From contig NZ_CP046122.1 in assembly GCF_009707365.1 (NCBI RefSeq), forward strand, positions 3,906,001 to 3,970,000: a DNA stretch of 64,000 nt, in the 5' to 3' direction. The notes beneath the pieces are model-generated. The model searched no databases. It worked only from the letters and a program-made list of their open reading frames with translations, and was not told the origin of the DNA. Of the stretch, positions 1 to 64,000 are shown piece by piece (the stretch's first letter is position 1; every line of letters starts with the position of its first letter). Made by a program: the position numbers and the translations under genes. Origin of the DNA: Microlunatus sp. Gsoil 973 (GTDB taxonomy: Bacteria; Actinomycetota; Actinomycetes; Propionibacteriales; Propionibacteriaceae).

Positions 1-357
1 GTCGACCGCGCGGGTGGAGACACCCTTGACCCAGGCTTCCATCACCACCGCATACAAGGCCTGATCGATTCGGCGCCGGCGTTCCAAGATCACCGGGAAG
101 AATGATCGCTGCCGCAGCTTCGGGATCCGCAACTCCACATCACCGGCCTGGGTCGACAGCAGCCGCGGACGCGACCCGTTCCGCTGGTTTGTGCGCGTAT
201 CGGTGCGTTCATAGCGGCCAGCACCGACCTGCTCGGCGACTTCGGTCTCGATCAACTCCTGCATCACCGTCCGGACCGATTCGCGGATCAGATCCACGCC
301 TTCACCAGCACGGAATGCTTCAAGCAGCTCAGATACGACAGACTGGGACAACGCCAT
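1..357 (-). CDS. IS256/Mutator-family transposase, N-terminal part (runs off window)
   Basis: Reading leftward from ATG 357, an uninterrupted frame begins MALSQSVVSELLEAFRAGEG and continues through IRESVRTVMQELIETEVAEQ, then RYERTDTRTNQRNGSR and LRIPKLRQRSFFP. This is the conserved N-terminal region of IS256 (Mutator) transposases, up to the segment MEAWVKGVSTR. An AGGAGGT-type ribosome site lies 6-12 bases upstream (364-369 on + as acctcc). The catalytic DDE region would lie beyond the window edge, so completeness cannot be judged. It belongs to the mosaic left of the ICE, next to an integrase relic. Confidence 0.85.
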   Translation of the reverse strand, partial: MALSQSVVSELLEAFRAGEGVDLIRESVRTVMQELIETEVAEQVGAGRYERTDTRTNQRNGSRPRLLSTQAGDVELRIPKLRQRSFFPVILERRRRIDQALYAVVMEAWVKGVSTRAVD

Positions 358-677
358 CGGTGGGACCTCCTGTTAGTACTTGGCGGTACACACCGAGAAT
401 CCCGCCGATGGCCCCATCAACAGAGGCGACTCACCGAACCCCGAAACCCCACCACTCCCGGGGACTCACACCGATCGTCGCATTGCTCTCACTCACATGG
501 CAATTGTCGCTCCCGGCGAGATGTCGCGACTTCTCCAGGAGTTGGACGATCTACCTGGCGCGGCACTGCCAGACGTTGCGGCTGCAGGAGCGACCGGGGC
601 ACGGGCGACGTAACCCGCTGTGCCCGGTTGCGCGCTTGATGACTATGTGACCGCGATGAAGTCGGCGGAGTTGCGAT
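358..677. other. Intergenic stretch between IS256 transposase and integrase relic
   Basis: About 320 bases with no convincing gene. The open frames here (for example the + frame containing SRLLQELDDLPGAALP) are short, in a high-GC context, and resemble nothing I recognise. The terminal inverted repeat of the IS256 element should lie here, but without its other end I cannot place it. Sequence related to the downstream integrase relic begins abruptly near 678, just after an in-frame TGA. Confidence 0.4.
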
Positions 678-892
678 GAGTACGTCGGACGTTGGCACTG
701 CCGGCCCTGTGCTTGGAGGCACTGCGGAAGCAGAAGGCGCGTCAAGCCGAGGACCGGCTCGCGGCAGGTTCCGATTGGCAGGAGACCGGATTCGTGTTCA
801 CGACGTTACGTGGGACTGGGATGGATGCGGCGTGTCAACGCCGGTCGAATTTTGACCCCTTTTCGTCGGTCGAAAATTGACCCCCTTGGTGG

Positions 893-1729
893 TCATGGTT
901 CTTCGGTTGTGGCGGCTGGGACTCGGCCCAGGTCGCGGTCTTTGAGTCGGTAGGAGTCGCCTTTGAGGGCGATGACGTCGGCGTGGTGGACGAGCCGGTC
1001 GATCATGGCGGCGGCGACGGTGTCGTCGCCGAAGACCTCGCCCCAGCGGCCGAAGGGTTTGTTGCTGGTGACGATCAGGCTGGCGCGTTCGTAGCGGCTC
1101 GAGACAAGTTGGAAGAACAGGTTGGCGGCTTCGGGTTCGAAGGGTATGTAGCCGACTTCGTCGATGATCAGTAGCGGGTAGCGGCCCAGCCGTGCGAGCT
1201 CTTGTTGGAGACGTCCCGCTTGGTGGGCTTCGGCGAGTCGGTCGACCCATTGGCTGGCGGTGGCGAACAGGACGCGGTGGCCGGCTTGGCAGGCGCGGAT
1301 GCCCAGGCCGATCCCGAGGTGGGTTTTGCCGGTGCCGGGTGGTCCGAGGAAGACCACGTTCTCGCGTGCGGTGATGAAGTCCAGGGTGCCGAGGTGGGCA
1401 ATGAGGTCGCGTTTCAGGCCGCGGGCGTAGTCGAAGTCGAACTCCTCCAGGCTTTTGCGGGCCGGGAACCGGGCGGCCCGGATCCGTCCTTCACCGCCGT
1501 GGGCTTCGCGGGCTGCGACTTCGCGTTGGAGGCAGGCGACCAGGAACTCTTCGTGGGTCCAGGATTCGGCCCTGGCCCGTTCGGCCAGCCTGGGGACTGC
1601 CTCGCGCAGGGTGGGTGCCTTCAATGCTCGGGTCAAGAAGCCGACCTCGCTGGCCAGGTCCCGGCGTGTCGACGCGGAAGAGCTGATCTTGTTTTCGGCC
1701 GAGCCGGGTTTAGTGTTGCGGCTGGTCAT
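893..1729 (-). CDS. istB: IS21 helper ATPase IstB
   Basis: A 278-residue AAA+ ATPase, the transposition regulator that works with the IstA transposase and DNA. Walker A is GPPGTGKTH at about residues 129-137, Walker B LLIIDEVG at about 186-193, and a sensor-like VTSNKPFGRWGEVFGDD follows, typical of IstB/DnaC-like proteins. Its start overlaps the end of istA by four bases (ATGA), so the two are translationally coupled. Full family length and no visible lesion; the IS may be active. Confidence 0.95.
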   Translation of the reverse strand: MTSRNTKPGSAENKISSSASTRRDLASEVGFLTRALKAPTLREAVPRLAERARAESWTHEEFLVACLQREVAAREAHGGEGRIRAARFPARKSLEEFDFDYARGLKRDLIAHLGTLDFITARENVVFLGPPGTGKTHLGIGLGIRACQAGHRVLFATASQWVDRLAEAHQAGRLQQELARLGRYPLLIIDEVGYIPFEPEAANLFFQLVSSRYERASLIVTSNKPFGRWGEVFGDDTVAAAMIDRLVHHADVIALKGDSYRLKDRDLGRVPAATTEEP

Positions 1730-3057
1730 GATGCCTTCCCTCCGTCAACCAGCCCGGTGCCCGGGTTGGCGTCTAGGTCGACTCCCAAGGCGGTGTCGTA
1801 GTCGGTCAACCGACGCTGCTCGACCGCGACCTGTCCTCCATCGTGGGCGGGGTCGTGGACGGGTCGCAGGAGGCGGTCACGGTCGCGTCGGAGCCGGTTC
1901 GCCGCGTCGAGGTGATCTTGATCGGTGATGGTTTGATGCCAGCCCCACACACGTTCGTGGTCGGCAACAATCCTTCCCTCACACAGAACCCGGACGCGTT
2001 CGAGGTCGGCGATGACCTCGATCCGCCGCCCGACCACGGCCGGGTGGACGGAGTAGTCATTGGAATCCAGCCGAACATAGTGATCACGCGGCAGTCGGGT
2101 TGATGCCCGCCAGCCGGTCGCCGGCGGGACGGGCGGCAAGGCCAGCATCGCCTGCCGGTCCGCGCCGATCCGGTCGGTTGGCGCGCAACCCAACGCCCGC
2201 CGCGGACGGGCGTTCACCGTTTGCAGCCAGGCCTGCAGCTGAGCGTTGAAATCGGCCGGACCGGCGAACTCCCGCCCTGGCAGGAACGATCGTTCCAGGT
2301 AGTCGTGGGCGCGTTCGATGACGCCCTTGTGTTCCGGCTCGGCCTTCTTCAAGATCACCACCTTGGTGCCCAGGACACCGCGGAACGCCTGACAGTCGGC
2401 GGTCAACTCCGATCGGCCATAGCGGTGCCGGCCGACCGCTCCCTCACCATCCCAAACCAACGTCCGCGGCACCGCGCCCAACGCTTCGATAAGTTGCCAC
2501 CAGCCGGCGAACAGGTCCTCCGCGGCGCGGGTCGGGACCAGCACCGCCGACAGCCAACGGGAATAGCCGGTCACCATCGTCAACACCGGCAACTGCGTCG
2601 GCCGCCGGACCTGGCCGAACCCCACCGGCAGATTGATCGGCGGGAACCAGAAATCACACTGCGCGATATCCCCGGCCTGATAGCTCGTCCGCGACGCCGG
2701 ATCCGGCGGCAGATACGCCGGCCGCAACTCCCGCACCCTCTCCTTGAACACCGTGATCCCACGCGTCCAACCAACCCGTTCGGCGATCACCGTGGCCGGC
2801 ATCGTCGGCACCACCTTCAACTGTTCCCGGATCGCGTCCTCAAACTCATCCACCGCCGACCCCGCCGGCCGACGCCGGTACTTCGGCGGCGCCTCGGAGG
2901 CGATCGCAGCACGCACCGTGTTCCGCGAGACACCCAACGTCCTAGCGATCAGCTTGATCGGCAACCCCTCGGCTCGACACAGCCTGCGGATCTCAGCCCA
3001 GTCCTCCACTGACAACAACTCCCTTCTCCTCCCGGCTCGAGTTGAGCCGAGAATCAA
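1726..3057 (-). CDS. istA: IS21 transposase IstA
   Basis: A 443-residue transposase with an N-terminal HTH (LIARTLGVSRNTVRAAI, about residues 37-53) and an RNase H-fold DDE core. The first catalytic Asp is in GDIAQCDFWFPP (about residue 135), the second in LVWDGEGAVGR, and the Glu in HKGVIERAHDYLE. The C-terminal beta-barrel region (RDHYVRLDSNDYSVHP) is typical of IstA. It is the first gene of the IS and precedes istB with a 4-base overlap. Intact. Confidence 0.95.
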   Translation of the reverse strand: MILGSTRAGRRRELLSVEDWAEIRRLCRAEGLPIKLIARTLGVSRNTVRAAIASEAPPKYRRRPAGSAVDEFEDAIREQLKVVPTMPATVIAERVGWTRGITVFKERVRELRPAYLPPDPASRTSYQAGDIAQCDFWFPPINLPVGFGQVRRPTQLPVLTMVTGYSRWLSAVLVPTRAAEDLFAGWWQLIEALGAVPRTLVWDGEGAVGRHRYGRSELTADCQAFRGVLGTKVVILKKAEPEHKGVIERAHDYLERSFLPGREFAGPADFNAQLQAWLQTVNARPRRALGCAPTDRIGADRQAMLALPPVPPATGWRASTRLPRDHYVRLDSNDYSVHPAVVGRRIEVIADLERVRVLCEGRIVADHERVWGWHQTITDQDHLDAANRLRRDRDRLLRPVHDPAHDGGQVAVEQRRLTDYDTALGVDLDANPGTGLVDGGKAS

Positions 3058-3395
3058 ACGAAGGTGATCAGTTTTCGGGCGACGACACGGGGTCAGTATT
3101 CAGCCGACGCCGACACGGCGAACGTCCGGCGCGATTTCCGGCGGGCGTTGGCGTTGGTTCCCCGTATTGATCCGGAGCTGTGGACGCCGCGGGAGCTTCG
3201 TCACTCGTTCGTGTCGGTGCTGTCGGATGCCGGCATGCGGGTCGAGGAAATTTCGCAGCTGGTCGGCCACAGTGGGACCACTGTCTGTCACCGAGCTGGT
3301 CAACCGCCATCAGCTGCGGCCGGTGGTTCAGACCGGGGCGACGTTGATGGATGAACTGTTCGGCCGACCTGGGCAAGAGGCATAGCCGTGTACCG

Positions 3396-3419
3396 GTTAG
3401 ATACTCAGTTAGATACTCA
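3396..3419. repeat. 12-bp tandem duplication beside the left attachment site
   Basis: Two back-to-back copies of GTTAGATACTCA lie between the end of the integrase relic (3385) and the left attachment repeat (3466). No equivalent is visible between the intact integrase and the right attachment repeat. It could be part of an integrase or excisionase arm site of the older element or a replication slip; function unknown. Confidence 0.55.
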
Positions 3420-3465
3420 GCGCCAACAGGGCCGCGGTGCCAGCGGCCGGATTGGGTGTTTCCCC

Positions 3466-3521
3466 TGTCAGATGGGTGGGCCTAACTGGACTTGAACCAG
3501 TGACCTTTGCCTTATCAGGGC
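3466..3521. repeat. Left attachment site of the ICE (tRNA-Ile 3' fragment)
   Basis: A 56-bp sequence from TGTCAGATGGG to TTATCAGGGC, identical to 63407-63462. It contains the 3' portion of tRNA-Ile(GAT) from the anticodon loop to the discriminator base, plus 11 bp beyond. A further 12 bp (GGGTGTTTCCCC) match with one inserted T in the right copy. This is the displaced tRNA end left when the element carried in a replacement. Because an integrase relic abuts it on the left, the same repeat probably also served as the right end of an older element. Confidence 0.93.
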
Positions 3522-4567
3522 TTCCAGGCACGCGTGGTCTGCGCGGATTTGCGCTCAAAACCGTCCGTGAACGTCCACCGGGATACGCCGGATATCGCCA
3601 CTGTTGTCACCCAATTTGTCTCCCACCCAGCCAGCACTTGAGACCAGCATCGAATGCACTCGGCGCGACTTCGAGATTCGCTACCAGAAGTGACCCGAGT
3701 CATCGAGCAACGGGGTCTGTAGCTGATTCCATTCGGGCCGATAGACGTCCAGACCGGAGCTGACCCCGTCCGCACGCCGCCAACTCTCCTCCTCGATACT
3801 GAACGACACGTCGCCACCGAAGAGAACTGTGATTCGAAGCACCATCTGGAGCTCGCCTTCGAGGATGACTCTGCCGAGCTCCTCCCTGCTCCTCGTCACC
3901 CACGCATCGTCACGGACATCCCAGGGTGCAAAAGTGCCCGACAGCGCGATGCTGAAGTCCAGATCGTACTCGGCGACGTAGAGACCGTCGGGACCAGCCA
4001 CAGTCGAAATTCTCGTGAGTGTTCCACCCCACTCCACCTCGTCCATTGACACGTCCAGCGGCGACTTAGCGAATCCGAGGTCCACGACCTCGGGCCCCAA
4101 ATCAGACTGCACATCCGACGCGACCAGGTAGTCGTAGAGTTCCTGATCCTGGGCGTCAACGACGGCCTGCACCAAATCGTCAGACCCGTCGGGCAGCGCC
4201 GCCAAAAGCCACGGACCAAATTCAGGAACCAACTCAACGCTGCCACTCGCATCCGCGATCTCTGCAGACAGCGCCTGCGACAACGAACCGTCCCGGCCAG
4301 CGAAGGCGCGCTTGTCGGATGACACGAGAACCACGTCACGTCCCTTGCGCGCCAGACGCGCAACATCGGACCAGACAAGCGCGTCGCGGTAACCGCCCAC
4401 CGTGGGCGTCGAACGGCGGGGTCCGGTTGACAGCTCGTCCCACCAAATCGGCGTGGGTTACCTCGGGCCACGGTAGGACGCTGAACCCCAGCCGGTAGTC
4501 GAGTCTCTCCGCAAGGTACTCGCGGTAGCCGTCGGGCGACAACGGCTCGATGACATGTAGGCCTAGC

Positions 4568-5658
4568 TGTACTCGGCCGGGACGTTGATGACACTCCGCG
4601 TCGGTTGTTGACCTGAGGAGGACCTCCGGGTGCGGTGGAGATAGCCGTCTTCACCGTTCCAGGAGGTCCTCGTGTCCCACCGTAACGCGCGTTTGAATGT
4701 TCGTGGCCGCAAGCTGTTGGTCGAACGTGTCTGTGACCAGGGCTGGAAGGTCGCCCATGCCGCGAAGGCTCAAGGGGTGTCCCGTCAATGTGCCAGTCGC
4801 TGGGTTGGACGGTATCGAGCTGAGGGCGAGGCCGGTCTGGAAGACCGGTCCTCACGTCCGCATCACTGCCCGAACCGGACTCCGGTAGCGGTGGAGAACA
4901 AGATCATCGAGCTGCGCCGGAGCCAACGGCGGGGCCAGGACTGGATTGGTCCCGAGCTCGGTGTCCCGGCCCGCACCGTGTGCCGGGTCCTGCGCCGTCG
5001 CCAGATTCCTTACCTGGCCGACTGTGATCCGTTGACCGGTGAGGTGATCAGAGCCTCCAAGACCACCACAACCCGCTATGAGCGCGATCGTCCGGGCGAG
5101 CTGGTGCACATGGATGTCAAGAAAATAGGCAAAATCCCCGATGGTGGCGGCTGGAAGGCCCACGGCCGGCAGATGGGCTCAACCGCCGCAGCGAAGAAGG
5201 CCCGGATCGGCTACGACTACGTCCACTCGCTTGTCGATGACCACTCCCGGCTGGCCTACTCCGAGATCCTGGACGACGAGAAAGGACCTACCTGCGCCAG
5301 CTTCCTGGCGCGCGCCGCGCAATACTTCGCCGATCACGGCATCGACCGGATCGAACGCGTGATCACCGACAATCACTGGTCCTATCGCCGATCAGCCGAC
5401 CTCGCTGCTGTGATCACGACGATCGGCGCCAAACACAAGTTCATCAAGCCGCACTGCCCGTGGCAGAACGGCAAAGTCGAACGCTTCAACCGCACCCTGG
5501 CCATCGAGTGGGCCTACCACCAAGTCTTCACCAGCAACGCCGAACGCGCAGCGGCCCTTGCGCCCTGGCTCAACCTCTACAACACTCGACGCCGACACAC
5601 CGCACTCGGCGGGCTCCCACCGATCAGCCGGCTGTAACCAATCTCGTGGCCGGGTACA
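4568..5658 (+). mobile_element. IS481-like insertion sequence in the PIN gene
   Basis: A 1091-bp element with terminal inverted repeats beginning TGTACTCGGCC and TGTACCCGGCC (19 of 26 positions match) and a perfect 6-bp target duplication CCTAGC (4562-4567 and 5659-5664). It carries one transposase gene. Precise excision restores the disrupted host frame, so the insertion looks recent. Confidence 0.92.
4672..5637 (+). CDS. IS481-family transposase
   Basis: A 321-residue single-ORF transposase. The N-terminal HTH region (VAHAAKAQGVSRQCASRWVG) is followed by an RNase H-fold integrase core: DDE residues appear in LVHMDVKKIGKIP, ITDNHWSYR and GKVERFNRTLAIEW. The C-terminal LYNTRRRHTALGG is characteristic of the family. 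The start (GTG or ATG near 4672) follows an AGGAGG ribosome site. Intact. Confidence 0.95.
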   Translation: MSHRNARLNVRGRKLLVERVCDQGWKVAHAAKAQGVSRQCASRWVGRYRAEGEAGLEDRSSRPHHCPNRTPVAVENKIIELRRSQRRGQDWIGPELGVPARTVCRVLRRRQIPYLADCDPLTGEVIRASKTTTTRYERDRPGELVHMDVKKIGKIPDGGGWKAHGRQMGSTAAAKKARIGYDYVHSLVDDHSRLAYSEILDDEKGPTCASFLARAAQYFADHGIDRIERVITDNHWSYRRSADLAAVITTIGAKHKFIKPHCPWQNGKVERFNRTLAIEWAYHQVFTSNAERAAALAPWLNLYNTRRRHTALGGLPPISRL

Positions 5659-5922
5659 CCTAGCCGCCGCCGTTCCTTGTCGGACAGCGTCGTCGCGGAG
5701 AGGGCACGCGTCAGTGCCCGCTGATAGTTCGCGACACTCTCCTCAAAGACGACCGCCGGCACGAACGCCTGCATCCAGTGCGTGCTGCCAAGGTGCTCGA
5801 TCAACTGATAGCGCAGACTCACGCACGTCAGGTCCCGAGCGAGCTCGTTGGCGTCGAGCACCAGGATCTTCACGCAACCGTTCCTTACGTTTGAGGTTCT
5901 CGCTCAAGTCGGGCGGCACATC

Positions 5923-8874
5923 TCAGTGCTGCTGATCGACGACCACGTCGTCCGGGTTCGCCGAGTTGATGACGGTCCACTGGATGAGGTTGCTCCTGGG
6001 CACCGCCTTCGCGGGCACGGCGATCGAGATGAGGCCGACGAGCTCGTTCCGCTCAACAGGTTTCGTCGCGTCGTCCGGCTCGCGGTCGGGAACGACGGAG
6101 ACGAGGACGACGCCACGTGTTGCCGACTCGCCGAGAGGCGCGACCGGCTCCCCGAGCGCGATGGGTCGGGCGGCGGCACGGTGCTTTCGGTCCGATCCGA
6201 CGAAGTCGATACGACGGGCACGACGCTTGCGCTTCACGATTGAAACATCGCCGCCGAGTTCCGGGATGTCGAACGATCGCCCACCCGTGTTCGGCCACGT
6301 CCACACGACTGCCCACTCGGTGATTTTCTTGTCGTCGGTTGCCTTCGTGATGAAGCCGCGGAAGGCCTTGATGTTCGCTTCGTACTCTGGGTGCCAGGCC
6401 AGTTGATCGAACAGCTGGTTGAACTCCGCCGCCTCGATCAGCCCGACACGAGCACGTTGCTGGAGCCCCGACTTGCCGTCGAGCTCGTACGGAAGCATGA
6501 CCTCGCTCGTTGCGTACTCAAGCAGCGGCACGACGACGTTGTCGAAGTTATTGCGGTTCTCCTCGCTTCCGCGTTCGGGAAGGCCGTAGAGATCTTGGAT
6601 GTCGGTCGGGGCCTTATTGGCGATGACCGCGTTCCACATCTTGTTACGCGCGGTCGGCTTCAGCCAAGGAAGGTGCTGGCTCACAAGCGGTGGAATTTGG
6701 CGCGGTTCCAGCACGGGCATGCCGTGCTCGTCGAAGCCCGCGTACTGGCTGAGCTCGGCTCGGAACGCCTCCTCATCCATGAGCAGCGCCTCGAACGCCT
6801 CATAGAGATCGACTTGCGAGTCACGACGGATGTACAAGCGGACCAGGTCCTGGTAGCCGGGCCTGAACCCGAACCAGCGGCCAGCTTGCATAAGCGTGTC
6901 GGCTTGGCCAGCCTTCCTGCGGAAGTAGGAGATGGTGAGGCCCTCGACGGTGAACCCTCGGCTGAGCTGGGTGCCTCCGACGAGGATTCGCCAGACCTTG
7001 TCGGCTTCAAAGTCGAGCTTCTTCTGCTGTGTCTGAATCTCCTTGTCCGAGTTCACGATGAGCACGGGGTCGCCATCGATGGTGATCTCTGCAAGGGCCG
7101 CTCCGATATAGGGCTTCAGCTCCTCGAACGACGTCGGGATCGGCGCGCCCTCGGCACGAGCGACCATCACCGGCATGAAGTCTTTGTTGTAGAGCTTCTC
7201 GAGTCGGGCGAATCCCCCAGATGAGTTGAACTTCGCTCGGCTCCAAAGCGAGCGGACGTCTGCGGCCGTGTCGGCGTGCTCGTCCCTCTTGACCGACTCG
7301 TGAACGAGCATGGTGTGGTGCCTGTAGCGGAGGTCGGAGTTGGCCTCGCGGTACTTCTTGATCGCACCTGATAGCACCCAGGCGTCGAGTGCCTCTTGAA
7401 GTTCTTCGATCCGTCCTACGGGGTCTGTGCCCACGTCGCCGACGAGTGGCCGGATGTGGGCGAGTTCGTTGGAGTTGGCGACCGTCTTCTTCTCGTCGTC
7501 CCAGCGCTTGCCGACATCGTGGAACTCCTGGACGCCCATGTAACCGGGCGGGCGGTGGAGGGAGAGGACGAAGTCGGCCGGGAAGAGGTCGCGTTCGTCG
7601 TCTGGGTCGACGAACACGTTCGCGAATGGTGTTGCGGTGTATCCGACGTATTGTGCTCGGGGACAGAGCTGGAGTATCTCCGTGATGAGCTGGTTGATCG
7701 TTGTCCGCTTGCGGTTCTCGGCGGAGCCCTTCTTCCACTTGGCCGGGTTGGTGGTGTCCACCGAGGCCTGGTCCGATTCGTCGTCGATGATCAGGACCGG
7801 CAGCTCGGCGAGGTCGTTCTTGAGCGGCTTCAGGTCTTGGATCAGCTTCTTCAGCGGTGCGGAGTTCTTCTTGATGACCGCCACGTAGGCACCCGAGTGG
7901 AAGAGGTTTTCTTCGTCGTTGAGCGGCTTTTGCTTGTTCTTGCGGGCGAACTTGAGCTTGGTCATCGCCTGGGGCAAGCGCTTGTAGTCGCTGCGGTGGC
8001 TCGTCACGCGAGCGATCTCGACCACTCCCGGCAGGTTAAGCGCCTCGCCGTGCTTGACGAAGCGCTCGGCCTTCCACTCCTCGTCCTGCTGGTAGTCGAG
8101 CTCCTTTGCCACGGCAGGGTCGTTTGGGTCCTGCCCAGCCAGAATGTTCTCGACACCCATGAGCTCCATGTCCATGCGGCGCTGAGTCTGAGCGCGAAGG
8201 ATCTCGATGGTGCCGGTGAGAACGATGATCAGCCGGTAGCCCGCGTCGATTCCCTTGGCGACCACCCCCGTGAAGTTCGCGGTCTTCCCGCTCTGGACAT
8301 AGCCGACGACCAACCCCTTGGTCTGCTTCGCCTCCGGTCGCGTCGGCCGGCTGAGCCGTTCCATGACTTCGGTCGTAGTTTCGTCCAGCGACGAGATCGA
8401 CGATGCTGGCCACTTCTTGACTTCGCGGAGGTACGCCTCGTAGTCGTCCCAATAGACGCTGGTCCGAAGCTTTCGTTCGACCGCGTACCAAGGCTCAAAG
8501 ATCTTCGAAATCGTTGTCGACGGCTTCTCGAAGACTTCGATCCGGTGCGTGAACGCCTGCGCGACCTCCATTGACAGCCCGAGTCGGGCATAGATCGCGG
8601 CTCGGCGTTCTTGACTGTGGGCCCATGTCGTCGCGTCGTCGTGACCAAAGAACTCGTCCTGGCTGTCCCACTTGGCCAAGGCGATACGGGCCTGGGTCAG
8701 GGCTGGCTCGTTCTCGTCTGCCTGCTGAACGAATGCGACAAGTTCCGCATCTCCGACAGCCGTCCCTGCCAACGCGGTCAACAGTGGGCCAAGTGGCGGC
8801 GTGGGTTGCTGATTCTTCAACGCGACGAAGGCGTTGGTCAGAGCGTCGGCCCATGCCGGGCGTTGATCGGTCAC
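5923..8874 (-). CDS. Z1-domain ATPase (restriction/defence-associated)
   Basis: A 983-residue P-loop protein. Walker A is GYVQSGKTANF at about residues 197-207, Walker B LIIDDESDQASV at about 366-377, followed by YVGYTATPFANV, a motif III-like segment. The Z1 signature lies near residues 640-690: TQLSRGFTVEGLTISYF, DTLMQAGRWFGFR. Z1 proteins (PF10593) are helicase-like ATPases described by Iyer, Abhiman and Aravind (2008) in gene clusters with MutL/MORC-like ATPases, DNA cytosine methylases, Vsr and PD-(D/E)XK nucleases. Here it follows the DUF4420 nuclease gene with a 6-base gap; a GGAGAG ribosome site overlaps the upstream stop and supports the GTG start at 8874. Probably the DNA translocase or remodelling subunit of the system. 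Intact. Confidence 0.92.
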   Translation of the reverse strand: MTDQRPAWADALTNAFVALKNQQPTPPLGPLLTALAGTAVGDAELVAFVQQADENEPALTQARIALAKWDSQDEFFGHDDATTWAHSQERRAAIYARLGLSMEVAQAFTHRIEVFEKPSTTISKIFEPWYAVERKLRTSVYWDDYEAYLREVKKWPASSISSLDETTTEVMERLSRPTRPEAKQTKGLVVGYVQSGKTANFTGVVAKGIDAGYRLIIVLTGTIEILRAQTQRRMDMELMGVENILAGQDPNDPAVAKELDYQQDEEWKAERFVKHGEALNLPGVVEIARVTSHRSDYKRLPQAMTKLKFARKNKQKPLNDEENLFHSGAYVAVIKKNSAPLKKLIQDLKPLKNDLAELPVLIIDDESDQASVDTTNPAKWKKGSAENRKRTTINQLITEILQLCPRAQYVGYTATPFANVFVDPDDERDLFPADFVLSLHRPPGYMGVQEFHDVGKRWDDEKKTVANSNELAHIRPLVGDVGTDPVGRIEELQEALDAWVLSGAIKKYREANSDLRYRHHTMLVHESVKRDEHADTAADVRSLWSRAKFNSSGGFARLEKLYNKDFMPVMVARAEGAPIPTSFEELKPYIGAALAEITIDGDPVLIVNSDKEIQTQQKKLDFEADKVWRILVGGTQLSRGFTVEGLTISYFRRKAGQADTLMQAGRWFGFRPGYQDLVRLYIRRDSQVDLYEAFEALLMDEEAFRAELSQYAGFDEHGMPVLEPRQIPPLVSQHLPWLKPTARNKMWNAVIANKAPTDIQDLYGLPERGSEENRNNFDNVVVPLLEYATSEVMLPYELDGKSGLQQRARVGLIEAAEFNQLFDQLAWHPEYEANIKAFRGFITKATDDKKITEWAVVWTWPNTGGRSFDIPELGGDVSIVKRKRRARRIDFVGSDRKHRAAARPIALGEPVAPLGESATRGVVLVSVVPDREPDDATKPVERNELVGLISIAVPAKAVPRSNLIQWTVINSANPDDVVVDQQH

Positions 8875-8880
8875 GTTAAG

Positions 8881-9864
8881 TCAGCTCTCCTTCGACTCCA
8901 CGAATCCGCCGATGGGGTCGGGAAGTGCGTCATAGTGCAGGTCTGTTAGGTCCACTCTGTACGAGACCTCCGACACAAGCGCGAAGTTGGGTACGACAGG
9001 GCCGACCAGATCCGGCCTCATCGCGGGAAAGTCGCCCTTGACGTCGTAGGCACGAGGCTGGGAACGAAGCGCCCAGTAAGTCGAGTACAGGTCGGCGTCG
9101 TCGTCCTGCCACCCGAAGCTCGCGAGCCTGGCGTCGACGGCTACCTGGTGGCCACCAGCGATCTTCCGGACCTGGGCAACGACCTGCGGAAGGGTTCGTC
9201 CGCCCTTCGGGGCAGTCCGAGTGAGCTGGATAGACAGCACGCTCAGCGGAACACTGCGAAGTGGGACCAACTGGTCGAGCCCGTGGATGACGTGACGGCG
9301 ACGCTCACTGCTTGTCGTCTTCACCTCGAGGTGAACCGAGTCGAAGGTGAAGTCGTGTTCCTCCGACAGTGGTCCCTGCCATGAGGACGCCGCCGGACCC
9401 GCTCCGATCTGATGGATGAGGTACTCCAGGAAGAGCAGCTCTCCAAGCAGGCCCACCTCCTTCTCGGTGGTCATTGCTCCACGGCTCGCGAACACATTCC
9501 TATGGCGGGCGACGCCAGCGGCGACCGCGGCGGCGAGCGGCATCTTCTCGATCTGGAGTTCGTCGGCAATGGTCGCTAGGAGCCCATACGCCCCGTGAAC
9601 GCTCCCCTCGACTCGGACCGTGAGTTCGGCGTACTCGTCGTCGCCCGCAGAGACTGCGGTGAAGCCGACGTTCTTGAGCTTGGCGACGTCGGGCTCAGGG
9701 GTGTCGTACGGAGTCACCAAAGTAATGAGACCGTTCTTGGGGTCGAGCCGGAGTCGGCATGCCGGCTCCCCCTTGATCGGCAACGCCATGGGCGCACCGG
9801 TGCTCCACAGCTCGTCCAGAGTGGTGAAGGTCAGGTGCCGCGCGTCGTCAGGCGAAATCGTCAT
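8881..9864 (-). CDS. DUF4420 PD-(D/E)XK nuclease subunit
   Basis: A 327-residue protein starting MTISPDDARHLTFTTLDELW; the ATG at 9864 is chosen because an AAGGAA ribosome site sits about 8 bases upstream and because longer starts overlap the previous gene. HDFTFDSVHLEVKTTSS (about residues 150-167) carries the D...ExK catalytic pattern of the restriction endonuclease fold, followed by RHVIHGLDQL, a DUF4420 signature. In the MORC-type restriction clusters this protein is the presumed DNA-cutting component. It lies between the GHKL ATPase (11-base gap) and Z1 genes in one operon. Intact. Confidence 0.88.
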   Translation of the reverse strand: MTISPDDARHLTFTTLDELWSTGAPMALPIKGEPACRLRLDPKNGLITLVTPYDTPEPDVAKLKNVGFTAVSAGDDEYAELTVRVEGSVHGAYGLLATIADELQIEKMPLAAAVAAGVARHRNVFASRGAMTTEKEVGLLGELLFLEYLIHQIGAGPAASSWQGPLSEEHDFTFDSVHLEVKTTSSERRRHVIHGLDQLVPLRSVPLSVLSIQLTRTAPKGGRTLPQVVAQVRKIAGGHQVAVDARLASFGWQDDDADLYSTYWALRSQPRAYDVKGDFPAMRPDLVGPVVPNFALVSEVSYRVDLTDLHYDALPDPIGGFVESKES

Positions 9865-9875
9865 CGGTTCGTTCC

Positions 9876-11375
9876 TTACTCGGCCCGCATGTGCTCTTCG
9901 GTGGCGGCAGCCGCACCAAGGACGCTCTTCCACAGCGCGATCTCGTCCTTGTCTCGTGCGCCGAGGTGCTGTCCCTCGAACACCTGGTGGGTCAACAGAT
10001 AGACGAGCGCCTTGAGAACGGGGGCGTCATTCAAGCTACCGCCGTCGGGGGCGAACAACCTGCGGTAGCGGCTGTTAAGCCATAGCGTCTTTGCTGGGAG
10101 GTCAACGTCGAGAAACTCGCCAGCAGGCATGCGCTTCCACTTGATGTTGACGGCGTCTCCGTCGATGAATGGCAACTCGCTTCCGATTCGCTTCCGAATC
10201 GCTGGCGCGATGCCCTTGTCAGGTCTGATCGCTGGCTTGCGTCGTCGCTTGCGTTTGTTCGCGTCGGTATAGATGGACTCGGCGTCCTGGAGGAAGGTCA
10301 GGAACGTGGTGCCGTCCGAGGCTTCCGCCTTGTTGATCGCGTCGTGAAAGACGGGCTCGAATTTCAGCCCGCTCTTCTCCGGGTTCATGGTGACGAAGGG
10401 GCCTCCGGTGGCTTCGAGGACCACTCGCGCGAGCTGGCGCGCAGGTGTTGGCGTCGCGGTGTCCGACCAGCCGCCGATCTGGAGTAGGCGATCGTTGCGG
10501 TAGATGTAGAAGCCCTGGAACTGTTCTCCGCTCTTGGTGCCGATCCGGAATCCCGTCACGTCGGACTTGGCGGGCCAGATATGACAGGTGAGCTTCACCC
10601 GGCTATCGCCGACCCTCGCGACCAGATCCTTGGGATACTCGGGATGTCCGGACGTCGCATAGCCGAACGGGTCGATGGGCAGGATCGGAACGCCGGGGCC
10701 GGCGAGGGCTTCGCCGCGTTCATCGATCAGTACGTCGATCTCGAGCCGCTTGGAGGCGAGCAGTCTGTGGAACGTGACGCCGAGGTGCGATCTGAGCGCA
10801 TCGTTGCGTGTGGACAGCCAGCTCCGTGCCTCATCCCGGTTGCGTCCGCGGTAAGCGTTGCGGACGTCTGTCCAGACGATCGACGTTCCCAGCTCCGAGC
10901 CGAGGACGATCTGCCTGTCGGCAGCGCGCTCAGCCGCGGCGTCGGCGGACAACACCTCGCAGGTGAAGTCCTTGGAGAAGTCTGCGCGGCGAATGCGGCG
11001 CCCTACGGGCGTTGCGCCGTAACTGGTGGACCAAACCGTCAGGACGTCGCTGTGGCCGAACGAAGCCGCCTTCAGGCCCATCCCGAAGTGTCCGAGGTCC
11101 CCGTCAGAGTAGTCGCGCTGGTGGCCGATCGTCATGGCCGCATTGGCCGCAGCTGCATCGATGCCCTTGCCGTTGTCGAGGACCTCGACCTGGGCCAGGC
11201 GATCGTTGCGGGTCAGGAGTCTGATCGAAACGCGCGATGCGCCGGCGTCGATGCTGTTGTCGACCAGGTCGGCGATCGCCGACTCCAGGGTGTGGTTGGC
11301 GCCCAGGCTCTTAACGAGTCCGGCGTCAGGGGCGAGTTTGATCCGCTCGATGACATCATTCGAGGCGATCACCAT
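9876..11375 (-). CDS. GHKL (MORC/MutL/HSP90-like) ATPase
   Basis: A 499-residue protein with a complete N-terminal GHKL ATP site: N-box IADLVDNSIDAGAS (about residues 33-46), G1 box VLDNGKGID (about 69-77), and G2 box GHFGMGLKAASF (about 95-106). The C-terminal half is less characteristic. Such ATPases are the defining member of the MORC-type restriction-like clusters, where they probably act as an ATP-driven DNA clamp that licenses the linked nuclease. The ATG overlaps the end of the DUF499 gene by 7 bases, so translation is coupled. Intact. Confidence 0.9.
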   Translation of the reverse strand: MVIASNDVIERIKLAPDAGLVKSLGANHTLESAIADLVDNSIDAGASRVSIRLLTRNDRLAQVEVLDNGKGIDAAAANAAMTIGHQRDYSDGDLGHFGMGLKAASFGHSDVLTVWSTSYGATPVGRRIRRADFSKDFTCEVLSADAAAERAADRQIVLGSELGTSIVWTDVRNAYRGRNRDEARSWLSTRNDALRSHLGVTFHRLLASKRLEIDVLIDERGEALAGPGVPILPIDPFGYATSGHPEYPKDLVARVGDSRVKLTCHIWPAKSDVTGFRIGTKSGEQFQGFYIYRNDRLLQIGGWSDTATPTPARQLARVVLEATGGPFVTMNPEKSGLKFEPVFHDAINKAEASDGTTFLTFLQDAESIYTDANKRKRRRKPAIRPDKGIAPAIRKRIGSELPFIDGDAVNIKWKRMPAGEFLDVDLPAKTLWLNSRYRRLFAPDGGSLNDAPVLKALVYLLTHQVFEGQHLGARDKDEIALWKSVLGAAAATEEHMRAE

Positions 11376-14300
11376 TCGACGTCCTCGAAGTCGCTCTTGT
11401 CGAAGCCGAGGACGCTGCTGTTCTCACGGACGGTCCGGGCGACGGCCTCGGAGAATCCGTCGCTGTTCTCAGCGCTGACTTCCAGCACGATGGAGATGTT
11501 CTCGGCGCCAGGCGCCAAGACGATGTGGCGGACGACTTCCTCGATGACCTCGCGCAGCTTGCCGGCAATCGCTTCGGGAGCCGTCGCTTCGACCTCGTAG
11601 CGGCCCTCGTATCGAGCGCGCTCAACCACGGAGCCATCGTCAGAGGACAACTGGGGGGTGCTGGCGGGCTGCGTGGGCGTGCTCAGTGACGGCGCTGTCG
11701 TCGCAGGCTCAGTGACTGGGGTGCTGGGTTCGGTGGCGTCCTGTTCCCGTGCTCGTTGTGCCGTGGCGACGTGAGGGGCCACGAGGTAGGTGTCGTCTGT
11801 GACTACGGCCGGACCGTCCTCGATCGGGACGGTGAGGCCGTTGAAGTCTCCGGTAGCCGAGTCGTAGTCGTCGGCCAGAGCGAACCCGGTCTGCGGCCAA
11901 ACGATGTCCAGCGCGACGTCTTCGATCGCACGGATCAGGACGGTCTTGTCGCGGAGGCGCGGGAGGTAGAGGTACTTGGTGTAGTAGTCCCAGAGGTCAC
12001 CGACCCGAATGCGGCCCTGGTTCCAGACACGGTGGAGCTTGGAGTCGAGGTCGTGGCGGATTGTCGCCGGCGCGATCTGTACGCGGAGCACATCCTCCTT
12101 GACAAGCTTCTTCCCCGTCCGGACGCCGAGGTGGTCGTCCTCGCCGTCGGCGCGCACGACCGAGATGCTGAACGGCTCGTTGTCGCCTCGATCACGCGGA
12201 TAGAGAGCCCAGATCCAGCTGGTTCCGATCCGCTGCGATACGACCTTGTTGGTCTCGTCGACCTTCGCGCTCGCGAGGGCGACGCGCTGCTGGGTGAGGT
12301 CGAGGTGGTCCTTGTCCCTGACGACGCTGCGCCAGGCCAGATGCTGTCGGACAATCGACTCAAGTTCGGCGTACCGCTGTTCGTCTGCGACGAGGAAGAC
12401 CAAGGTGTTCCGTCGCTCGCGGCTGGCGCTGCCACGGTTGGCCACGATATCGCGAGCGAACCTGATGGCGCGCGAGTCGGTGTCCTTGTTCTTGTGGGTG
12501 AACCGCGGGTGCACGTACACGAGTCGGACGGCTTCGGCCTCGGGGACATCAGACGCGTCCTCGGGGGCGACGATGGCGCCCGCGAAGTCGGCTCCAGCCT
12601 GTCCGGCTTGCCTGAGCCGGGTAATGACCTCGGCCCAAACGTCGTCTTCGTGCAGGTTCGCGGCGCGCTCGTTGACCGTGCGGTTCAGGGACGGTTGCAG
12701 GTCGTACCAGTACCGAACGCCCTCGGAGAACAGGTACGTTGCCCGGTCGCTCAACATTTGAAGCGCCGACCCGAAGTTGCCGACTGTGTCACCGGGCATC
12801 GCAACGCCGAGGAAGACGTTGTTGCGCTCGATTCCCTTGTGGGCGCTCTGTAAAGTCGCTGCGGAGCCGAGGAAGGCGGCCCGTGCAATGCGTCGGGTGA
12901 GGCCGCGTTTGCCGAACAGCGGTCGTTCCTTGTCGATCTGGAACGGAAGGCTGTCAGTTCCGTCGACGTCCGAGTCGATGACTGAACGCCATTGCACATC
13001 GACGTACTGCGTCAACTCGCCCAAAACCTGATCGGCCGCGATCGGGACGGAGCCGGGCATGATCAGAGGCGAGTCGTCCCCAGCGTCATAGAGCTCCTTG
13101 ACGACACCGCTCATCAGCCGCAGAACTCCGCGTGTGCGCTGGAACCGTTCCTGGGTCGACCAGTCCTCGTACAGGCGGGCGAAGAGTTCCGGGTGGATCG
13201 GGTACGCGGAGCGGATCTTCCGCTCGTAGGCGTTCTCGGTGGTCTCCCGAGGGAACTCGCCCTGGTGCTCGCGATAGAAGGTGACGAACTTCCTCGCGGT
13301 CGCGGCCACCTGGCGAGAGGCCTGAGCGTCGGGCGGCTCGAAGAGTCGGCGGCGCACGATCTCGAACGACTCCTGCGCCGACGCGGGATGCCACTGGTGG
13401 GCCACCCGTCCGACGACATGTTCGAGCCGGCGCAGCGCTGCGCGACCTCGTTCCCCACCAGTCTCGAGATCCGAGGCGACGGACTCCAAGGTGGCCCCGT
13501 CAGGCTCACGCCGTACGTCGCTTGCCGGAATGGATACGAGAAGGAGCGCGCCGGGTGTCGCGGCGACCGCCTCGGTCAGAAGCTGGGCGAAAGTGAACTG
13601 GGTCTCGAAGCTGCCGCCCGGCAGGTCGTCGTCCCCGAGCTGCCGCGCGTAGGCGACCCACTCGTCGATGAGGATCACGCAGGGCGAGTATCGCGAGAGA
13701 AGTTCTCTCAGATGGTCGCCAGGGCTCGTGCTGTTCCTATCCGAATCGGCCACCAGGTCGAAGGCCTCCTTACCACCGAGCTGTCGGGCGATCTCGCCCC
13801 ACATGGTCCGCACGGTGAGGCCGTCCCGCTGACGCGCTTGTCCGGCGGCAATCTCGTTCCCCACCAACGCGACGCGCCGGATCGTCCGGTCGCCGTCGGC
13901 AAGCCCAGCGGAGTGGAGAATCTCCTGGATCTCCTGCGGCAGCCCGGCTGCGGGCACCGACGAGAACAGGTGCCAGACCGCGAGCATCGAGTGTGTCTTG
14001 CCGCCTCCGAAGGTGGTCTGAAGGTTGATGACCGGTGCCGCGGCGGCGGCGCCAGCAACGCGGTTAGCGGCTTGGGTGAGAAGATCCTTGAGTCCTGCGG
14101 TGAGGAAGGTGCGGCGGAAGAACTCGACTGGGTCGGAGTACTCCGCCGAGGTGGTTCCTGTCTCGTGCGCCACCGAGTGAAGGTTGGCTGCGAACTCAGA
14201 CTCCTTGAAGCGTCCGCTGAGGATGTCGGGGTGGGGTAGGAGCACCTCGCGCCACGGTGTCAGCGCGACGTCGCCAAGCCCGGAAATCGAGGTGCTCTCG

Positions 14301-14773
14301 CGGACGTCTCGCCTTGTCTCGGCCTCGATCTGGGCTCGCTGGAGGTCCGTTCGGTCAGCCTTGATCCGGTCGGCAGCCGCCGGCTGATCCGCCGCTCGCA
14401 ACAACCGCTCGGCCGTGTCCAACGCTCGATAGGTGTCGTCGAAGTTGAACGGAGCGCCGTGCGCCGCACGGTTGCGAATGTCGCGAAGCTCGCCAGCCAG
14501 GTTCTGCTCAGCTCGCGAAAGCGCGGAGGAGAACGGGAAGCCGAGAGCGCCCAGGCGCTCGGTCATAACTCGGAGTTGCAGCGATAGGTCGGTCTGGGCG
14601 TACAGGAATCCGGCCTTGTCGTTCTCCTTTTGCTCGTCGAGCACGCGAAGGATCGCAGGCCACTCCGCGCCGACGGGCACGTGAGGCGCGAGCTGACGCG
14701 CGACGAAGGGGCCGAGTGCCTCAGCGGTGATCTCAAGAGCGCGCGTGACGCGCTCGCGGTTGCTCATAGCCAC
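11369..14773 (-). CDS. DUF499 AAA+ ATPase with N-terminal Swt1-like HEPN domain
   Basis: A 1134-residue protein; GTG 14773 is preferred because GAGGAGG lies 6 bases upstream. The N-terminal ~150 residues look like a Swt1-family HEPN domain, with the R-x4-H signature in RDIRNRAAHGAPF (about residue 100). The DUF499 (COG1483) ATPase follows: Walker A TTFGGGKTHSML near residue 260 and Walker B CVILIDEWVAYARQ near 355. DUF499 proteins are typically encoded next to DUF1156 methylases in putative defence cassettes, as here (11-base gap). The tail (about 975-1040) is rich in Thr/Pro/Ser, a linker before a final globular segment. Intact; the ATP-dependent core of the methylase module. Confidence 0.9.
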   Translation of the reverse strand: MAMSNRERVTRALEITAEALGPFVARQLAPHVPVGAEWPAILRVLDEQKENDKAGFLYAQTDLSLQLRVMTERLGALGFPFSSALSRAEQNLAGELRDIRNRAAHGAPFNFDDTYRALDTAERLLRAADQPAAADRIKADRTDLQRAQIEAETRRDVRESTSISGLGDVALTPWREVLLPHPDILSGRFKESEFAANLHSVAHETGTTSAEYSDPVEFFRRTFLTAGLKDLLTQAANRVAGAAAAAPVINLQTTFGGGKTHSMLAVWHLFSSVPAAGLPQEIQEILHSAGLADGDRTIRRVALVGNEIAAGQARQRDGLTVRTMWGEIARQLGGKEAFDLVADSDRNSTSPGDHLRELLSRYSPCVILIDEWVAYARQLGDDDLPGGSFETQFTFAQLLTEAVAATPGALLLVSIPASDVRREPDGATLESVASDLETGGERGRAALRRLEHVVGRVAHQWHPASAQESFEIVRRRLFEPPDAQASRQVAATARKFVTFYREHQGEFPRETTENAYERKIRSAYPIHPELFARLYEDWSTQERFQRTRGVLRLMSGVVKELYDAGDDSPLIMPGSVPIAADQVLGELTQYVDVQWRSVIDSDVDGTDSLPFQIDKERPLFGKRGLTRRIARAAFLGSAATLQSAHKGIERNNVFLGVAMPGDTVGNFGSALQMLSDRATYLFSEGVRYWYDLQPSLNRTVNERAANLHEDDVWAEVITRLRQAGQAGADFAGAIVAPEDASDVPEAEAVRLVYVHPRFTHKNKDTDSRAIRFARDIVANRGSASRERRNTLVFLVADEQRYAELESIVRQHLAWRSVVRDKDHLDLTQQRVALASAKVDETNKVVSQRIGTSWIWALYPRDRGDNEPFSISVVRADGEDDHLGVRTGKKLVKEDVLRVQIAPATIRHDLDSKLHRVWNQGRIRVGDLWDYYTKYLYLPRLRDKTVLIRAIEDVALDIVWPQTGFALADDYDSATGDFNGLTVPIEDGPAVVTDDTYLVAPHVATAQRAREQDATEPSTPVTEPATTAPSLSTPTQPASTPQLSSDDGSVVERARYEGRYEVEATAPEAIAGKLREVIEEVVRHIVLAPGAENISIVLEVSAENSDGFSEAVARTVRENSSVLGFDKSDFEDVEW

Positions 14774-14784
14774 CCGATGCCTCC

Positions 14785-17596
14785 TCAGTCGCCCAATTCT
14801 TCGTCAAGAACGAGCATGGCCTGCTCCGTCGCCTTGGGTGCGGCACTTGCGTGAGCCTTGGCAGCCGAAGTGACCTCGGGCCAGGACGTCACGAGTGCGT
14901 TGAACATGCCGGCGACCTGGACCATCGACCGCTTCTCGGCGAGGGAGAACACTAGATAGGCCAGCTCCTTCACCGCCTCCACTTCGACCCGCGTCGACGC
15001 ACCGTCGAGGATCCGGCCCCCCTCGGCGAGACCGCTCTCATCAAGCGCCTTCACCATGTGCATGGCCACCTCCCAGAGCGTGATGTGCTCGTCGCGCTCG
15101 GGACGGTACGAGTTGGGGAGTTCGGCCGTCGTCAACAGGCGCACTTCACCCGCCTTGGAGTACACCGCTCCCGAACGGTCGAGGCCCTTGACGGACGTGT
15201 TGTAAGCACCCGCAAGCGTCTCAGCCTCGCCGTATCCCGCCTTGTCGAACCCGTGCGTCGCGAACCACTTCACACACCAGCGCGTGTCTGTGTCGAAGTC
15301 GCCCTCCTGGTCCGACAAGACCTCTGCCAGGATCGCGTTGATCAGCTGCAACGCCTCGCGGACCGTTACGTTCCTACCGTTCGGCTCCACGACGCGGCTG
15401 TACCTGGAGAACACCGCCATTCCTGGGCCGATCGCCGCCTGTGCTAAGTCAACGGGCGCGATTGCTCCCTGCTGGAGTTCCCTCAGCTTCCCGGGGAGTT
15501 CCTCTCGCAGCATATCGATGTATTCGCGTCGGTCTGTAATCGGAGCATCCGACTCGCGGGGACGGAGCGATAGGACAATTGACGTTGCGAGAGCATTCGA
15601 GCCGATGCTGCGGAGTCGATTGGCCATCTCGGAGCGGATTGGCCAAGTCGATGTGATCTCCCATCCGGACTGGATCATCGCCTCCAGCAGAGTTTCCCAG
15701 CCCGTCGATGCCTCGCCGTCTGACGTGGACTCGCTCTGCTTGAACGCGTAATAGACGGTGATCGGATACATTGGCGAGGCAGACTGTCGTGCCAACGCGA
15801 ACACATTGCGGAACCCGTCTTCGAAGAATCGGCGTGCGCCTGACATGCCGCTGTGCCGCGATGGTTCTGCGACTAACTCCCTCAGCCTTCGGCACAAGCA
15901 TTGTTGCGAAGAGGCTTGGGTGAATCGCGCGAAGCGATTTTCGGAGCCAAACGTAGAAGAGGTCGCTGAGCGCTGCGTATCCGACGTTGCTGTAGTAGGG
16001 CGGGTCCGTCGAGATCACGACATCCGCGTAAGACCGCGAAGCGGCATCGGCCTGCGTAGCGACGCCTGGCTCACCCTTCGGCAAACTGGCGAGCGCGCGC
16101 TCGACCCAAACGATGCTTGAAGCGATGTCTGCTCCAGCATTACCAAAGGGGTTGGACTCCACAAAGTCTGAGGCCATCTGCAGTTTCGGCCCGGCGAAGG
16201 CGCTGCGCTCATATTCTTTGGCAGGCCCGTTATCCCATGTGGTCAATCGCGAGTGACGGTCCACGAAGCGTGACATCCCGATCGCCAGATACGTCGCGAC
16301 GGCATCGGCATACGCCTCGGCGCCGATGCCACCGTCGGCGAGCCTGTCGCCCGCGTCCACGTCTGACCCGCGTGCATCAGCGAGCACCTCCTCGCGCGCA
16401 GCAACAACCAAGTCACTGAATGTCGAGAGCGCAACAAGTTGGCGGTTTGTGAATAGCTGAGACCATTCCGTGTAGCCGTATCCCTGGACGCGAAAGCCCA
16501 AAGCCGATTCGGGTAGCGTCCCGGTGGGAAGCGCCGTGGGCGGTGCGACCACTGCCGACATCTCTTGAACCTCGTCCGGCGTGACGTAGATCCGCCCGCG
16601 ATCGCCTTCGGCCACAACCGCCATGAGCTGAGCCCCGAGCCGTCCGGCTTTGCCTTCTGCTCGGATGTATGCGGCAGGAGCCACAGCGTCACATGCGACG
16701 CAACGACCGTTGCCGCCTGACGATGTGCCGTCTCGGTCTTTCGCTGTCGCGCCTGCCGAGCCGTGTCCGACCGAAAACTCCACACGCTTGCCGCTCGGCG
16801 TCTCAGGGTCGGCGACGACCGTCGGTACGACGTACGCTTCCTTCCCTTTCTTCTTCCCTAGCCACCACGATCGAGCAAGTGGCATCTCGATCCCGCAGGC
16901 GGGATTCGGACATGTGACGGATCGCGCCCAGATCCACGCGATGACCGTGGCCTTTGTTTGGTCCGGCAGCGTCACCTTTGGATAGACATGGCCGATGCGC
17001 TTCTGCGCCTCGTCGCGCATCCATCTACCGTATGCACGTACATCCGCAGCGAGGCCCTCAGCGAGGCTCCACTGACGGATTTCAGACTCCGCTAGGCCGG
17101 GAAACACCGGCGGACGGTCTCGGAACCTGGGAGGAATCTCGATGAGCGCCTTGTTGATCAACACCGCGACCGGGTTCAGGTCTGAGGCCTGGGCCCGAAG
17201 CCCCAGTCTCTGAGCTTCAAGCGGGATCGTCCCGCCACCAGCAAACGGGTCGAGAATCGGCGGCGGATTACCGCCAGTGGACTTCAGAATTTCGGCGAGC
17301 GCGTCGGCGAAGACCGTCTCGTCTCGGATGTTGTCCCAGTCGACCAGCCGCTCAATAAGCCCGTGCAAACGCTCGCGCTCGCGCCGTTGGTCGGCCTCAG
17401 TCGGGAACTCATCTGGCCGGGCGCTCGGATCGTCGACCAACTGCGCGAAGAGCACGGCTCGGGCCGCAGTCAAGGGACGGCGCGCCCACCACAGATGCAG
17501 CGTCGACGGATGACCATGCCGGATGGATTTTTCGCGCGTCGCCTGCTTGTTGATCGCCTCTAGCGGCAGCGACACCTCGATGAGCTTGCGCTTCAA
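14785..17596 (-). pseudogene. DUF1156 DNA methylase with Zn-ribbon, single-base frameshift
   Basis: The N-terminal frame has the DUF1156 (COG1743) hallmark PLEAINKQATREKSIRHGHP and HLWWARRPLTAARAVLFA, then the SAM-binding motif ILDPFAGGGTIPLEA, an inserted Zn-ribbon (CPNPAC and CVAC), and the catalytic motif STDPPYY. About 90 bases later the frame is lost, and the remainder continues in another frame from ELVAEPSRHSGMSGARRFFEDG to the end. Deleting one C from 15879-15881 joins the halves into a 936-residue protein without another stop. I place the start at TTG 17596, with AAGGAA just upstream; ATG 17647 is an alternative. Predicted adenine or cytosine N-methylation activity; as sequenced the enzyme stops shortly after the catalytic DPPY, so it is probably inactive unless the indel is an assembly error. 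Confidence 0.88.
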
Positions 17597-17675
17597 CCTG
17601 TTCCTTCGACTCGACCCCAACGCGGAGCCGACCGCCCCACAACACATACGTACCAGGGGGAGTCCACAGAACCCG

Positions 17676-18095
17676 TTATGAGCTGGCTTGCCCCGATCGG
17701 ACAGCCGCCACGACGCGATCTGCTGCGCACCCCGGGTCTTCATGCTCCCAGATCCGGACCACCTTCCACCCGAGTTCGGCAAGATGCATGTCAGTTTCGC
17801 GGTCGCGCTCGACGTTGCGAGCCAGCTTCGTCGCCCACCAAGCGGCGTTGCTCTTCGGCTCGGTCTTGTGCTCGGGACAGGAGTGCCAGAAGCACCCGTC
17901 TACGAATACAGCGACCTTCTGTCGCGGGAACAGGATGTCCGCTCGCCTGCGATGGAGGCCGGGCAGGACGGCATCGACGCGATACCGCAGGCCCCGCGCA
18001 TGTAAGAGCCGGCGCAGAGCCCATTCCCCGGCCGTGTCCCGCGTGCGCTGACGCGACATCCGAAGTGACGTCCGGCGATCCGTGCTCGTCCCCAC
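17676..18095 (-). CDS. vsr: Very-short-patch mismatch endonuclease Vsr
   Basis: Nicks T:G mismatches formed by deamination of 5-methylcytosine, starting short-patch repair. The family core is present: ALRRLLHARGLRYRVD, RADILFPRQKVAVFVDGCFW (the Asp and HxxC/H active-site region), HSCPEH, WWATKLARNVERDRE, and LGWKVVRIWEHED. GTG 18095 gives 139 residues, normal for Vsr, with GAGGAG 10 bases upstream inside the previous gene; ATG 18059 (127 residues) is the other option. It sits beside a C5-cytosine methyltransferase gene, the usual partner. Intact. Confidence 0.92.
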   Translation of the reverse strand: MGTSTDRRTSLRMSRQRTRDTAGEWALRRLLHARGLRYRVDAVLPGLHRRRADILFPRQKVAVFVDGCFWHSCPEHKTEPKSNAAWWATKLARNVERDRETDMHLAELGWKVVRIWEHEDPGCAADRVVAAVRSGQASS

Positions 18096-18099
18096 CGGT

Positions 18100-18801
18100 T
18101 CACGACTCCTCGAAGATGGAGAGCAACCCGCTCCACTTGCCCAGGTCCGGCGCGGGAATGCTGAAGGCAGCGTACGGGCAGTCCTCGGCGAGACACTGTC
18201 CGCCGGCGAAGAGCTGAACGCCGCCCAGGACCAGCTCGTCCGCCAGACCCGTCGGCCGAAGGATTCGTAATACGGGCCCCTCAACGGAGGCAGCCGTGAT
18301 TACCTGCTCGTCACGAGTGAGGAACACGTGTGCGCCGGCCGCCTGGGCCTCGAGCAGCAAGTCGCGGTCAGCCCCGTCCGGGATGCCGGTGACTGATCCG
18401 AGCGCCGGCAGCGAGCCCTCCGAGGGCGCCGGCACACTCCAGTCCCCGCACTGAAATGCCAAGCTCTGCGCCAACGCGTCGACCGCCGGCCCACGAGTGG
18501 CGAGGAACCGCTCGGAGAGTCGTTTCGCGTCGGTACGCGACCTCGGCGTCACGATGAACCGAATGTCACGGAGCATCCAGATGTCAACGATGGCGCCGAG
18601 CGCGAGCAACTCCCCTTTGTAGTCTTCCGGGACCTCGAGGTCCGCGGCGTTGATGAGTTCGGCACCGTGTTGCTGCAGGTCGATCAGCACGTTCGAGTCG
18701 AGCGCGACGACCAGCGGCCCGTGATAGCCCGGAGGCAGCAGAGCGGGAACCGCATCATGGCAGAAACCGATACCGCCGTCGGCCGTCACCTCGTGCAACA
18801 C
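18100..18801 (-). CDS. PIN-domain-like protein
   Basis: A 233-residue protein with an early conserved Asp in PLVVALDSNVLIDLQQHG (about residues 30-47), a middle segment LRDIRFIVTPRSR, and a C-terminal acidic cluster GIPDGADRDLLLEAQAAG and HVFLTRDEQVI. These are the expected positions of the PIN RNase acidic triad or tetrad. It is the first gene of the leftward operon, followed by vsr after 4 bases, and is divergent from the cytosine methyltransferase gene. No antitoxin-like partner is visible. PIN fold likely; substrate unknown. A GTG start is used. Confidence 0.75.
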   Translation of the reverse strand: MLHEVTADGGIGFCHDAVPALLPPGYHGPLVVALDSNVLIDLQQHGAELINAADLEVPEDYKGELLALGAIVDIWMLRDIRFIVTPRSRTDAKRLSERFLATRGPAVDALAQSLAFQCGDWSVPAPSEGSLPALGSVTGIPDGADRDLLLEAQAAGAHVFLTRDEQVITAASVEGPVLRILRPTGLADELVLGGVQLFAGGQCLAEDCPYAAFSIPAPDLGKWSGLLSIFEES

Positions 18802-18905
18802 ACTTCGAGCCTACGAGTCCGTCGCAGGTTGCGAGTATGGTGTCGCCGGCGAGTCTCACCGAGCTACCGCATAAATGTCGTGCGGGCCGGCTAAAGTTCA
18901 GTGCC
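18802..18905. promoter_or_regulatory. Divergent promoter region of the defence operon and dcm
   Basis: A 104-base intergenic region between two divergent transcription units. Toward dcm, TAAAGT at 18890-18895 fits the actinobacterial TAnnnT -10 pattern, about 10 bases before the chosen ATG, suggesting a short or absent leader. Toward the leftward operon, TAGGCT on the minus strand lies about 15 bases before GTG 18801. No convincing -35 boxes are visible. Assigned by pattern only. Confidence 0.4.
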
Positions 18906-20012
18906 ATGGTGGAGCCTCGGTCGTTTTCGTGCCCCCAGATTCGCGTACTTGATCTCTTTTGTGGCGCTGGCGGCCTGAGCGCGGGCTTCGGAGCAGAGTC
19001 GGCTCGGTTCAATACCCTGAGGGCCATCGAGCACGACCAGGCGGCTGCCGCCACATACGCGGAGAACCACGATCCGGAGACCGTGTTCGCGGGCGGCATC
19101 GAGGACTGGCTCAAGGAGGAGGAGATCCCCGGGGCGGATCTCGTCATCGGTGGACCTCCGTGCCAGGGCTTCTCTGCGCTCGGCAAGCAGGAGCAACTCG
19201 ATGAGCGCAACCAACTCTGGCTCCGGTACGCCGAGACGATCCGCAAGGCCAAGCCGAAGTACTTCGTGCTCGAGAACGTGCCCCAGTTTCTGACGTCGGT
19301 GCAGTTGGTTCGGTTCAAGCGCCAGTGCCGGCCGAGTCAGCGGCTCGGTGCTTACACGTTCCAGGCGAAGATCCTCAACGCTGCCGACTACGGCGCTGCC
19401 CAGGTCCGCAAGCGCGTCATCCTGATCGGCCACCACCGTGACCTGCCCTTTCCGGGATTCCCGCCAACCACACACGCCAAGGTCGCGGACGACACTCACG
19501 TCGCGTGGCTTACGCTCGGCGACGTTCTCAACGGTCTCCGGCGCGCCGTGACCGACATCCATCTGCCGAGTCGAGTCATCGAGGTCGACGGCACCTTGCT
19601 CCCCGGAGCGTTCAAGACGAGCGAACTTCACCTGACTCGACACTACGAGCAGCTCTCCATCGACCGCTTCCGCCACATCCCCGCTGACGGCAACCGCTTC
19701 GACATCCCGGAGAACTTGCTGTCGGACTGCTGGAGGAAGCACAACAACGGCAGCGGCGACGTGATGGGCCGGCTCAACTTCCAGAAGCCTTCGGTGACCA
19801 TCCGGACCGAGTTCTTCAAGCCGGAGAAGGGGCGATACCTGCACCCGACCGAACACCGGGCGCTCACCCACCACGAGGCTGCGCGGATCCAGGGCTTTCC
19901 CGACGACTACAAGTGGGTCGGTTCGAAGGTCGCCATCGCCCGCCAGATCGGCAACGCCGTCCCGATCCCGCTCGCGAAGGCGATTGGTGCCCATCTCGCC
20001 AGACTCCTCTGA
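18906..20012 (+). CDS. dcm: DNA (cytosine-5-)-methyltransferase
   Basis: A 368-residue C5-MTase with all main motifs in order: I DLFCGAGGLSAGF (SAM binding), IV GGPPCQGFSALGK (catalytic Cys in PPC), VI ENVPQFL, VIII NAADYGAAQVRKRVILIG, the target-recognition region, IX-like RALTHHEAARIQGFPDDY, and X QIGNAVPIPLAKAIG. ATG 18906 is preferred over ATG 18837 because the protein then begins just before motif I and a -10-like element precedes it. It is divergent from the PIN/vsr/DUF1156 operon. It is probably the self-protecting methylase of the Z1/DUF4420/GHKL module, with Vsr repairing its deamination products. Intact. Confidence 0.95.
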   Translation: MVEPRSFSCPQIRVLDLFCGAGGLSAGFGAESARFNTLRAIEHDQAAAATYAENHDPETVFAGGIEDWLKEEEIPGADLVIGGPPCQGFSALGKQEQLDERNQLWLRYAETIRKAKPKYFVLENVPQFLTSVQLVRFKRQCRPSQRLGAYTFQAKILNAADYGAAQVRKRVILIGHHRDLPFPGFPPTTHAKVADDTHVAWLTLGDVLNGLRRAVTDIHLPSRVIEVDGTLLPGAFKTSELHLTRHYEQLSIDRFRHIPADGNRFDIPENLLSDCWRKHNNGSGDVMGRLNFQKPSVTIRTEFFKPEKGRYLHPTEHRALTHHEAARIQGFPDDYKWVGSKVAIARQIGNAVPIPLAKAIGAHLARLL

Positions 20013-20188
20013 GAAGTTGACCAGGTGGGACTCACCGAAAGTCAGGTCAAGATCGAGTCGAAGTTCAGAGAACAGCGACGGTTCCTTCCGACCATCGAGC
20101 GGACCCGATTCGCGATGTAGCTCGCCGGCTCCTTCTTGGGGAGACACCGTGACCAAGGTCTCGCCGCGTCGATGCGCAAATACCGCCT

Positions 20189-21775
20189 CTACAGACCGAC
20201 GCCGACACCTCGCTGATGTAGCCATTTCGCAGGGTCTACGGCCGCATAGGTGTCGCCAGGCTGAATCCCTGCCGGATAGGTCTCAAAGTGGAGATGAGGA
20301 CCGAAGCTCCTGCCGGTGACTCCGATCGCGCCGACGCGCTCGCCAGTCATGACAGACTGTCCCACCACGGCATTCGTGGCTGACATGTGGGCGTACAGAG
20401 TGCGCGTGCCGTCGGCGTGCTTGATGGTCACGTAGTCACCAGCCCACGATCCGGCAGCGCCGCTGTACCCGGCATGGGTGATCGTCCCAGCCAACGCAGC
20501 ACGGACGGGTGTGCCGATCGGGGCAGCGAAGTCAAGGCCGGTGTGGTAGCGGGCCCAGGAGCCGACTTCGCCGAAGGTGGCGGTGATTGTGTAGTGCTCG
20601 ACGGGTGTCACTGCCTTGCCGCTAATGATCTTGGGCGGCGGTCCGCTCGGTTTAGCTGCGTTGCCGTAGGTGGTGACTTGAACATGGTCCATGTGGTTGG
20701 CGGTCGGGCTGCCGCGATCCGGCATCAAGCGCCAGCCTTCGCTTGCACGTTGGATGTTCCAGATGTGTTGCCGATAGATGATGTATTGCACGCCGAGTTC
20801 GGCGTGGTGGGCTTTGACCCACTTGGCGATCTTGGTTCCGTAGGCGACGGCTTCCGGACTGTTGAAGTCGCGGTAAGCGGAGCTGATCATGATGTCCACG
20901 GCTCGGCCGGATGGATGGTCCGGATACTGGTCGTGCGCTCGGTAGCCGTAGAACGTCATGATCTTTGGGAACTGCTGTTTGATGCACCGCAGAACCAGCA
21001 AGGTGTCCGGCTTGAGGCGTGCTTCCGCTGGTGATCCGGATGGCGGACACCCGGTCGGGTGCGTTCCATCACCGCAGGGATCCGTCGGCTGGACACCTAC
21101 TGCGTCGGCGATCAAGCTGTTGGATGAGCCTCCGTCGAAGGCGGTGACGAATTCTCGCGCGACGGGGATGTCATCGGCGACTGCATCGGGGAACGCCGAG
21201 TGCTGGACCTGATCGGCGGCGTCGATGATGTCGATGTGGGCCCAGTCGGGAACGTCCGCCAGGCCGGGGATGTGGTAGCCGGTCCGACCTGCCGGCCGGG
21301 TTCCGGCGGTGATGGCTTGGGCGTACTGCTCGGCAGTGACGGTGTGTCCCAGAAGAAAGCTGCTGGCACCGTAGGCGGGATCGGTGACCTGAGCCAGGCT
21401 GCCGTACCAGCCAGGGATGGTGCGTTGCTGGAATGGTCCGGCATCACCGTCGGCGTTCGGTCGATTGATCGTGGGGTTGGCTCCAAGGGTGCTTTCTTGC
21501 GAAGCGACGGCGATAGCGATCACCGCAGCCTGATCGGCGGGTCCGCGGAGACGCGAGCTGAGCTTGTGAGCTTGGAGCCAGATGATCTTGGCCAGCCGCA
21601 CTTGGCCATCGGTCAGCCCCGGCATGTCTGGGATCGGACCGGGGATGATCGGCTGGGAGATGCCATCCCCGTCGCAGATAGTCGGCGTGACGTTGCGCGC
21701 GGTCAGGAAGCCGGCAAAGGGCAGGAACACGACGATCGCGATTGCCACCGAACCGAGCACGATCAGTCGGCGCAT
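20189..21775 (-). CDS. VirB1-like cell-wall hydrolase: lytic transglycosylase-like and M23 peptidase
   Basis: A 528-residue exported protein. An N-terminal membrane anchor (VLGSVAIAIVVFLPFAGFL) precedes a lytic-transglycosylase-like segment (AVASQESTLGANP, GPFQQRTIPGWYGS), a middle region with HPSGRAVDIMI and NHMDHVQVT resembling a metal-dependent carboxypeptidase-like fold, and a C-terminal lysostaphin-type M23 domain with zinc ligands in HTGLDFAAPIGTPV and HLHFETYPAG. Such hydrolases open peptidoglycan for the conjugation channel in Gram-positive T4SS. The ATG follows the upstream stop after one base, so the two genes are co-translated. Intact. Confidence 0.9.
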   Translation of the reverse strand: MRRLIVLGSVAIAIVVFLPFAGFLTARNVTPTICDGDGISQPIIPGPIPDMPGLTDGQVRLAKIIWLQAHKLSSRLRGPADQAAVIAIAVASQESTLGANPTINRPNADGDAGPFQQRTIPGWYGSLAQVTDPAYGASSFLLGHTVTAEQYAQAITAGTRPAGRTGYHIPGLADVPDWAHIDIIDAADQVQHSAFPDAVADDIPVAREFVTAFDGGSSNSLIADAVGVQPTDPCGDGTHPTGCPPSGSPAEARLKPDTLLVLRCIKQQFPKIMTFYGYRAHDQYPDHPSGRAVDIMISSAYRDFNSPEAVAYGTKIAKWVKAHHAELGVQYIIYRQHIWNIQRASEGWRLMPDRGSPTANHMDHVQVTTYGNAAKPSGPPPKIISGKAVTPVEHYTITATFGEVGSWARYHTGLDFAAPIGTPVRAALAGTITHAGYSGAAGSWAGDYVTIKHADGTRTLYAHMSATNAVVGQSVMTGERVGAIGVTGRSFGPHLHFETYPAGIQPGDTYAAVDPAKWLHQRGVGVGL

Positions 21776-21776
21776 G

Positions 21777-22256
21777 TCAGCGTGCTCCCGGCCTGACGCT
21801 GGTCACGACCCAGCCAGCTGCACGGGTGGGGTCCGGCACCAGGTCGAGCGCGATCGCCGAGCCGTCGGATAGTTGCTGGGCGACGGTGACCGTTTCGTGG
21901 GTCTCCGCGACTGCGCGCGGTTCGCCGACCGGTCGTCCGTCCGGGATCTTGGCGGGATCGGTTCGAGCCAGCAGGGTCGCGAGCCGAGGTGTGGCCACCG
22001 ATCGGAGCCGTACGCTTCTGGTCCGGGAATGATCAAGGAACGCTTGGACGAACTGCTGCGTGGTGGTTTCCCAGTCTGGCGCCGGGTCGGTCGACACAAC
22101 CACGGGCGATGGCTGGGTGTGCTGCTTAGTGCGTGGCGCACTGACCCCAAACCCCGGTCCCCGGGGCTGCGGGGCGGATGAGCCGAGGTGGAAGGCGACG
22201 TGGGCGACCAGCACCGCAACCAGCAGCGCTCCCAGGCTCCGTACGATCCATTTCAT
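21777..22256 (-). CDS. Membrane-anchored conjugation accessory protein
   Basis: A 159-residue protein with one N-terminal membrane helix (SLGALLVAVLVAHVAFHLG), a Pro/Thr-rich linker, and an extracellular segment with WETTTQQFVQAFLDH followed by a small mixed fold. This layout resembles the NTF2-like domain of VirB8/TcpC proteins. It is directly upstream of the cell-wall hydrolase gene and probably works with it at the cell envelope. Family not recognised; assignment rests on layout and neighbours. Confidence 0.65.
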   Translation of the reverse strand: MKWIVRSLGALLVAVLVAHVAFHLGSSAPQPRGPGFGVSAPRTKQHTQPSPVVVSTDPAPDWETTTQQFVQAFLDHSRTRSVRLRSVATPRLATLLARTDPAKIPDGRPVGEPRAVAETHETVTVAQQLSDGSAIALDLVPDPTRAAGWVVTSVRPGAR

Positions 22257-22320
22257 CAGCCCATAACCTTTGTTCGAGGTTTGACTGATGATCTAAGCTA
22301 CAGAACAGATTGGGTTACGT

Positions 22321-23181
22321 CTACCGTTCTCTGGGACCGAGTTGGTCGAGGCCGTAGCCGCCCGGATAGACGCTGCCGGCCGCCTGTCCGGGCGTGAACC
22401 AGCCTTCCGCGGTCGGCGGCTGTCGGCGTTGGATGATCCTGCGCAGGGCCCCGGCACCGTTGACCACGGCCAGCGATGCGCGGTTCGGGATGGGCAGGCA
22501 TAGTGCTCGGGAGACGGCAGGATCGCCGACCAGGGCGCTGGTCAGCTGGGCAGCCATCGGCCGCAGCGGCTTCGGCAGACGGTCGCGAAGCGCATCGAGC
22601 GCGGCGCGGGTCAGCACCGCCCCGGCCGTGCTCGCGGCAAAGTGCTCCGGCTCGTACTGTTCAACGAGCAGGACAGCCTCGTCGTAGGAGCCGGGTCGGA
22701 CGCCAATGCTCATTCGCTCGCCCAGTTCGTCCCAGAATCGCCAGGTCGCGTAACGCTCGGCCTCGGTGACCGTTCGCCAGCCGTACCGATCCATAAACCG
22801 GGTCGGCACGACCATGAGCGCCGACAGCAGGTAGGTCATGTCCTCGTCATGGATATCCGGGCGATCATGAAGCCTGTTCATCAGGCGCACCATGCGACGT
22901 CCGCGATCGGAGTCGACGCCGCCGTAGATGATCTCGTGTATGACAAGGCCGGTGTCGTAGGCACGTCTGGTGGTGTCGAATTGCATGTGACCGGTGCTGC
23001 GCAGAAGTTCGGCCATCCTGGGCACGGCGAGCGGTCGGTAGAAGGCCAGCTGGAACCCGAAGCGTGCTTCGGCGGGCAGCTCCCACAAGATCAGCCGCTG
23101 GTAGATCTCGTGCCAGTCGCGTTCGGGATCGAGCGCTGCCAGTTCGGCCGTACGACGCCGTCGCTCCTCATGCAGCGACAC
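22321..23181 (-). CDS. MpaB-family oxygenase-like protein (DUF2236)
   Basis: A 286-residue protein with RFGFQLAFYRPLAVPRMAEL, ydtglvIHEIIYGGVDSDRG and YLLSALMVVPTRFMDRYGWR segments that fit the MpaB/latex-clearing-like oxygenase family (DUF2236), a helical heme-associated fold. In actinomycetes this gene commonly ends an operon of XRE regulator, ImmA/IrrE and a MAB_1171c-type membrane protein, the order seen here. It overlaps the upstream gene by 14 bases. Its role in an ICE is unknown; an enzymatic role is inferred from the family only. Confidence 0.75.
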   Translation of the reverse strand: MSLHEERRRRTAELAALDPERDWHEIYQRLILWELPAEARFGFQLAFYRPLAVPRMAELLRSTGHMQFDTTRRAYDTGLVIHEIIYGGVDSDRGRRMVRLMNRLHDRPDIHDEDMTYLLSALMVVPTRFMDRYGWRTVTEAERYATWRFWDELGERMSIGVRPGSYDEAVLLVEQYEPEHFAASTAGAVLTRAALDALRDRLPKPLRPMAAQLTSALVGDPAVSRALCLPIPNRASLAVVNGAGALRRIIQRRQPPTAEGWFTPGQAAGSVYPGGYGLDQLGPRER

Positions 23182-24238
23182 GATGCAACCTCTCGAATGC
23201 GGCCGCGAGCAAGATTAGTTGATCAACCTCGGCATCGCGCGAATCAGAATGATCAAGAAGTTCCGCGGCGCGGACGCCACTCCCGGCCGCGGACTCGGCA
23301 ATGAGACAACCCGCGATGGCATCGACGCCACCGACGCCGGGCGGGACCTGTCCGGCCGGAGCGATACGGAGGGCGTCAAGGGTTTCGATGATCATCCGCT
23401 CGACATGGAACTGCAGCCGCGTCAGCGGGCCGCCAGACGGCTGGAGATCCAAGTGAACCTGCGGATACCGCCCAACGAGTTCCGTCCACAGTGGACGAAG
23501 CGCCCGCCAGCGCCGACCGGTCACCCACAGCGCGGCCAGATACGGCACGACCAGCAAGCAGATCACGCCGACGGCGACAAGGCCGGCTGCTCCCGGCATG
23601 AGCCGATCACCCACCGCATTGAGGGCCGTGCCATCGGCGCCCGATGCCGCCATCACCAAGGACACCGACCACAGGATCAGTACCGCCAATCCGACCATCG
23701 CCCCGCTGCCGGTTAGAAGCAGACTCACTTCCCTGCCGGGATCTGCGTGCCGGGCGGTCCGCCACCGCTGGCGGCAGGTTCGCGCGGTCATCGCCAAACC
23801 CGTGCCGAGAAATGACCAGAAGACCAGACAGTAGACGGCGGCCGACGCCGACGGGCTTTCCAAGAGATCATCAAGCTCGCGCGTGCGAAAGGATCCCGCC
23901 GACCATGAGATCACCAAGGTCAGCAACACCGCGATGGTGATCATCGCGTAGCCGGTCAGCGCACGCGTCGGAACGTCCTTTCCGCGCAAGGCGTGGAGAT
24001 AGACCAGCAGGAAGCCAATGCCGACGTTGATCACCAGGCGGGACAGCAGGCCGGCCAGGGCACGCACGCCGAGGTAGTGATCAACCGGTGTGCGGAATTC
24101 GTACAACGTCAAGGCGATGGCCACCGTGACCATGACGGAGGTGAAAGAGAACCGCCACAACGTTCGCGGCCGCGACGCCGAGATCGCGATCCGGTAGCCG
24201 GCTGCGAGCCAGGTGATCACGACCGCGACGGTAAGCAT
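23168..24238 (-). CDS. MAB_1171c-type multi-pass membrane protein
   Basis: A 356-residue protein whose first 220 residues contain about seven hydrophobic helices (for example FTSVMVTVAIALTLYEF, ITIAVLLTLVISWSAG, AGLVAVGVICLLVVPYLAALW), followed by a cytoplasmic tail with WRALRPLWTELVGRYPQV, the recognisable signature of the MAB_1171c family. The start codon shares one base with the ImmA/IrrE stop (TGATG), so they are coupled. Probably a membrane partner of the regulatory pair; no transport activity has been shown from sequence. Confidence 0.75.
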   Translation of the reverse strand: MLTVAVVITWLAAGYRIAISASRPRTLWRFSFTSVMVTVAIALTLYEFRTPVDHYLGVRALAGLLSRLVINVGIGFLLVYLHALRGKDVPTRALTGYAMITIAVLLTLVISWSAGSFRTRELDDLLESPSASAAVYCLVFWSFLGTGLAMTARTCRQRWRTARHADPGREVSLLLTGSGAMVGLAVLILWSVSLVMAASGADGTALNAVGDRLMPGAAGLVAVGVICLLVVPYLAALWVTGRRWRALRPLWTELVGRYPQVHLDLQPSGGPLTRLQFHVERMIIETLDALRIAPAGQVPPGVGGVDAIAGCLIAESAAGSGVRAAELLDHSDSRDAEVDQLILLAAAFERLHRVAA

Positions 24239-24661
24239 CAGCGCAGCCGATCCGATACAGCGTCACGCATCATCCGCAGCCGTTCGGCCCGATAGGCGAG
24301 CTTTGTTGCCAACAGTGTTCCAAGCGCCTCCGCTTCGGCTTCAAGATCATCGGCGTAACTGAACCTGGCGAGGAACCTCTTTGCAATCGCCGGGTCCACA
24401 TGCGGAGCCACCAGCCTGACAAGCTCGTCCAGATCATCATCGGAGCCCAGCGGCATGTGGCCCAGCAGCATGTGCGCCAACTCGTGGCAGATGATCGCCG
24501 TTCGCTGCGCAGCTCCGATGCGCTTGGGCACAACAATCCAGTCATGACGTTGGGTGGCGATCCAGAAGCCGCTTGGCTCGTACGGACCAAGATCTTCGGT
24601 AAACAGCCGAATGGTCCGATGGCGCTCGATCGAAACAGAGCGGATCAGATCGTCGACTAGA

Positions 24662-25792
24662 CCTTCCGGATCACAGGATGAGGTGACAGGTGGTCGCCTC
24701 TGGTTGCGCTTTCGGGTTTGAGGTTAGCGGAGTGGGTGTTGATCAAGGACTTGGCGGGGTGTTCGGCCGTGCATGTAGTCGCTGTGGTTGGGGCGGTGTT
24801 GGTTGTAGTCGTCGATCCAGTGCTGGAGTGCGTGGTCCAGGTCGTCGACGCGGTCGATCCGGGCCCGGTGGAACATCGGCCGGTAGAACTCGTGCAGTGC
24901 GGTGCCTTGGAAGCGTTCGCAGACTGCATTGTGGTTCGGCGATCGGGGCGGGATCCGGTGATGAGCGATGTCGATCTCGGTCAGATGGGTGGTGAACGCC
25001 CGGCCGGTGAACTCCGGGCCGTTGTCGGTGGTCACGCCGGTCAGGGTGATATCGAGCCGGGCGAGTTCGGCGGCGACGTGGTCAACGAAGCTGGCAGCCT
25101 GCTCGGCGGTCTTGTCTCCCACGATCAGGCTGACCACCGCCCACCGGGTGCAGACGTCAATCGCGGTGAGCTGCCAGATCGCGCCGACACCCTTCAGTTT
25201 GCCGACGTAGAAGGAATCCAGGGCGACCTCGCGTCCTGGAAGCGGGCTGTAGTGGCAGAACCCGAATGGGCCCTCGGCAGCGGCATCGGTCACCACGCCG
25301 GTGGTTGCGGCAGTGATCGAGGCCAACGCGGCGATCCGGTCTTGACGGTGTCCGAGGTGGTGGTTGCGGAGGATCTTTTGAACTCCGGACGCCGATCGAC
25401 GCACTCCGATCCGGGCCAGGTGACGCAGCAGCTGGCGGGCACCCAGGGTCGGCTGGCAGACCGCGATCGCCAGGATCTTCGACACTTCCTCCGGGCTCAT
25501 CGCGTTCGGCATCACCGGTGGCCGGCGGCTCTTCGGCATCAACGATGCCGACCCGTACTGCTGGGCGCGGCGGACCCATCGGTAGTAGGACTGTCGAGAC
25601 ACACCGAACGTGCGGCAGGCCTCGGTGACACCGACCTTGGCCGCATGGGCAATCAGAGCAGCACGACGATCATGGATGATGGAATCAGGGGTCACGGGAT
25701 GGTCTCCTTCGGTCACAGGAAGCAACCAAAGGTTCCCACCCGTGACCCCGCCCTCACCGGAGCGGTGTCACCTCATCCCGTAAACCGGAAGG
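24662..25792 (-). mobile_element. IS481-like insertion sequence in the ImmA/IrrE gene
   Basis: A 1131-bp element with 27-bp terminal inverted repeats starting CCTTCCGG and ending GGATGAGGTGACA (24 of 27 match), and a perfect 6-bp target duplication ACTAGA (24656-24661 and 25793-25798). One intact transposase gene. It is a different element from the one at 4568-5658: the ends are unrelated. Confidence 0.92.
24724..25695 (-). CDS. IS481-family transposase
   Basis: A DDE transposase of 323 residues from GTG 25695 (GAAGGAG lies about 7 bases upstream; ATG 25725 would extend it by 10). An N-terminal HTH region (VTEACRTFGVSRQSYYRWV) precedes the integrase core with ALDSFYVGKL, LTGVTTDNGPEFTGR, and a Glu in NHNAVCERFQGTALHEFY. 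The C-terminal YNQHRPNHSDYMHGRTP is family-typical. Intact. Confidence 0.93.
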   Translation of the reverse strand: MTPDSIIHDRRAALIAHAAKVGVTEACRTFGVSRQSYYRWVRRAQQYGSASLMPKSRRPPVMPNAMSPEEVSKILAIAVCQPTLGARQLLRHLARIGVRRSASGVQKILRNHHLGHRQDRIAALASITAATTGVVTDAAAEGPFGFCHYSPLPGREVALDSFYVGKLKGVGAIWQLTAIDVCTRWAVVSLIVGDKTAEQAASFVDHVAAELARLDITLTGVTTDNGPEFTGRAFTTHLTEIDIAHHRIPPRSPNHNAVCERFQGTALHEFYRPMFHRARIDRVDDLDHALQHWIDDYNQHRPNHSDYMHGRTPRQVLDQHPLR

Positions 25793-25858
25793 ACTAGACC
25801 AGTTGCCGGCAGCAGACCGTCGGTCCGCGCGGCCGCGGACCTGACACGTCGTGCTGTT

Positions 25859-26290
25859 CTAGCTCTCTGCCTCTTCGTGGTCATCAAGACCCTCGATCCG
25901 ACGGAGTCGGTCCATGATCGCTTCCAGGTTGTCCAGGCTCTCCGGGCTCAGGCCTTGCGCCCTCCGCATCAGCCCTTTGGCCCGGGCATCCTTCATTGCC
26001 GCCAATGCGCCCAGCTCGGCAGTGACGCGTTCCTCCAGCTCTGGGTTGAAGAAGTACCCGATGGGCACTCCGAACAGATCGGCAATTGCGGCCAGCAATC
26101 GGGCCGACGGGTTGTTGCGACGTCCGGATCGCAGGTGGGAGATGTGGACGCCGGAAACCGTGATGCCGCGGTCGCTGAGCGCCTTCGCAGCGGTGTCGTT
26201 GGAATACAGCCCGTTGCGGCCGGGGCCAGGCACGGTGGCGAACAGGTGATTCAACTTGTCCGCCAAACCAGGGATGCCGTCCTCAGCCAC
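25859..26290 (-). CDS. XRE-family repressor (ImmR-like)
   Basis: A 143-residue DNA-binding protein with an XRE helix-turn-helix near residues 28-72 (TAAKALSDRGITVSGVHISH, then LLAAIADLFGVPIGYFF) and a C-terminal helical region. It is divergent from the transfer operon across a 199-base region that holds two copies of the element palindrome, and is followed by the coupled ImmA/IrrE gene. The pairing suggests an ImmR/ImmA-type switch that represses transfer until the protease acts. GTG start. Confidence 0.88.
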   Translation of the reverse strand: MAEDGIPGLADKLNHLFATVPGPGRNGLYSNDTAAKALSDRGITVSGVHISHLRSGRRNNPSARLLAAIADLFGVPIGYFFNPELEERVTAELGALAAMKDARAKGLMRRAQGLSPESLDNLEAIMDRLRRIEGLDDHEEAES

Positions 26291-26418
26291 AACCTGTCCT
26301 CTTCAGCCCACCGGATTGTTTGCAACTCGACCAGCATCCCACATCTGGCACCTCCAGCACAGACCCGGCAGGCGTCAGCCAACTTCAGAACAGTCAGCTG
26401 GCGATCGTGTCCCGGGAG

Positions 26419-26432
26419 GTAACTCTGGTTGC
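26419..26432. promoter_or_regulatory. Degenerate copy of the element operator
   Basis: GTAAC-TCTG-GTTGC matches the palindrome NTAAC-N4-GTTAN except for one base in the right arm. It lies 45 bases upstream of the better copy at 26464, in the region between the XRE gene and the transfer operon, so the pair could bind cooperatively. Pattern only. Confidence 0.4.
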
Positions 26433-26463
26433 ACAACTTCCGCATGGACTCTAGCGAATTCTG

Positions 26464-26477
26464 ATAACCGTAGTTAT
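26464..26477. promoter_or_regulatory. Element operator copy before the transfer operon
   Basis: ATAAC-CGTA-GTTAT, a perfect 5-bp inverted repeat with a 4-bp spacer, 12 bases upstream of the first transfer gene (ATG 26490). The same palindrome occurs before the relaxase (52651-52664) and before the DUF5919 regulator (60713-60726). This close to the start codon it should overlap the -10 region or transcription start. Confidence 0.6.
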
Positions 26478-26489
26478 GCTCCAAGGGTG

Positions 26490-27383
26490 ATGCATGCGAT
26501 CTCGGGACCCGAAGGAGCCGGCGCCGGGTACGGAGCCCGCCCGGTGTCGGTCGATCTCACCCGGAACCAGCGACTCATCGAAGTTGCGGACGGGATCGAC
26601 GCGACATTCGTACGCCTACCGGCGCGGCGACACTCGTACACGCAGGTCGAGCAGCAACTCGCTCTGGCGCATTGGCCTGCCGATCACCGGATCTTCGTCT
26701 GCAGCCTGGCCGGCGGCACCGGTCGTACGACTCTTGCCGGTTTGATCGCCCTGACCCTCGCCGGTCTTCCGTACGCCCATTTGCACCGACCGGTCGCCCT
26801 CGCCGAACTCGAACCCTTCCCGCTCACCCGCGCCGGACGTCGCTGGGGTGTGCCGCAAGGCCGCGACCACATTGCCGTCACCCGGGCCGGCGGACGCGTA
26901 CGCATCCCCACCGATCTTGATCACCTAGGCGACGGGCGACCGCTCGTGATCGTCGACTCACCGGCCGGAATCGTCACCACGGCGGAGATCGCTGCCAACA
27001 ATCCCACCAGTTCGGTCGTGCTCCTGACACGCCCGGATCGGCTCAGCCTGGGTGACACAGCCGATGCCCTCGTGTGGCTAGCGGCCGATCGCGGCATTGT
27101 CAGGGAGCGGATCGCTGTGGTGATCAATTCGGGTGTCGGCAGACCTGACCGCGCCAGCAGGCCAGCCGCAACGGCGTTGGCGATCCGCTGTGGCTCTGTC
27201 CACAGATTGCCTGCGCACATGTCGCTCGGCCCCGGAGCCGTCTTACCGTCCGGACATCGGGTTCCCCGCCCGGTCCGCAACTCCCTCATCCAGTTGTGCG
27301 CCGACCTGCACCGCTCCATCCCCCCAGCGGTGAACGCCGGCGCACCGTGGAAGGAAGAATCAGATGCAGAATCAGACACGTAG
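26490..27383 (+). CDS. MinD/ParA-like ATPase, first gene of the transfer operon
   Basis: A 297-residue protein with a deviant P-loop CSLAGGTGRTTLAGLIALTLAG (about residues 73-94; the motif GGTGRTT), a Walker B-like LVIVDSPAGIVTTAEI, and VVLLTRPDRLSLGDT: the MinD/ParA layout. ATG 26490 (just after GTG 26487) is chosen for its position after the operator. Such ATPases are common first genes in actinobacterial T4SS operons, probably positioning or energising the apparatus; the exact role is not established. It overlaps the next gene by 20 bases. Confidence 0.82.
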   Translation: MHAISGPEGAGAGYGARPVSVDLTRNQRLIEVADGIDATFVRLPARRHSYTQVEQQLALAHWPADHRIFVCSLAGGTGRTTLAGLIALTLAGLPYAHLHRPVALAELEPFPLTRAGRRWGVPQGRDHIAVTRAGGRVRIPTDLDHLGDGRPLVIVDSPAGIVTTAEIAANNPTSSVVLLTRPDRLSLGDTADALVWLAADRGIVRERIAVVINSGVGRPDRASRPAATALAIRCGSVHRLPAHMSLGPGAVLPSGHRVPRPVRNSLIQLCADLHRSIPPAVNAGAPWKEESDAESDT

Positions 27384-27750
27384 GGTTTCGGCTCTGACCG
27401 CCAGCACGATGACGGCCGTCGCTTTCGCCGCAGTTCCCACCGCCGCTTGGGCGGCACCGCCGAACGGAGGCAAGGATGTTGTCAACGGACCCGACATCGC
27501 CGAGGGCGCACAGAACGCGCCGGGCAGCCAAGCCATCCAGGACCTCATCAACACCATCGGCTTCTATGCGATCATCGCCTGCCTGATCGGGCTGCTGCTC
27601 TCCGGGCTGATTCTCGCGATGGGTCCCCGTCTCGGCTTCACCCAGGCCAGCACCGTCGGCAAGGTCGGCATCTTCGCCTCCCTCGGTGTGGCGTTCCTGG
27701 TCGGCATCTCGGCGACCTTGATCAACTTCTTCTACAACGCCGGAGCCTGA
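27364..27750 (+). CDS. DUF6112-like small membrane protein (pilin/VirB2-like)
   Basis: A 128-residue protein with a signal peptide (start MQNQTRRVSALTAS, cleavage likely after AAWA) and two hydrophobic helices (FYAIIACLIGLLLSGLILAM and VGIFASLGVAFLVGISATLI). Length, leader and two-helix topology match VirB2/TrbC-type pilin subunits and the DUF6112 family found at this place in actinobacterial conjugation operons. It may form a surface or channel filament; inferred from topology and context. Confidence 0.75.
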   Translation: MQNQTRRVSALTASTMTAVAFAAVPTAAWAAPPNGGKDVVNGPDIAEGAQNAPGSQAIQDLINTIGFYAIIACLIGLLLSGLILAMGPRLGFTQASTVGKVGIFASLGVAFLVGISATLINFFYNAGA

Positions 27751-27784
27751 CTCCCCCGCAGGTACGGGACGCAAGGAGGCGCCC

Positions 27785-28576
27785 ATGCCACGCAGTCCCC
27801 GCCGGACGATCACCATCACCGCAGGAATCGTCGTCGTCCTCGCACTGATCGCCGTCATCGCCTATCTGGCCGGCCGCTCCACCAATGCAACACCGCCACC
27901 ACCGCCTGCCCACACGACGGGTTCGGACCCGGTCAGCTCTCCGAGCCAGACAGCCGGATCATCTGAGCCTGGGCTGGCCGTGGGTAGGGCGTACGCCGGG
28001 ACGGGCGGCAGCTCCAAAGGACCGGCCGGGCTCCCTCTTGGCTACGACCACAATAAGGCCGGTGCTGCTACCGCCGCGACGAACTATTTGATGTGGCTGA
28101 ATTCGATCAGAATCACCGACAAGTCGACCGCCGACGCGATGGCCACCTCCGCCGCTGCCGATGCAGCAACCCGTACTGCGTTGATCCATTCCTCCGACGA
28201 GACCCGCTCCGGCATGGATGACCTCAAGGCCGATCAGCTTGAGCCGGCCCGGGGTGCGTACGCCGTCGCCCACTACTCCGACGACCAGGCAACCATCTAC
28301 ATCTGGGCACCGGAAGTCACCACCGACCGCAGCGGGACCACCGATCAACTGTGGGCAATCGATGCGGTCCAGGTCGTCTGGGCCAGCGGCGACTGGAAAC
28401 TTGATCATCAACTGATGGCCCAGACCGGCGGCGCCGCTGTTGATCCGGCGGATCCTGCGGGCAATCCGAGCGCTGCGGAGAAGCGGTCGATCCTGTCGCG
28501 GATCCCGGCCGATGCGGGCGAGATCACCGACACCGCCGACCAGACCTGGTTCGAGTACGCCAATGCTGCGCACTAG
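27785..28576 (+). CDS. VirB8/TcpC-like membrane protein
   Basis: A 263-residue protein with one N-terminal membrane helix (TITAGIVVVLALIAVIAYLAG), a long low-complexity linker rich in Pro, Ser and Gly, and a soluble domain of about 150 residues (GAATAATNYLMWLNSI, then QVVWASGDWKLDHQLM). The fold looks NTF2-like, as in VirB8/TcpC scaffold proteins. It sits between the pilin-like and VirB6-like genes and overlaps the latter by 14 bases. Confidence 0.75.
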   Translation: MPRSPRRTITITAGIVVVLALIAVIAYLAGRSTNATPPPPPAHTTGSDPVSSPSQTAGSSEPGLAVGRAYAGTGGSSKGPAGLPLGYDHNKAGAATAATNYLMWLNSIRITDKSTADAMATSAAADAATRTALIHSSDETRSGMDDLKADQLEPARGAYAVAHYSDDQATIYIWAPEVTTDRSGTTDQLWAIDAVQVVWASGDWKLDHQLMAQTGGAAVDPADPAGNPSAAEKRSILSRIPADAGEITDTADQTWFEYANAAH

Positions 28577-30473
28577 CTGGATTCGACGCCTGGTGATCAT
28601 GGCCGCGCTCGTCGGCGCGCTAGCTTCCCTCGTTGCGCCCCGGGCGAGCGCCTCGCCGACGACCGAGGAGCGCCGCCAGGTCGCCGAAGAAGTGGCGACG
28701 TCGATGTGTCAGACGATGCCGGCGATTCCCAAGCTGCCCACGAAGATCGACCCGCACAATCTGTGTCAGGAGGTGATCGTCGAGAACGTCGATCCGGAAG
28801 GCAACAACAGCGGGATCCGCGCCGCCTGTGAAGCGTCGCTGCCGATCTGGGCCCGACCAGCCGTCCCGTTCTGTACGTCGGTCCTGGACAAGATACTGGA
28901 CCCTGCCCGCAAGCAGTTCCTGGACAAGGTCGTTCCATCGGTACAGAAGCTGGCCTGCATCACCTCGGCCCCGGCAACGTTCGACTGCCTGGCCAAACAG
29001 GTACACATCTGGCTCGAACAGGCCATCACCAGCCTCTGGCAGAACCTGCTGACAGTCCTGACCGACAACACCCAGGTCATCGGACTCCTCGACGGCTGGC
29101 ACAACCACGGCATCGTATCGATCTACAGCGACGTCGGCGCCGTCGGCGCAACCCTGTTGCTTGGTGTCATTCTGACCTCCTTGATCATTTCCGCGATCCG
29201 CTTCGACTTTCGACAGTTCGGCACCGCCATCCTCGGCGTGATCACATGGGGCCTGTTCTGGTCCGGCGGCGTGGCGATCGCCGTACTGCTGATGAAGGCT
29301 TCCGATGATGTCGCGACGTGGCTCGCCGGGCGCCCGGATGCATCCGGTAAGACCAATCTCGATCGCGCCGGACAGCACTTCGCGAACTGGGTCGAGTACA
29401 TCAGCGGTGCAGCACCCAAGCTGCGACCGGGCTTCGATGAACCCGGCAGCCTCATCGCAATCTTGATCTGCATGTTCTTGATCATCGCTATCGTCGCGAC
29501 CCTAGTCGCTCTGCTGATGCGCAACATCGCCTTGCTCATGATCATTATGGCACTACCGCTCACGCTCGCCGGCGCCGCCGGGCCGCGGCTGACCCGCGAA
29601 TGGTTCATTGCGGCCGTACGGATGTTCGTCGCGTTGCTGCTGGCGAAGCCGCTGATCGTGATCGCCGTACGCGTCGGAGCGGTTTTGGTGTCGGTGCCCT
29701 CCCAAGGCGAACCGCAGGCCAGCTTTTCCGACGCCTTGCTGGGTGTGGCGATCATCCTGTTGGCCGCTCTGTTGCCGGGCGTGATCTACAGGTTCTCCGG
29801 CGGGCTGATGAACACGTCCGCCGGTACGGCGCCGCGCGCATCGGCTGGCGTAACCGGGCAAGCGTCCCAGTCGGTGGCGACGAGCGCGGACATGACGCGG
29901 AGGATCATGGAACGCAATGCGCCCCGTCCCGCATTGACCGCATCGTCAACTCAAGCGAGTTCCTCGGGTACGGGGCACGCCGGAGCGAGCACCGCGGCAG
30001 GCATCCGTGGCGCTGCTGGAGCTCGGGGTGCCGCGGGAGCGCTCGGTGGTCCAGTGGGCATCGCCGCGATGGCGGCCACCATCGGAGCTGGTGCTCTCGA
30101 GTCCGGTGGTCGTTGGCTAGCCGGGCACGCCGCAACCGGTGGCGGCGTCTTTGGAGACGTCGAGGCACCCCACGTACCGTCACCGCCGATCTCCCGGATT
30201 CCGTACGGCAGCCGGACCCAGCACGACTCCGGCGATCACCCGTCGTCGCAGAAGACCGAGGCAACCACCAACCAGCAGACGACGCCTACGAACATCACTG
30301 TCATCCAGCAGCCCGATGCGCCTGCCAAACAACGTCCAACGATCGACCCGTCCGAGCCGCACCTGATCATCCCCGGCACCGTCGTACCTGAAGTTCCCAA
30401 GTCCGACGACCAGCCCGCGCTGCCCCAGAAGCCATCCTCCCTCGCCGGCACAGAAGACGACGATCATGAGTAG
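28563..30473 (+). CDS. VirB6/TrbL-like polytopic channel protein
   Basis: A 636-residue protein from ATG 28563 with a signal sequence (LVIMAALVGALASLVAPRASA), an extracellular Cys-containing region (SMCQTMP, NLCQEV, FCTSV, LACIT), and a block of about six membrane helices (for example GATLLLGVILTSLIISAI, LIAILICMFLIIAIVATLVA, LLGVAIILLAALLPGVIY). The C-terminal 200 residues are Ala/Gly/Ser/Thr-rich and probably cytoplasmic. This is the VirB6 topology. It overlaps both neighbours, so the operon is tightly coupled. Intact. Confidence 0.85.
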   Translation: MLRTSWIRRLVIMAALVGALASLVAPRASASPTTEERRQVAEEVATSMCQTMPAIPKLPTKIDPHNLCQEVIVENVDPEGNNSGIRAACEASLPIWARPAVPFCTSVLDKILDPARKQFLDKVVPSVQKLACITSAPATFDCLAKQVHIWLEQAITSLWQNLLTVLTDNTQVIGLLDGWHNHGIVSIYSDVGAVGATLLLGVILTSLIISAIRFDFRQFGTAILGVITWGLFWSGGVAIAVLLMKASDDVATWLAGRPDASGKTNLDRAGQHFANWVEYISGAAPKLRPGFDEPGSLIAILICMFLIIAIVATLVALLMRNIALLMIIMALPLTLAGAAGPRLTREWFIAAVRMFVALLLAKPLIVIAVRVGAVLVSVPSQGEPQASFSDALLGVAIILLAALLPGVIYRFSGGLMNTSAGTAPRASAGVTGQASQSVATSADMTRRIMERNAPRPALTASSTQASSSGTGHAGASTAAGIRGAAGARGAAGALGGPVGIAAMAATIGAGALESGGRWLAGHAATGGGVFGDVEAPHVPSPPISRIPYGSRTQHDSGDHPSSQKTEATTNQQTTPTNITVIQQPDAPAKQRPTIDPSEPHLIIPGTVVPEVPKSDDQPALPQKPSSLAGTEDDDHE

Positions 30474-31971
30474 CCAACAGGTCCGCTTCGGCCCACGCGA
30501 GTCTCACGGCTGGCTGCTCGGGATGACGACTTCCCAACTCCTGCTGGGAATCGTCGCTGTCTGGACGAGCACCCGAATCTTCAACGCCGATACCAGCGGA
30601 CCGGCGCGGGCAGGCTGGATCGCTCTGGCAGCGGCCTGCCTGACGGTTGCGTTCCTGCCGCTGCGTGGTCGCACGATCGTCGAATACATCCCGGTCATCG
30701 TCAGCTTCTGGGGCCAGCGCCTCACCGGCCACGACGTCTATCGAGGAGGCGTGTTCCGTATGCGCGACACCGACACCGTGGAGTTCGTGCTGCCCGGCGA
30801 CCTCGCCCAGCTCCGCCTGATCAACTTCGAGGTCGACGGCAGCAGTGGCGCGGAAATTGCGATCGTCCACGACCCGTGCGCCAAGACCTACACCGGTGTT
30901 CTCGCCCTCGAAGGATCCACCTTCGCCCTCCTGGAAACCTCCGTGCGTGCGGCGCGCGTCGACGCCTGGGGCAATCTGCTTGCCCAGTTGTGCTCCGAGG
31001 GCGGCGCAGTCAGCCGTCTCCAGGTGCTCGAACGCACGCTGCCCGACTCCGGCGACGCGCTGCATCGCGACTGGGCCCGCCGCGGCCACCACGACGGCAC
31101 ACTGCAAGCGGCCAACTACGAGCAACTCCTCGCCGCCGTCGACGGCTCGACCCAGGCCCACGAATGCTTCGTCGCCGTCACCATCGACGCCCGCCGCGCA
31201 GGCTCGGAGATCCGTCAGGCCGGCGGCGGTCACCCCGGCGCATCGGCCGTGGTGGTACGCGAGATCGACAAGATCACCGAGGGACTCAAGGCGGCAGGCG
31301 TCCGCGTCGAGGGCTGGTGTTCACCCCGGCTGCTCGGCGAGATCATCCGAACCGCGTACGACCCGACTTCGCGACCGCTGATCCAGCGGCGTGGCGGCGC
31401 AGCATCCGACAACCGCGGCGGCGACGACGGGCTGCCGTCCGGTGTCGACCCGCGGATCTGCGGACCGATGCACGCAGAGAACACCTGGTCCTACTACCGC
31501 ACGGACTCAGCCGTCCATCGCTGCTGGTGGATCCTGCAGTGGCCGCGCCAGTACGTCGACTCTGCGTTCCTGTCACCGTTGCTGCTGTCCAGTCAGCATC
31601 AGCGCACGGTGTCGATCATCCTCGAACCGCTGAGTCCGAGTCGGGCGAGTCGCCGGGTGACTCTGAAGCAGTCCGGCGTGACCTCCGAAGCAGCAATGCG
31701 GAAACGCTTCCGGCGCCGTACCACCCGATTACACGAGGTGGAAGCGACCGATGTGGACCGGCGAGAGTCCGAGCTGGTTGCCGGTCACGGTCTCTATCGG
31801 ATGCTCGGCTTCCTGTCCGTCTCGTCGCCGGACCTTGCAGATCTTGAAGTGGCCTCCGGCGAGATCGAATCACTGGCCCAGCGGTCCCAACTGGAGATCA
31901 CCCGACTCCCCGGCGAACACGACCAGGCCTTCGCGGTCGCCGCACTGCCCCTGGCGCGAGGTTTGCGATGA
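30466..31971 (+). CDS. SCO6880-family T4SS protein
   Basis: A 501-residue protein with two N-terminal membrane helices (MTTSQLLLGIVAVW and AGWIALAAACLTVAFLPL) followed by a large cytoplasmic region (VYRGGVFRMRDT, NYEQLLAAVDGS, RWWILQW-like segment at WILQWPRQYVDSAFL). This PrgI-like plus VirB4-N-like layout is the SCO6880 family, which in actinobacteria precedes the VirB4-like ATPase and probably provides its membrane anchor. It overlaps the next gene by 4 bases. Intact. Confidence 0.85.
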   Translation: MSSQQVRFGPRESHGWLLGMTTSQLLLGIVAVWTSTRIFNADTSGPARAGWIALAAACLTVAFLPLRGRTIVEYIPVIVSFWGQRLTGHDVYRGGVFRMRDTDTVEFVLPGDLAQLRLINFEVDGSSGAEIAIVHDPCAKTYTGVLALEGSTFALLETSVRAARVDAWGNLLAQLCSEGGAVSRLQVLERTLPDSGDALHRDWARRGHHDGTLQAANYEQLLAAVDGSTQAHECFVAVTIDARRAGSEIRQAGGGHPGASAVVVREIDKITEGLKAAGVRVEGWCSPRLLGEIIRTAYDPTSRPLIQRRGGAASDNRGGDDGLPSGVDPRICGPMHAENTWSYYRTDSAVHRCWWILQWPRQYVDSAFLSPLLLSSQHQRTVSIILEPLSPSRASRRVTLKQSGVTSEAAMRKRFRRRTTRLHEVEATDVDRRESELVAGHGLYRMLGFLSVSSPDLADLEVASGEIESLAQRSQLEITRLPGEHDQAFAVAALPLARGLR

Positions 31972-33524
31972 AGCGCGACTCCAACTCCGTCACCACGTCG
32001 CCGACTACGGCGTCCCGGACCCCGTGGCGCAGCCGGCCGCCGGCGGAGCGGGTGGACGACTCGTTGGCCGACATCCTCGGGACACTTGATATCGCACCGG
32101 CCGGCCGTGGCCCCTCGGGTCCACGCGCCGGCCGGGTCTTCCATCGGTTGCGGCTGCGGGCGCAGGAGGAGACGACCGCCCAGATCGCCGGGACGTACCC
32201 GTTCGTGGCCGAGCACGGCTTCACCGCCGATGGCACGTTCATCGGCCGCGACCGGTTCACGCGGGGCGCGTTCCGCTTCGATCCGTTCGAGCTGTACCGT
32301 GCCGGGCTGCTGCCCAATCCCAACGTCGCGATCTTCGGCACCATCGGTTCCGGCAAGTCCTCCTTGATCAAGACCATGGCGCTGCGACTGCTGGCCTTCG
32401 GCGTACGGTTCATCAACCCCGCCGACACCAAAGGCGAAATGGCTCCCCTGGCGCGCGCCGTCGGAGCCACCCTCGTCCAACTCGGCCCCGGCATGGGCAA
32501 AGCGCTCAATCCGCTGTACGCGCCCGAGCGGCCCGCCGGCATCGACGAGCGGATGTACATCGAGCTCATGGAGCAACAGCGACTCCTGCTGCTGAACGCC
32601 CTCGGTGCCACCGCCTCCGGTCGACCGCTCACCGCCCGCGAGGAGACGGGGATCGAACAGGCGCTCGCCCAGCTGACCCGGCAAAGTGATCACGTCGCGG
32701 CTGACCGGATGCGGCAACCCAACCTCGCCGAGTTCAGCGAGCTGATGCTCAACCCGACCCAGGCGATGGCCGACGCCATCCCCGTGCCGCTCTCGGTGCT
32801 CGCCGACGACTGTCTTGATCTCGCGCTTCGCTTCCGCGCCATGGTCAAGGGGGCGCTCAAAGGCATCTTTGACGGCCAGACCGTCGAGATCGACTGGAAT
32901 CGCCCCGGCGTGGTGATCGACATTTCCCGGATCCGGTCCTCTGACGCCGGAGTCGCGTTGACCATGACCTGTGGTCAGGCGCTGGTCGATCAGATCCTCA
33001 CCTTCACCGACGACCAGTGGGTACGGATCCTCGACGAGTGCTGGCGACAGATCCGCTATCCCCACATCGTCCGCCGGATCTCCGAAGGGCAGAAGCTCGC
33101 ACGCGGCGACGACGTCACTTCCGGGTCAGCGACCATGATCGCCCTGCACCGCATCTCCGATCTGATGGGTGCCGCCCCCGAAGTCCGCGAACTCGCCCTC
33201 GGCCTGCTCGCCGACTGCTCCACCCGGATCGTCTACAACCAGGCCGATGATCAAGTACCGATCACCCGATCGACCCTCAATCTCACGGATATCGAAGCCG
33301 AGTTGCTGCCACGACTCCCGCAGGCCACCGCGCTGTGGAAGGTCGCCCAGCGGTCCTTCGTCGTCGATCACACCGTGCTGCGCGACGGCTACGAATGGGA
33401 CCTCATCCAAACCGACTCTCGGATGGGCAGCCGCAAGTACGAGACCGTCGACGATCCCCGCGAAGCCATGGCCTCCGAAGTACTCCCGGACCAAACACCG
33501 GATGACGCCGAAGGGGTGGCGTGA
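31968..33524 (+). CDS. VirB4-like transfer ATPase
   Basis: A 518-residue ATPase with Walker A FGTIGSGKSSLIKTM (about residues 124-138), a second acidic motif at FINPADTKGEMAPLA, and Walker B WVRILDECWRQI near residue 350, followed by DVTSGSATMIALHRISD, a sensor-like segment. It lacks the N-terminal membrane-interaction domain of classical VirB4, supplied by the SCO6880 protein upstream. It should power assembly and DNA export. ATGA overlap with both neighbours. Intact. Confidence 0.9.
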   Translation: MKRDSNSVTTSPTTASRTPWRSRPPAERVDDSLADILGTLDIAPAGRGPSGPRAGRVFHRLRLRAQEETTAQIAGTYPFVAEHGFTADGTFIGRDRFTRGAFRFDPFELYRAGLLPNPNVAIFGTIGSGKSSLIKTMALRLLAFGVRFINPADTKGEMAPLARAVGATLVQLGPGMGKALNPLYAPERPAGIDERMYIELMEQQRLLLLNALGATASGRPLTAREETGIEQALAQLTRQSDHVAADRMRQPNLAEFSELMLNPTQAMADAIPVPLSVLADDCLDLALRFRAMVKGALKGIFDGQTVEIDWNRPGVVIDISRIRSSDAGVALTMTCGQALVDQILTFTDDQWVRILDECWRQIRYPHIVRRISEGQKLARGDDVTSGSATMIALHRISDLMGAAPEVRELALGLLADCSTRIVYNQADDQVPITRSTLNLTDIEAELLPRLPQATALWKVAQRSFVVDHTVLRDGYEWDLIQTDSRMGSRKYETVDDPREAMASEVLPDQTPDDAEGVA

Positions 33525-35359
33525 TCATGTGGCGCTGGTACACCGCCGAGGACCGCAGACAAGCGGCCATGCTGACCGTCCTGTTGGTCTTGCTCGGTCT
33601 CGTCATCACCGCCTCCGCACCGTTGATCACCGGTCTCGGCCTGATGACCCTCAGCGGGCATAGTTCGGATCTGCCTGGGAGTTGGCTGACCATGATCTCG
33701 TCGATCTGGCGGGATCCGACCCACCCGGACCGGGCGTTCGCGATCTCGGTCGGCGCCGGCGGCTTCTGGTTCCTGACCGTCGTCATGATCACTGTTCTGA
33801 TCGGCGCCTACGCGTGGTTCGCGGTGATGGCGTACCGGCTTGTTGCTCCGACAGGTAGCGGGTTCGCGAGCCGGGCTGATCTTGCTCGCGAGCTGTCCGT
33901 GTCGACCTGCCGGAAGCGAGCCCGTACGACTCGCCCTGATCTTGATCGGAAGTCCCGCCTGCTGACGCCGCCCGCCCAAGTCGGGATTCCCCTGCATCAG
34001 GCTGCTGTCGGCCGGCAGACGCTCTGGCTGCCGCTGGAGAACGCGACCGGAGTGATCGCTCCGCAGCAGTCGGGCAAGACGCTGATGGACCTGCTGCACA
34101 AGGTGATTATGGCACCGGGCGGGCTGATCGTCACGTCCACAAAACTCGACCTCTTCCTGCTCACCGCCAAGGCCCGGGAGCGGAGCGGCTCGACCGTGCA
34201 GGTCCTCGATCTGACCGGCGCCGCGCACTGGGAACAGGTCGTCCGATGGAACCCGATCCGCGGCTGTACGACGATCAAGGCAGCCAAGCGACGCGCGCAG
34301 GCACTCCTGCGGGCCACAACCGGCGACGGCTACGACGGGCAAGCCGGCAATCACGCCTTCTTCGAACGCCGGGCCGTCGACGTCCTCACCGCCTATCTGC
34401 TCGCCGCCGGCATCTCCGAAGCACCATTGGACGACTTCATCAGCTGGTGCCAGAACGATCTTGACACCGAAGCCGCGGCAATACTGCGCAACCGCCCGGA
34501 GTACGCCGCCGTGCGACGAACCCTGCAACAAGCCCAAGCCGTCGTCGAAGAGACCCGCTCCGGCATTTGGGAGACCATCCGCGACGCCATCGCCTGCCTC
34601 ACCGATCCAGACGTCACCGAAAGTTCCCTGCCCCGGGGCGGCGAGCTCGGCTTCGACCCGGAGATCTTCGTCCGCAGCGGCGGAACCGTCTACGTGATCG
34701 GCTCCGAGGACGACGCCGCATCGCAAGCACCACTGATCACCGCCTACGTCCAAGACGTCCTCGACACTGCCCGCCGGATGGCCATCACCGACAGCACCAC
34801 CACCGGACGCGAACGACTCACGCCACCCTTTACCGCCGTACTGGACGAGGTCGCTTCCATCTGCCCGCTGCCCGATCTGCCTGACACACTGTCCGACTCA
34901 GCCGGCCGCGGCGTCCTGGTTCACTACGCCCTGCAATCGCCGGCCCAGGCTCAGTCTCGCTGGGGCAAAGCCGCGGCAACGCTGTTCGACAACACGACCG
35001 CGTTGGCGATCTTCGGCGGCCTCAAGTCCGAGGAGACGCTGAAGTGGGCGTCGCTGCTGGCCGGCCGGCGACTGGAGGAACGTCGCACCCGGCAGAGCCG
35101 CGGCTTCGCCGATGCCGGCTCAATCCAGATCGGCTCCGAACGGTCGGACCTCCTCGAGCCAGCAGCCGTACGCCAACTGCCCCGCGGCCGGGCGCTATTG
35201 ATCGTGAGATCGATGCCCGCATTGATCGTGCGGCTCATCCCGGCCTGGAAGCGGCCCGACTGGAAACAACTCCAAGCTGACGCCCGATCGATCCGGACCG
35301 GGCAGGACACGACGTCGGAGCCCATCCCGACCATGGCGAAGGAGTTGGTGGCACGATGA
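33521..35359 (+). CDS. VirD4/TraG-like coupling protein
   Basis: A 612-residue type IV coupling protein. Two N-terminal helices (AMLTVLLVLLGLVITASAPL and FLTVVMITVLIGAYAWFAVM) precede the nucleotide domain: Walker A IAPQQSGKTLMDLL near residue 183 and Walker B TAVLDEVASICPLP near 445, then HYALQSPAQAQSRWG and the TraG/VirD4-like RRTRQSRGF segment. It brings the relaxase-DNA complex to the channel. Intact, with a 4-base overlap to the VirB4-like gene. Confidence 0.92.
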   Translation: MIMWRWYTAEDRRQAAMLTVLLVLLGLVITASAPLITGLGLMTLSGHSSDLPGSWLTMISSIWRDPTHPDRAFAISVGAGGFWFLTVVMITVLIGAYAWFAVMAYRLVAPTGSGFASRADLARELSVSTCRKRARTTRPDLDRKSRLLTPPAQVGIPLHQAAVGRQTLWLPLENATGVIAPQQSGKTLMDLLHKVIMAPGGLIVTSTKLDLFLLTAKARERSGSTVQVLDLTGAAHWEQVVRWNPIRGCTTIKAAKRRAQALLRATTGDGYDGQAGNHAFFERRAVDVLTAYLLAAGISEAPLDDFISWCQNDLDTEAAAILRNRPEYAAVRRTLQQAQAVVEETRSGIWETIRDAIACLTDPDVTESSLPRGGELGFDPEIFVRSGGTVYVIGSEDDAASQAPLITAYVQDVLDTARRMAITDSTTTGRERLTPPFTAVLDEVASICPLPDLPDTLSDSAGRGVLVHYALQSPAQAQSRWGKAAATLFDNTTALAIFGGLKSEETLKWASLLAGRRLEERRTRQSRGFADAGSIQIGSERSDLLEPAAVRQLPRGRALLIVRSMPALIVRLIPAWKRPDWKQLQADARSIRTGQDTTSEPIPTMAKELVAR

Positions 35360-35380
35360 CCGACGAGCCGTTCGATCCCC

Positions 35381-35896
35381 TTGAGGGGGACTGAGTTCTT
35401 CGACGACGGCCATGATCTTGCCGAAGTGCGTCGCGATCTTCGTACCGTCCGCGAGATGGTCAGCCAACACAGCCGGGTGATTGAAGCCATCGACGGCGTA
35501 CTTGCCCGGCTCGTCGACGTCCGAGAAGGCAGCCTCCATCCCGCACCGTGGTGCTACCACCAGCCTCCGCCGATGAAGGACGTCGACGTCCTCCCTACCT
35601 GGGTGGCCTGGTTCAACCTCCGCTACGCCCCGCAAGAACACACCAAACGCATCCCCTACTGCTGGGAACAACACGGCGGTCTCGCCGCCGAAGTCGCCAC
35701 GCTCGCCGCGACCTGGCAACGGGCGTTCGACGACGCCAAGGCCAACACCGACGCCGCTCAGATGTGGCACGACCGCTGGCTACCCGGATTCCAGCAGCGA
35801 ATGCGCCAATGGGTGCCCGCCGACTGCTTCGACGGCAACCACCGCGACCCCCGGCCGCCGGCGCCACCACGAACCACAATCGAGGTCGAGACATGA
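35381..35896 (+). CDS. DUF4913-family protein, start disturbed by a G-run
   Basis: The body is a DUF4913 protein (WYCYHQ-like [56 protein letters not shown]), common in actinobacterial ICEs, function unknown. An ATG at 35356 overlapping the coupling-protein stop gives [12 protein letters not shown] then TGA. With one G fewer in 35385-35389 this frame would continue into [14 protein letters not shown], giving 179 residues. As sequenced, TTG 35381 is the only nearby start. The G run sits in a small hairpin (CCCC-TTGA-GGGG). Either an indel or slippage. Confidence 0.75.
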
Positions 35897-36348
35897 TCAC
35901 GGCACTGCACAGCCGACCGTCGCCGCCGCGCCTGGTGCAACTTGGGTACGACGACGGCTGGCTGCTCCTGCCGCCAACCTTTCTGAACCTCCGGATCCCG
36001 GTCGTCATCGTTGATCACGCCTACACAGACGATCCGATCCGCTTCGGCCTCGAACCTTTCGGTACCCGCGATCCCAAAGAAGCACTCCCCCAAACCGACC
36101 TGCGGATCACCTACTACGGCAACGTCATCGCACTACGGACAAGATCAACCGCAGAGGTTCTCACGACCACCGTGGTGCGCCGCCGGTCTCCGGAGTCAGT
36201 GCTCGGCCGCCATGGAGCGGCTGCGTTGATCATCGGGAACACCTACAACCTCGAATCAACCTGGGCCGCTCTGTGGACGATGGCCATCGGGAAAGCGAAG
36301 ATCACAACCGCGGAGGAGGACTGTGAGCACACCCGAACCGCCCGCTGA
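35893..36348 (+). CDS. Hypothetical ICE protein
   Basis: A 151-residue protein from ATG 35893, overlapping the DUF4913 stop by 4 bases (ATGA). It is a mixed alpha/beta protein without membrane helices: [63 protein letters not shown] do not recognise the family. It is co-transcribed with the transfer genes; the operon position suggests an accessory role. Confidence 0.7.
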
Positions 36349-36529
36349 CGGTCCCCCCGAGTTGCAGGACCCCGACTTCATCAAGGTCAGCAAGGCACTG
36401 CACAACCGGGCAGAGAGAGCGCGCGCCGAGAAGTCCAAGACCCTGCAGGAGTGGAGCCAGGAACAAACTGACGAAGAGATCCTCTCCGAGTACGGCCTGG
36501 ACATGAACGTCCTCCGGGAGGACCCATAA
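36323..36529 (+). CDS. Small acidic protein with C-terminal EIL..YGLD motif
   Basis: A 68-residue protein from GTG 36323. It has a Pro-rich start, a charged helix (HNRAERARAEKSKTLQEWSQ), and the end EQTDEEILSEYGLDMNVLRE. The small protein at 46543-46740 on the other strand ends SMSDGEILTDFGIDLDQIEE, clearly the same motif. Each is followed within four bases by a WY-repeat protein gene, so the two pairs are paralogous cassettes. No known family comes to mind. Confidence 0.75.
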   Translation: MSTPEPPADGPPELQDPDFIKVSKALHNRAERARAEKSKTLQEWSQEQTDEEILSEYGLDMNVLREDP

Positions 36530-38220
36530 TGTCCGCCCAGGCGGCGCCCGCGGGCCCGTACCGCGCCGCCGAGCGGATCTGGAAGGCTGCGAACGCGGAC
36601 GGGGTGGCGGTGCTCGAACGGTTGCTGATCGCCGAACGCGCCGCGGCGACCGGACGATTCGAAAACGTCTGGCCGACACCCACGGAGAGCCGCGTCATGC
36701 CGCCGACTCGGCGGCTGCTGCGGGACTGGTACGTCCGCGTTGTAGAGAACCAGTTGGCCCGTGGCATCATGGCGCCGGCGGACAGCCCGATCGACGGCAT
36801 GGAAGCCGAACGCGCCATGGCGGCCGTACGCAAGCGGACCGAAGCCGAATCCTCGGTCGTCGTCGACGTCGTGATCGAACTCGCGCGCGACGGCAGGCGG
36901 TTCGCGGACCAGGTGGCCAAGGAACGCAAGGACTACGTCGACGCAGCGCTGAGAGGACGGCTCGGCCGGCTGTTCCAGCGATCCGGGCCGGTCGGCATGC
37001 GGCAAGCCCTGGCCGAGCAGTGGTACGCGCGCTCCTTCCGCGCCGCCGTCGAACCCATCTTGTACCGGCTCGAGACACCCCCAGTCACTGCAGCCGAGAT
37101 CCAAGCAGTCGGCATCAGCCTTGCCGCCGCGGAACCTCGGATCCTTTACAGCGAAGGAAAGCCGATCGGTCCGGCAACTCCCGACGGCTGGAAGACGCAC
37201 ACCGCCGAGCAATGGGAGTCGATGTCTGGAGATGCTCGCTCCTCCTGGCTAACAGAACGATCATGGGACGCTAGCTTCGCAACGGTTGACTTCCAACAAT
37301 TGCCGCGAACCGCCCAATCCGACCTTCTCCGTCAATACCCGCCGACCGGGCCGATCCTGAATCAGGGCATCGCGTCCGGTCCGCCGGTCGAAGCCGCCGC
37401 CGAAGCCTTCGGGACGACTCCGATCGAGACGCCGTCCACCACAGACTGCGAACTCGCGAGCATCCTGTTTAGCCGCGCGGGAGTCACACTCCCTCGCCAA
37501 CTCCTGGGCAAGCTTCCCGAAGCCCACGCCGTCGAGGCCTCTCTTGACGCACTCCACAGCGCCAACACGCGCAAGGGCGAGATGCGCGGACATTCGCGGC
37601 GCCATCCGTACTGGGCCGATGATCAACAACGCGATCGCGCCGTCGAACTGCGGAAATCGGGCATGAGCTTCCGAGCCATCGGCAACCAGCTTGGGATAAG
37701 CGGCGACCAAGTGGCGAACGGCCTCCGGAGCGACAGCACCATCGCCGAGGAACTCGTCCGCAAGCCCCACCGACCCGAATGGACTGAGGAGCGCCTCCGT
37801 GTGGCGGCTTACCTGCGATCTCAGGGCCACACCTACCAACAAATCGCCACGGTCTTCGGCTACCGCGCCGGCGAGACGATCCGATACGCCCTGACCGTAC
37901 ATGGACCTGCGTTGCGCATCGACCCGGTGACCGGCCGCACGATTCCAGTCGGCGAACCGATGCCCGATCCGCACCGATGGGCCCCACGGCTCAGCCCCTG
38001 GAACGGAGCGCCCAGAACGGGTGAAATTCCAGCAGTCATCGCCGAACGGCGCCAAAGGCACAAGGTCGCACGCGCCGAGACGATCGCTGGAATCCGGGAA
38101 GAGGATCAGGCTGCTCTCATGCAGCGCATGATCAAGCGGCGAGACGCTATCACTGAGGAAGCGGGACTGCCGGAGGAGGGTGGCCCGAATTGCGCCGACC
38201 CGAAGACTCGCCATCGGTGA
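36529..38220 (+). CDS. WY-repeat protein with C-terminal HTH segments (paralogue of 45664-46539)
   Basis: A 563-residue protein whose ATG shares a base with the preceding stop. The N-terminal half has two related segments: RRLLRDWYVRVVENQLARG (about residues 60-78) and RQALAEQWYARSFRAAVEP (about 158-176), the latter followed by PPVTAAEIQAVGISLAAAEP. The 291-residue protein at 45664 has matching RLLRDWYLHVYINSLRS and VARHWYLRCYEDSLAA plus VTNAETFQVANALAAGEARR. The C-terminal half here adds two HTH-like stretches (ELRKSGMSFRAIGNQLGISG and SQGHTYQQIATVFGYRAGET), absent from the paralogue. Possibly a DNA-binding scaffold of the transfer complex; no function known. Confidence 0.75.
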   Translation: MSAQAAPAGPYRAAERIWKAANADGVAVLERLLIAERAAATGRFENVWPTPTESRVMPPTRRLLRDWYVRVVENQLARGIMAPADSPIDGMEAERAMAAVRKRTEAESSVVVDVVIELARDGRRFADQVAKERKDYVDAALRGRLGRLFQRSGPVGMRQALAEQWYARSFRAAVEPILYRLETPPVTAAEIQAVGISLAAAEPRILYSEGKPIGPATPDGWKTHTAEQWESMSGDARSSWLTERSWDASFATVDFQQLPRTAQSDLLRQYPPTGPILNQGIASGPPVEAAAEAFGTTPIETPSTTDCELASILFSRAGVTLPRQLLGKLPEAHAVEASLDALHSANTRKGEMRGHSRRHPYWADDQQRDRAVELRKSGMSFRAIGNQLGISGDQVANGLRSDSTIAEELVRKPHRPEWTEERLRVAAYLRSQGHTYQQIATVFGYRAGETIRYALTVHGPALRIDPVTGRTIPVGEPMPDPHRWAPRLSPWNGAPRTGEIPAVIAERRQRHKVARAETIAGIREEDQAALMQRMIKRRDAITEEAGLPEEGGPNCADPKTRHR

Positions 38221-38821
38221 TTCAGACGAGGGTCCAGCACCGTGTCACTCCAACCCGGACACCAAGATGAGAAGCAGGCATCATCACAGAGGGCGGATCT
38301 GGCCGGGTCTTGAACGGTCGACCACGTAGCCGGTAATGGGCCGCGAGGGTCCGATGACCAGTCAGGGCGCGGCGTCGCTCACCGGGCTGGATCGGCCAGG
38401 CAGGCATCGTGGCGGAACGACCGCCGCGCCCAGGCAAATCCTGAGTTCAGATCCAATCACTGGCTACCGCAGCGCTCACCGGCTCGAACGACGATCCGAA
38501 CCGCGCCGTCAGCTGTACACCACCACGCCGGGCCACGACGACGTGCCAGACATGGTCGGCCCGTACGCCACCGAACTGTGCGAACCCCATCAGCGACACC
38601 CGCCCGCAACCGAGTCCACGTGCCCTGAGAGTCAACGCGAGCGCCGGCCCGAGATCAACTTCTGCGCCGAGAGCGGACCGATCACCGGCATCAAGCGACC
38701 CGTCAACGCACGCCGTAGCTGGTCGCGGGCGAGCTGGCTATGGCTGATGGGAAGCACGAATCCGCAAAGGATCAACAGACATCGTCGACGCGGCAATATT
38801 GGGTGGCTACGATTCGCTGAC
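38221..38821. other. Non-coding stretch between transfer operon and HAD pseudogene
   Basis: About 600 bases after the WY-repeat gene. Frames on both strands are Arg/Pro/His-rich shadows with no recognisable domain or ribosome site. The + frame open from 38336 runs into the HAD gene but its first 160 codons look non-coding. I see no clear hairpin terminator. It is the junction where cargo block B begins. Confidence 0.45.
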
Positions 38822-39529
38822 GTGGTTGACCAGCAGTCCAACACGGATGGTCATGTCGTGTTCTGGGACTTCGACGGGACGCTCGCACTGCGGGACGGCC
38901 TATGGGCAGGCGCTGTCGTGGACGCACTCCAACGGATCGACCCGACGATTACCAAGACCGCTTCCGATCTGCGACCGCACCTGAAGTCCGGATTCCCGTG
39001 GCACCGGCCCGAAATCGTCACGACCCCCATGCCGGCACAAGCCTGGTGGGATCGCCTGACACCAACCATCTTGGCCGCATGCACCGCGGCCACGATCCCC
39101 GTCGACCTCGCCACGGCAGCCGCGAAGCTTCTGCCCGAGGAGTTCTACCGACTCGACGCCTGGGAACTTATCGAGGACGCTCACCTCGCACTGAGATACA
39201 CCCGGGCTGCCGGATAACGCAACGTCATCCTCAGCAACCATGGCCCAGAACTGCCCCGACTGGTCACTCAGCTCGGCCTCGATGATGTCGTCGAACTCAC
39301 CATCACCAGCGCCACGGTCGGCGCCGAAAAGCCGAACCCCGCGATCTTCAACCACGCGATCAGCGTTCCCGGCGCCTCACCAGCTCACTCCTGGATGATC
39401 GGCGACAACCCCATCGCTGACGTCCAGGGCGCACGCCAAGCCGGGCTATCGGCAGTCCTGGCCGACGGCGCGTACTCCGACGCGATCGGCGTCACCATCT
39501 TCAGGCTGCCGAGCACGTCGCCGCAGTGA
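38822..39529 (+). pseudogene. HAD-superfamily hydrolase with in-frame stop
   Basis: From GTG 38822 the frame has HAD motif I VVFWDFDGTLALRDG, then after an in-frame TAA (39215-39217) motif II NVILSNHGPEL, motif III TVGAEKPNPAIF and motif IV WMIGDNPIADVQGARQAG. The frame is the same on both sides of the stop, so a single base change (probably TAC or CAA to TAA) truncated a 235-residue phosphatase-like protein after motif I and the cap region. As sequenced it lacks motifs II-IV and cannot be active. Confidence 0.88.
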
Positions 39530-39636
39530 CCTTCGACTGAACTACTCACCGCAGCAGGATCGCCAAATGCACCAGCGCCCGCGTTCGGGTTCTCAGACGT
39601 CGAGTTCCTGAGTCACGAGCCACTCGCGCGCGCTCC

Positions 39637-41072
39637 TTACCGTCTCACGGAGCTGCGGTTGATCCCGGACGATCTCGCGTTGTCGCTGGGCGGGCAGCCT
39701 AGATCGTGCAGCACGTTGAGGATCACGACGGCCGTGGTTACCTTCACAACAGCCACCAGCTCCTCGATGGAATGGTCAGGAGTCCTGCCCTCGTGGGCTA
39801 GGTCGTTCCGCGCCCGGGTAGTCCGTCGCACCCACCGATCCACGTCCGGCACGAGCTGCGCGATCGCCTCCGGGTCCGGTCTTGCGGCGAGGGCACACAG
39901 CCGGTCCCGCAGGGTGGGATCGTTCCGAATGGCTCCTTTGAACCGATCGACGTGTTCCTCCGGCACGTGCTCCAGCATCGCCTCGCGCATTGACTTGAAC
40001 TCGTCGGCCGGCATGGGGCGCTCGTCGGTACGGAGGCCGCGATGCAGTACTTCAGCTGCGCCCACAGCCGTCAGGAGGTTGTTCTCGACATAGCGAGCCG
40101 GCGCGTAGCGGAGGCCCAAGATCATGTTGATTGCCGCCTGTAGCCGGCCATGCGCCTCACACCATCGGGGGATGATCTCCTCAAACGGGATCGATGCGCA
40201 TGTGAAGAAGACACTGCTGTGGTCGACAGCTGCGGCATCGTGCTCCCCAAGCGCAGATGGTCGATATAACACGTCAGCATGTCGGCGCGGCGCAGGAAGC
40301 TCATCGCGCAGTGGAGGGTCTGTCTCGGTCAGCTCCAGCCGCAACCAGATCACGCCGACGGCACGATGCGTCGCAAGAGCTATCAAATCCTGTACAAAGC
40401 CGGCCGAGCTCAGCGCATCGCTCAGCGAGCACGCGTCCGGCGGGACGACCCGCATAGACGCTGTGTCGCGCATGCGCCCAATGGTCTCGCCCTTTAGGTT
40501 ATCGAAGTACGGCATCGTGTGCCGGTCCGACGAAACTCGGTTCCCTCAACGAACACTGATTGCGTCTCTACGGGCTTCACGGAGATGCACCCGCTCCCGT
40601 CGAGCTTGCCGGCGGTAATGCCCCTGCCGACCTCGAACACCGATGAGGCCGCCCAGACTCTGAAGTCCTCCACCGACACTTCGACTGCGGCGAAAGCCTT
40701 GTCGTCCCAACCATGAACGTGAGCACCGATGAGGGCCGTCGCCGCTTTCACGGTCTGCTTGTCGGGACTGTCCACCCGTGCACCGTAGGTCCGATGAGTT
40801 CCGGTCGGGACGCACCCGAGGAGTGTGATTTCACGCCGCTCCGCGACGCCATGGATCACTTCCCAGGTCCGGCTGCCCTGGTGGACCTGAACGCCAGGGG
40901 ACCTACTGAACATGACGCGGTCTTCGAAGGTGCCAATCAACGAGAGCACTAGGCCTGCGACTGGCTCGTACCGGAGCACTCCGGGCACCTGGTGATCAGG
41001 GTCGTCCGGCAGCGACCAGAGGCCAGCCCACTCGCTAGACGCGTCGAGATTCAGGGGATCGTTGGCCATCAT
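39637..41072 (-). pseudogene. ApeA-like HEPN defence protein, split into two frames
   Basis: The upstream frame (start near ATG 41072, after GAAGGGAAC) has the ApeA N-terminal pattern: EWAGLWSLPDDPDHQVPGVL, AGLVLSLIGTF. The downstream frame (ATG 40515) has PFEEIIPRWCEAHGRLQAAI, YVENNLLTAVGAAEVLHRG and the HEPN RNase motif RARNDLAHEG (R-x4-H). They overlap by 22 bases in different frames; adding one base near 40530-40545 would fuse them into 478 residues, the normal ApeA size. ApeA proteins cause abortive infection through HEPN RNase activity. Either a frameshifted gene or, less likely, two coupled subunits. Confidence 0.8.
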
Positions 41073-41187
41073 GTTCCCTTCTCGCGATAGTTCGAGATTC
41101 AGAAGGAAGAACAACCCGGTGGGTTTCTCGGACTGTTCACGAGTCAGCGGGCCCCGTGCCAACCAGGAGACGGACAATAGCCGCTGG

Positions 41188-42910
41188 TCAATGCGACGCT
41201 AGATGCTCTTCCGCCTGCCGCCTCGAAAGCCATTTGAACGATAGGTCGGTCGGCTCTAGCCGCATTGTCACTTCCTCGCGGCCGGTCGATCCGTTGGCAG
41301 CGATCTCCTGCAATTCGGTCAGGTTGGCGATCTGTGCGTGCGGCGCCCAGATCGCCGCCGGACCGTAGGCCACTGTCAGGTCCCCGACCTCGAGTTGGAG
41401 GTCCGCAGACGCCATGAAGAAGCCGCCCGTTACAACTTCGCCGGCCGCAGCCGTCAGCCTTTCTAACAGCGTCCCGACCGCCTCGGGACGGATCCCGGCG
41501 GATAACCCACCGTCAAGGTCGACGTCCTCGCCGTCCAGCAGCCGAACTGCGGTCCGCAGATCGGCAACGTCCCTGTTCTTGATATTCGCCGGGTACCGGA
41601 GCACCGAACCCGTCAGATCCTGCATCCGTCGCAGGTCCTCGACAACCTGGGCGATCGGTGGCAACGCTGGATACGCCGCCGTCTGCAGCGGCCCACCGTC
41701 CAGATATCCGAGCCCAGGCATGTCCAGCCGAATTCTGGTGCCTTCGACGGCAGCGGCCAGTGTGCGGATCACTGGTATCAGAGAATCAATGTCATAGCCA
41801 ACCAGGCTGTCGGGAAGGTTCAGCTCAAGCCTCGCACCGTCGAGCTTTACAGCTGACTCCTGTCCTACGGGTTGCGACGGCCGCGGGATACCCGCCTCGA
41901 ACTTGGCCACGCCGGCAGCATCGTCTCCATACAGCGCTACTCCGCGACCCCCGCTGGTTCGTTCCCGGAAGAAGACGGGAAATCCCGTGCGGACCTGACC
42001 GTGGGAATCCTGGACTTGGAAGCTACATCTGAGCGGGCGCGGAAGCGTCTCGCGGATGGATCTGATCGCGAACTCGCTAGCCAGCGGATCCCCGTCTGCC
42101 ACCAGGAGCCGTGCCTCCGGCGAGGCGTCGACCTCGACATGCGACACATACCCTGCGGGAAGTACAACGCTGCCGCCGAAACTGAGGGTGCTCTCGAAAC
42201 GCCGCTGCAGCCTCTCGTCATCCGGATCGTCGCGGCGGAACCTGAACGTCGGCGTGATCGTGATCGGGTCCACGATGTGCGCGTCGGGGACCTTGGCCCG
42301 CAGCCGCGTCGTCGTGCCGCTGCCATCGACCGTGAAATCGAGCGTCCAAAACGGAGATACCTCGTCCACCCGCCGCCGCAGGCCGTCAATCCGGTCCCGG
42401 AGATCGGTGGCACCGTTAGCCAGGGCGGCACGCTCCAACTCGAACTCTCTAGCGCGTTCCAGGAGCTGACCGTCCACTCCCTCGATGTAGCGCTGGATGT
42501 CCGTATTCCCGGCAATCTGCCCGTCGAGCCAGTCCAGCCCCCACCAGCTCAACTCCACGCCCGGCGCGATCTTCGGCAGCTTCTCATCGAACCACGCCTC
42601 CTCACCGCTACGGATACCCGAACGCACCGGGCTCATATTCATCGGGATCACCAGCACCCAACGATTCATCGTCGGCGCCGAAGCCACAGCGGCGCGCAAC
42701 GAGCGTTCGACCTGACGCCGCCGTGACGAGGTCAGCCGGCCGAAAGACTTGATCTCGAAGACGGTGAGCCCATCGGCCGTGACCAGTTGTGCGTCGCGCC
42801 CCCCCATCGCCGCCGGCACCGTCGAGCGAACGGAGACGCGGGTAGGACCGGCGGAGCAGCATCTGAATGCCACGCTCGGTCCGCTGCGCGTCCGCATCCC
42901 ACCTGATCAC
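41188..42910 (-). pseudogene. PD-(D/E)XK restriction-endonuclease-like protein, frameshifted near the N-terminus
   Basis: From GTG 42910 the frame reads VIRWDADAQRTERGIQMLLR; after SYP it must shift one base to continue as VSVRSTVPAAMGGRDAQLVT and VFEIKSFGRLTSSRRRQVER. GGRD...FEIK gives the D...ExK nuclease motif. Removing one G from 42840-42842 makes a 573-residue protein. A downstream WFDEKLPKIAPGVELSWWGL and a long C-terminal beta-rich region are of unknown fold. It is 115 bases upstream of the ApeA-like gene and in the same direction. A nuclease-type defence protein is likely; as sequenced the first 20 residues are out of frame. Confidence 0.72.
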
Positions 42911-43150
42911 ACCCCATTGTCGCTCGTCGCACCGTCCACATCGGGATGGCTCGGGAAATCGCGCCAAAAGACACCCACTCCAACCGCCGCGGGACGCAGC
43001 CCCATAGCGGTTCCTGCACCGGCGACCAAGATCACGACCGTGCATCGTCACCGCATGCGGATCCGCCACCGCAGCAGCCGACGGCTAAGACATACCCAGT
43101 GATCATGTCCGAATATGACGCTTGAAACGAGCGAATGCGCCCCAGGTCTG

Positions 43151-44506
43151 TCACTGATTCTTCAAGAACGTTGACCTGATCAGGTCAGCAGCATCGATGA
43201 GCTCGCTGACGGGGATCTCGAAATCCCCGGTCGTGACGGTGTCGTTGCCGTCCTCGGTGAGGACCCAGCTCACCGAAACCGTGGCTGCTTCCGAGTCCCG
43301 CGCCACAAGCACGTAGTCGTCCACGTTGCTCTCCCACGGCACGTTCGGACGGAATGACTCGGGCGTGAGAGTGATTTTGGCGTCGTCACCGTAGTTCTCC
43401 CAGTCAACCGGATATTCGCGCGGAACCACCCGGTAGAGGGAGGGGTCGAGTCCGATCCGGTATGGGCCCTGCTGCGAAACGACCGGCTCGACAAGCTTGC
43501 TGTAATCGGCATCGTCGACGTCGCGGTGGTCGATCACTTCGCACCCGTGGAACGTGACGATCAGATGGGGCTTGGCAACGAATCGATCGCGGCTGACGAC
43601 CCGGATCCCCACGCCCGGCAGGCCAACCCCGAGGAGGTGCTCGCGACCCTTCGAAATGTGGCTAGCCCGCTTCCTGCGCCACGCCTCCAGGCGTTCGGCC
43701 CGTTCATCGGCTGACATCGGCTTGGTCCTCCGGAAGAGGTCCGAGGCCAGGAACGCATACGCGGCCGGACGCTCAGTGGGCACTTCCGGCTTCGTGAACC
43801 GCTCCTCTTCGAACCTGCGCAGGACCTCCATCACTTCGTCGATGCGGTCTACACGGCCGATGGACCCGAGGATCTGGACGTCGAGGTCTATGGGCGACTT
43901 GCCGCCGCCTCGGGCCCGCTCCACGAGCATGAGGACTTCCCCGGCCCGGGCCGGACGGGTGTTGCTCGTCCCTCGCACGTAGATGGCACCGTTTTCGAGA
44001 CTGTCTCGGCGGTCCTCTCCCTGGAAGCCCTTGTGGCACGGGAAGATTGTTTGCGCGTCTTCTGGCGGCAGCGCGATGACGAACAGCACCTCGCGGTCGT
44101 CATCGACACTGACCCTCCCGAACTCGAACCCTGGAAACTGTGGGCCGAGGTACTGCTGGAGCCGATCTTCCAGCTCGTGGGCCTCGACGCCACGCGGGAC
44201 GCCCTGGACACTGCCCTTCCCCGCGCCGATGACCAGTACGGCGTAGCCCCGGAAATGGTGCGCCGCCTCCTGCGGCCGACGGTTCGCCGCCCCCAAGAGA
44301 AACTTTGCGATCTTCACCGAGCCTGACTTGCTGGTCGGATCAGCGCTGCTCTTCACCTCCAGATAGGTCGTCTCGGCCTCGTCGCCGACGTCGATCACAT
44401 GGTCGAGGATGCTCCGGAGCGCGCGTTCACCGAGTGGGATCATGTCGGTGTCCAAAGCGGAGCGCTTGGAAGCTGGCCCGTCGGGGCGCACATGATCATC
44501 AGGCAC
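43151..44506 (-). CDS. AlbA_2/Schlafen-like ATP-binding protein
   Basis: A 451-residue protein. The AlbA_2 region lies in the first 190 residues: TYLEVKSSADP, IAKFLLGAANR, YAVLVIGAGKGSVQGVP and GAIYVRGTSNTRPA. This is the divergent AAA_4/Schlafen-type putative DNA-binding and nucleotide-binding domain, found in several defence-associated proteins. The C-terminal half is not recognised. GTG 44506 follows CCTCCT-rich DNA, so the ribosome site is weak. It is in the leftward cargo cluster of block B. Intact. Confidence 0.75.
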   Translation of the reverse strand: MPDDHVRPDGPASKRSALDTDMIPLGERALRSILDHVIDVGDEAETTYLEVKSSADPTSKSGSVKIAKFLLGAANRRPQEAAHHFRGYAVLVIGAGKGSVQGVPRGVEAHELEDRLQQYLGPQFPGFEFGRVSVDDDREVLFVIALPPEDAQTIFPCHKGFQGEDRRDSLENGAIYVRGTSNTRPARAGEVLMLVERARGGGKSPIDLDVQILGSIGRVDRIDEVMEVLRRFEEERFTKPEVPTERPAAYAFLASDLFRRTKPMSADERAERLEAWRRKRASHISKGREHLLGVGLPGVGIRVVSRDRFVAKPHLIVTFHGCEVIDHRDVDDADYSKLVEPVVSQQGPYRIGLDPSLYRVVPREYPVDWENYGDDAKITLTPESFRPNVPWESNVDDYVLVARDSEAATVSVSWVLTEDGNDTVTTGDFEIPVSELIDAADLIRSTFLKNQ

Positions 44507-44561
44507 AGGAGGATTCTTCCATTCACCTCCACTCGCCGTAGGCCGTAGCAGCGACGGACTT

Positions 44562-45314
44562 CTAGTTCTTCACAGTGATCGGCTCTGGCCTCCCTGGCTC
44601 CCAGATCTGCCAGCCGATCTTCTTCCCGAGTTCACCGAAGCAGCCTTGGACCGCGAGGCGGTGGACACAGAACCACCAAGCGTCGAGCTCGCCGGCGATG
44701 CGGCCGCGCAGCCTCGTCTCGTACTGGTCGAGCGCGCTGTTGTCTCCGTAGGGAACTTCGTGGAACTCAGGCTCCGTGGTCCTCGTGTGGAGCTCGACCC
44801 GCTCCCAGTATTCGGAGGGCGGATCGTCCGAGCCCGGCTGATCGGTGGCGAGGACGTCCAGGTGATGGAAGCGCCCCGATTTCCCATATCGCGCGAACGT
44901 CGCGAACAGGAGCGGGAGCGCCGTGCTCCCGTTGATCCGAGCCGCAAGCACCTCGGCGTATCCGATGTGCGTGCACCTCGCCAGGCCATGTTCGACGGCC
45001 GCCCCAAGGAGGTCATCCAGCGCCTCGATGTCGTGACCCCAGTCCCTCAACGTCTTCTCGGATGGCCACGAGCCCATCGTCTCGACCTCGTTGCAGCCGA
45101 GCAGGACCTTCATGGCCTTCTCGACGCCGATGCTGCCCATCGTGAACACTGCGTCCCCGTGCAGGGAAACGAACCGAAGTTTCCGGATCGCGTCCACGGA
45201 ATCGCGTAGCAGATTTCGCACGGATCCCGCCTCTTCGATGAGGGCGAAACCCTGGCGCATCGAAAGCGCCGGATGCAGCCCCGGTCGGCGACCCTGAAGC
45301 GGGGTCGATGCCAT
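44562..45314 (-). CDS. HEPN-like hypothetical protein
   Basis: A 250-residue all-helical protein from ATG 45314 (GGAAGGG about 7 bases upstream). The segments VEKAMKVLLGCNEVETMGSW and RDWGHDIEALDDLL resemble the helix pair of HEPN-type proteins where a long helix precedes G-H-D. No R-x4-H catalytic motif is visible, so it may be a non-catalytic or unrelated helical fold. It is 55 bases upstream of the AlbA_2 gene, same strand. Unknown function; defence context only. Confidence 0.6.
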   Translation of the reverse strand: MASTPLQGRRPGLHPALSMRQGFALIEEAGSVRNLLRDSVDAIRKLRFVSLHGDAVFTMGSIGVEKAMKVLLGCNEVETMGSWPSEKTLRDWGHDIEALDDLLGAAVEHGLARCTHIGYAEVLAARINGSTALPLLFATFARYGKSGRFHHLDVLATDQPGSDDPPSEYWERVELHTRTTEPEFHEVPYGDNSALDQYETRLRGRIAGELDAWWFCVHRLAVQGCFGELGKKIGWQIWEPGRPEPITVKN

Positions 45315-45375
45315 GCCGGTGCCCTTCCTCGTCCACTCGCGTCTCCAATCCAAGGATAGAGTCGGGGCCGCTCGT

Positions 45376-45663
45376 TTAGGATCCGCGCGATTCTGCGACC
45401 GCGCGGTGCCGGTCTGCCTCATCGATCTGGTCAATCCAGACCACCATCTCGGCAGACCGAGAGCCGTCGCATTCAGGGTTCCTTGCCCAGTGATGGTTCC
45501 CCAGCGACATAGCGGCGATAGACGATATCTGCCGCGCTTGGCCCAGTTCCTGTAGGACCCGCCCGGCAGCCTGTCCGGTGAGCGGGCGTCCTACGGATCG
45601 GCAATTCATCGACGATCGATCGCCTCGCAGACAACGCACAGTGCCCTGCCCACGGGCGCTCAC
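45376..45663 (-). CDS. Possible small protein after the WY-repeat gene
   Basis: A 95-residue frame starting GTG 45663 right at the stop of the WY-repeat gene, or ATG 45609 for 77 residues (MNCRSVGRPLTGQAAGRV). Composition (QAAGRVLQELGQARQIS, MVVWIDQIDEADRHRA) is more protein-like than the shadows nearby, and the strand and spacing fit the operon. No family recognised and no good ribosome site. Low confidence. Confidence 0.4.
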   Translation of the reverse strand: MSARGQGTVRCLRGDRSSMNCRSVGRPLTGQAAGRVLQELGQARQISSIAAMSLGNHHWARNPECDGSRSAEMVVWIDQIDEADRHRAVAESRGS

Positions 45664-46539
45664 TCACTGCATCCGACGAGTGGCTTCTGACTCACCGTGC
45701 CGAATCGCGTCTCCTGATCTGAGGTCACCTGTCGGCGTGCGGTCTTCGGCGCCCAGTCGCTCAAGATCACGTTTCCGATCGACAGTGCTCCCGGACGCGG
45801 TCAACACCGCGGGGTGGTTGAACATCTTTCGAGCGGCGTCGGCGGCCGGTCCTGTGATCCGTGCCGCGTCGGCGTAGGCGAGCGCGACTGGAACTCCGTT
45901 GCGGCCGATGAGACGGCGAGCTTCACCGGCCGCGAGCGCATTTGCGACCTGGAACGTCTCCGCGTTGGTGACCTCTGCCAGTGGCGTGCGTACCTTAGCG
46001 GCGGCGGCGAGGGAGTCCTCATAGCATCGTAGGTACCAGTGGCGGGCGACTTGAACGCGCAGCGGATCGTCGTCGAATCGATGATCCGGAGCGTGTCTGA
46101 TTGCTCGGGCAACTCCCACCTCGTGGAGGCGCTCGGTGATTCGCGCCGTTGCTGTTGCGGCGTCGGCGATGGCGATCTTCCGGGTCAGATCGACGGCACT
46201 CAGAGTGCGCAGCGGCCCAGCACTGGGGCGTAGTCGCTGAAGCAGGGCCGCTGCTCCTGTGGCCTGCTGGTCGTCGATCACCTCGTTCGGCTGGCTGAGG
46301 TTACTGCGTAGCGAGTTGATGTAGACGTGGAGGTACCAATCTCGCAGGAGCCGGCCGGCTGGGTTATAGCTGATAGTGCCCGCGTCGGTGTCGATCGTGG
46401 TGATCTTGATGATCTTCCGTGATCGTTCGCGGCCGGCTTCCACGGCCTGGCGGCGAAGCCGGTCAAGATCGCCTCGCGCCTGCCGTTCGGCTTCCTCGCG
46501 TGTTGACCGTACGACTGTCTCAGCGACCTCCTGCTCCAT
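45664..46539 (-). CDS. WY-repeat protein (paralogue of 36529-38220)
   Basis: A 291-residue protein with a charged N-terminal coiled-coil-like helix (STREEAERQARGDLDRLRRQ), then two WY repeats: RLLRDWYLHVYINSLRS (about residues 83-99) and VARHWYLRCYEDSLAA (about 180-195), the second followed by VTNAETFQVANALAAGEARR. Both align with segments of the 563-residue protein in the + strand operon, which also has a C-terminal HTH half missing here. Preceded by its small EIL-motif partner with a 3-base gap. Function unknown. Confidence 0.75.
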   Translation of the reverse strand: MEQEVAETVVRSTREEAERQARGDLDRLRRQAVEAGRERSRKIIKITTIDTDAGTISYNPAGRLLRDWYLHVYINSLRSNLSQPNEVIDDQQATGAAALLQRLRPSAGPLRTLSAVDLTRKIAIADAATATARITERLHEVGVARAIRHAPDHRFDDDPLRVQVARHWYLRCYEDSLAAAAKVRTPLAEVTNAETFQVANALAAGEARRLIGRNGVPVALAYADAARITGPAADAARKMFNHPAVLTASGSTVDRKRDLERLGAEDRTPTGDLRSGDAIRHGESEATRRMQ

Positions 46540-46542
46540 CGA

Positions 46543-46740
46543 TCATTCCTCGATCTGATCCAGGTCGATGCCGAAATCGGTAAGAATTTCGCCATCCGAC
46601 ATCGAGGTTCGGAGGACCGCGATGGCACCGTCGCGTTCTGTGCGGCATTCGTCCGCTCGCTGCCTCGTGATGGCGACGGGATCCCACGAAGCCTCGGATC
46701 CATATCCGCTGTTGACACCGTTCCCGCTCGACTCGGTCAT
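46543..46740 (-). CDS. Small acidic protein with C-terminal EIL..FGID motif
   Basis: A 65-residue protein; the end SMSDGEILTDFGIDLDQIEE matches the end of the small protein at 36323-36529 (EEILSEYGLD). It lies 8 bases downstream of the ArdC/primase gene and 3 bases upstream of the WY-repeat gene. Likely a partner or adaptor of that protein; unrecognised family. Confidence 0.72.
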   Translation of the reverse strand: MTESSGNGVNSGYGSEASWDPVAITRQRADECRTERDGAIAVLRTSMSDGEILTDFGIDLDQIEE

Positions 46741-46748
46741 CGGTGCTC

Positions 46749-48851
46749 CTACTTTCCGATCGAGATCTGCGCTGTGCGCCGCTCAACTTGGGGAGTGAAA
46801 TCATGATCGACTTCTGCGTATGCGATCTGTTCGCGGAGGGCTACGCAGTGATCACGGACGGACGCATCGGAAGCATCTGTCATGAAGCCGGGATGCCGTT
46901 CGGTGATCTCGGCAGCGGCATCGGTGGGGTCGATATCCAACCGGCGGGCCATGTGTACGGCCAAGCCCACTCGTTCCTCGGCAGGCAGTCTCTGCGCCCA
47001 GTCGACGAGGTCGTGGAACAACGCGTACGCCCGCGGAACGTTGTCACCGATCGGAGCTACATCGATTCTTCGGTCAGCAAACACATAGGCCGCGCTCCTG
47101 GCTGCGGCCACCATACGAACGAGCTCAGCCGGGTTCTCGACAGCCAGCGAGGCCGGATCCGTACCAGCTGGTAGCTCTGCGATCGTCACCCTCTTGATGC
47201 CGACGTCAGTGATCTTGGTCCATGCGCGTTCGACGGCCTTATTGCCTGCCTCGTCTCCGTCGTAGGCCAGACAGACCTCGGCAGCGCGGGTCTTCCCAAG
47301 CTCCCCTGCGTGGGCGACGGTGAAGGCGGTCCCACAGGTGGCCAAACCGACGAGATCAGTTCCACTCCGCAGGGCTACCAGGTCGACCGCGATCGCGTCG
47401 AGTGGACCTTCGCAGATCACCGGCACCGAGTCCAAGCCGATAGCTTGCCGATGCTCGCCCAGCCCGTACATCAGTTCGCTCTTCTTGAAGATTACGGTTG
47501 ATGGTGAGTTCAGATACTTCGGAATCTCACCGTCAGAATCGGGGCCGCTGCGTGCGGTAAAGCCGACGAGGTCTCCTGCGGCGTCGCGGAGCGGTAGGGT
47601 CATCCGGTCGCGGAACCGGTCGATCAGGTTTCCCGTGCGCGCTCGGGTCGCCATGCCCGATGCCTCGATGTGATCATCGGTGTAGCCGAGCGACCGAAGA
47701 TGATCGGTGAGCTCGGTCCAGCCGTTGGGTGCGTACCCGATGCCGTGACCGTCGACCGCTGTGCCGAGTCCGCGGCCGGCCAGGTACTCGGGAACCCACG
47801 ATCGCTGAACCTGGGAACGAAAGTAGGCGTCGCTGTCGGCTACCACACCGAGCAGAACGGCCCGCTCAACCGGTGGAAGTGCCTTCGCCTCAACCTCCTC
47901 ACGCAGCGTCTTCGTGTGCTCTGCCGCGGCTTGCGTCCGTACGGCGATCGCGGCCAGCGCAGCATCTGGCGCCCGAGCGGTCTGAGTGGCTTCGAGGATC
48001 GTCCGAGCTGCATCGATGACCCGCCGTCCGGTGCGGGTGACGATCTCGGCCATGTCGACGTGCTCGACCTCGGCGATCGGGTAGGCCCAATGGGTGACGT
48101 ACGGGAACGAGTAGTTGTCGGTTGTCATGCCGTGGGAGGCGAGGGTCAGGTAGGCGACCGATTCGGCTTCGACCTCCTTAATGCCTCGGCACGGCGCGTC
48201 AGGGTCGTCGGCGTGCAAGATGATGCGCGCCAGCTCGTGAGCGAGGGTCTTGACCGCCTGGGCGTCGTCGACGTCGTCGCGGACCCAGACCTCCCGCGGG
48301 CCGGGCATCGTGGCGCCGTTGGCGCTTCCGAGCCGTTCGCTGCCGGCGCGGAGCAGTCGGTAACCGCGTTCGGAGACCTCGCGTTCGAGAGATGCCCAGA
48401 GGCCATCCGGCGCCTGGCCGACGAGAAGTGTCGGTCGTGCAGGCTCCGGTAGCGGCGCTCCGGTCGTCTGTTTGATGTCGAACACGGACACCGGTCGATA
48501 GCCGATGATCTTGTTCCGACGCCGCCGGTGACCGTCCTCATCGAGCACCGGCTGGCCTCGATCATCGGTCACGTCGATCCGACGTGTGACCGGGGCGAGC
48601 ACCTTGATGGACCGCTCGCCCCACTGCACCTGGCGATCGATAGATTTCCAGGTGGTGTAGCTGGCCACGGCGGTCGCGTCCGGCCGCTGTCTCATGATCA
48701 ACATGAGGTTGTCGAAGCTGTAGCGATTGAGCTTGCCGGCGAAGTCCAGCCAGTTCCGCCACTGATCACCGGTTTCGATCGCCTGGACGGCTGCCTTCAG
48801 TTGATCGTGGAGCTGCCCGATGTTGATGCGCCGTCGCTCCTGCTCGGACAT
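46749..48851 (-). CDS. ArdC-like N-terminus fused to DnaG-type primase (TOPRIM)
   Basis: A 700-residue fusion. Residues 1-270 resemble ArdC antirestriction/ssDNA-binding proteins: WLDFAGKLNRYSFDNLMLIM, ATAVASYTTWKSIDRQVQWG, GERSIKVLAPV. The metal site reads LAHELARIILHADDP: HELAR rather than the usual HExxH, so the second His is missing. Residues 330-610 carry a primase core (GLGTAVDGHGIGYAP, MTLPLRDAAGDLVGFTAR, KYLNSPSTVIFKKSELMYGL) with TOPRIM VPVICEGPLDAIAV and VCLAYDGDEAGNKAVERA. It would prime complementary-strand synthesis and protect DNA in the recipient. Second or third gene of the relaxase operon. Confidence 0.9.
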   Translation of the reverse strand: MSEQERRRINIGQLHDQLKAAVQAIETGDQWRNWLDFAGKLNRYSFDNLMLIMRQRPDATAVASYTTWKSIDRQVQWGERSIKVLAPVTRRIDVTDDRGQPVLDEDGHRRRRNKIIGYRPVSVFDIKQTTGAPLPEPARPTLLVGQAPDGLWASLEREVSERGYRLLRAGSERLGSANGATMPGPREVWVRDDVDDAQAVKTLAHELARIILHADDPDAPCRGIKEVEAESVAYLTLASHGMTTDNYSFPYVTHWAYPIAEVEHVDMAEIVTRTGRRVIDAARTILEATQTARAPDAALAAIAVRTQAAAEHTKTLREEVEAKALPPVERAVLLGVVADSDAYFRSQVQRSWVPEYLAGRGLGTAVDGHGIGYAPNGWTELTDHLRSLGYTDDHIEASGMATRARTGNLIDRFRDRMTLPLRDAAGDLVGFTARSGPDSDGEIPKYLNSPSTVIFKKSELMYGLGEHRQAIGLDSVPVICEGPLDAIAVDLVALRSGTDLVGLATCGTAFTVAHAGELGKTRAAEVCLAYDGDEAGNKAVERAWTKITDVGIKRVTIAELPAGTDPASLAVENPAELVRMVAAARSAAYVFADRRIDVAPIGDNVPRAYALFHDLVDWAQRLPAEERVGLAVHMARRLDIDPTDAAAEITERHPGFMTDASDASVRDHCVALREQIAYAEVDHDFTPQVERRTAQISIGK

Positions 48852-48857
48852 GGTGGG

Positions 48858-49028
48858 TCACGTCCGTTCGAGGGCTGCGATGCGTGCGGCCTGCTGGTCG
48901 AGTTGGGTCTGCAGCGCTCGTACGGTCGCGGTCAAGTCGTCCAGCTGGTCCTGGAGCTGTTCGATGATCAACGGCAGATCTGAAGCGCTGGCGCGGCTGG
49001 GTCCTTCATCGTTGGTTGTGTTCGACAT
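48858..49028 (-). CDS. Small coiled-coil protein between relaxase and primase genes
   Basis: A 56-residue protein. ATG 49028 is chosen because AGGAG sits about 7 bases upstream; GTG 49046 would add six residues. Residues 20-55 form a heptad-like helix (IIEQLQDQLDDLTATVRALQ). Likely an oligomerising accessory factor of the relaxosome; no family recognised. Confidence 0.65.
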   Translation of the reverse strand: MSNTTNDEGPSRASASDLPLIIEQLQDQLDDLTATVRALQTQLDQQAARIAALERT

Positions 49029-49042
49029 TGAATCTCCTTGAT

Positions 49043-52000
49043 TCACAGGTGAAGCGTGGGTCCGCGTCGATCGTCAGCAACCGAGCGATCATCAACGGAT
49101 CTCGGTTCGGCCTCGAGCTCGGCCAGCAGCCGGGTCGCACCCTGCGGTTCTTCGGTCGGCTGGCTGCGATGAAGTGCTTGCCGTACGTCGGACCAGGCGT
49201 GATGTTGCCGCGTACGAAGTTGCGGTTCGGGCCCGAGTGGATCATCGGTGGCAACGTCGTAGACCGCTCGGTACGCGACAACCTGCCTAATAGCATCGGC
49301 ACGTTGTGGTCCGCTTCCGATAGTGGCGAGCCATGGCGCGGATGCGGCCTCCGCGCTGTCTGCCAGGCCTGTGATGCGATCCGCCATTTCGGCGTATCGC
49401 TGCGGCAGATAGCCGTCCCAGGGCGGCTCCAGTCGTCCTGGCGGACGAACGGCAAGCCATTGCGGAACCAGAGCAACGGAATAGTCATGATCGGCGCGCC
49501 GGAGCAGAACATCGAGGCGGTAGGCCATCACTTCAGTATCGGAGCGGGCATCACCCCATTCGTGCAGATCTTGGGCAGTCCGGAGGATCGCCTCAGGTGT
49601 CCAGCCTTCGGCTTCAGCTCGATGCAGGCGTCGTACGACCTGCGGCCAGGCGGGATCGTCGGTCAGTCCCGGATGTACTCGCTCGGCGGCGAATCGGAAG
49701 CGGTCGCCGACCTGAACGTCTAGCGTGTGCTCGTACTCCACAGCCATCCGGCGAAGATCACCAAGAGTGTCCACCGCCTCACGGATGGTCTCGTTCGCCG
49801 ACAACTCGGCACCGCTGCGATTGATGATCATCCGCAGCACCTCCGCCGCGCTGCCCGCCACGTCCGGCTGATGATCGGGCCCGGGGTCGGTCATCACCGC
49901 AACGTAGAGACGGGTCGACTGCCGTGCACGACTGAGACCGACGTACAGCTCCTCGCGCCTCATCCGCGGATCGACCACAAGATGAGCGTGATCAACAGTC
50001 AGCCCCTGCGAACGACGGATACTGCGCGCGTAGCCCAACTCCACCTGGGAATCGACATAGTCCGGCGGCAACGTGACCCGGCCACCATGGCGTCGGTGCA
50101 CCACGGTGAGCGCACCATCCTCGTGCATCCGATCGACCACCCACGAGTCACCGTTCTTGACCCAGTCCCGCCCGGCATGGACCGTCAGCAACCTCTCGTT
50201 CCGACGGGTCGTGATCCAATCGCCAACCCCGGCGACATTGCCATCCCGCAGGTTCGCACCCTCGGTCCTCGCCATTCCCGCGACCACTCGGTCAGCGCGA
50301 GCACGCGCGTTCAGTGCCGACACCTCGGTCGACGATGAGGCAAGCAGCACGGAATCCTTATGCGCGCGTACGTCTGCCAGCCACGCCTGGTACGCAGCGT
50401 CCGGCACCGTCTCGGTCGTGCCTGCGACCACACGATCATGGCTCAGATAGAAGTCGGTTGCCGTTGGTTCGCCGTCGCGCACCTGGAGCGTGGCGCGTGC
50501 CTCGGCCGGATCGGTGAACCGTACGACTTCCTGCATACGGACCGCGCCGACATCGTGAGCGATCTGACGGATGACGCCGCCGGCCTCGACAGCACCCAGC
50601 TGTTGATCGTCTCCGATCAGCCGGACGACCGCACCGGCAGCGCCAGCACGCTCGATGACCCGATCGAGGATCAGTGTGCCTGCCATGCCGGCCTCGTCGA
50701 TCAAGATCATCGCTGCATCCGGGACCTGCGGCTGGTCGTGGTCAAACTTAGCGACTGTGTCGGCGGGCACACCCAGTTCGGTCGACAGCACTTCGGCCGC
50801 CGCGGCCGACGGCGCCAGAGCGAGCACGTCGCGGCCTGCGCTGGTCCACGCGTCCGTCACCGCGCGCAAGGCAGTGGTCTTTCCCGACCCAGCTGGAGCG
50901 AGCCCAAGCTGCACCGCCCGTCCGGATAGACACAACGCCGCGACCATCTGTTGCTGCCCCTTGTTCAGGTCCCGACCTGCCGTGGCGCTTCGGTCGATGG
51001 CGGTCCATACGGCGTCGACACGCAACTTCGCCGCACCCCGCGCACGCGCAGCACCGACGATGCGGTCCTCGGCCTTGAGGATCTCGACCGTCGTAAACCG
51101 CTCAGTAGCATGCTCGACGAAAACCGACTCACCATCAGAACGCTGCAATTCACGAGGTTCCGCCATGGTCCGCGGTGCTTGAATACGGATCGACCGCAGC
51201 GGGTCGGTCGCCGCCGCGACGATCTGCTCCACGAGCGCGTCGCGGTCGGCGCTCGAGATGGGACGCGACTGGCGGTGGGCCTCAGCTCGCACGTGGTGGA
51301 TGTTCCAGGTCGACCTGGACGCCGACAGCACCCGAAGCACAGTGTCAGCAAGCTCACCCACGGAGACTTCAGGCCGTCGAACGGCCTCCGCGCGGACCCG
51401 CCGCTCAAGATCAGCCGCGACATCGGTGATGCCGAGCAGCTGCTGCGCTTCACTAGTCCACTCGCCAACCATCTGCTGCAGCGACCGGCCCGCCTGCTTG
51501 TCCGGGCGATCCGACAGCGTCGCCTGCTGATAGAGCTTCAGCCGCGCCGCCTCCGACGGATCCCGTCCGTGCCGCGACCGGTAGCCAGCAACCAGCTCCC
51601 GGTACGCACGCTCAATGTTCTGTCGGCGCTTCGAAAAGTGGCTGATCAGGGCAGAAGGGACGCCGACAATCTCGCGTACGGCACGATGATCATCATCGGG
51701 TCCTCCACGCTCCTCGAAATCGACGCCGAGCCGGCGTCGCAGCTCGTCTTCGATGCGCGTGTTGTAGCGCTCCGACAGGGACACGGCAGCAGCGAACAGG
51801 CTCCGGCCGTCCAGCGACCGCCACTTGCCGTCGAGACCCATCACCTTGTTCGAGATCGCGACGTGGGTATGCAGATCCGGGTCCCCGGCGCGCGAGTCCC
51901 AGTGATCAAACACCGCAGTGAGTACGCCGGTGGTGTCGATCTGCGCCTGCCCCTCACTTCCAGCCCGGGTGTAGGCGGCGTTGGCCTCCAACCAGCCAAT

Positions 52001-52645
52001 CGCGTCCGCGACCGCGGCACGGTGGGCCTCGTAGATCTGCTGCCGGGTCTCGGCCGAGCCAAGACCCCACAGCACGGCAACCGACTTCACCGGAGTGAAC
52101 ACAAGGTCATAACCCGCCACGGCGCTCCGACTCGTCGCGCTCTCATCTCCGGAGAGCTCCAAGGGATCGAGCGGACTCCGACCCGTACGGCGGGTGAAGT
52201 CCCCAGCAGCAACCCGCTGCCGAACCTCGAGTCGCTCGTCCTCGGTCAACGGACGACCCAGCAACCGCTCCTGTTCCCGATAGCCGCGGCTGATCTTCCA
52301 GCGCAGATCACCCGTGCTCCCGTAGACCGGAAAGCGCCGACCGAGCCGCACCGCCCGATCCGCCTCGTTCGCCGACACACCATCGCGGATCATGGCCGCC
52401 CGAAGCGGCCCGGCATTGGGGTGGAGGCCCTCACCGAAGAGCGCCTGCATCTGTTCTTCAGTTACTGTCCCGTGAACATCGAGAGACGAGGCGAGCTGGC
52501 CCGCCCAGCGACCTGGCGGCTGTCCTGACGCGGTGTAGTACGCAGCGAGAGACTGTCCAGGCACGCTCGTGCCGTCGTGAACGGCCACCGATCGCATCAG
52601 GTACAGGTAGCCATCCCCAGCGTGAAGCACATGGATGGTCATCAC
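49043..52645 (-). CDS. traA: MobF-family relaxase/helicase TraA
   Basis: A 1200-residue conjugative relaxase that nicks oriT and unwinds the transferred strand. The N-terminal TrwC domain has a Tyr pair in SLAAYYTASG (residues 36-37), GYDLVFTPVKSVAVLWGLG, and the HUH metal site FDHWDSRAGDPDLHTHVAIS (His near 248, 259 and 261). A RecD/TraI-like helicase follows with Walker A LAPAGSGKTTALRAV near residue 583 and MILIDEAGMAGTLILDRV, then QGLTVDHAHLVVD and YVGLSRARQSTRLYV. GTG 52645 or the adjacent ATG 52642 may be the start. The operator palindrome lies 6 bases upstream, so expression is probably tightly repressed. Intact. Confidence 0.94.
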   Translation of the reverse strand: MMTIHVLHAGDGYLYLMRSVAVHDGTSVPGQSLAAYYTASGQPPGRWAGQLASSLDVHGTVTEEQMQALFGEGLHPNAGPLRAAMIRDGVSANEADRAVRLGRRFPVYGSTGDLRWKISRGYREQERLLGRPLTEDERLEVRQRVAAGDFTRRTGRSPLDPLELSGDESATSRSAVAGYDLVFTPVKSVAVLWGLGSAETRQQIYEAHRAAVADAIGWLEANAAYTRAGSEGQAQIDTTGVLTAVFDHWDSRAGDPDLHTHVAISNKVMGLDGKWRSLDGRSLFAAAVSLSERYNTRIEDELRRRLGVDFEERGGPDDDHRAVREIVGVPSALISHFSKRRQNIERAYRELVAGYRSRHGRDPSEAARLKLYQQATLSDRPDKQAGRSLQQMVGEWTSEAQQLLGITDVAADLERRVRAEAVRRPEVSVGELADTVLRVLSASRSTWNIHHVRAEAHRQSRPISSADRDALVEQIVAAATDPLRSIRIQAPRTMAEPRELQRSDGESVFVEHATERFTTVEILKAEDRIVGAARARGAAKLRVDAVWTAIDRSATAGRDLNKGQQQMVAALCLSGRAVQLGLAPAGSGKTTALRAVTDAWTSAGRDVLALAPSAAAAEVLSTELGVPADTVAKFDHDQPQVPDAAMILIDEAGMAGTLILDRVIERAGAAGAVVRLIGDDQQLGAVEAGGVIRQIAHDVGAVRMQEVVRFTDPAEARATLQVRDGEPTATDFYLSHDRVVAGTTETVPDAAYQAWLADVRAHKDSVLLASSSTEVSALNARARADRVVAGMARTEGANLRDGNVAGVGDWITTRRNERLLTVHAGRDWVKNGDSWVVDRMHEDGALTVVHRRHGGRVTLPPDYVDSQVELGYARSIRRSQGLTVDHAHLVVDPRMRREELYVGLSRARQSTRLYVAVMTDPGPDHQPDVAGSAAEVLRMIINRSGAELSANETIREAVDTLGDLRRMAVEYEHTLDVQVGDRFRFAAERVHPGLTDDPAWPQVVRRLHRAEAEGWTPEAILRTAQDLHEWGDARSDTEVMAYRLDVLLRRADHDYSVALVPQWLAVRPPGRLEPPWDGYLPQRYAEMADRITGLADSAEAASAPWLATIGSGPQRADAIRQVVAYRAVYDVATDDPLGPEPQLRTRQHHAWSDVRQALHRSQPTEEPQGATRLLAELEAEPRSVDDRSVADDRRGPTLHL

Positions 52646-52650
52646 GGAAG

Positions 52651-52664
52651 ATAACTCTAGTTAC
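52651..52664. promoter_or_regulatory. Element operator copy before the relaxase
   Basis: ATAAC-TCTA-GTTAC, matching the NTAAC-N4-GTTAN palindrome. The flank GTTACCATTCA is shared base for base with the copy before the DUF5919 regulator (60722-60732). It lies 6 bases upstream of the relaxase start codon, so a bound repressor would block initiation. Confidence 0.6.
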
Positions 52665-52708
52665 CATTCAGAGGATCTGCAAGAGGTGTGTCATGTCAGG
52701 CTCATTTT

Positions 52709-52756
52709 GGGCGCAGCCCGCTTCCGGGCCGCCCTAGTCTCGGGCCATGGCCCGAG
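52709..52756. repeat. Cluster of inverted repeats upstream of the relaxase
   Basis: Three inverted repeats in 48 bases: GGGC-GCA-GCCC (52709-52719), GCCCG-CTTC-CGGGC (52716-52729) and the perfect palindrome CTCGGGCCATGGCCCGAG (52739-52756). Position just upstream of a MobF relaxase suggests an origin-of-transfer candidate, but the last palindrome lies within a possible 59-codon gene, and MobF nic sites have no consensus I can recognise here. Confidence 0.35.
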
Positions 52757-52913
52757 TCACATAAGCTTCTCGCCACTCACACTCGGGCATGTGGCCGCCT
52801 CGACCGACCCGCCAATGAGCCTCGAAGATGTTCACGTCATCAGACACTCGTTCGAGCCGAATGATCTGCTGCACGGATCGGAGGATCTGACGGATGAGCG
52901 GGTCCTCGCCCAC
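52734..52913 (-). CDS. Possible 59-residue protein upstream of the relaxase
   Basis: GTG 52913 opens a frame reading VGEDPLIRQILRSVQQIIRL, then NIFEAHWRVGRGGHMPECEW and ending REAYVTRAMARD. Composition is protein-like with an amphipathic helix at the start and it lies on the relaxase strand, ending 88 bases upstream of it. Too short for most gene callers. No ribosome site stands out, and part of it is palindromic, so it could be fortuitous. Confidence 0.45.
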   Translation of the reverse strand: MGEDPLIRQILRSVQQIIRLERVSDDVNIFEAHWRVGRGGHMPECEWREAYVTRAMARD

Positions 52914-52975
52914 GACCGTGCCCAGAAAAACCTGACTTGGCCCGCTAAAAATCGAACGCGAGTAGCATTTTCGAC

Positions 52976-53293
52976 ATGGGACAGCGTCGGAAGGAGCAGG
53001 AGTGGCCGATGCCGCCCGAGGTACGTCATGTGTGGTGCCAGTCGGGGGAGCATCACCGTCCTCCCGACCCGGGGTTGTTGGTCGCCTGGGAACAACATGG
53101 TGGCGCCCGGTGGGCCTGGGTGATGGTCGTCATCGATCGGCCAGGCCAATCGGCTGCAGTCATCCAACGGTGGTTTCACGAACGGGATGTCGTCGCAGCG
53201 CCGTCACGGCCCATCTCGCCCGACCGCAACAGATGGCACCGGGGATGGTTCGACGATGAGGACAAGGCAGGAGATCGTCGACATGGTCGATGA
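52976..53293 (+). CDS. Hypothetical protein, divergent from the relaxase operon
   Basis: A 105-residue protein: PPEVRHVWCQSGEHHRPPDP, GLLVAWEQHGGARWAWVMVV, VIQRWFHERDVVAA. Trp- and His-rich and plausible as a real ICE protein, but no family recognised. It starts ATG 52976 after an AT-rich run (AAAAATCG...CATTTTCG) that could hold its promoter. It overlaps the next small frame. Confidence 0.6.
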   Translation: MGQRRKEQEWPMPPEVRHVWCQSGEHHRPPDPGLLVAWEQHGGARWAWVMVVIDRPGQSAAVIQRWFHERDVVAAPSRPISPDRNRWHRGWFDDEDKAGDRRHGR

Positions 53294-53465
53294 CCAGGTG
53301 GCGACGGTCAGGGCTCGCGTTCGTGCACGAACTCCCCACGATGTGGCGCCTGCCGAAGAACGCTGGGAACAAGCTCGCGGCACCTATCAAGATGCCAGGG
53401 CAGAGATCCTCGGCCGCGTGGCTGAGGGTGAATTCGTGGTGGCTTGGTACGTCGACCGGGACTAG
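53256..53465 (+). CDS. Possible small helical protein
   Basis: A 69-residue frame from ATG 53256 overlapping the previous gene by 38 bases: MRTRQEIVDMVDDQVATVRA, then EERWEQARGTYQDARAEILG and VVAWYVDRD. Amphipathic helix pattern suggests a real protein. It converges with the DNA ligase gene, sharing 4 bases at the ends (53462-53465). Moderate to low confidence. Confidence 0.5.
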   Translation: MRTRQEIVDMVDDQVATVRARVRARTPHDVAPAEERWEQARGTYQDARAEILGRVAEGEFVVAWYVDRD

Positions 53466-54377
53466 TCCAGCCGCAGCCTGACGAACCGCAACGCGTGCCG
53501 CCGACGTCCGCCCATCTCTGCGGTATCGGCACTCACTTCTGCGATCACGTCTGGCTCGACCCGGTTGACATGCACCGGGCTGCCGAACTGGCCGGATCCG
53601 ATCACTTCCGGCCAGGGATGATCGCTGGTCGGCGGTCGAAGATGGGCGCCAACCGATCTCGACTGACCGGGAGAGAGCGGCGAGGTGCGGCCGAGGATTC
53701 CCAGTTGTCCGGTATTGTCCAGTCGGCCGATGAGCAGCGCCTCGGGTGCACTGACAGGCCCGACGACAGCGCCGATCACGCCGACCAGCGTCGCGGTAGC
53801 GGACCTTCAGCCAGTCTGCGCCACGGCGGTAGCGACTGGTTGCCCGCTTCGCGACCGCCCCCTCGATGCCCATCGGTGCCAGGGCGTGCATCCAGTCGAT
53901 CGCCTCGGCCCGGTCTGCGGTGTACAGGGTGAGTTGCAGCGGCGGCCGCCACCCCTGGGCTACGTCCTCCAGGGCGGCGCGGCGATCGCGCCAAGTCGAC
54001 CCGGTGATGTCTTGGCCAGCTGTCTGCAGCACATCGAACACGACCAGCGAGGCCGGCTGCACCCGTGCCAGATCCGTGGCACGCCGAACCCCGGCGGCCA
54101 TCCGCTGTTGCAGCGTGTCGAAGCTGAGCCGGCCGGCAACGAACGCCACCAGCTCGCCATCCAGCACCGTCCCGTTCGGCACCTGGACCGCAGCCGAACC
54201 GGTGACGTCGGGAAACAAGCCAGTCAGGTCTGTGCCGCGACGCGACCGTAGCTCAACGCCGCGACTGGAGATTGTGAGTCGAACCCGGTATCCGTCGTAC
54301 TTCGGTTCGTAGATCCAATCGGTCCCGTGCGGCAGGCCCTCGGCCGTGCGTGGCGCAATGAGGTCCAGGTCTGCCAC
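53462..54377 (-). pseudogene. ATP-dependent DNA ligase (LigC/LigD type), frameshifted
   Basis: From GTG 54377 the frame shows motif I EPKYDGYRVRL (nucleotidyl-acceptor Lys), RSRRGTDLTGLFPD, motif III VLDGELVAF, VVFDVLQTAG and motif IV/V GIEGAVAKRATSRYRRGADW with LKVRYRD. The OB-fold region continues only in another frame: LVGVIGAVVGPVSAPEALLI, GRLDNTGQLGILGRTSPLSP and a Lys-poor end. Removing one base near 53795 joins them into 304 residues. Seals nicks using ATP; such ligases on ICEs may repair transferred DNA. As sequenced the OB domain is lost. Confidence 0.85.
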
Positions 54378-54454
54378 GCCGCCATCGTTGCATTGCATGC
54401 ATGCATCCCGAAGCTGCGGACACTTTCGGCCGGCCTGGACCTAGAGTGCGACGG

Positions 54455-54986
54455 GTGACGGCAGGGCGAGGATCGTGGACTGACGCGCAGTTCGAGCAGC
54501 TGGTTGCCGACTATCTTTCCGGCGATCCGCTGCGAGTCTTGGCTGCCCGGTACAACCGGTCCAGCACCTGGGTCCGGGAGACACTGGATCGGCTCGGAGT
54601 CCCTCGGCGACCCAAGGGCGGAGTGCAGGAACCCGTCCCGACCGCGGAGATCGTCCGCCTCCGCGACGAGGAATGCCTGTCCTGGTCCGAAATCTCCGCC
54701 CGGACCGGATTGACCGAGGAAGCCCTGCGATCCCGCTACCGCAGCGCGAACGCCGACGCGCCTGCGCGCCGCTACAACCGGCGAGGGGCCGACACCGACG
54801 ATGCAGTGTGGCGACGCAACGAGGCGACGAACCACCTTGAGGGAGATCCGCGCGGCGTATGCCGCCGGCCAGACGATCAACGAACTTTCGGCCGAGTGGG
54901 ATGTCCCGGCAAGAACCATTACTGCCTGGGTTCGGGACGAGCGGCTGGCGGTAAACGTCCGGCCGCTCGCCTGCAGCAGCGGATGA
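54455..54986 (+). pseudogene. Multi-HTH DNA-binding protein, frameshifted
   Basis: From GTG 54455: GSWTDAQFEQLVADYLSGDP and LRVLAARYNRSSTWVRETLD (first HTH), then EIVRLRDEECLSWSEISART (second HTH). After RRNEAT the coding sense moves to another frame: TLREIRAAYAAGQTINELSA and EWDVPARTITAWVRDERL (third HTH). Removing one A from 54830-54831 gives 176 residues. Divergent from the DNA ligase gene across 77 bases. Possibly a regulator of it; function unknown. Confidence 0.7.
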
Positions 54987-54988
54987 CC

Positions 54989-55250
54989 GAGCGTGGGGTC
55001 GGTGACATCGTCGTCAGCGTCGACGACCACCACCCAAGCCAAGTCGCCAGCATCATGGGCGGTGAGGTCCCGTGACCGGACACGTTCGCGGCGATCCTCT
55101 GCGGACACGATGCTGACTCGTGATCTCGGCATCAGTCCCGGAACGGCTATCGAGCCGCGACCTGACCGCCATCAGCGTCTTTGAGGACGGCGAACTCGGC
55201 TACGACTTCGGCTTCATGATCCCCGCCCGACACGACGCGTGATCGTGGTA
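54989..55250. other. Short stretch with a possible gene remnant
   Basis: Shorter than 300 bases, but noted because the + frame VISASVPERLSSRDLTAISV continuing to GYDFGFMIPARHDA (about 55120-55242) is protein-like and lacks a start signal. It may be a gene remnant. Confidence 0.3.
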
Positions 55251-56099
55251 TTACAGCAGATCCGCTTCGGGAACCAGAATCGTCACCCTGGCTCGAACCA
55301 TTCCACCTTCATCCTTCACCCATACCCTGGCGGCCCCCGCAATGAGTTTTCGGTCGCGCGCCCGAGCCAGCAGATGCGGCGAGTAGGTCGCGGCCAGGTT
55401 GGCGGGCACATATCCGACAACGAAGCCCTCGATCGCGACGGCTACCGCGTTCGGGTCGTGCTCATTCCATGGCTCTGGCACCAAGACGCAGCGCTGATCT
55501 TGCAAGGTGGTACCAGCCGAGGTAATCGGCATTCCCATGGCCCGAAACAACTTTCTGAAACTCTTCGAATGGTGCGTCTCGCCGTTGACTTCGATCTGCT
55601 CATCAAGAGGTAGACCGGCGTCAATCACGGTTAACTGCTGCAGGACGCCCTCGACCGTTGGCTCCGCTCCTGCCGCTTTCGACTCCGTCGTGGGAACCGC
55701 AGCTCCGCTGGCGCTCGCATGCAGCTGAGCGCCGGGTGCCGGTCCGGCTGGCAGCCGTCCCGGTCGAAGCTGGGTGGTCAGGAAGCGCGCCAACTCCTCA
55801 AAAGCTTGGCGATCTTTGCGCCTGAAGTGAGCGACGAACTCCCGGCCGCCGGCGGCGACAGTGAGCCGACCATTAGCCAGCATCGATGCCGGGAAGAAGT
55901 CCACCCGCTCCAGGTGGGAAAGGGGAATGACCACGCTGTCCCCGACGGCGTACGGGTTCCCAGCTGCCACAGGACCGATCCCGATCAAGGCGCCGCGCGC
56001 CATCGGATTCTTCGCGGTGATGATCACCGATTCGTTGCCAACCTCAACCGAGCACATGTAGCCATCCACCCCAGGAACGATGCCACCAGTCGAATCCAT
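55251..56099 (-). CDS. HIRAN-domain protein with N-terminal DUF4429-like region
   Basis: A 282-residue protein from ATG 56099 (MDSTGGIVPGVDGYMCSVEV). Residues 15-115 form a PH-like/DUF4429-like beta domain (SVVIPLSHLERVDFFPASML, REFVAHFRRKDRQAFEELAR). After a Pro/Ala linker, the C-terminal 120 residues are a HIRAN domain: VLVPEPWNEHDPNAVAVAIE and GFVVGYVPANLAATYSPHL. HIRAN domains bind DNA ends or stalled forks and occur in helicases and mobile elements. Stand-alone here. Intact. Confidence 0.85.
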   Translation of the reverse strand: MDSTGGIVPGVDGYMCSVEVGNESVIITAKNPMARGALIGIGPVAAGNPYAVGDSVVIPLSHLERVDFFPASMLANGRLTVAAGGREFVAHFRRKDRQAFEELARFLTTQLRPGRLPAGPAPGAQLHASASGAAVPTTESKAAGAEPTVEGVLQQLTVIDAGLPLDEQIEVNGETHHSKSFRKLFRAMGMPITSAGTTLQDQRCVLVPEPWNEHDPNAVAVAIEGFVVGYVPANLAATYSPHLLARARDRKLIAGAARVWVKDEGGMVRARVTILVPEADLL

Positions 56100-56534
56100 G
56101 CGTCGCCAAACCGGGACAACTGTTTGGTCTAATGATTGAGATCCCCGCGGATCGGACTGCCATGCAACCGCCGGGTGCTCGCAGATCCTCGATGATGTCT
56201 CTGAGCTAGCCGACAGACGTTCGGTTGACGGTCCCCGCGTGGTCGACCGGGGTCGAGGCCGACCAGGCCTGGCATCAGCCAGAAACGACCGTTTCCGGTA
56301 CGCCCCCTCTCCGCAAGACGCACCCTTGCGGGCATCGCAGCCGGGCGGGTCTAGCGGGCGCTCGTGATTCAGCCGGTCACGAGGGTTCGGTCGGCACGCT
56401 GATGGGACGGCTTGCGGGCGTCGGGAGTCGACAGCTTCGGTTCGCGTGTGCACGCTCGCACGGGGCCTTCTGTCGGCCGTCCTCACGATGACCGGGCGCA
56501 CACAGTTCGCGCACCTCATTGGGGTACTATCCGG
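56100..56534. other. Non-coding stretch upstream of the tRNA-like sequence
   Basis: About 435 bases without a supported gene; frames on both strands are Arg/Pro-rich shadows. I see no clear promoter or terminator. The tRNA-like sequence follows directly. Confidence 0.4.
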
Positions 56535-56607
56535 TTGGGCGTGGCGCGCTCGGAGCGCGGCCTGGCGAAAGTCAGGTGTGTACCGGGTTCGACTCCCGGC
56601 CGCCAGA
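56535..56607 (+). tRNA. tRNA-like or degenerate tRNA sequence
   Basis: A convincing T arm CCGGG-TTCGACT-CCCGG (56583-56599) is preceded by hairpins in the D-arm place (GCGC-GCTCGGA-GCGC) and the anticodon-arm place (CCTGG-CGAAAG-TCAGG, 6-base loop instead of 7). The 3' acceptor strand CCGCCAG pairs only partly with TTGGGCG at 56535. No encoded CCA. It is either a decayed tRNA, a structured RNA imitating one, or a tRNA with an indel. The 44-base gap to the next gene leaves room for a separate transcript. Confidence 0.35.
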
Positions 56608-56650
56608 AGGCATGTCCCGTACATGCAGTCCGGCGACCGTGAGTAGAACC

Positions 56651-57391
56651 ATGACTAGCTATCCGACCAGTCCGAACTTCCTGAAGCACGCAGCGAATCT
56701 GAATGCAGTCATTGCCGCTCTGACGCAGGTCGAGCGTGCTCACAAGCGAGCCATCCGCGACCACGATGAGCCGAGCGAGATGGCATTCCGGAAGGTCCAT
56801 ACGTTGCTTCTCGGAGTCTATGCCGAGGCGCGTTTGCGAAAGATCATCGACGACCCGACTGGTTTCAACGACCGAGAGCGGCGGCTAATTTGGTCGAACC
56901 GAAGCCAAGAGCAGAGGTGGGTAACTGCCGTCGAGTTGGCGGCTCGACGACACTACCAAGTTCTCACCCATGAGGAACTTGCCAACGTGCTACCGCCATT
57001 GGCTCTCGGTCGTATCGAAGCGGTTTCCGACCTGCTGGTGGGTGAGTTGTCGGCGATTATTACGGATCGCAACCGGCTGGCCCACGGACAGTGGGTCTGG
57101 CAACTTCGCAGTTCATCCGACGATCAGTTCTCGTCGACGCCGCACGACTACGATTACAACTACGAGGCTCTCCGCGCGCGCCGAAGTTTGCTCGACAAGA
57201 TCGGTGAACTAGTAAATCTCTTGTGTGTCTCGGAACCTACCTTCGACCGCGAGTTCAACACGCTCACGCGAAACATCGAGGACGCACGGTCGAAATTGGA
57301 CGGCATGACTTATCCGGAGCTTGCCGCTCAACTCCGGAGATCCCGCCAGCGCCCGAGCGGTAGAGGCGGTCGTGCCAACGGTCAGAAGTAG
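56651..57391 (+). CDS. HEPN-domain protein
   Basis: A 246-residue all-helical protein from ATG 56651. AFRKVHTLLLGVYAEARLRK is followed by the HEPN catalytic motif TDRNRLAHGQWVWQL (R-x4-H, near residue 142), and the C-terminus is a basic tail (RSRQRPSGRGGRANGQK). HEPN proteins are commonly RNases in abortive infection or toxin systems. The tRNA-like sequence immediately upstream and the membrane protein downstream make a candidate three-part locus. Intact. Confidence 0.78.
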   Translation: MTSYPTSPNFLKHAANLNAVIAALTQVERAHKRAIRDHDEPSEMAFRKVHTLLLGVYAEARLRKIIDDPTGFNDRERRLIWSNRSQEQRWVTAVELAARRHYQVLTHEELANVLPPLALGRIEAVSDLLVGELSAIITDRNRLAHGQWVWQLRSSSDDQFSSTPHDYDYNYEALRARRSLLDKIGELVNLLCVSEPTFDREFNTLTRNIEDARSKLDGMTYPELAAQLRRSRQRPSGRGGRANGQK

Positions 57392-57851
57392 GTTGCGGTG
57401 GGGCGGGCCTGCTCGGATATGGATCCCATTCGGGCACGATATTGACCGACATGTCACGTCGCGCCGAAGGCGTGAGCGAGGTCTCTTCGAGACCGATTGC
57501 AGCGTCAACTACCACCATCACCCCGTGCTCATGATGGAATTTGACGCCTGGGTCGGAAGCGGCCTGAGTCTCGCGGGATCAATAGCGACAGCCCGGAAAC
57601 GCTGACTCACCTGTGGACCCAAGCCCTGTTGGATGCCCTCACAGTAACGTGGATGGCTCACCAAGCGCCTTACGTTCCTGTGGCGGTCTCCGACTGGCCA
57701 TACAGACGCCGCTTCGGCTTCGGCGCCACTGGAAGCACAGGCACTCTCACCGCATCGGAGGGGTCAGTCCAAGCGCCTGGTGCGTACGCAGACACGTACG
57801 CACCGACCAAGCTCTTTGGCGTAGCGGCGCGTCAAGTGTCAGACCGCTGCG
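57392..57851. other. Non-coding stretch between HEPN and membrane-protein genes
   Basis: About 460 bases. Several short overlapping frames without domain similarity or ribosome sites. No clear terminator hairpin. Nothing supportable. Confidence 0.4.
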
Positions 57852-58967
57852 ATGCACGACACACTGTGGGGTGTGGCGGAGGCGGACGCGATCCAATCAA
57901 CCCCGGAGCCGCCAACCCCGGAGCCGCCAATGCCTCAGCCGCCAATGCCGCGGCCGCCGGCTGTACCAGCTGAGGAGAAAGTAGATATCCCCGACGGGGT
58001 ATCGGCGTTCGTCGCGAAGGTCCTTAACCAGTTGAGTTTGAGCGCATGGTTGCCCGCGACGCTCTTCGCGGCGAGCGTCACCCTGCTCGTCCAGTTTCGA
58101 GCCGACAACTCGTGGTCTGTAAGTCTAGCTCTGGACCGCATAACGGACGACTGGAAGAAGGTTCTTCTTCTGGCCGTGCCAGCCCTAGTCTTGGCGACGA
58201 TGGTGACGCAGGCTTCATCATTCGCCGCTATACGATTCTTGGAGGGCTATTGGAGGCGAAATGGCCCCCTTGGGTTGCTGCGAAGCGCCCTAATATATCG
58301 ACACGTACGACGACTGGAGCGCTTGCAGCGCAAGCGCAACGCTGCAGCGGACAAAGCCTTCGCTAAGGCTAAGGATGCCCTTCGTGGTCGGGCTCCGTAC
58401 ACGCCAAATGTGCTGTCCGGACTCGAGATGAAAGCGATTGGCAGGGACGTTCCTGATTACCTCACGGCTGAAGAGAGAGGTACTGTCCGTAAACTCAACT
58501 GGCGGAGCAAGTGCAATGCTTGGGACCTGGCGAAAGTTGATCACCTAGAGGCGCTGCAGAGGGATTACCCGGCTTTGAAGCGTCGGATTATGCCAACCAA
58601 GCTCGGCAACGTCCTACGGCGCACCGAAGACAATCTTCGGAATACAGGAGGTGACCTTTCGAGTTTCGTCATGCGACGGCGCGAAAAAGTCTCACCTAGG
58701 ATCCAACTCCAGCACGATCAATTTCGTGACAGGTTAGACATGTATTGCACCCTGGTGTTCGTATCCGGAGCTCTGTCGATGATCTCTGTCGCTCTGTTAT
58801 TGCATCACGTTCACCACTGGTGGCAAATTGCTGTCTACGCTGGCGGCTTCTTGGGATTCGCCTGCGTGAGTTACTCGTCGGCAGTGTCGAGCGCTCGCGG
58901 ATACTGCGTGGCGCTTCAGGCTATGGACGACCCGCCGTCGGGGTCTGTCGCCGGACCTGCACTCTGA
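57852..58967 (+). CDS. Four-helix membrane protein with Pro-rich N-terminus
   Basis: A 371-residue protein. The N-terminus carries PEPPTPEPPMPQPPMPRPP repeats, then two hydrophobic helices (LSAWLPATLFAASVTLLVQF and VLLLAVPALVLATMVTQASS), a basic cytoplasmic region of about 170 residues (RRLERLQRKRNAAADKAFAK), and two final helices (LDMYCTLVFVSGALSMISVA and IAVYAGGFLGFACVSYSSAV). No known family. The layout resembles membrane effectors of defence loci; its codon use is less GC-rich than the transfer genes, suggesting later acquisition. Confidence 0.72.
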   Translation: MHDTLWGVAEADAIQSTPEPPTPEPPMPQPPMPRPPAVPAEEKVDIPDGVSAFVAKVLNQLSLSAWLPATLFAASVTLLVQFRADNSWSVSLALDRITDDWKKVLLLAVPALVLATMVTQASSFAAIRFLEGYWRRNGPLGLLRSALIYRHVRRLERLQRKRNAAADKAFAKAKDALRGRAPYTPNVLSGLEMKAIGRDVPDYLTAEERGTVRKLNWRSKCNAWDLAKVDHLEALQRDYPALKRRIMPTKLGNVLRRTEDNLRNTGGDLSSFVMRRREKVSPRIQLQHDQFRDRLDMYCTLVFVSGALSMISVALLLHHVHHWWQIAVYAGGFLGFACVSYSSAVSSARGYCVALQAMDDPPSGSVAGPAL

Positions 58968-59098
58968 ACGGGCTTCATGAGTACACCGTCGTCTGGACAC
59001 TCGGGTGTCGTAGAACTCCACAGGGTGAGGCCGCAGATGCCGCAATTGAATTCGACGTCTGTTGACTCATTCTCGCCGGGCGGCCGGTCGTCGACCAT
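58916..59098 (-). CDS. Possible small Zn-ribbon protein
   Basis: A 60-residue frame from ATG 59098 with DVEFNCGICGLTLWSSTTPE followed by CPDDGVLMKPV: a CxxC pair and a third Cys. It overlaps the end of the membrane-protein gene by 52 bases on the opposite strand. Possibly a real zinc-binding protein, or a shadow; weak ribosome site. Confidence 0.35.
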   Translation of the reverse strand: MVDDRPPGENESTDVEFNCGICGLTLWSSTTPECPDDGVLMKPVQSAGPATDPDGGSSIA

Positions 59099-59200
59099 GT
59101 GGTGATCGTCCTCCGCTTGGCGGACGCCGTCAAGAGGGCGCGAGATGAATTGGTGCGCGTCCGCCCGACGCATCACGCGTGCCGGCAATAGATTGCTTGT

Positions 59201-59524
59201 ATGGCCGAAAATGACGCTGGTCGAGCTGCGCGATTAGCACCATGGGTACGTGCGATGGAACTAAGCGATCAGGTGTTCATCACGGGAACGACCTTGACGT
59301 TCGAGAAGATCAAGCAGCGGCGTAGTGACCTGCCGTACCCAATCGATGAGGTGGGCCTCCGCGAGGCGCGCACGCCTGCGGAAGCGGTGCGCATCGCTCG
59401 TTCGATCGCCGAGAACTATGCCAACCTGGAACCGGTAATGGCCCCGGACGGGGTGGATGAAAACTGGCGGATCTCCAACATGGCTAAAGCCGTCGCAGAG
59501 ACCATCGAGCGGTATCACCCTTAA
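59201..59524 (+). CDS. Hypothetical protein
   Basis: A 107-residue protein: LAPWVRAMELSDQVFITGTT, DLPYPIDEVGLREARTPAEA, VRIARSIAENYANLEPVMAP, NMAKAVAETIERYHP. Helical, soluble, no recognised domain. Good codon composition and a clear frame argue for a real gene. Isolated, between the membrane protein and the regulator region. Confidence 0.65.
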   Translation: MAENDAGRAARLAPWVRAMELSDQVFITGTTLTFEKIKQRRSDLPYPIDEVGLREARTPAEAVRIARSIAENYANLEPVMAPDGVDENWRISNMAKAVAETIERYHP

Positions 59525-59900
59525 TGGGCTACCCCTTCGCGCAGTCGCCAGACCCGCATGGGCTTGCGATGGTCAACAGCAGCACCATCCGGGGGTGTAC
59601 TCCGCCCAAGGCCTGTCGGACGCCCGTGTCACGCTGAATTTTCGCCGCGGTGCCTGTGCGGCGTACGGGGCGGGAGCTGGTCACGCACGGTGTGTGGCAA
59701 CGGTTCAACTGCATATGCCCGGGATTCCTTCAGCCATCCTGCCTGTAGACGTCGATCGGTGCCCGCCAGTGCCGGCGGTCATCGATCGCTCCCGCTCCTC
59801 TCGATCACCGATCAGCCGAGACAGCTCGGCTAGATGGTCGACGTCGTTGAGCCCGCGACCTGCGACAGCGATATTGGTCGCTGACCAGATTGCCCGCACG
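59525..59900. other. Non-coding stretch downstream of the DUF5919 regulator
   Basis: About 375 bases between two convergent genes (the 107-residue protein and the regulator). Frames are short shadows. No strong T-tract terminator is visible on either strand. Confidence 0.4.
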
Positions 59901-60713
59901 TCATGCCGAACGGTGGCCACCACCAGAGGCAATTTTTCGGCGAAGCGCACCGGACTTCGACCGGCATTGAGATCCCGGACCCGGGCTAATTGCGAGGCAC
60001 AGAGTTTCGTTGCCCCAGACCCGATCGAAAGCATCCGCATAGAACTGGAACAAGGGACTCTCGGCGCAGTCGAGCCGCAGCACCGGCGATTCTGACGCCC
60101 ACACGCCGTACGCGTGGGTGTTGATCAGCAATGTGTCGTCGAAGCGAAATTCGCTCGCGTACAAGGTCGTCGAGTGTGTCCGAACACAGACGTTCGGCCC
60201 GAGGTCTCGCGCGAGATAGGTCTCCGTCGTACGGCAGCGCTCCGGCAGCCACGCGAGGCCAAGCTCCTCTGCTCTGGATTTGACCGCCGCGCAGTCAGCG
60301 TCCCCGACGAGCAGCCTGATCACCGCGCCGCACTCGCTCTTGAACCGCAGCACGTCGGCCAGGTCGATCGTCTCGACCAGGAACGCGCCGGCGTAGATCA
60401 GGATGTCAATCTGCCGTTTCGCACGATCAAACAGCGAGTGCCAGGTCTCGGATGAGATCGAGGTGCGGGTGGGCCAGATGCCACCGATCGCCTCGGGCAC
60501 ACCACCAAGACCATCAGCAAGCAGCCCCGGCCACAGATACGTCTCCTCATGCCCCAGCGCCCGAGCCACCCGGTGCCGGGTGATCGGGTATGGGATCCGG
60601 TTCTCCGTCAGCCATCGCTGCACAGTCTTCGAGTCCACCTCCACGAGCTGCGCCAGGCGGGCAGGCGTGACCTCCGCCTCCAGCATCGCACCACGGAGCC
60701 GATGATTGACCAC
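59901..60713 (-). CDS. DUF5919-type HTH regulator
   Basis: A 270-residue regulator. An N-terminal HTH (TPARLAQLVEVDSKTVQRWL, about residues 16-35, followed by PYPITRHRVARALGHEETYL) is joined to a C-terminal PLD-like/DUF5919 domain (DRAKRQIDILIYAGAFLVET, LLVGDADCAAVKSRAEELGL, FQFYADAFDRVWGNE). Such proteins regulate ICE transfer in actinomycetes. GTG 60713 abuts the operator palindrome, so the transcript is probably leaderless or very short, and the gene may be autoregulated. Divergent from whiB. Confidence 0.85.
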   Translation of the reverse strand: MVNHRLRGAMLEAEVTPARLAQLVEVDSKTVQRWLTENRIPYPITRHRVARALGHEETYLWPGLLADGLGGVPEAIGGIWPTRTSISSETWHSLFDRAKRQIDILIYAGAFLVETIDLADVLRFKSECGAVIRLLVGDADCAAVKSRAEELGLAWLPERCRTTETYLARDLGPNVCVRTHSTTLYASEFRFDDTLLINTHAYGVWASESPVLRLDCAESPLFQFYADAFDRVWGNETLCLAISPGPGSQCRSKSGALRRKIASGGGHRSA

Positions 60714-60726
60714 TAACTCAGGTTAC
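60713..60726. promoter_or_regulatory. Element operator copy before the DUF5919 regulator
   Basis: CTAAC-TCAG-GTTAC; on the minus strand, GGTAACCTGAGTTAG directly precedes the GTG start. TAACCT fits a TAnnnT -10 element placed for a leaderless transcript. The flank GTTACCATTCA is identical to that of the relaxase copy, which argues for the same binding protein. Confidence 0.6.
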
Positions 60727-60875
60727 CATTCAATGATGCTGCGTGACCCATAGTAGATGTCCGTAGATGTCCGCGGGATGCGGTGCCGTTGTCCACAGAT
60801 CCTGGCGAACCTTGCATGTGAGCGCATTTTCACGCACACGTTCGGAGTATCAGCACTAGGACTCATGGAGCGCCA

Positions 60876-61286
60876 ATGAACCAGAACCGCATCGAAAGCG
60901 AGCCGGTCAGCCGACATCGGCTCGTCGATCTGGTGGTCTTCGAATACCGGTCCCTTGTGGTCCGTCGGCTCGGCGTGACCGCCGAATGGCGGGTCCTGGA
61001 ATGGACCAACGCCGCTGCTTGTGCCGACGAGGCCGAAGCCACCGCCGACACTTGCCAGCGCTGCCCGGTTGTCGGCGAATGCCTCGCCGCGGCACTGGCA
61101 AGTGACGATCGCGCCGAATGGCGGGGTGGGCTGAGCCGGGATGACCGCAAGCACCTGTGGGCCGGGATGGAGCGGACGTATCGGGAGGTCCGTGATCTTG
61201 AACTCATGCGTCTCGACGTTGATCACCTGATCAGCGGCCGGCGCCCGGCGACCCGTCTCCACACCGTGAACGGAACCGAGCCATGA
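60876..61286 (+). CDS. WhiB-family Fe-S regulator
   Basis: A 136-residue protein with the WhiB iron-sulfur signature: one Cys in NAAACADEAEA, then TCQRCPVVGECLAAA (C-x2-C-x5-C), and the EWRGGLSRDDRKHLW turn that corresponds to G-[I/V]-W-G-G. The 4Fe-4S cluster would sense redox state or bind the housekeeping sigma factor. Divergent from the DUF5919 regulator, and its stop overlaps the next gene by 4 bases. Probably a regulator of excision or transfer. Confidence 0.9.
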   Translation: MNQNRIESEPVSRHRLVDLVVFEYRSLVVRRLGVTAEWRVLEWTNAAACADEAEATADTCQRCPVVGECLAAALASDDRAEWRGGLSRDDRKHLWAGMERTYREVRDLELMRLDVDHLISGRRPATRLHTVNGTEP

Positions 61287-61984
61287 CCACGGGAAGCGTA
61301 GACGTCGAGGAGACGATCACCGACCTCACGCAACTGTTGACCGCGATCGCGCGCCAGTCACTTCGTGATCATCGCATGCCCGATGTTGCGTCCGTTGTGA
61401 CAAGTTCACTCGTCGCTGCCGCCGCGGACGTCGGCGGTCCAGAGCGTCTTCTTGGGCGACCGGGCCCAAGGGCAGCCGCATGTCTGCGCGAGCTTCTGCT
61501 CGGTGCCACGGGTGAACACACAGATTGGCGGTGGAATCTGATAACGGAGGCCGTCACAGTCTCTCGGAACGTCCCGGAGTTGATCGAGGATACTGATCCT
61601 CGTCCGGGCATGGTTGGCCTCCGCGAAGCGGAGGACAACGCCAGCGTCGGTGATTGCTCTGATGAAGATCAACTGGCGCACTCGTCCGAGGCGGCTCTCA
61701 CCGACCTGGACCGCCGGTACGCAGACAGCCGCGCGCTGTACGCCCAGCGCTTCGTCGCAGCCGTGACGCCAGCCGCGACCGACCTGCTGGGGCTGCCGCT
61801 TCCGCCACAGGTACTGGTCGATGACGATCTGCGATCAGTCTGGTGGGACGACGGTGCGTTTCACAAGCCAGTGAAAACAGACGCTGCAGTCGTTTGCGAA
61901 CTCTCGGAGCGAGTCCACGCAATCGTGCCGCTGCAGAAGGTCGACATCCGCTCCAATCAGCCCGAGCCGATCGAAGGAAGTTGA
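61283..61984 (+). CDS. Hypothetical protein in the integration operon
   Basis: A 233-residue protein: ITDLTQLLTAIARQSLRDHR, LLGRPGPRAAACLRELLLGA, ALYAQRFVAAVTPAATDLLG. Mostly helical, acidic, no membrane segment, no family recognised. ATGA coupling to whiB and a 2-base gap to the excisionase place it in the whiB-xis-int operon. Confidence 0.65.
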   Translation: MTTGSVDVEETITDLTQLLTAIARQSLRDHRMPDVASVVTSSLVAAAADVGGPERLLGRPGPRAAACLRELLLGATGEHTDWRWNLITEAVTVSRNVPELIEDTDPRPGMVGLREAEDNASVGDCSDEDQLAHSSEAALTDLDRRYADSRALYAQRFVAAVTPAATDLLGLPLPPQVLVDDDLRSVWWDDGAFHKPVKTDAAVVCELSERVHAIVPLQKVDIRSNQPEPIEGS

Positions 61985-61986
61985 TC

Positions 61987-62178
61987 ATGGTCGAACATGC
62001 CGTCTTGCCCGTCTTGTGCACCGTCGGCGAAGCCGCCGAAGCTCTGCGGCTCAGCCGGTCGGTGATCTATGAGCTGATCCGATCAGGCAGGCTGCGCACG
62101 GTGAAACAGGGCCGACGTCGACTGGTGCCGGTTCACGCGCTGGAGGAATTCGTGGCCTCGTTGGACGGCGCCTCGTGA
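61987..62178 (+). CDS. xis: Excisionase (MerR/HTH_17 type)
   Basis: A 63-residue DNA-binding protein with the helix-turn-helix-wing CTVGEAAEALRLSRSVIYEL followed by IRSGRLRTVKQGRRRLVPVH, the HTH_17 excisionase pattern. AAGGAAG lies about 7 bases upstream of ATG 61987. Its end overlaps the integrase start by 4 bases (GTGA). It directs the integrase toward excision. Confidence 0.92.
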   Translation: MVEHAVLPVLCTVGEAAEALRLSRSVIYELIRSGRLRTVKQGRRRLVPVHALEEFVASLDGAS

Positions 62179-63392
62179 GCCGCCGTGGTCGGGGTGAAGG
62201 ATCGCTGTACTGGCAGGAGAGCCGGCAGCGATGGGTCGCGGAGGTCACTGTTGGTTTCGACGGCGGCGGAAAGCGAATCGTCCGGCGGGCCCGTTGCCGC
62301 ACCAAAACTGAGGCGCGCGACAAGTTGCGAGAGATGCTTCGGGACCTGGAGGATGATGTCCACCCAGGCAAGCCGAACTACACCGTCGCCGAAGCCATGG
62401 AGGACTGGCTGACCTACGGGCTGGGTCGCCAGGGTCCACCAACGATTAAGAAGTACCGGTCTCTCTCGGCGACCCATATCGTGCCGTTCCTGGGAAAGCG
62501 CAAGTTGCGCGAGCTCACGGCGACACAAGTGGAACTTTGGCTGGCGAACCGCGCCCAGGTGCTGAGCTCGGAGCCTCTCCGTCGGGTACACGCCTGCCTC
62601 AACCGCGCCGTAAGACGGGCGATGGCGCTCGACCTGGTCAAGCGGAACGTCGTCGAACTTGTCGAAATCCCTCGTGGAAAGCGTGAGGGCCGGCAGTCCA
62701 AGTCACTCACACCGGAGCAGGCGGACCAGATTCTCGCTCGGACAGCCAACGATCGGATGCACGCCTACATTGTGCTGTCGCTCCTTACCGGTGGTCGGAC
62801 CGAGGAGCTTCGTGGCCTTCGCTGGGAACATGTCCATCTCGATCCGACGCGCGCGGGTGACGAGAAGATCGGCCCGTACATCGAGGTTTGGCACTCGGTC
62901 CGACGAGGCGGGGACACCAAGACTCGGCGATCCCGACGAACCCTTGCGCTTCCCCAACGCTGCGTCGGCGTGCTGCGCAAACGCCGCGCTGATCAGGAGC
63001 GTGAGCGCCTGCTTGCCGGCGACCAGTGGCACAACTCCTGTCTGGTCTTCACGACCGGGCTGGGTACCGAGATGGATTCGGCGAACGTGCGCCGCGACTT
63101 CCGTCATGCCCTGCGACTGGTACCAGGGGTCGACCCGAACGAATGGACGCCACGGGACCTACGGCATTCGTTCGTTTCGCTGCTGTCGGACGCCGGCGTT
63201 CCGATCGAAGAGATCTCCCGGCTAGTCGGGCACAGCGGTACGACGGTCACGGAGCTTGTCTATCGACACCAGCTCCGCCCTGTTGTGCAGACCGGTGCGA
63301 CGATCATGGATCAGCTGTTCGGCAGCGATGCAGAGGGTCCAGAGCCGTTGTCATCCGCTTCGTCATCCAGGGTCGAGCCGGACGACGAGTGA
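62175..63392 (+). CDS. int: Tyrosine-recombinase integrase
   Basis: A 405-residue integrase. The N-terminal arm-binding region (GSLYWQESRQRWVAEVTVGF), the SAM-like core-binding domain (PNYTVAEAMEDWLTYGLGRQ), and the catalytic domain with Arg in LLTGGRTEELRGLRWEH, LRHSFVSLLSDAG, the His in RLVGHSGTTV and the Tyr in TELVYRHQLRP. It ends 14 bases before the attachment repeat, the usual position for tRNA-targeting ICEs. Full length and intact. The relic at 678-3385 is its close homologue. Confidence 0.96.
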   Translation: MSRRGRGEGSLYWQESRQRWVAEVTVGFDGGGKRIVRRARCRTKTEARDKLREMLRDLEDDVHPGKPNYTVAEAMEDWLTYGLGRQGPPTIKKYRSLSATHIVPFLGKRKLRELTATQVELWLANRAQVLSSEPLRRVHACLNRAVRRAMALDLVKRNVVELVEIPRGKREGRQSKSLTPEQADQILARTANDRMHAYIVLSLLTGGRTEELRGLRWEHVHLDPTRAGDEKIGPYIEVWHSVRRGGDTKTRRSRRTLALPQRCVGVLRKRRADQERERLLAGDQWHNSCLVFTTGLGTEMDSANVRRDFRHALRLVPGVDPNEWTPRDLRHSFVSLLSDAGVPIEEISRLVGHSGTTVTELVYRHQLRPVVQTGATIMDQLFGSDAEGPEPLSSASSSRVEPDDE

Positions 63393-63406
63393 AGGGTGTT
63401 TCCCCT

Positions 63407-63462
63407 TGTCAGATGGGTGGGCCTAACTGGACTTGAACCAGTGACCTTTGCCTTATCAGGGC
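63407..63462. repeat. Right attachment site of the ICE
   Basis: The 56-bp copy identical to 3466-3521, from TGTCAGATGGG to TTATCAGGGC, overlapping the 3' half of the intact tRNA-Ile up to the anticodon loop. The preceding GGGTGTTTCCCC is also shared except for one extra T. Integration here rebuilds the tRNA with element-borne sequence. Confidence 0.93.
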
Positions 63463-63491
63463 AACGCTCTAACCGACTGAGCTATAGGCCC
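63418..63491 (-). tRNA. tRNA-Ile(GAT)
   Basis: A complete 74-base cloverleaf on the minus strand: acceptor GGGCCTA pairing TAGGCCC, D arm AGCTCAGTCGGTTAGAGC, anticodon arm TTGCC-CTGATAA-GGCAA (anticodon GAT), and T arm CTGG-TTCAAGT-CCAG type. Discriminator A, no encoded CCA. Integration target of the ICE. The partial copy at 3477-3521 is only its 3' part. Confidence 0.97.
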
Positions 63492-63572
63492 GCGATCCCG
63501 ACGGAGCGCGTCTGACACGTCTCACGCCGAAGCGAAACGGTATCCCATCCGACCCCGTCCGCTCAAATCGGA

Positions 63573-64000
63573 TCAGTCCTCGGCGAGGGTGACCTCCAGA
63601 CCACCGAGCATGGTGGCGGCCAGGTTGTACAGGAAGGACGCCAGAGTGGCCAGGGCGGTGAAGATCACCACGTCGATGCAGGCCAGGAACGCGGTCACAC
63701 CCATCACCTTCTGGGTGTTGACGTAGTCCTCAATCCGGAACGGCGTGGTGTCGCCCGGGCTCTGCAGAACGCTGCCGACGATCGAGTCGACCGAGGCGAA
63801 CAGCCCGGACGAACCGATCACCGTCCAGACGGCGAAGACTGCGACCACGAACACGATGCCGGCAGCGATGGAGAACATGAAGGACGTCTTCATCACCGAC
63901 CACGGGTCCAGCCGGGACAGCCGCAGCCGGGCCTTCCGGGTGCCGCGGGCGGTCCCCGCCCGTGGCTTGGCCGCCCGGGCCGGCTCGGACGGCGCCGATG
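63573..64000 (-). CDS. DUF3566 membrane protein (partial at window edge)
   Basis: The frame is open to the window edge and reads RKARLRLSRLDPWSVMKTSF then two hydrophobic helices (AAGIVFVVAVFAVWTVIG and FLACIDVVIFTALATLASFL), ending GLEVTLAED. This is the C-terminal part of a DUF3566 protein, which in Actinomycetota lies between gyrA and tRNA-Ile. It shows that the right flank is conserved chromosome, outside the ICE. The internal ATG at 63896 is not the true start. Confidence 0.93.
   Translation of the reverse strand, partial: SAPSEPARAAKPRAGTARGTRKARLRLSRLDPWSVMKTSFMFSIAAGIVFVVAVFAVWTVIGSSGLFASVDSIVGSVLQSPGDTTPFRIEDYVNTQKVMGVTAFLACIDVVIFTALATLASFLYNLAATMLGGLEVTLAED

Follow-up and report, generated by a model that had tools for sequence, protein, structure and literature searches.

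In the window (the whole 64,000-nucleotide stretch of DNA analyzed here, from Microlunatus sp. Gsoil 973), a leftward anti-phage operon looks like an undescribed variant that joins the recognition half of the Hma family to the DNA-cutting half of the MORC restriction family, rather than a chance neighborhood, because other actinobacteria carry this join too, inherited together as a single unit. Hybrid loci, with HmaB and HmaC (HmaBC) upstream of a MORC trio comprising a GHKL ATPase, a DUF4420 protein and an SFII helicase, were found in 15 genomes of several families, with the same gene order, close spacing and congruent trees. HmaC of all 15 hybrids forms one clade, HmaA being absent from the locus, and the MORC trio is present in every clade member found through HmaC itself (five plus the window). 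The window copy is broken, with a frameshifted HmaB and an insertion sequence in the last gene.

Components of the hybrid operon

The first-pass annotation had listed Vsr, DUF1156, HEPN-DUF499, GHKL and DUF4420 genes and a divergent C5 methyltransferase, all of which are recovered by profiles (Table 1), together with two PIN-like genes, for which the assignment is weak or made by eye.

Table 1. Coordinates of the operon, its flanking genes and the carrier element in the window
Feature	Position	Strand	Basis
Integrative conjugative element, 60 kb, operon at left end	3459..63462	.	Repeats, integrase, conjugation genes
Remnant of terminal PIN-like gene, not in one frame	3681..5873	-	Weak PIN_12
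DUF4420 putative PD-(D/E)XK nuclease	8881..9933	-	Pfam DUF4420, 125.8 bits
MORC-family GHKL ATPase	9876..11375	-	Pfam HATPase_c_3, 78.5 bits
HmaC, N-terminal Swt1-like HEPN and DUF499 AAA+ ATPase	11369..14773	-	PADLOC HmaC, 869.5 bits; Pfam HEPN_Swt1, 91.5, and DUF499, 89.7 bits
HmaB, DUF1156 N6-adenine methylase, DPPY motif, variable target-recognition region	14785..17600	-	PADLOC HmaB, two pieces, 645 and 382 bits
Vsr-family endonuclease (domain about 17737-18076)	17676..18284	-	NCBIfam vsr, 115.8 bits (cut-off 97.85)
Accessory protein, PIN-like by eye only	18100..18801	-	L080 homologue
C5-cytosine DNA methyltransferase (Dcm-like), divergent from operon	18837..20012	+	Pfam DNA_methylase, 216.9 bits; NCBIfam dcm, 176.7 bits

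The Walker A and B patterns of HmaC are present in 15/15 hybrids, and the R-x4-H motif of its HEPN domain is in place in 12 of them (RNRAAH in the window). HmaB keeps its DPPY motif in all 15 and holds a fast-changing region; comparison of frames with L080, the closest relative, resolves the window copy into two ORFs (15449-17782 and 14785-15897). The methylase is also split in genome G101 (L034, 9736-12554) and was thus broken at least twice, if both breaks are real.

The MORC ATPase gene overlaps that of HmaC by 7 nt, and its product carries the motif GhXhhpXXRhl, taken as defined in the accessible text of PMC2292703, in 15/15 hybrids (GFYIYRNDRLL in the window). The helicase motif DThhQXuRhFG is found in all hybrids except one (14/15; DTLMQAGRWFG in the window), and residues E165, D194 and E203-x-K205 of the DUF4420 protein are invariant in 13/13 aligned rows; this protein yielded a good AF2 model, but a PDB search gave no significant fold match. 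On the Arthrobacter plasmid p2MP (L204), the place held by HmaBC in the hybrids, upstream of the MORC trio, is occupied by a 1096-aa protein (5985-9275) whose N part is TmtA-like (159.6 bits), which suggests that the partner upstream of the trio can vary.

Affinities to known systems and the absence of HmaA

As described in the accessible parts of PMC12839542, PMC8565338 and PMC3710099, a DUF499 ATPase, an N6-methylase and an SNF2 helicase make up the three-gene Hma core, renamed Type-1 BREX-related (BR), in which the helicase-nuclease HmaA is the likely effector. The operon shares with this type HmaC (HEPN and DUF499) and HmaB (DUF1156), HmaB lying upstream on the same strand, but is without the SNF2 helicase HmaA, which is usually fused to a nuclease. 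The window HmaC also has the N-terminal HEPN domain whose fusion to the DUF499 ATPase, described in PMC3710099, is a trait of a Type-1 BR subset. Among the ten operon ORFs scanned, there was no PglZ or iSTAND/BrxB, features of Type-3 BR and BREX, and no standalone DUF3780, the Type-2 BR feature.

With the third-type MORC operons, as presented in the accessible text of Iyer, Abhiman and Aravind 2008 (PMC2292703), the operon shares the MORC ATPase with the family S5 motif, the SFII helicase with its signature motif, a putative RE-fold gene with E-D-ExK, and the cytosine methylase and Vsr; it differs in having HmaB and HmaC upstream of the MORC gene, an arrangement not found described in that text. 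It is a putative restriction operon. The CglI/NgoAVII system (PMC4267653, accessible part) has a PLD nuclease and three genes (methylase, R and N), and so is without MORC or HmaBC. The BREX-Related Capture (BRC) composite likewise merges BREX-type parts with parts of other defense operons, but its partners, in the portion of PMC12839542 at hand, are HerA/FtsK, GNAT, TGT and PglZ. Mza was rejected, with MzaB, MzaC and MzaD scores far under the NCBIfam cut-offs (104.7 of 850, 269.8 of 1500 and 74 of 420 bits); the operon proteins gave no Pfam match to AIPR, a Mza feature.

HmaA was not found at the window locus. When one canonical HmaA was searched against the 15 hybrid and five canonical genomes, the canonical ones scored 1042-2540 bits, with the top score in the genome that supplied the query, and HmaA was not found in 14 of the 15 hybrid genomes. 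The matches in these 14 were all short and of a generic helicase kind, the best in each genome reaching 23.9-66.2 bits (42.7 bits in the window's own genome). The exception is G101, where an HmaA-like helicase is encoded on a contig other than that of the hybrid locus L034 (L210 9064-11943, G101:C2). It is 43% identical over about 810 residues and covers positions 7-838 of 1176 in PADLOC HmaA, the C-terminal part being absent; HmaB and HmaC were not found beside it.

Flanking genes and the carrier element

A Dcm-like gene is nearby and divergent in 11 of the 14 other hybrids (50-63% identity), and Vsr occurs in 12/15. The protein next to Vsr (18100..18801) had no match in Pfam or PADLOC, its sole relative found being an L080 homologue (56% identical). 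An IS481-family element, lying at about 4568-5658 and recognized by its IS481 domains and the target-site repeat CCTAGC, splits the terminal PIN-like gene, and other loci yielded no relative of this gene. The first-pass observation is partly confirmed, and its proposal of one merged unit is partly supported. In L080, a 1349-aa CARF-kinase-AAA protein is encoded downstream (14085-18134; PADLOC, 1343 bits).

The carrier is called an integrative conjugative element because 63-bp direct repeats (97%; 3459-3521 and 63400-63462), the right copy of which overlaps tRNA-Ile (63416-63491), are combined with a tyrosine integrase adjoining the tRNA gene (62175-63392; Phage_integrase), a TrwC relaxase, a coupling protein (T4SS-DNA_transf) and an ArdC-primase. 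It also encodes a further defense candidate, an ApeA-like protein (39637-40515; ApeA_NTD1 and HEPN_Apea), and a possible cassette of three neighboring leftward proteins (569, 451 and 290 aa; 41188-45434) without a Pfam match at 0.001. Just outside its left end, two genes recognized by eye form a pair that encodes an IS21-like transposase and its helper ATPase (893-3057).

Alternative readings and implications

Two complete, independent systems, MORC/cytosine-methylase restriction and an HmaBC remnant supplying methylation or HEPN activity only, could share one transcript and travel together by adjacency; this is doubtful, though it keeps some chance, since such neighbors would be expected to retain HmaA at least sometimes, whereas the 15 hybrid HmaC proteins form a single clade lacking it at the locus, and each clade member found through HmaC itself (five plus the window) is accompanied by the trio. 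We consider it quite improbable that HmaBC is instead a guard, which would respond to failure of the MORC system, or to a phage inhibiting that system, by killing or stalling the cell through RNA cleavage, with no choice of DNA target. The retained HEPN motif agrees with this idea, as does the last-resort HEPN effector proposed for BR systems in the accessible part of PMC12839542, but the motif is also common elsewhere (51 of 57 other, mostly HmaA-linked, HmaC proteins), and the DPPY motif, kept in all 15 hybrids, and fast-changing region of HmaB point to site choice.

Accidental juxtaposition in the decaying defense island of a mobile element is very improbable. The damaged HmaB and last gene, on a 60-kb conjugative element with another defense-like gene, would fit it; the five-gene block is juxtaposed, in order, closely spaced and with congruent trees, across 15 genomes of several families, which argues against it. 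Accident may account for the accessory genes at either end.

A fairly unlikely extension of the join of Hma recognition to MORC cutting is a fourth, MORC-type BREX-related class. In it, two self marks, N6-adenine from HmaB and 5-methylcytosine from the Dcm-like enzyme, would license one shared cutter, and DNA would be attacked only on agreement between the HmaBC sensor and the MORC clamp, as an AND-gate of two restriction logics; if true, prokaryotic MORC proteins would have a defined partner upstream of them. Overall, our results indicate that a BREX-related ATPase-methylase core can part from its own helicase-nuclease and enter a stable coupling with an unrelated MORC module. Three questions become testable in this one operon: the partner to which BrxC/HmaC-type ATPases pass DNA, the function of prokaryotic MORC proteins, and whether the target is chosen by the methylase on its own. 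Detection rules that demand HmaA would miss or misfile such loci.
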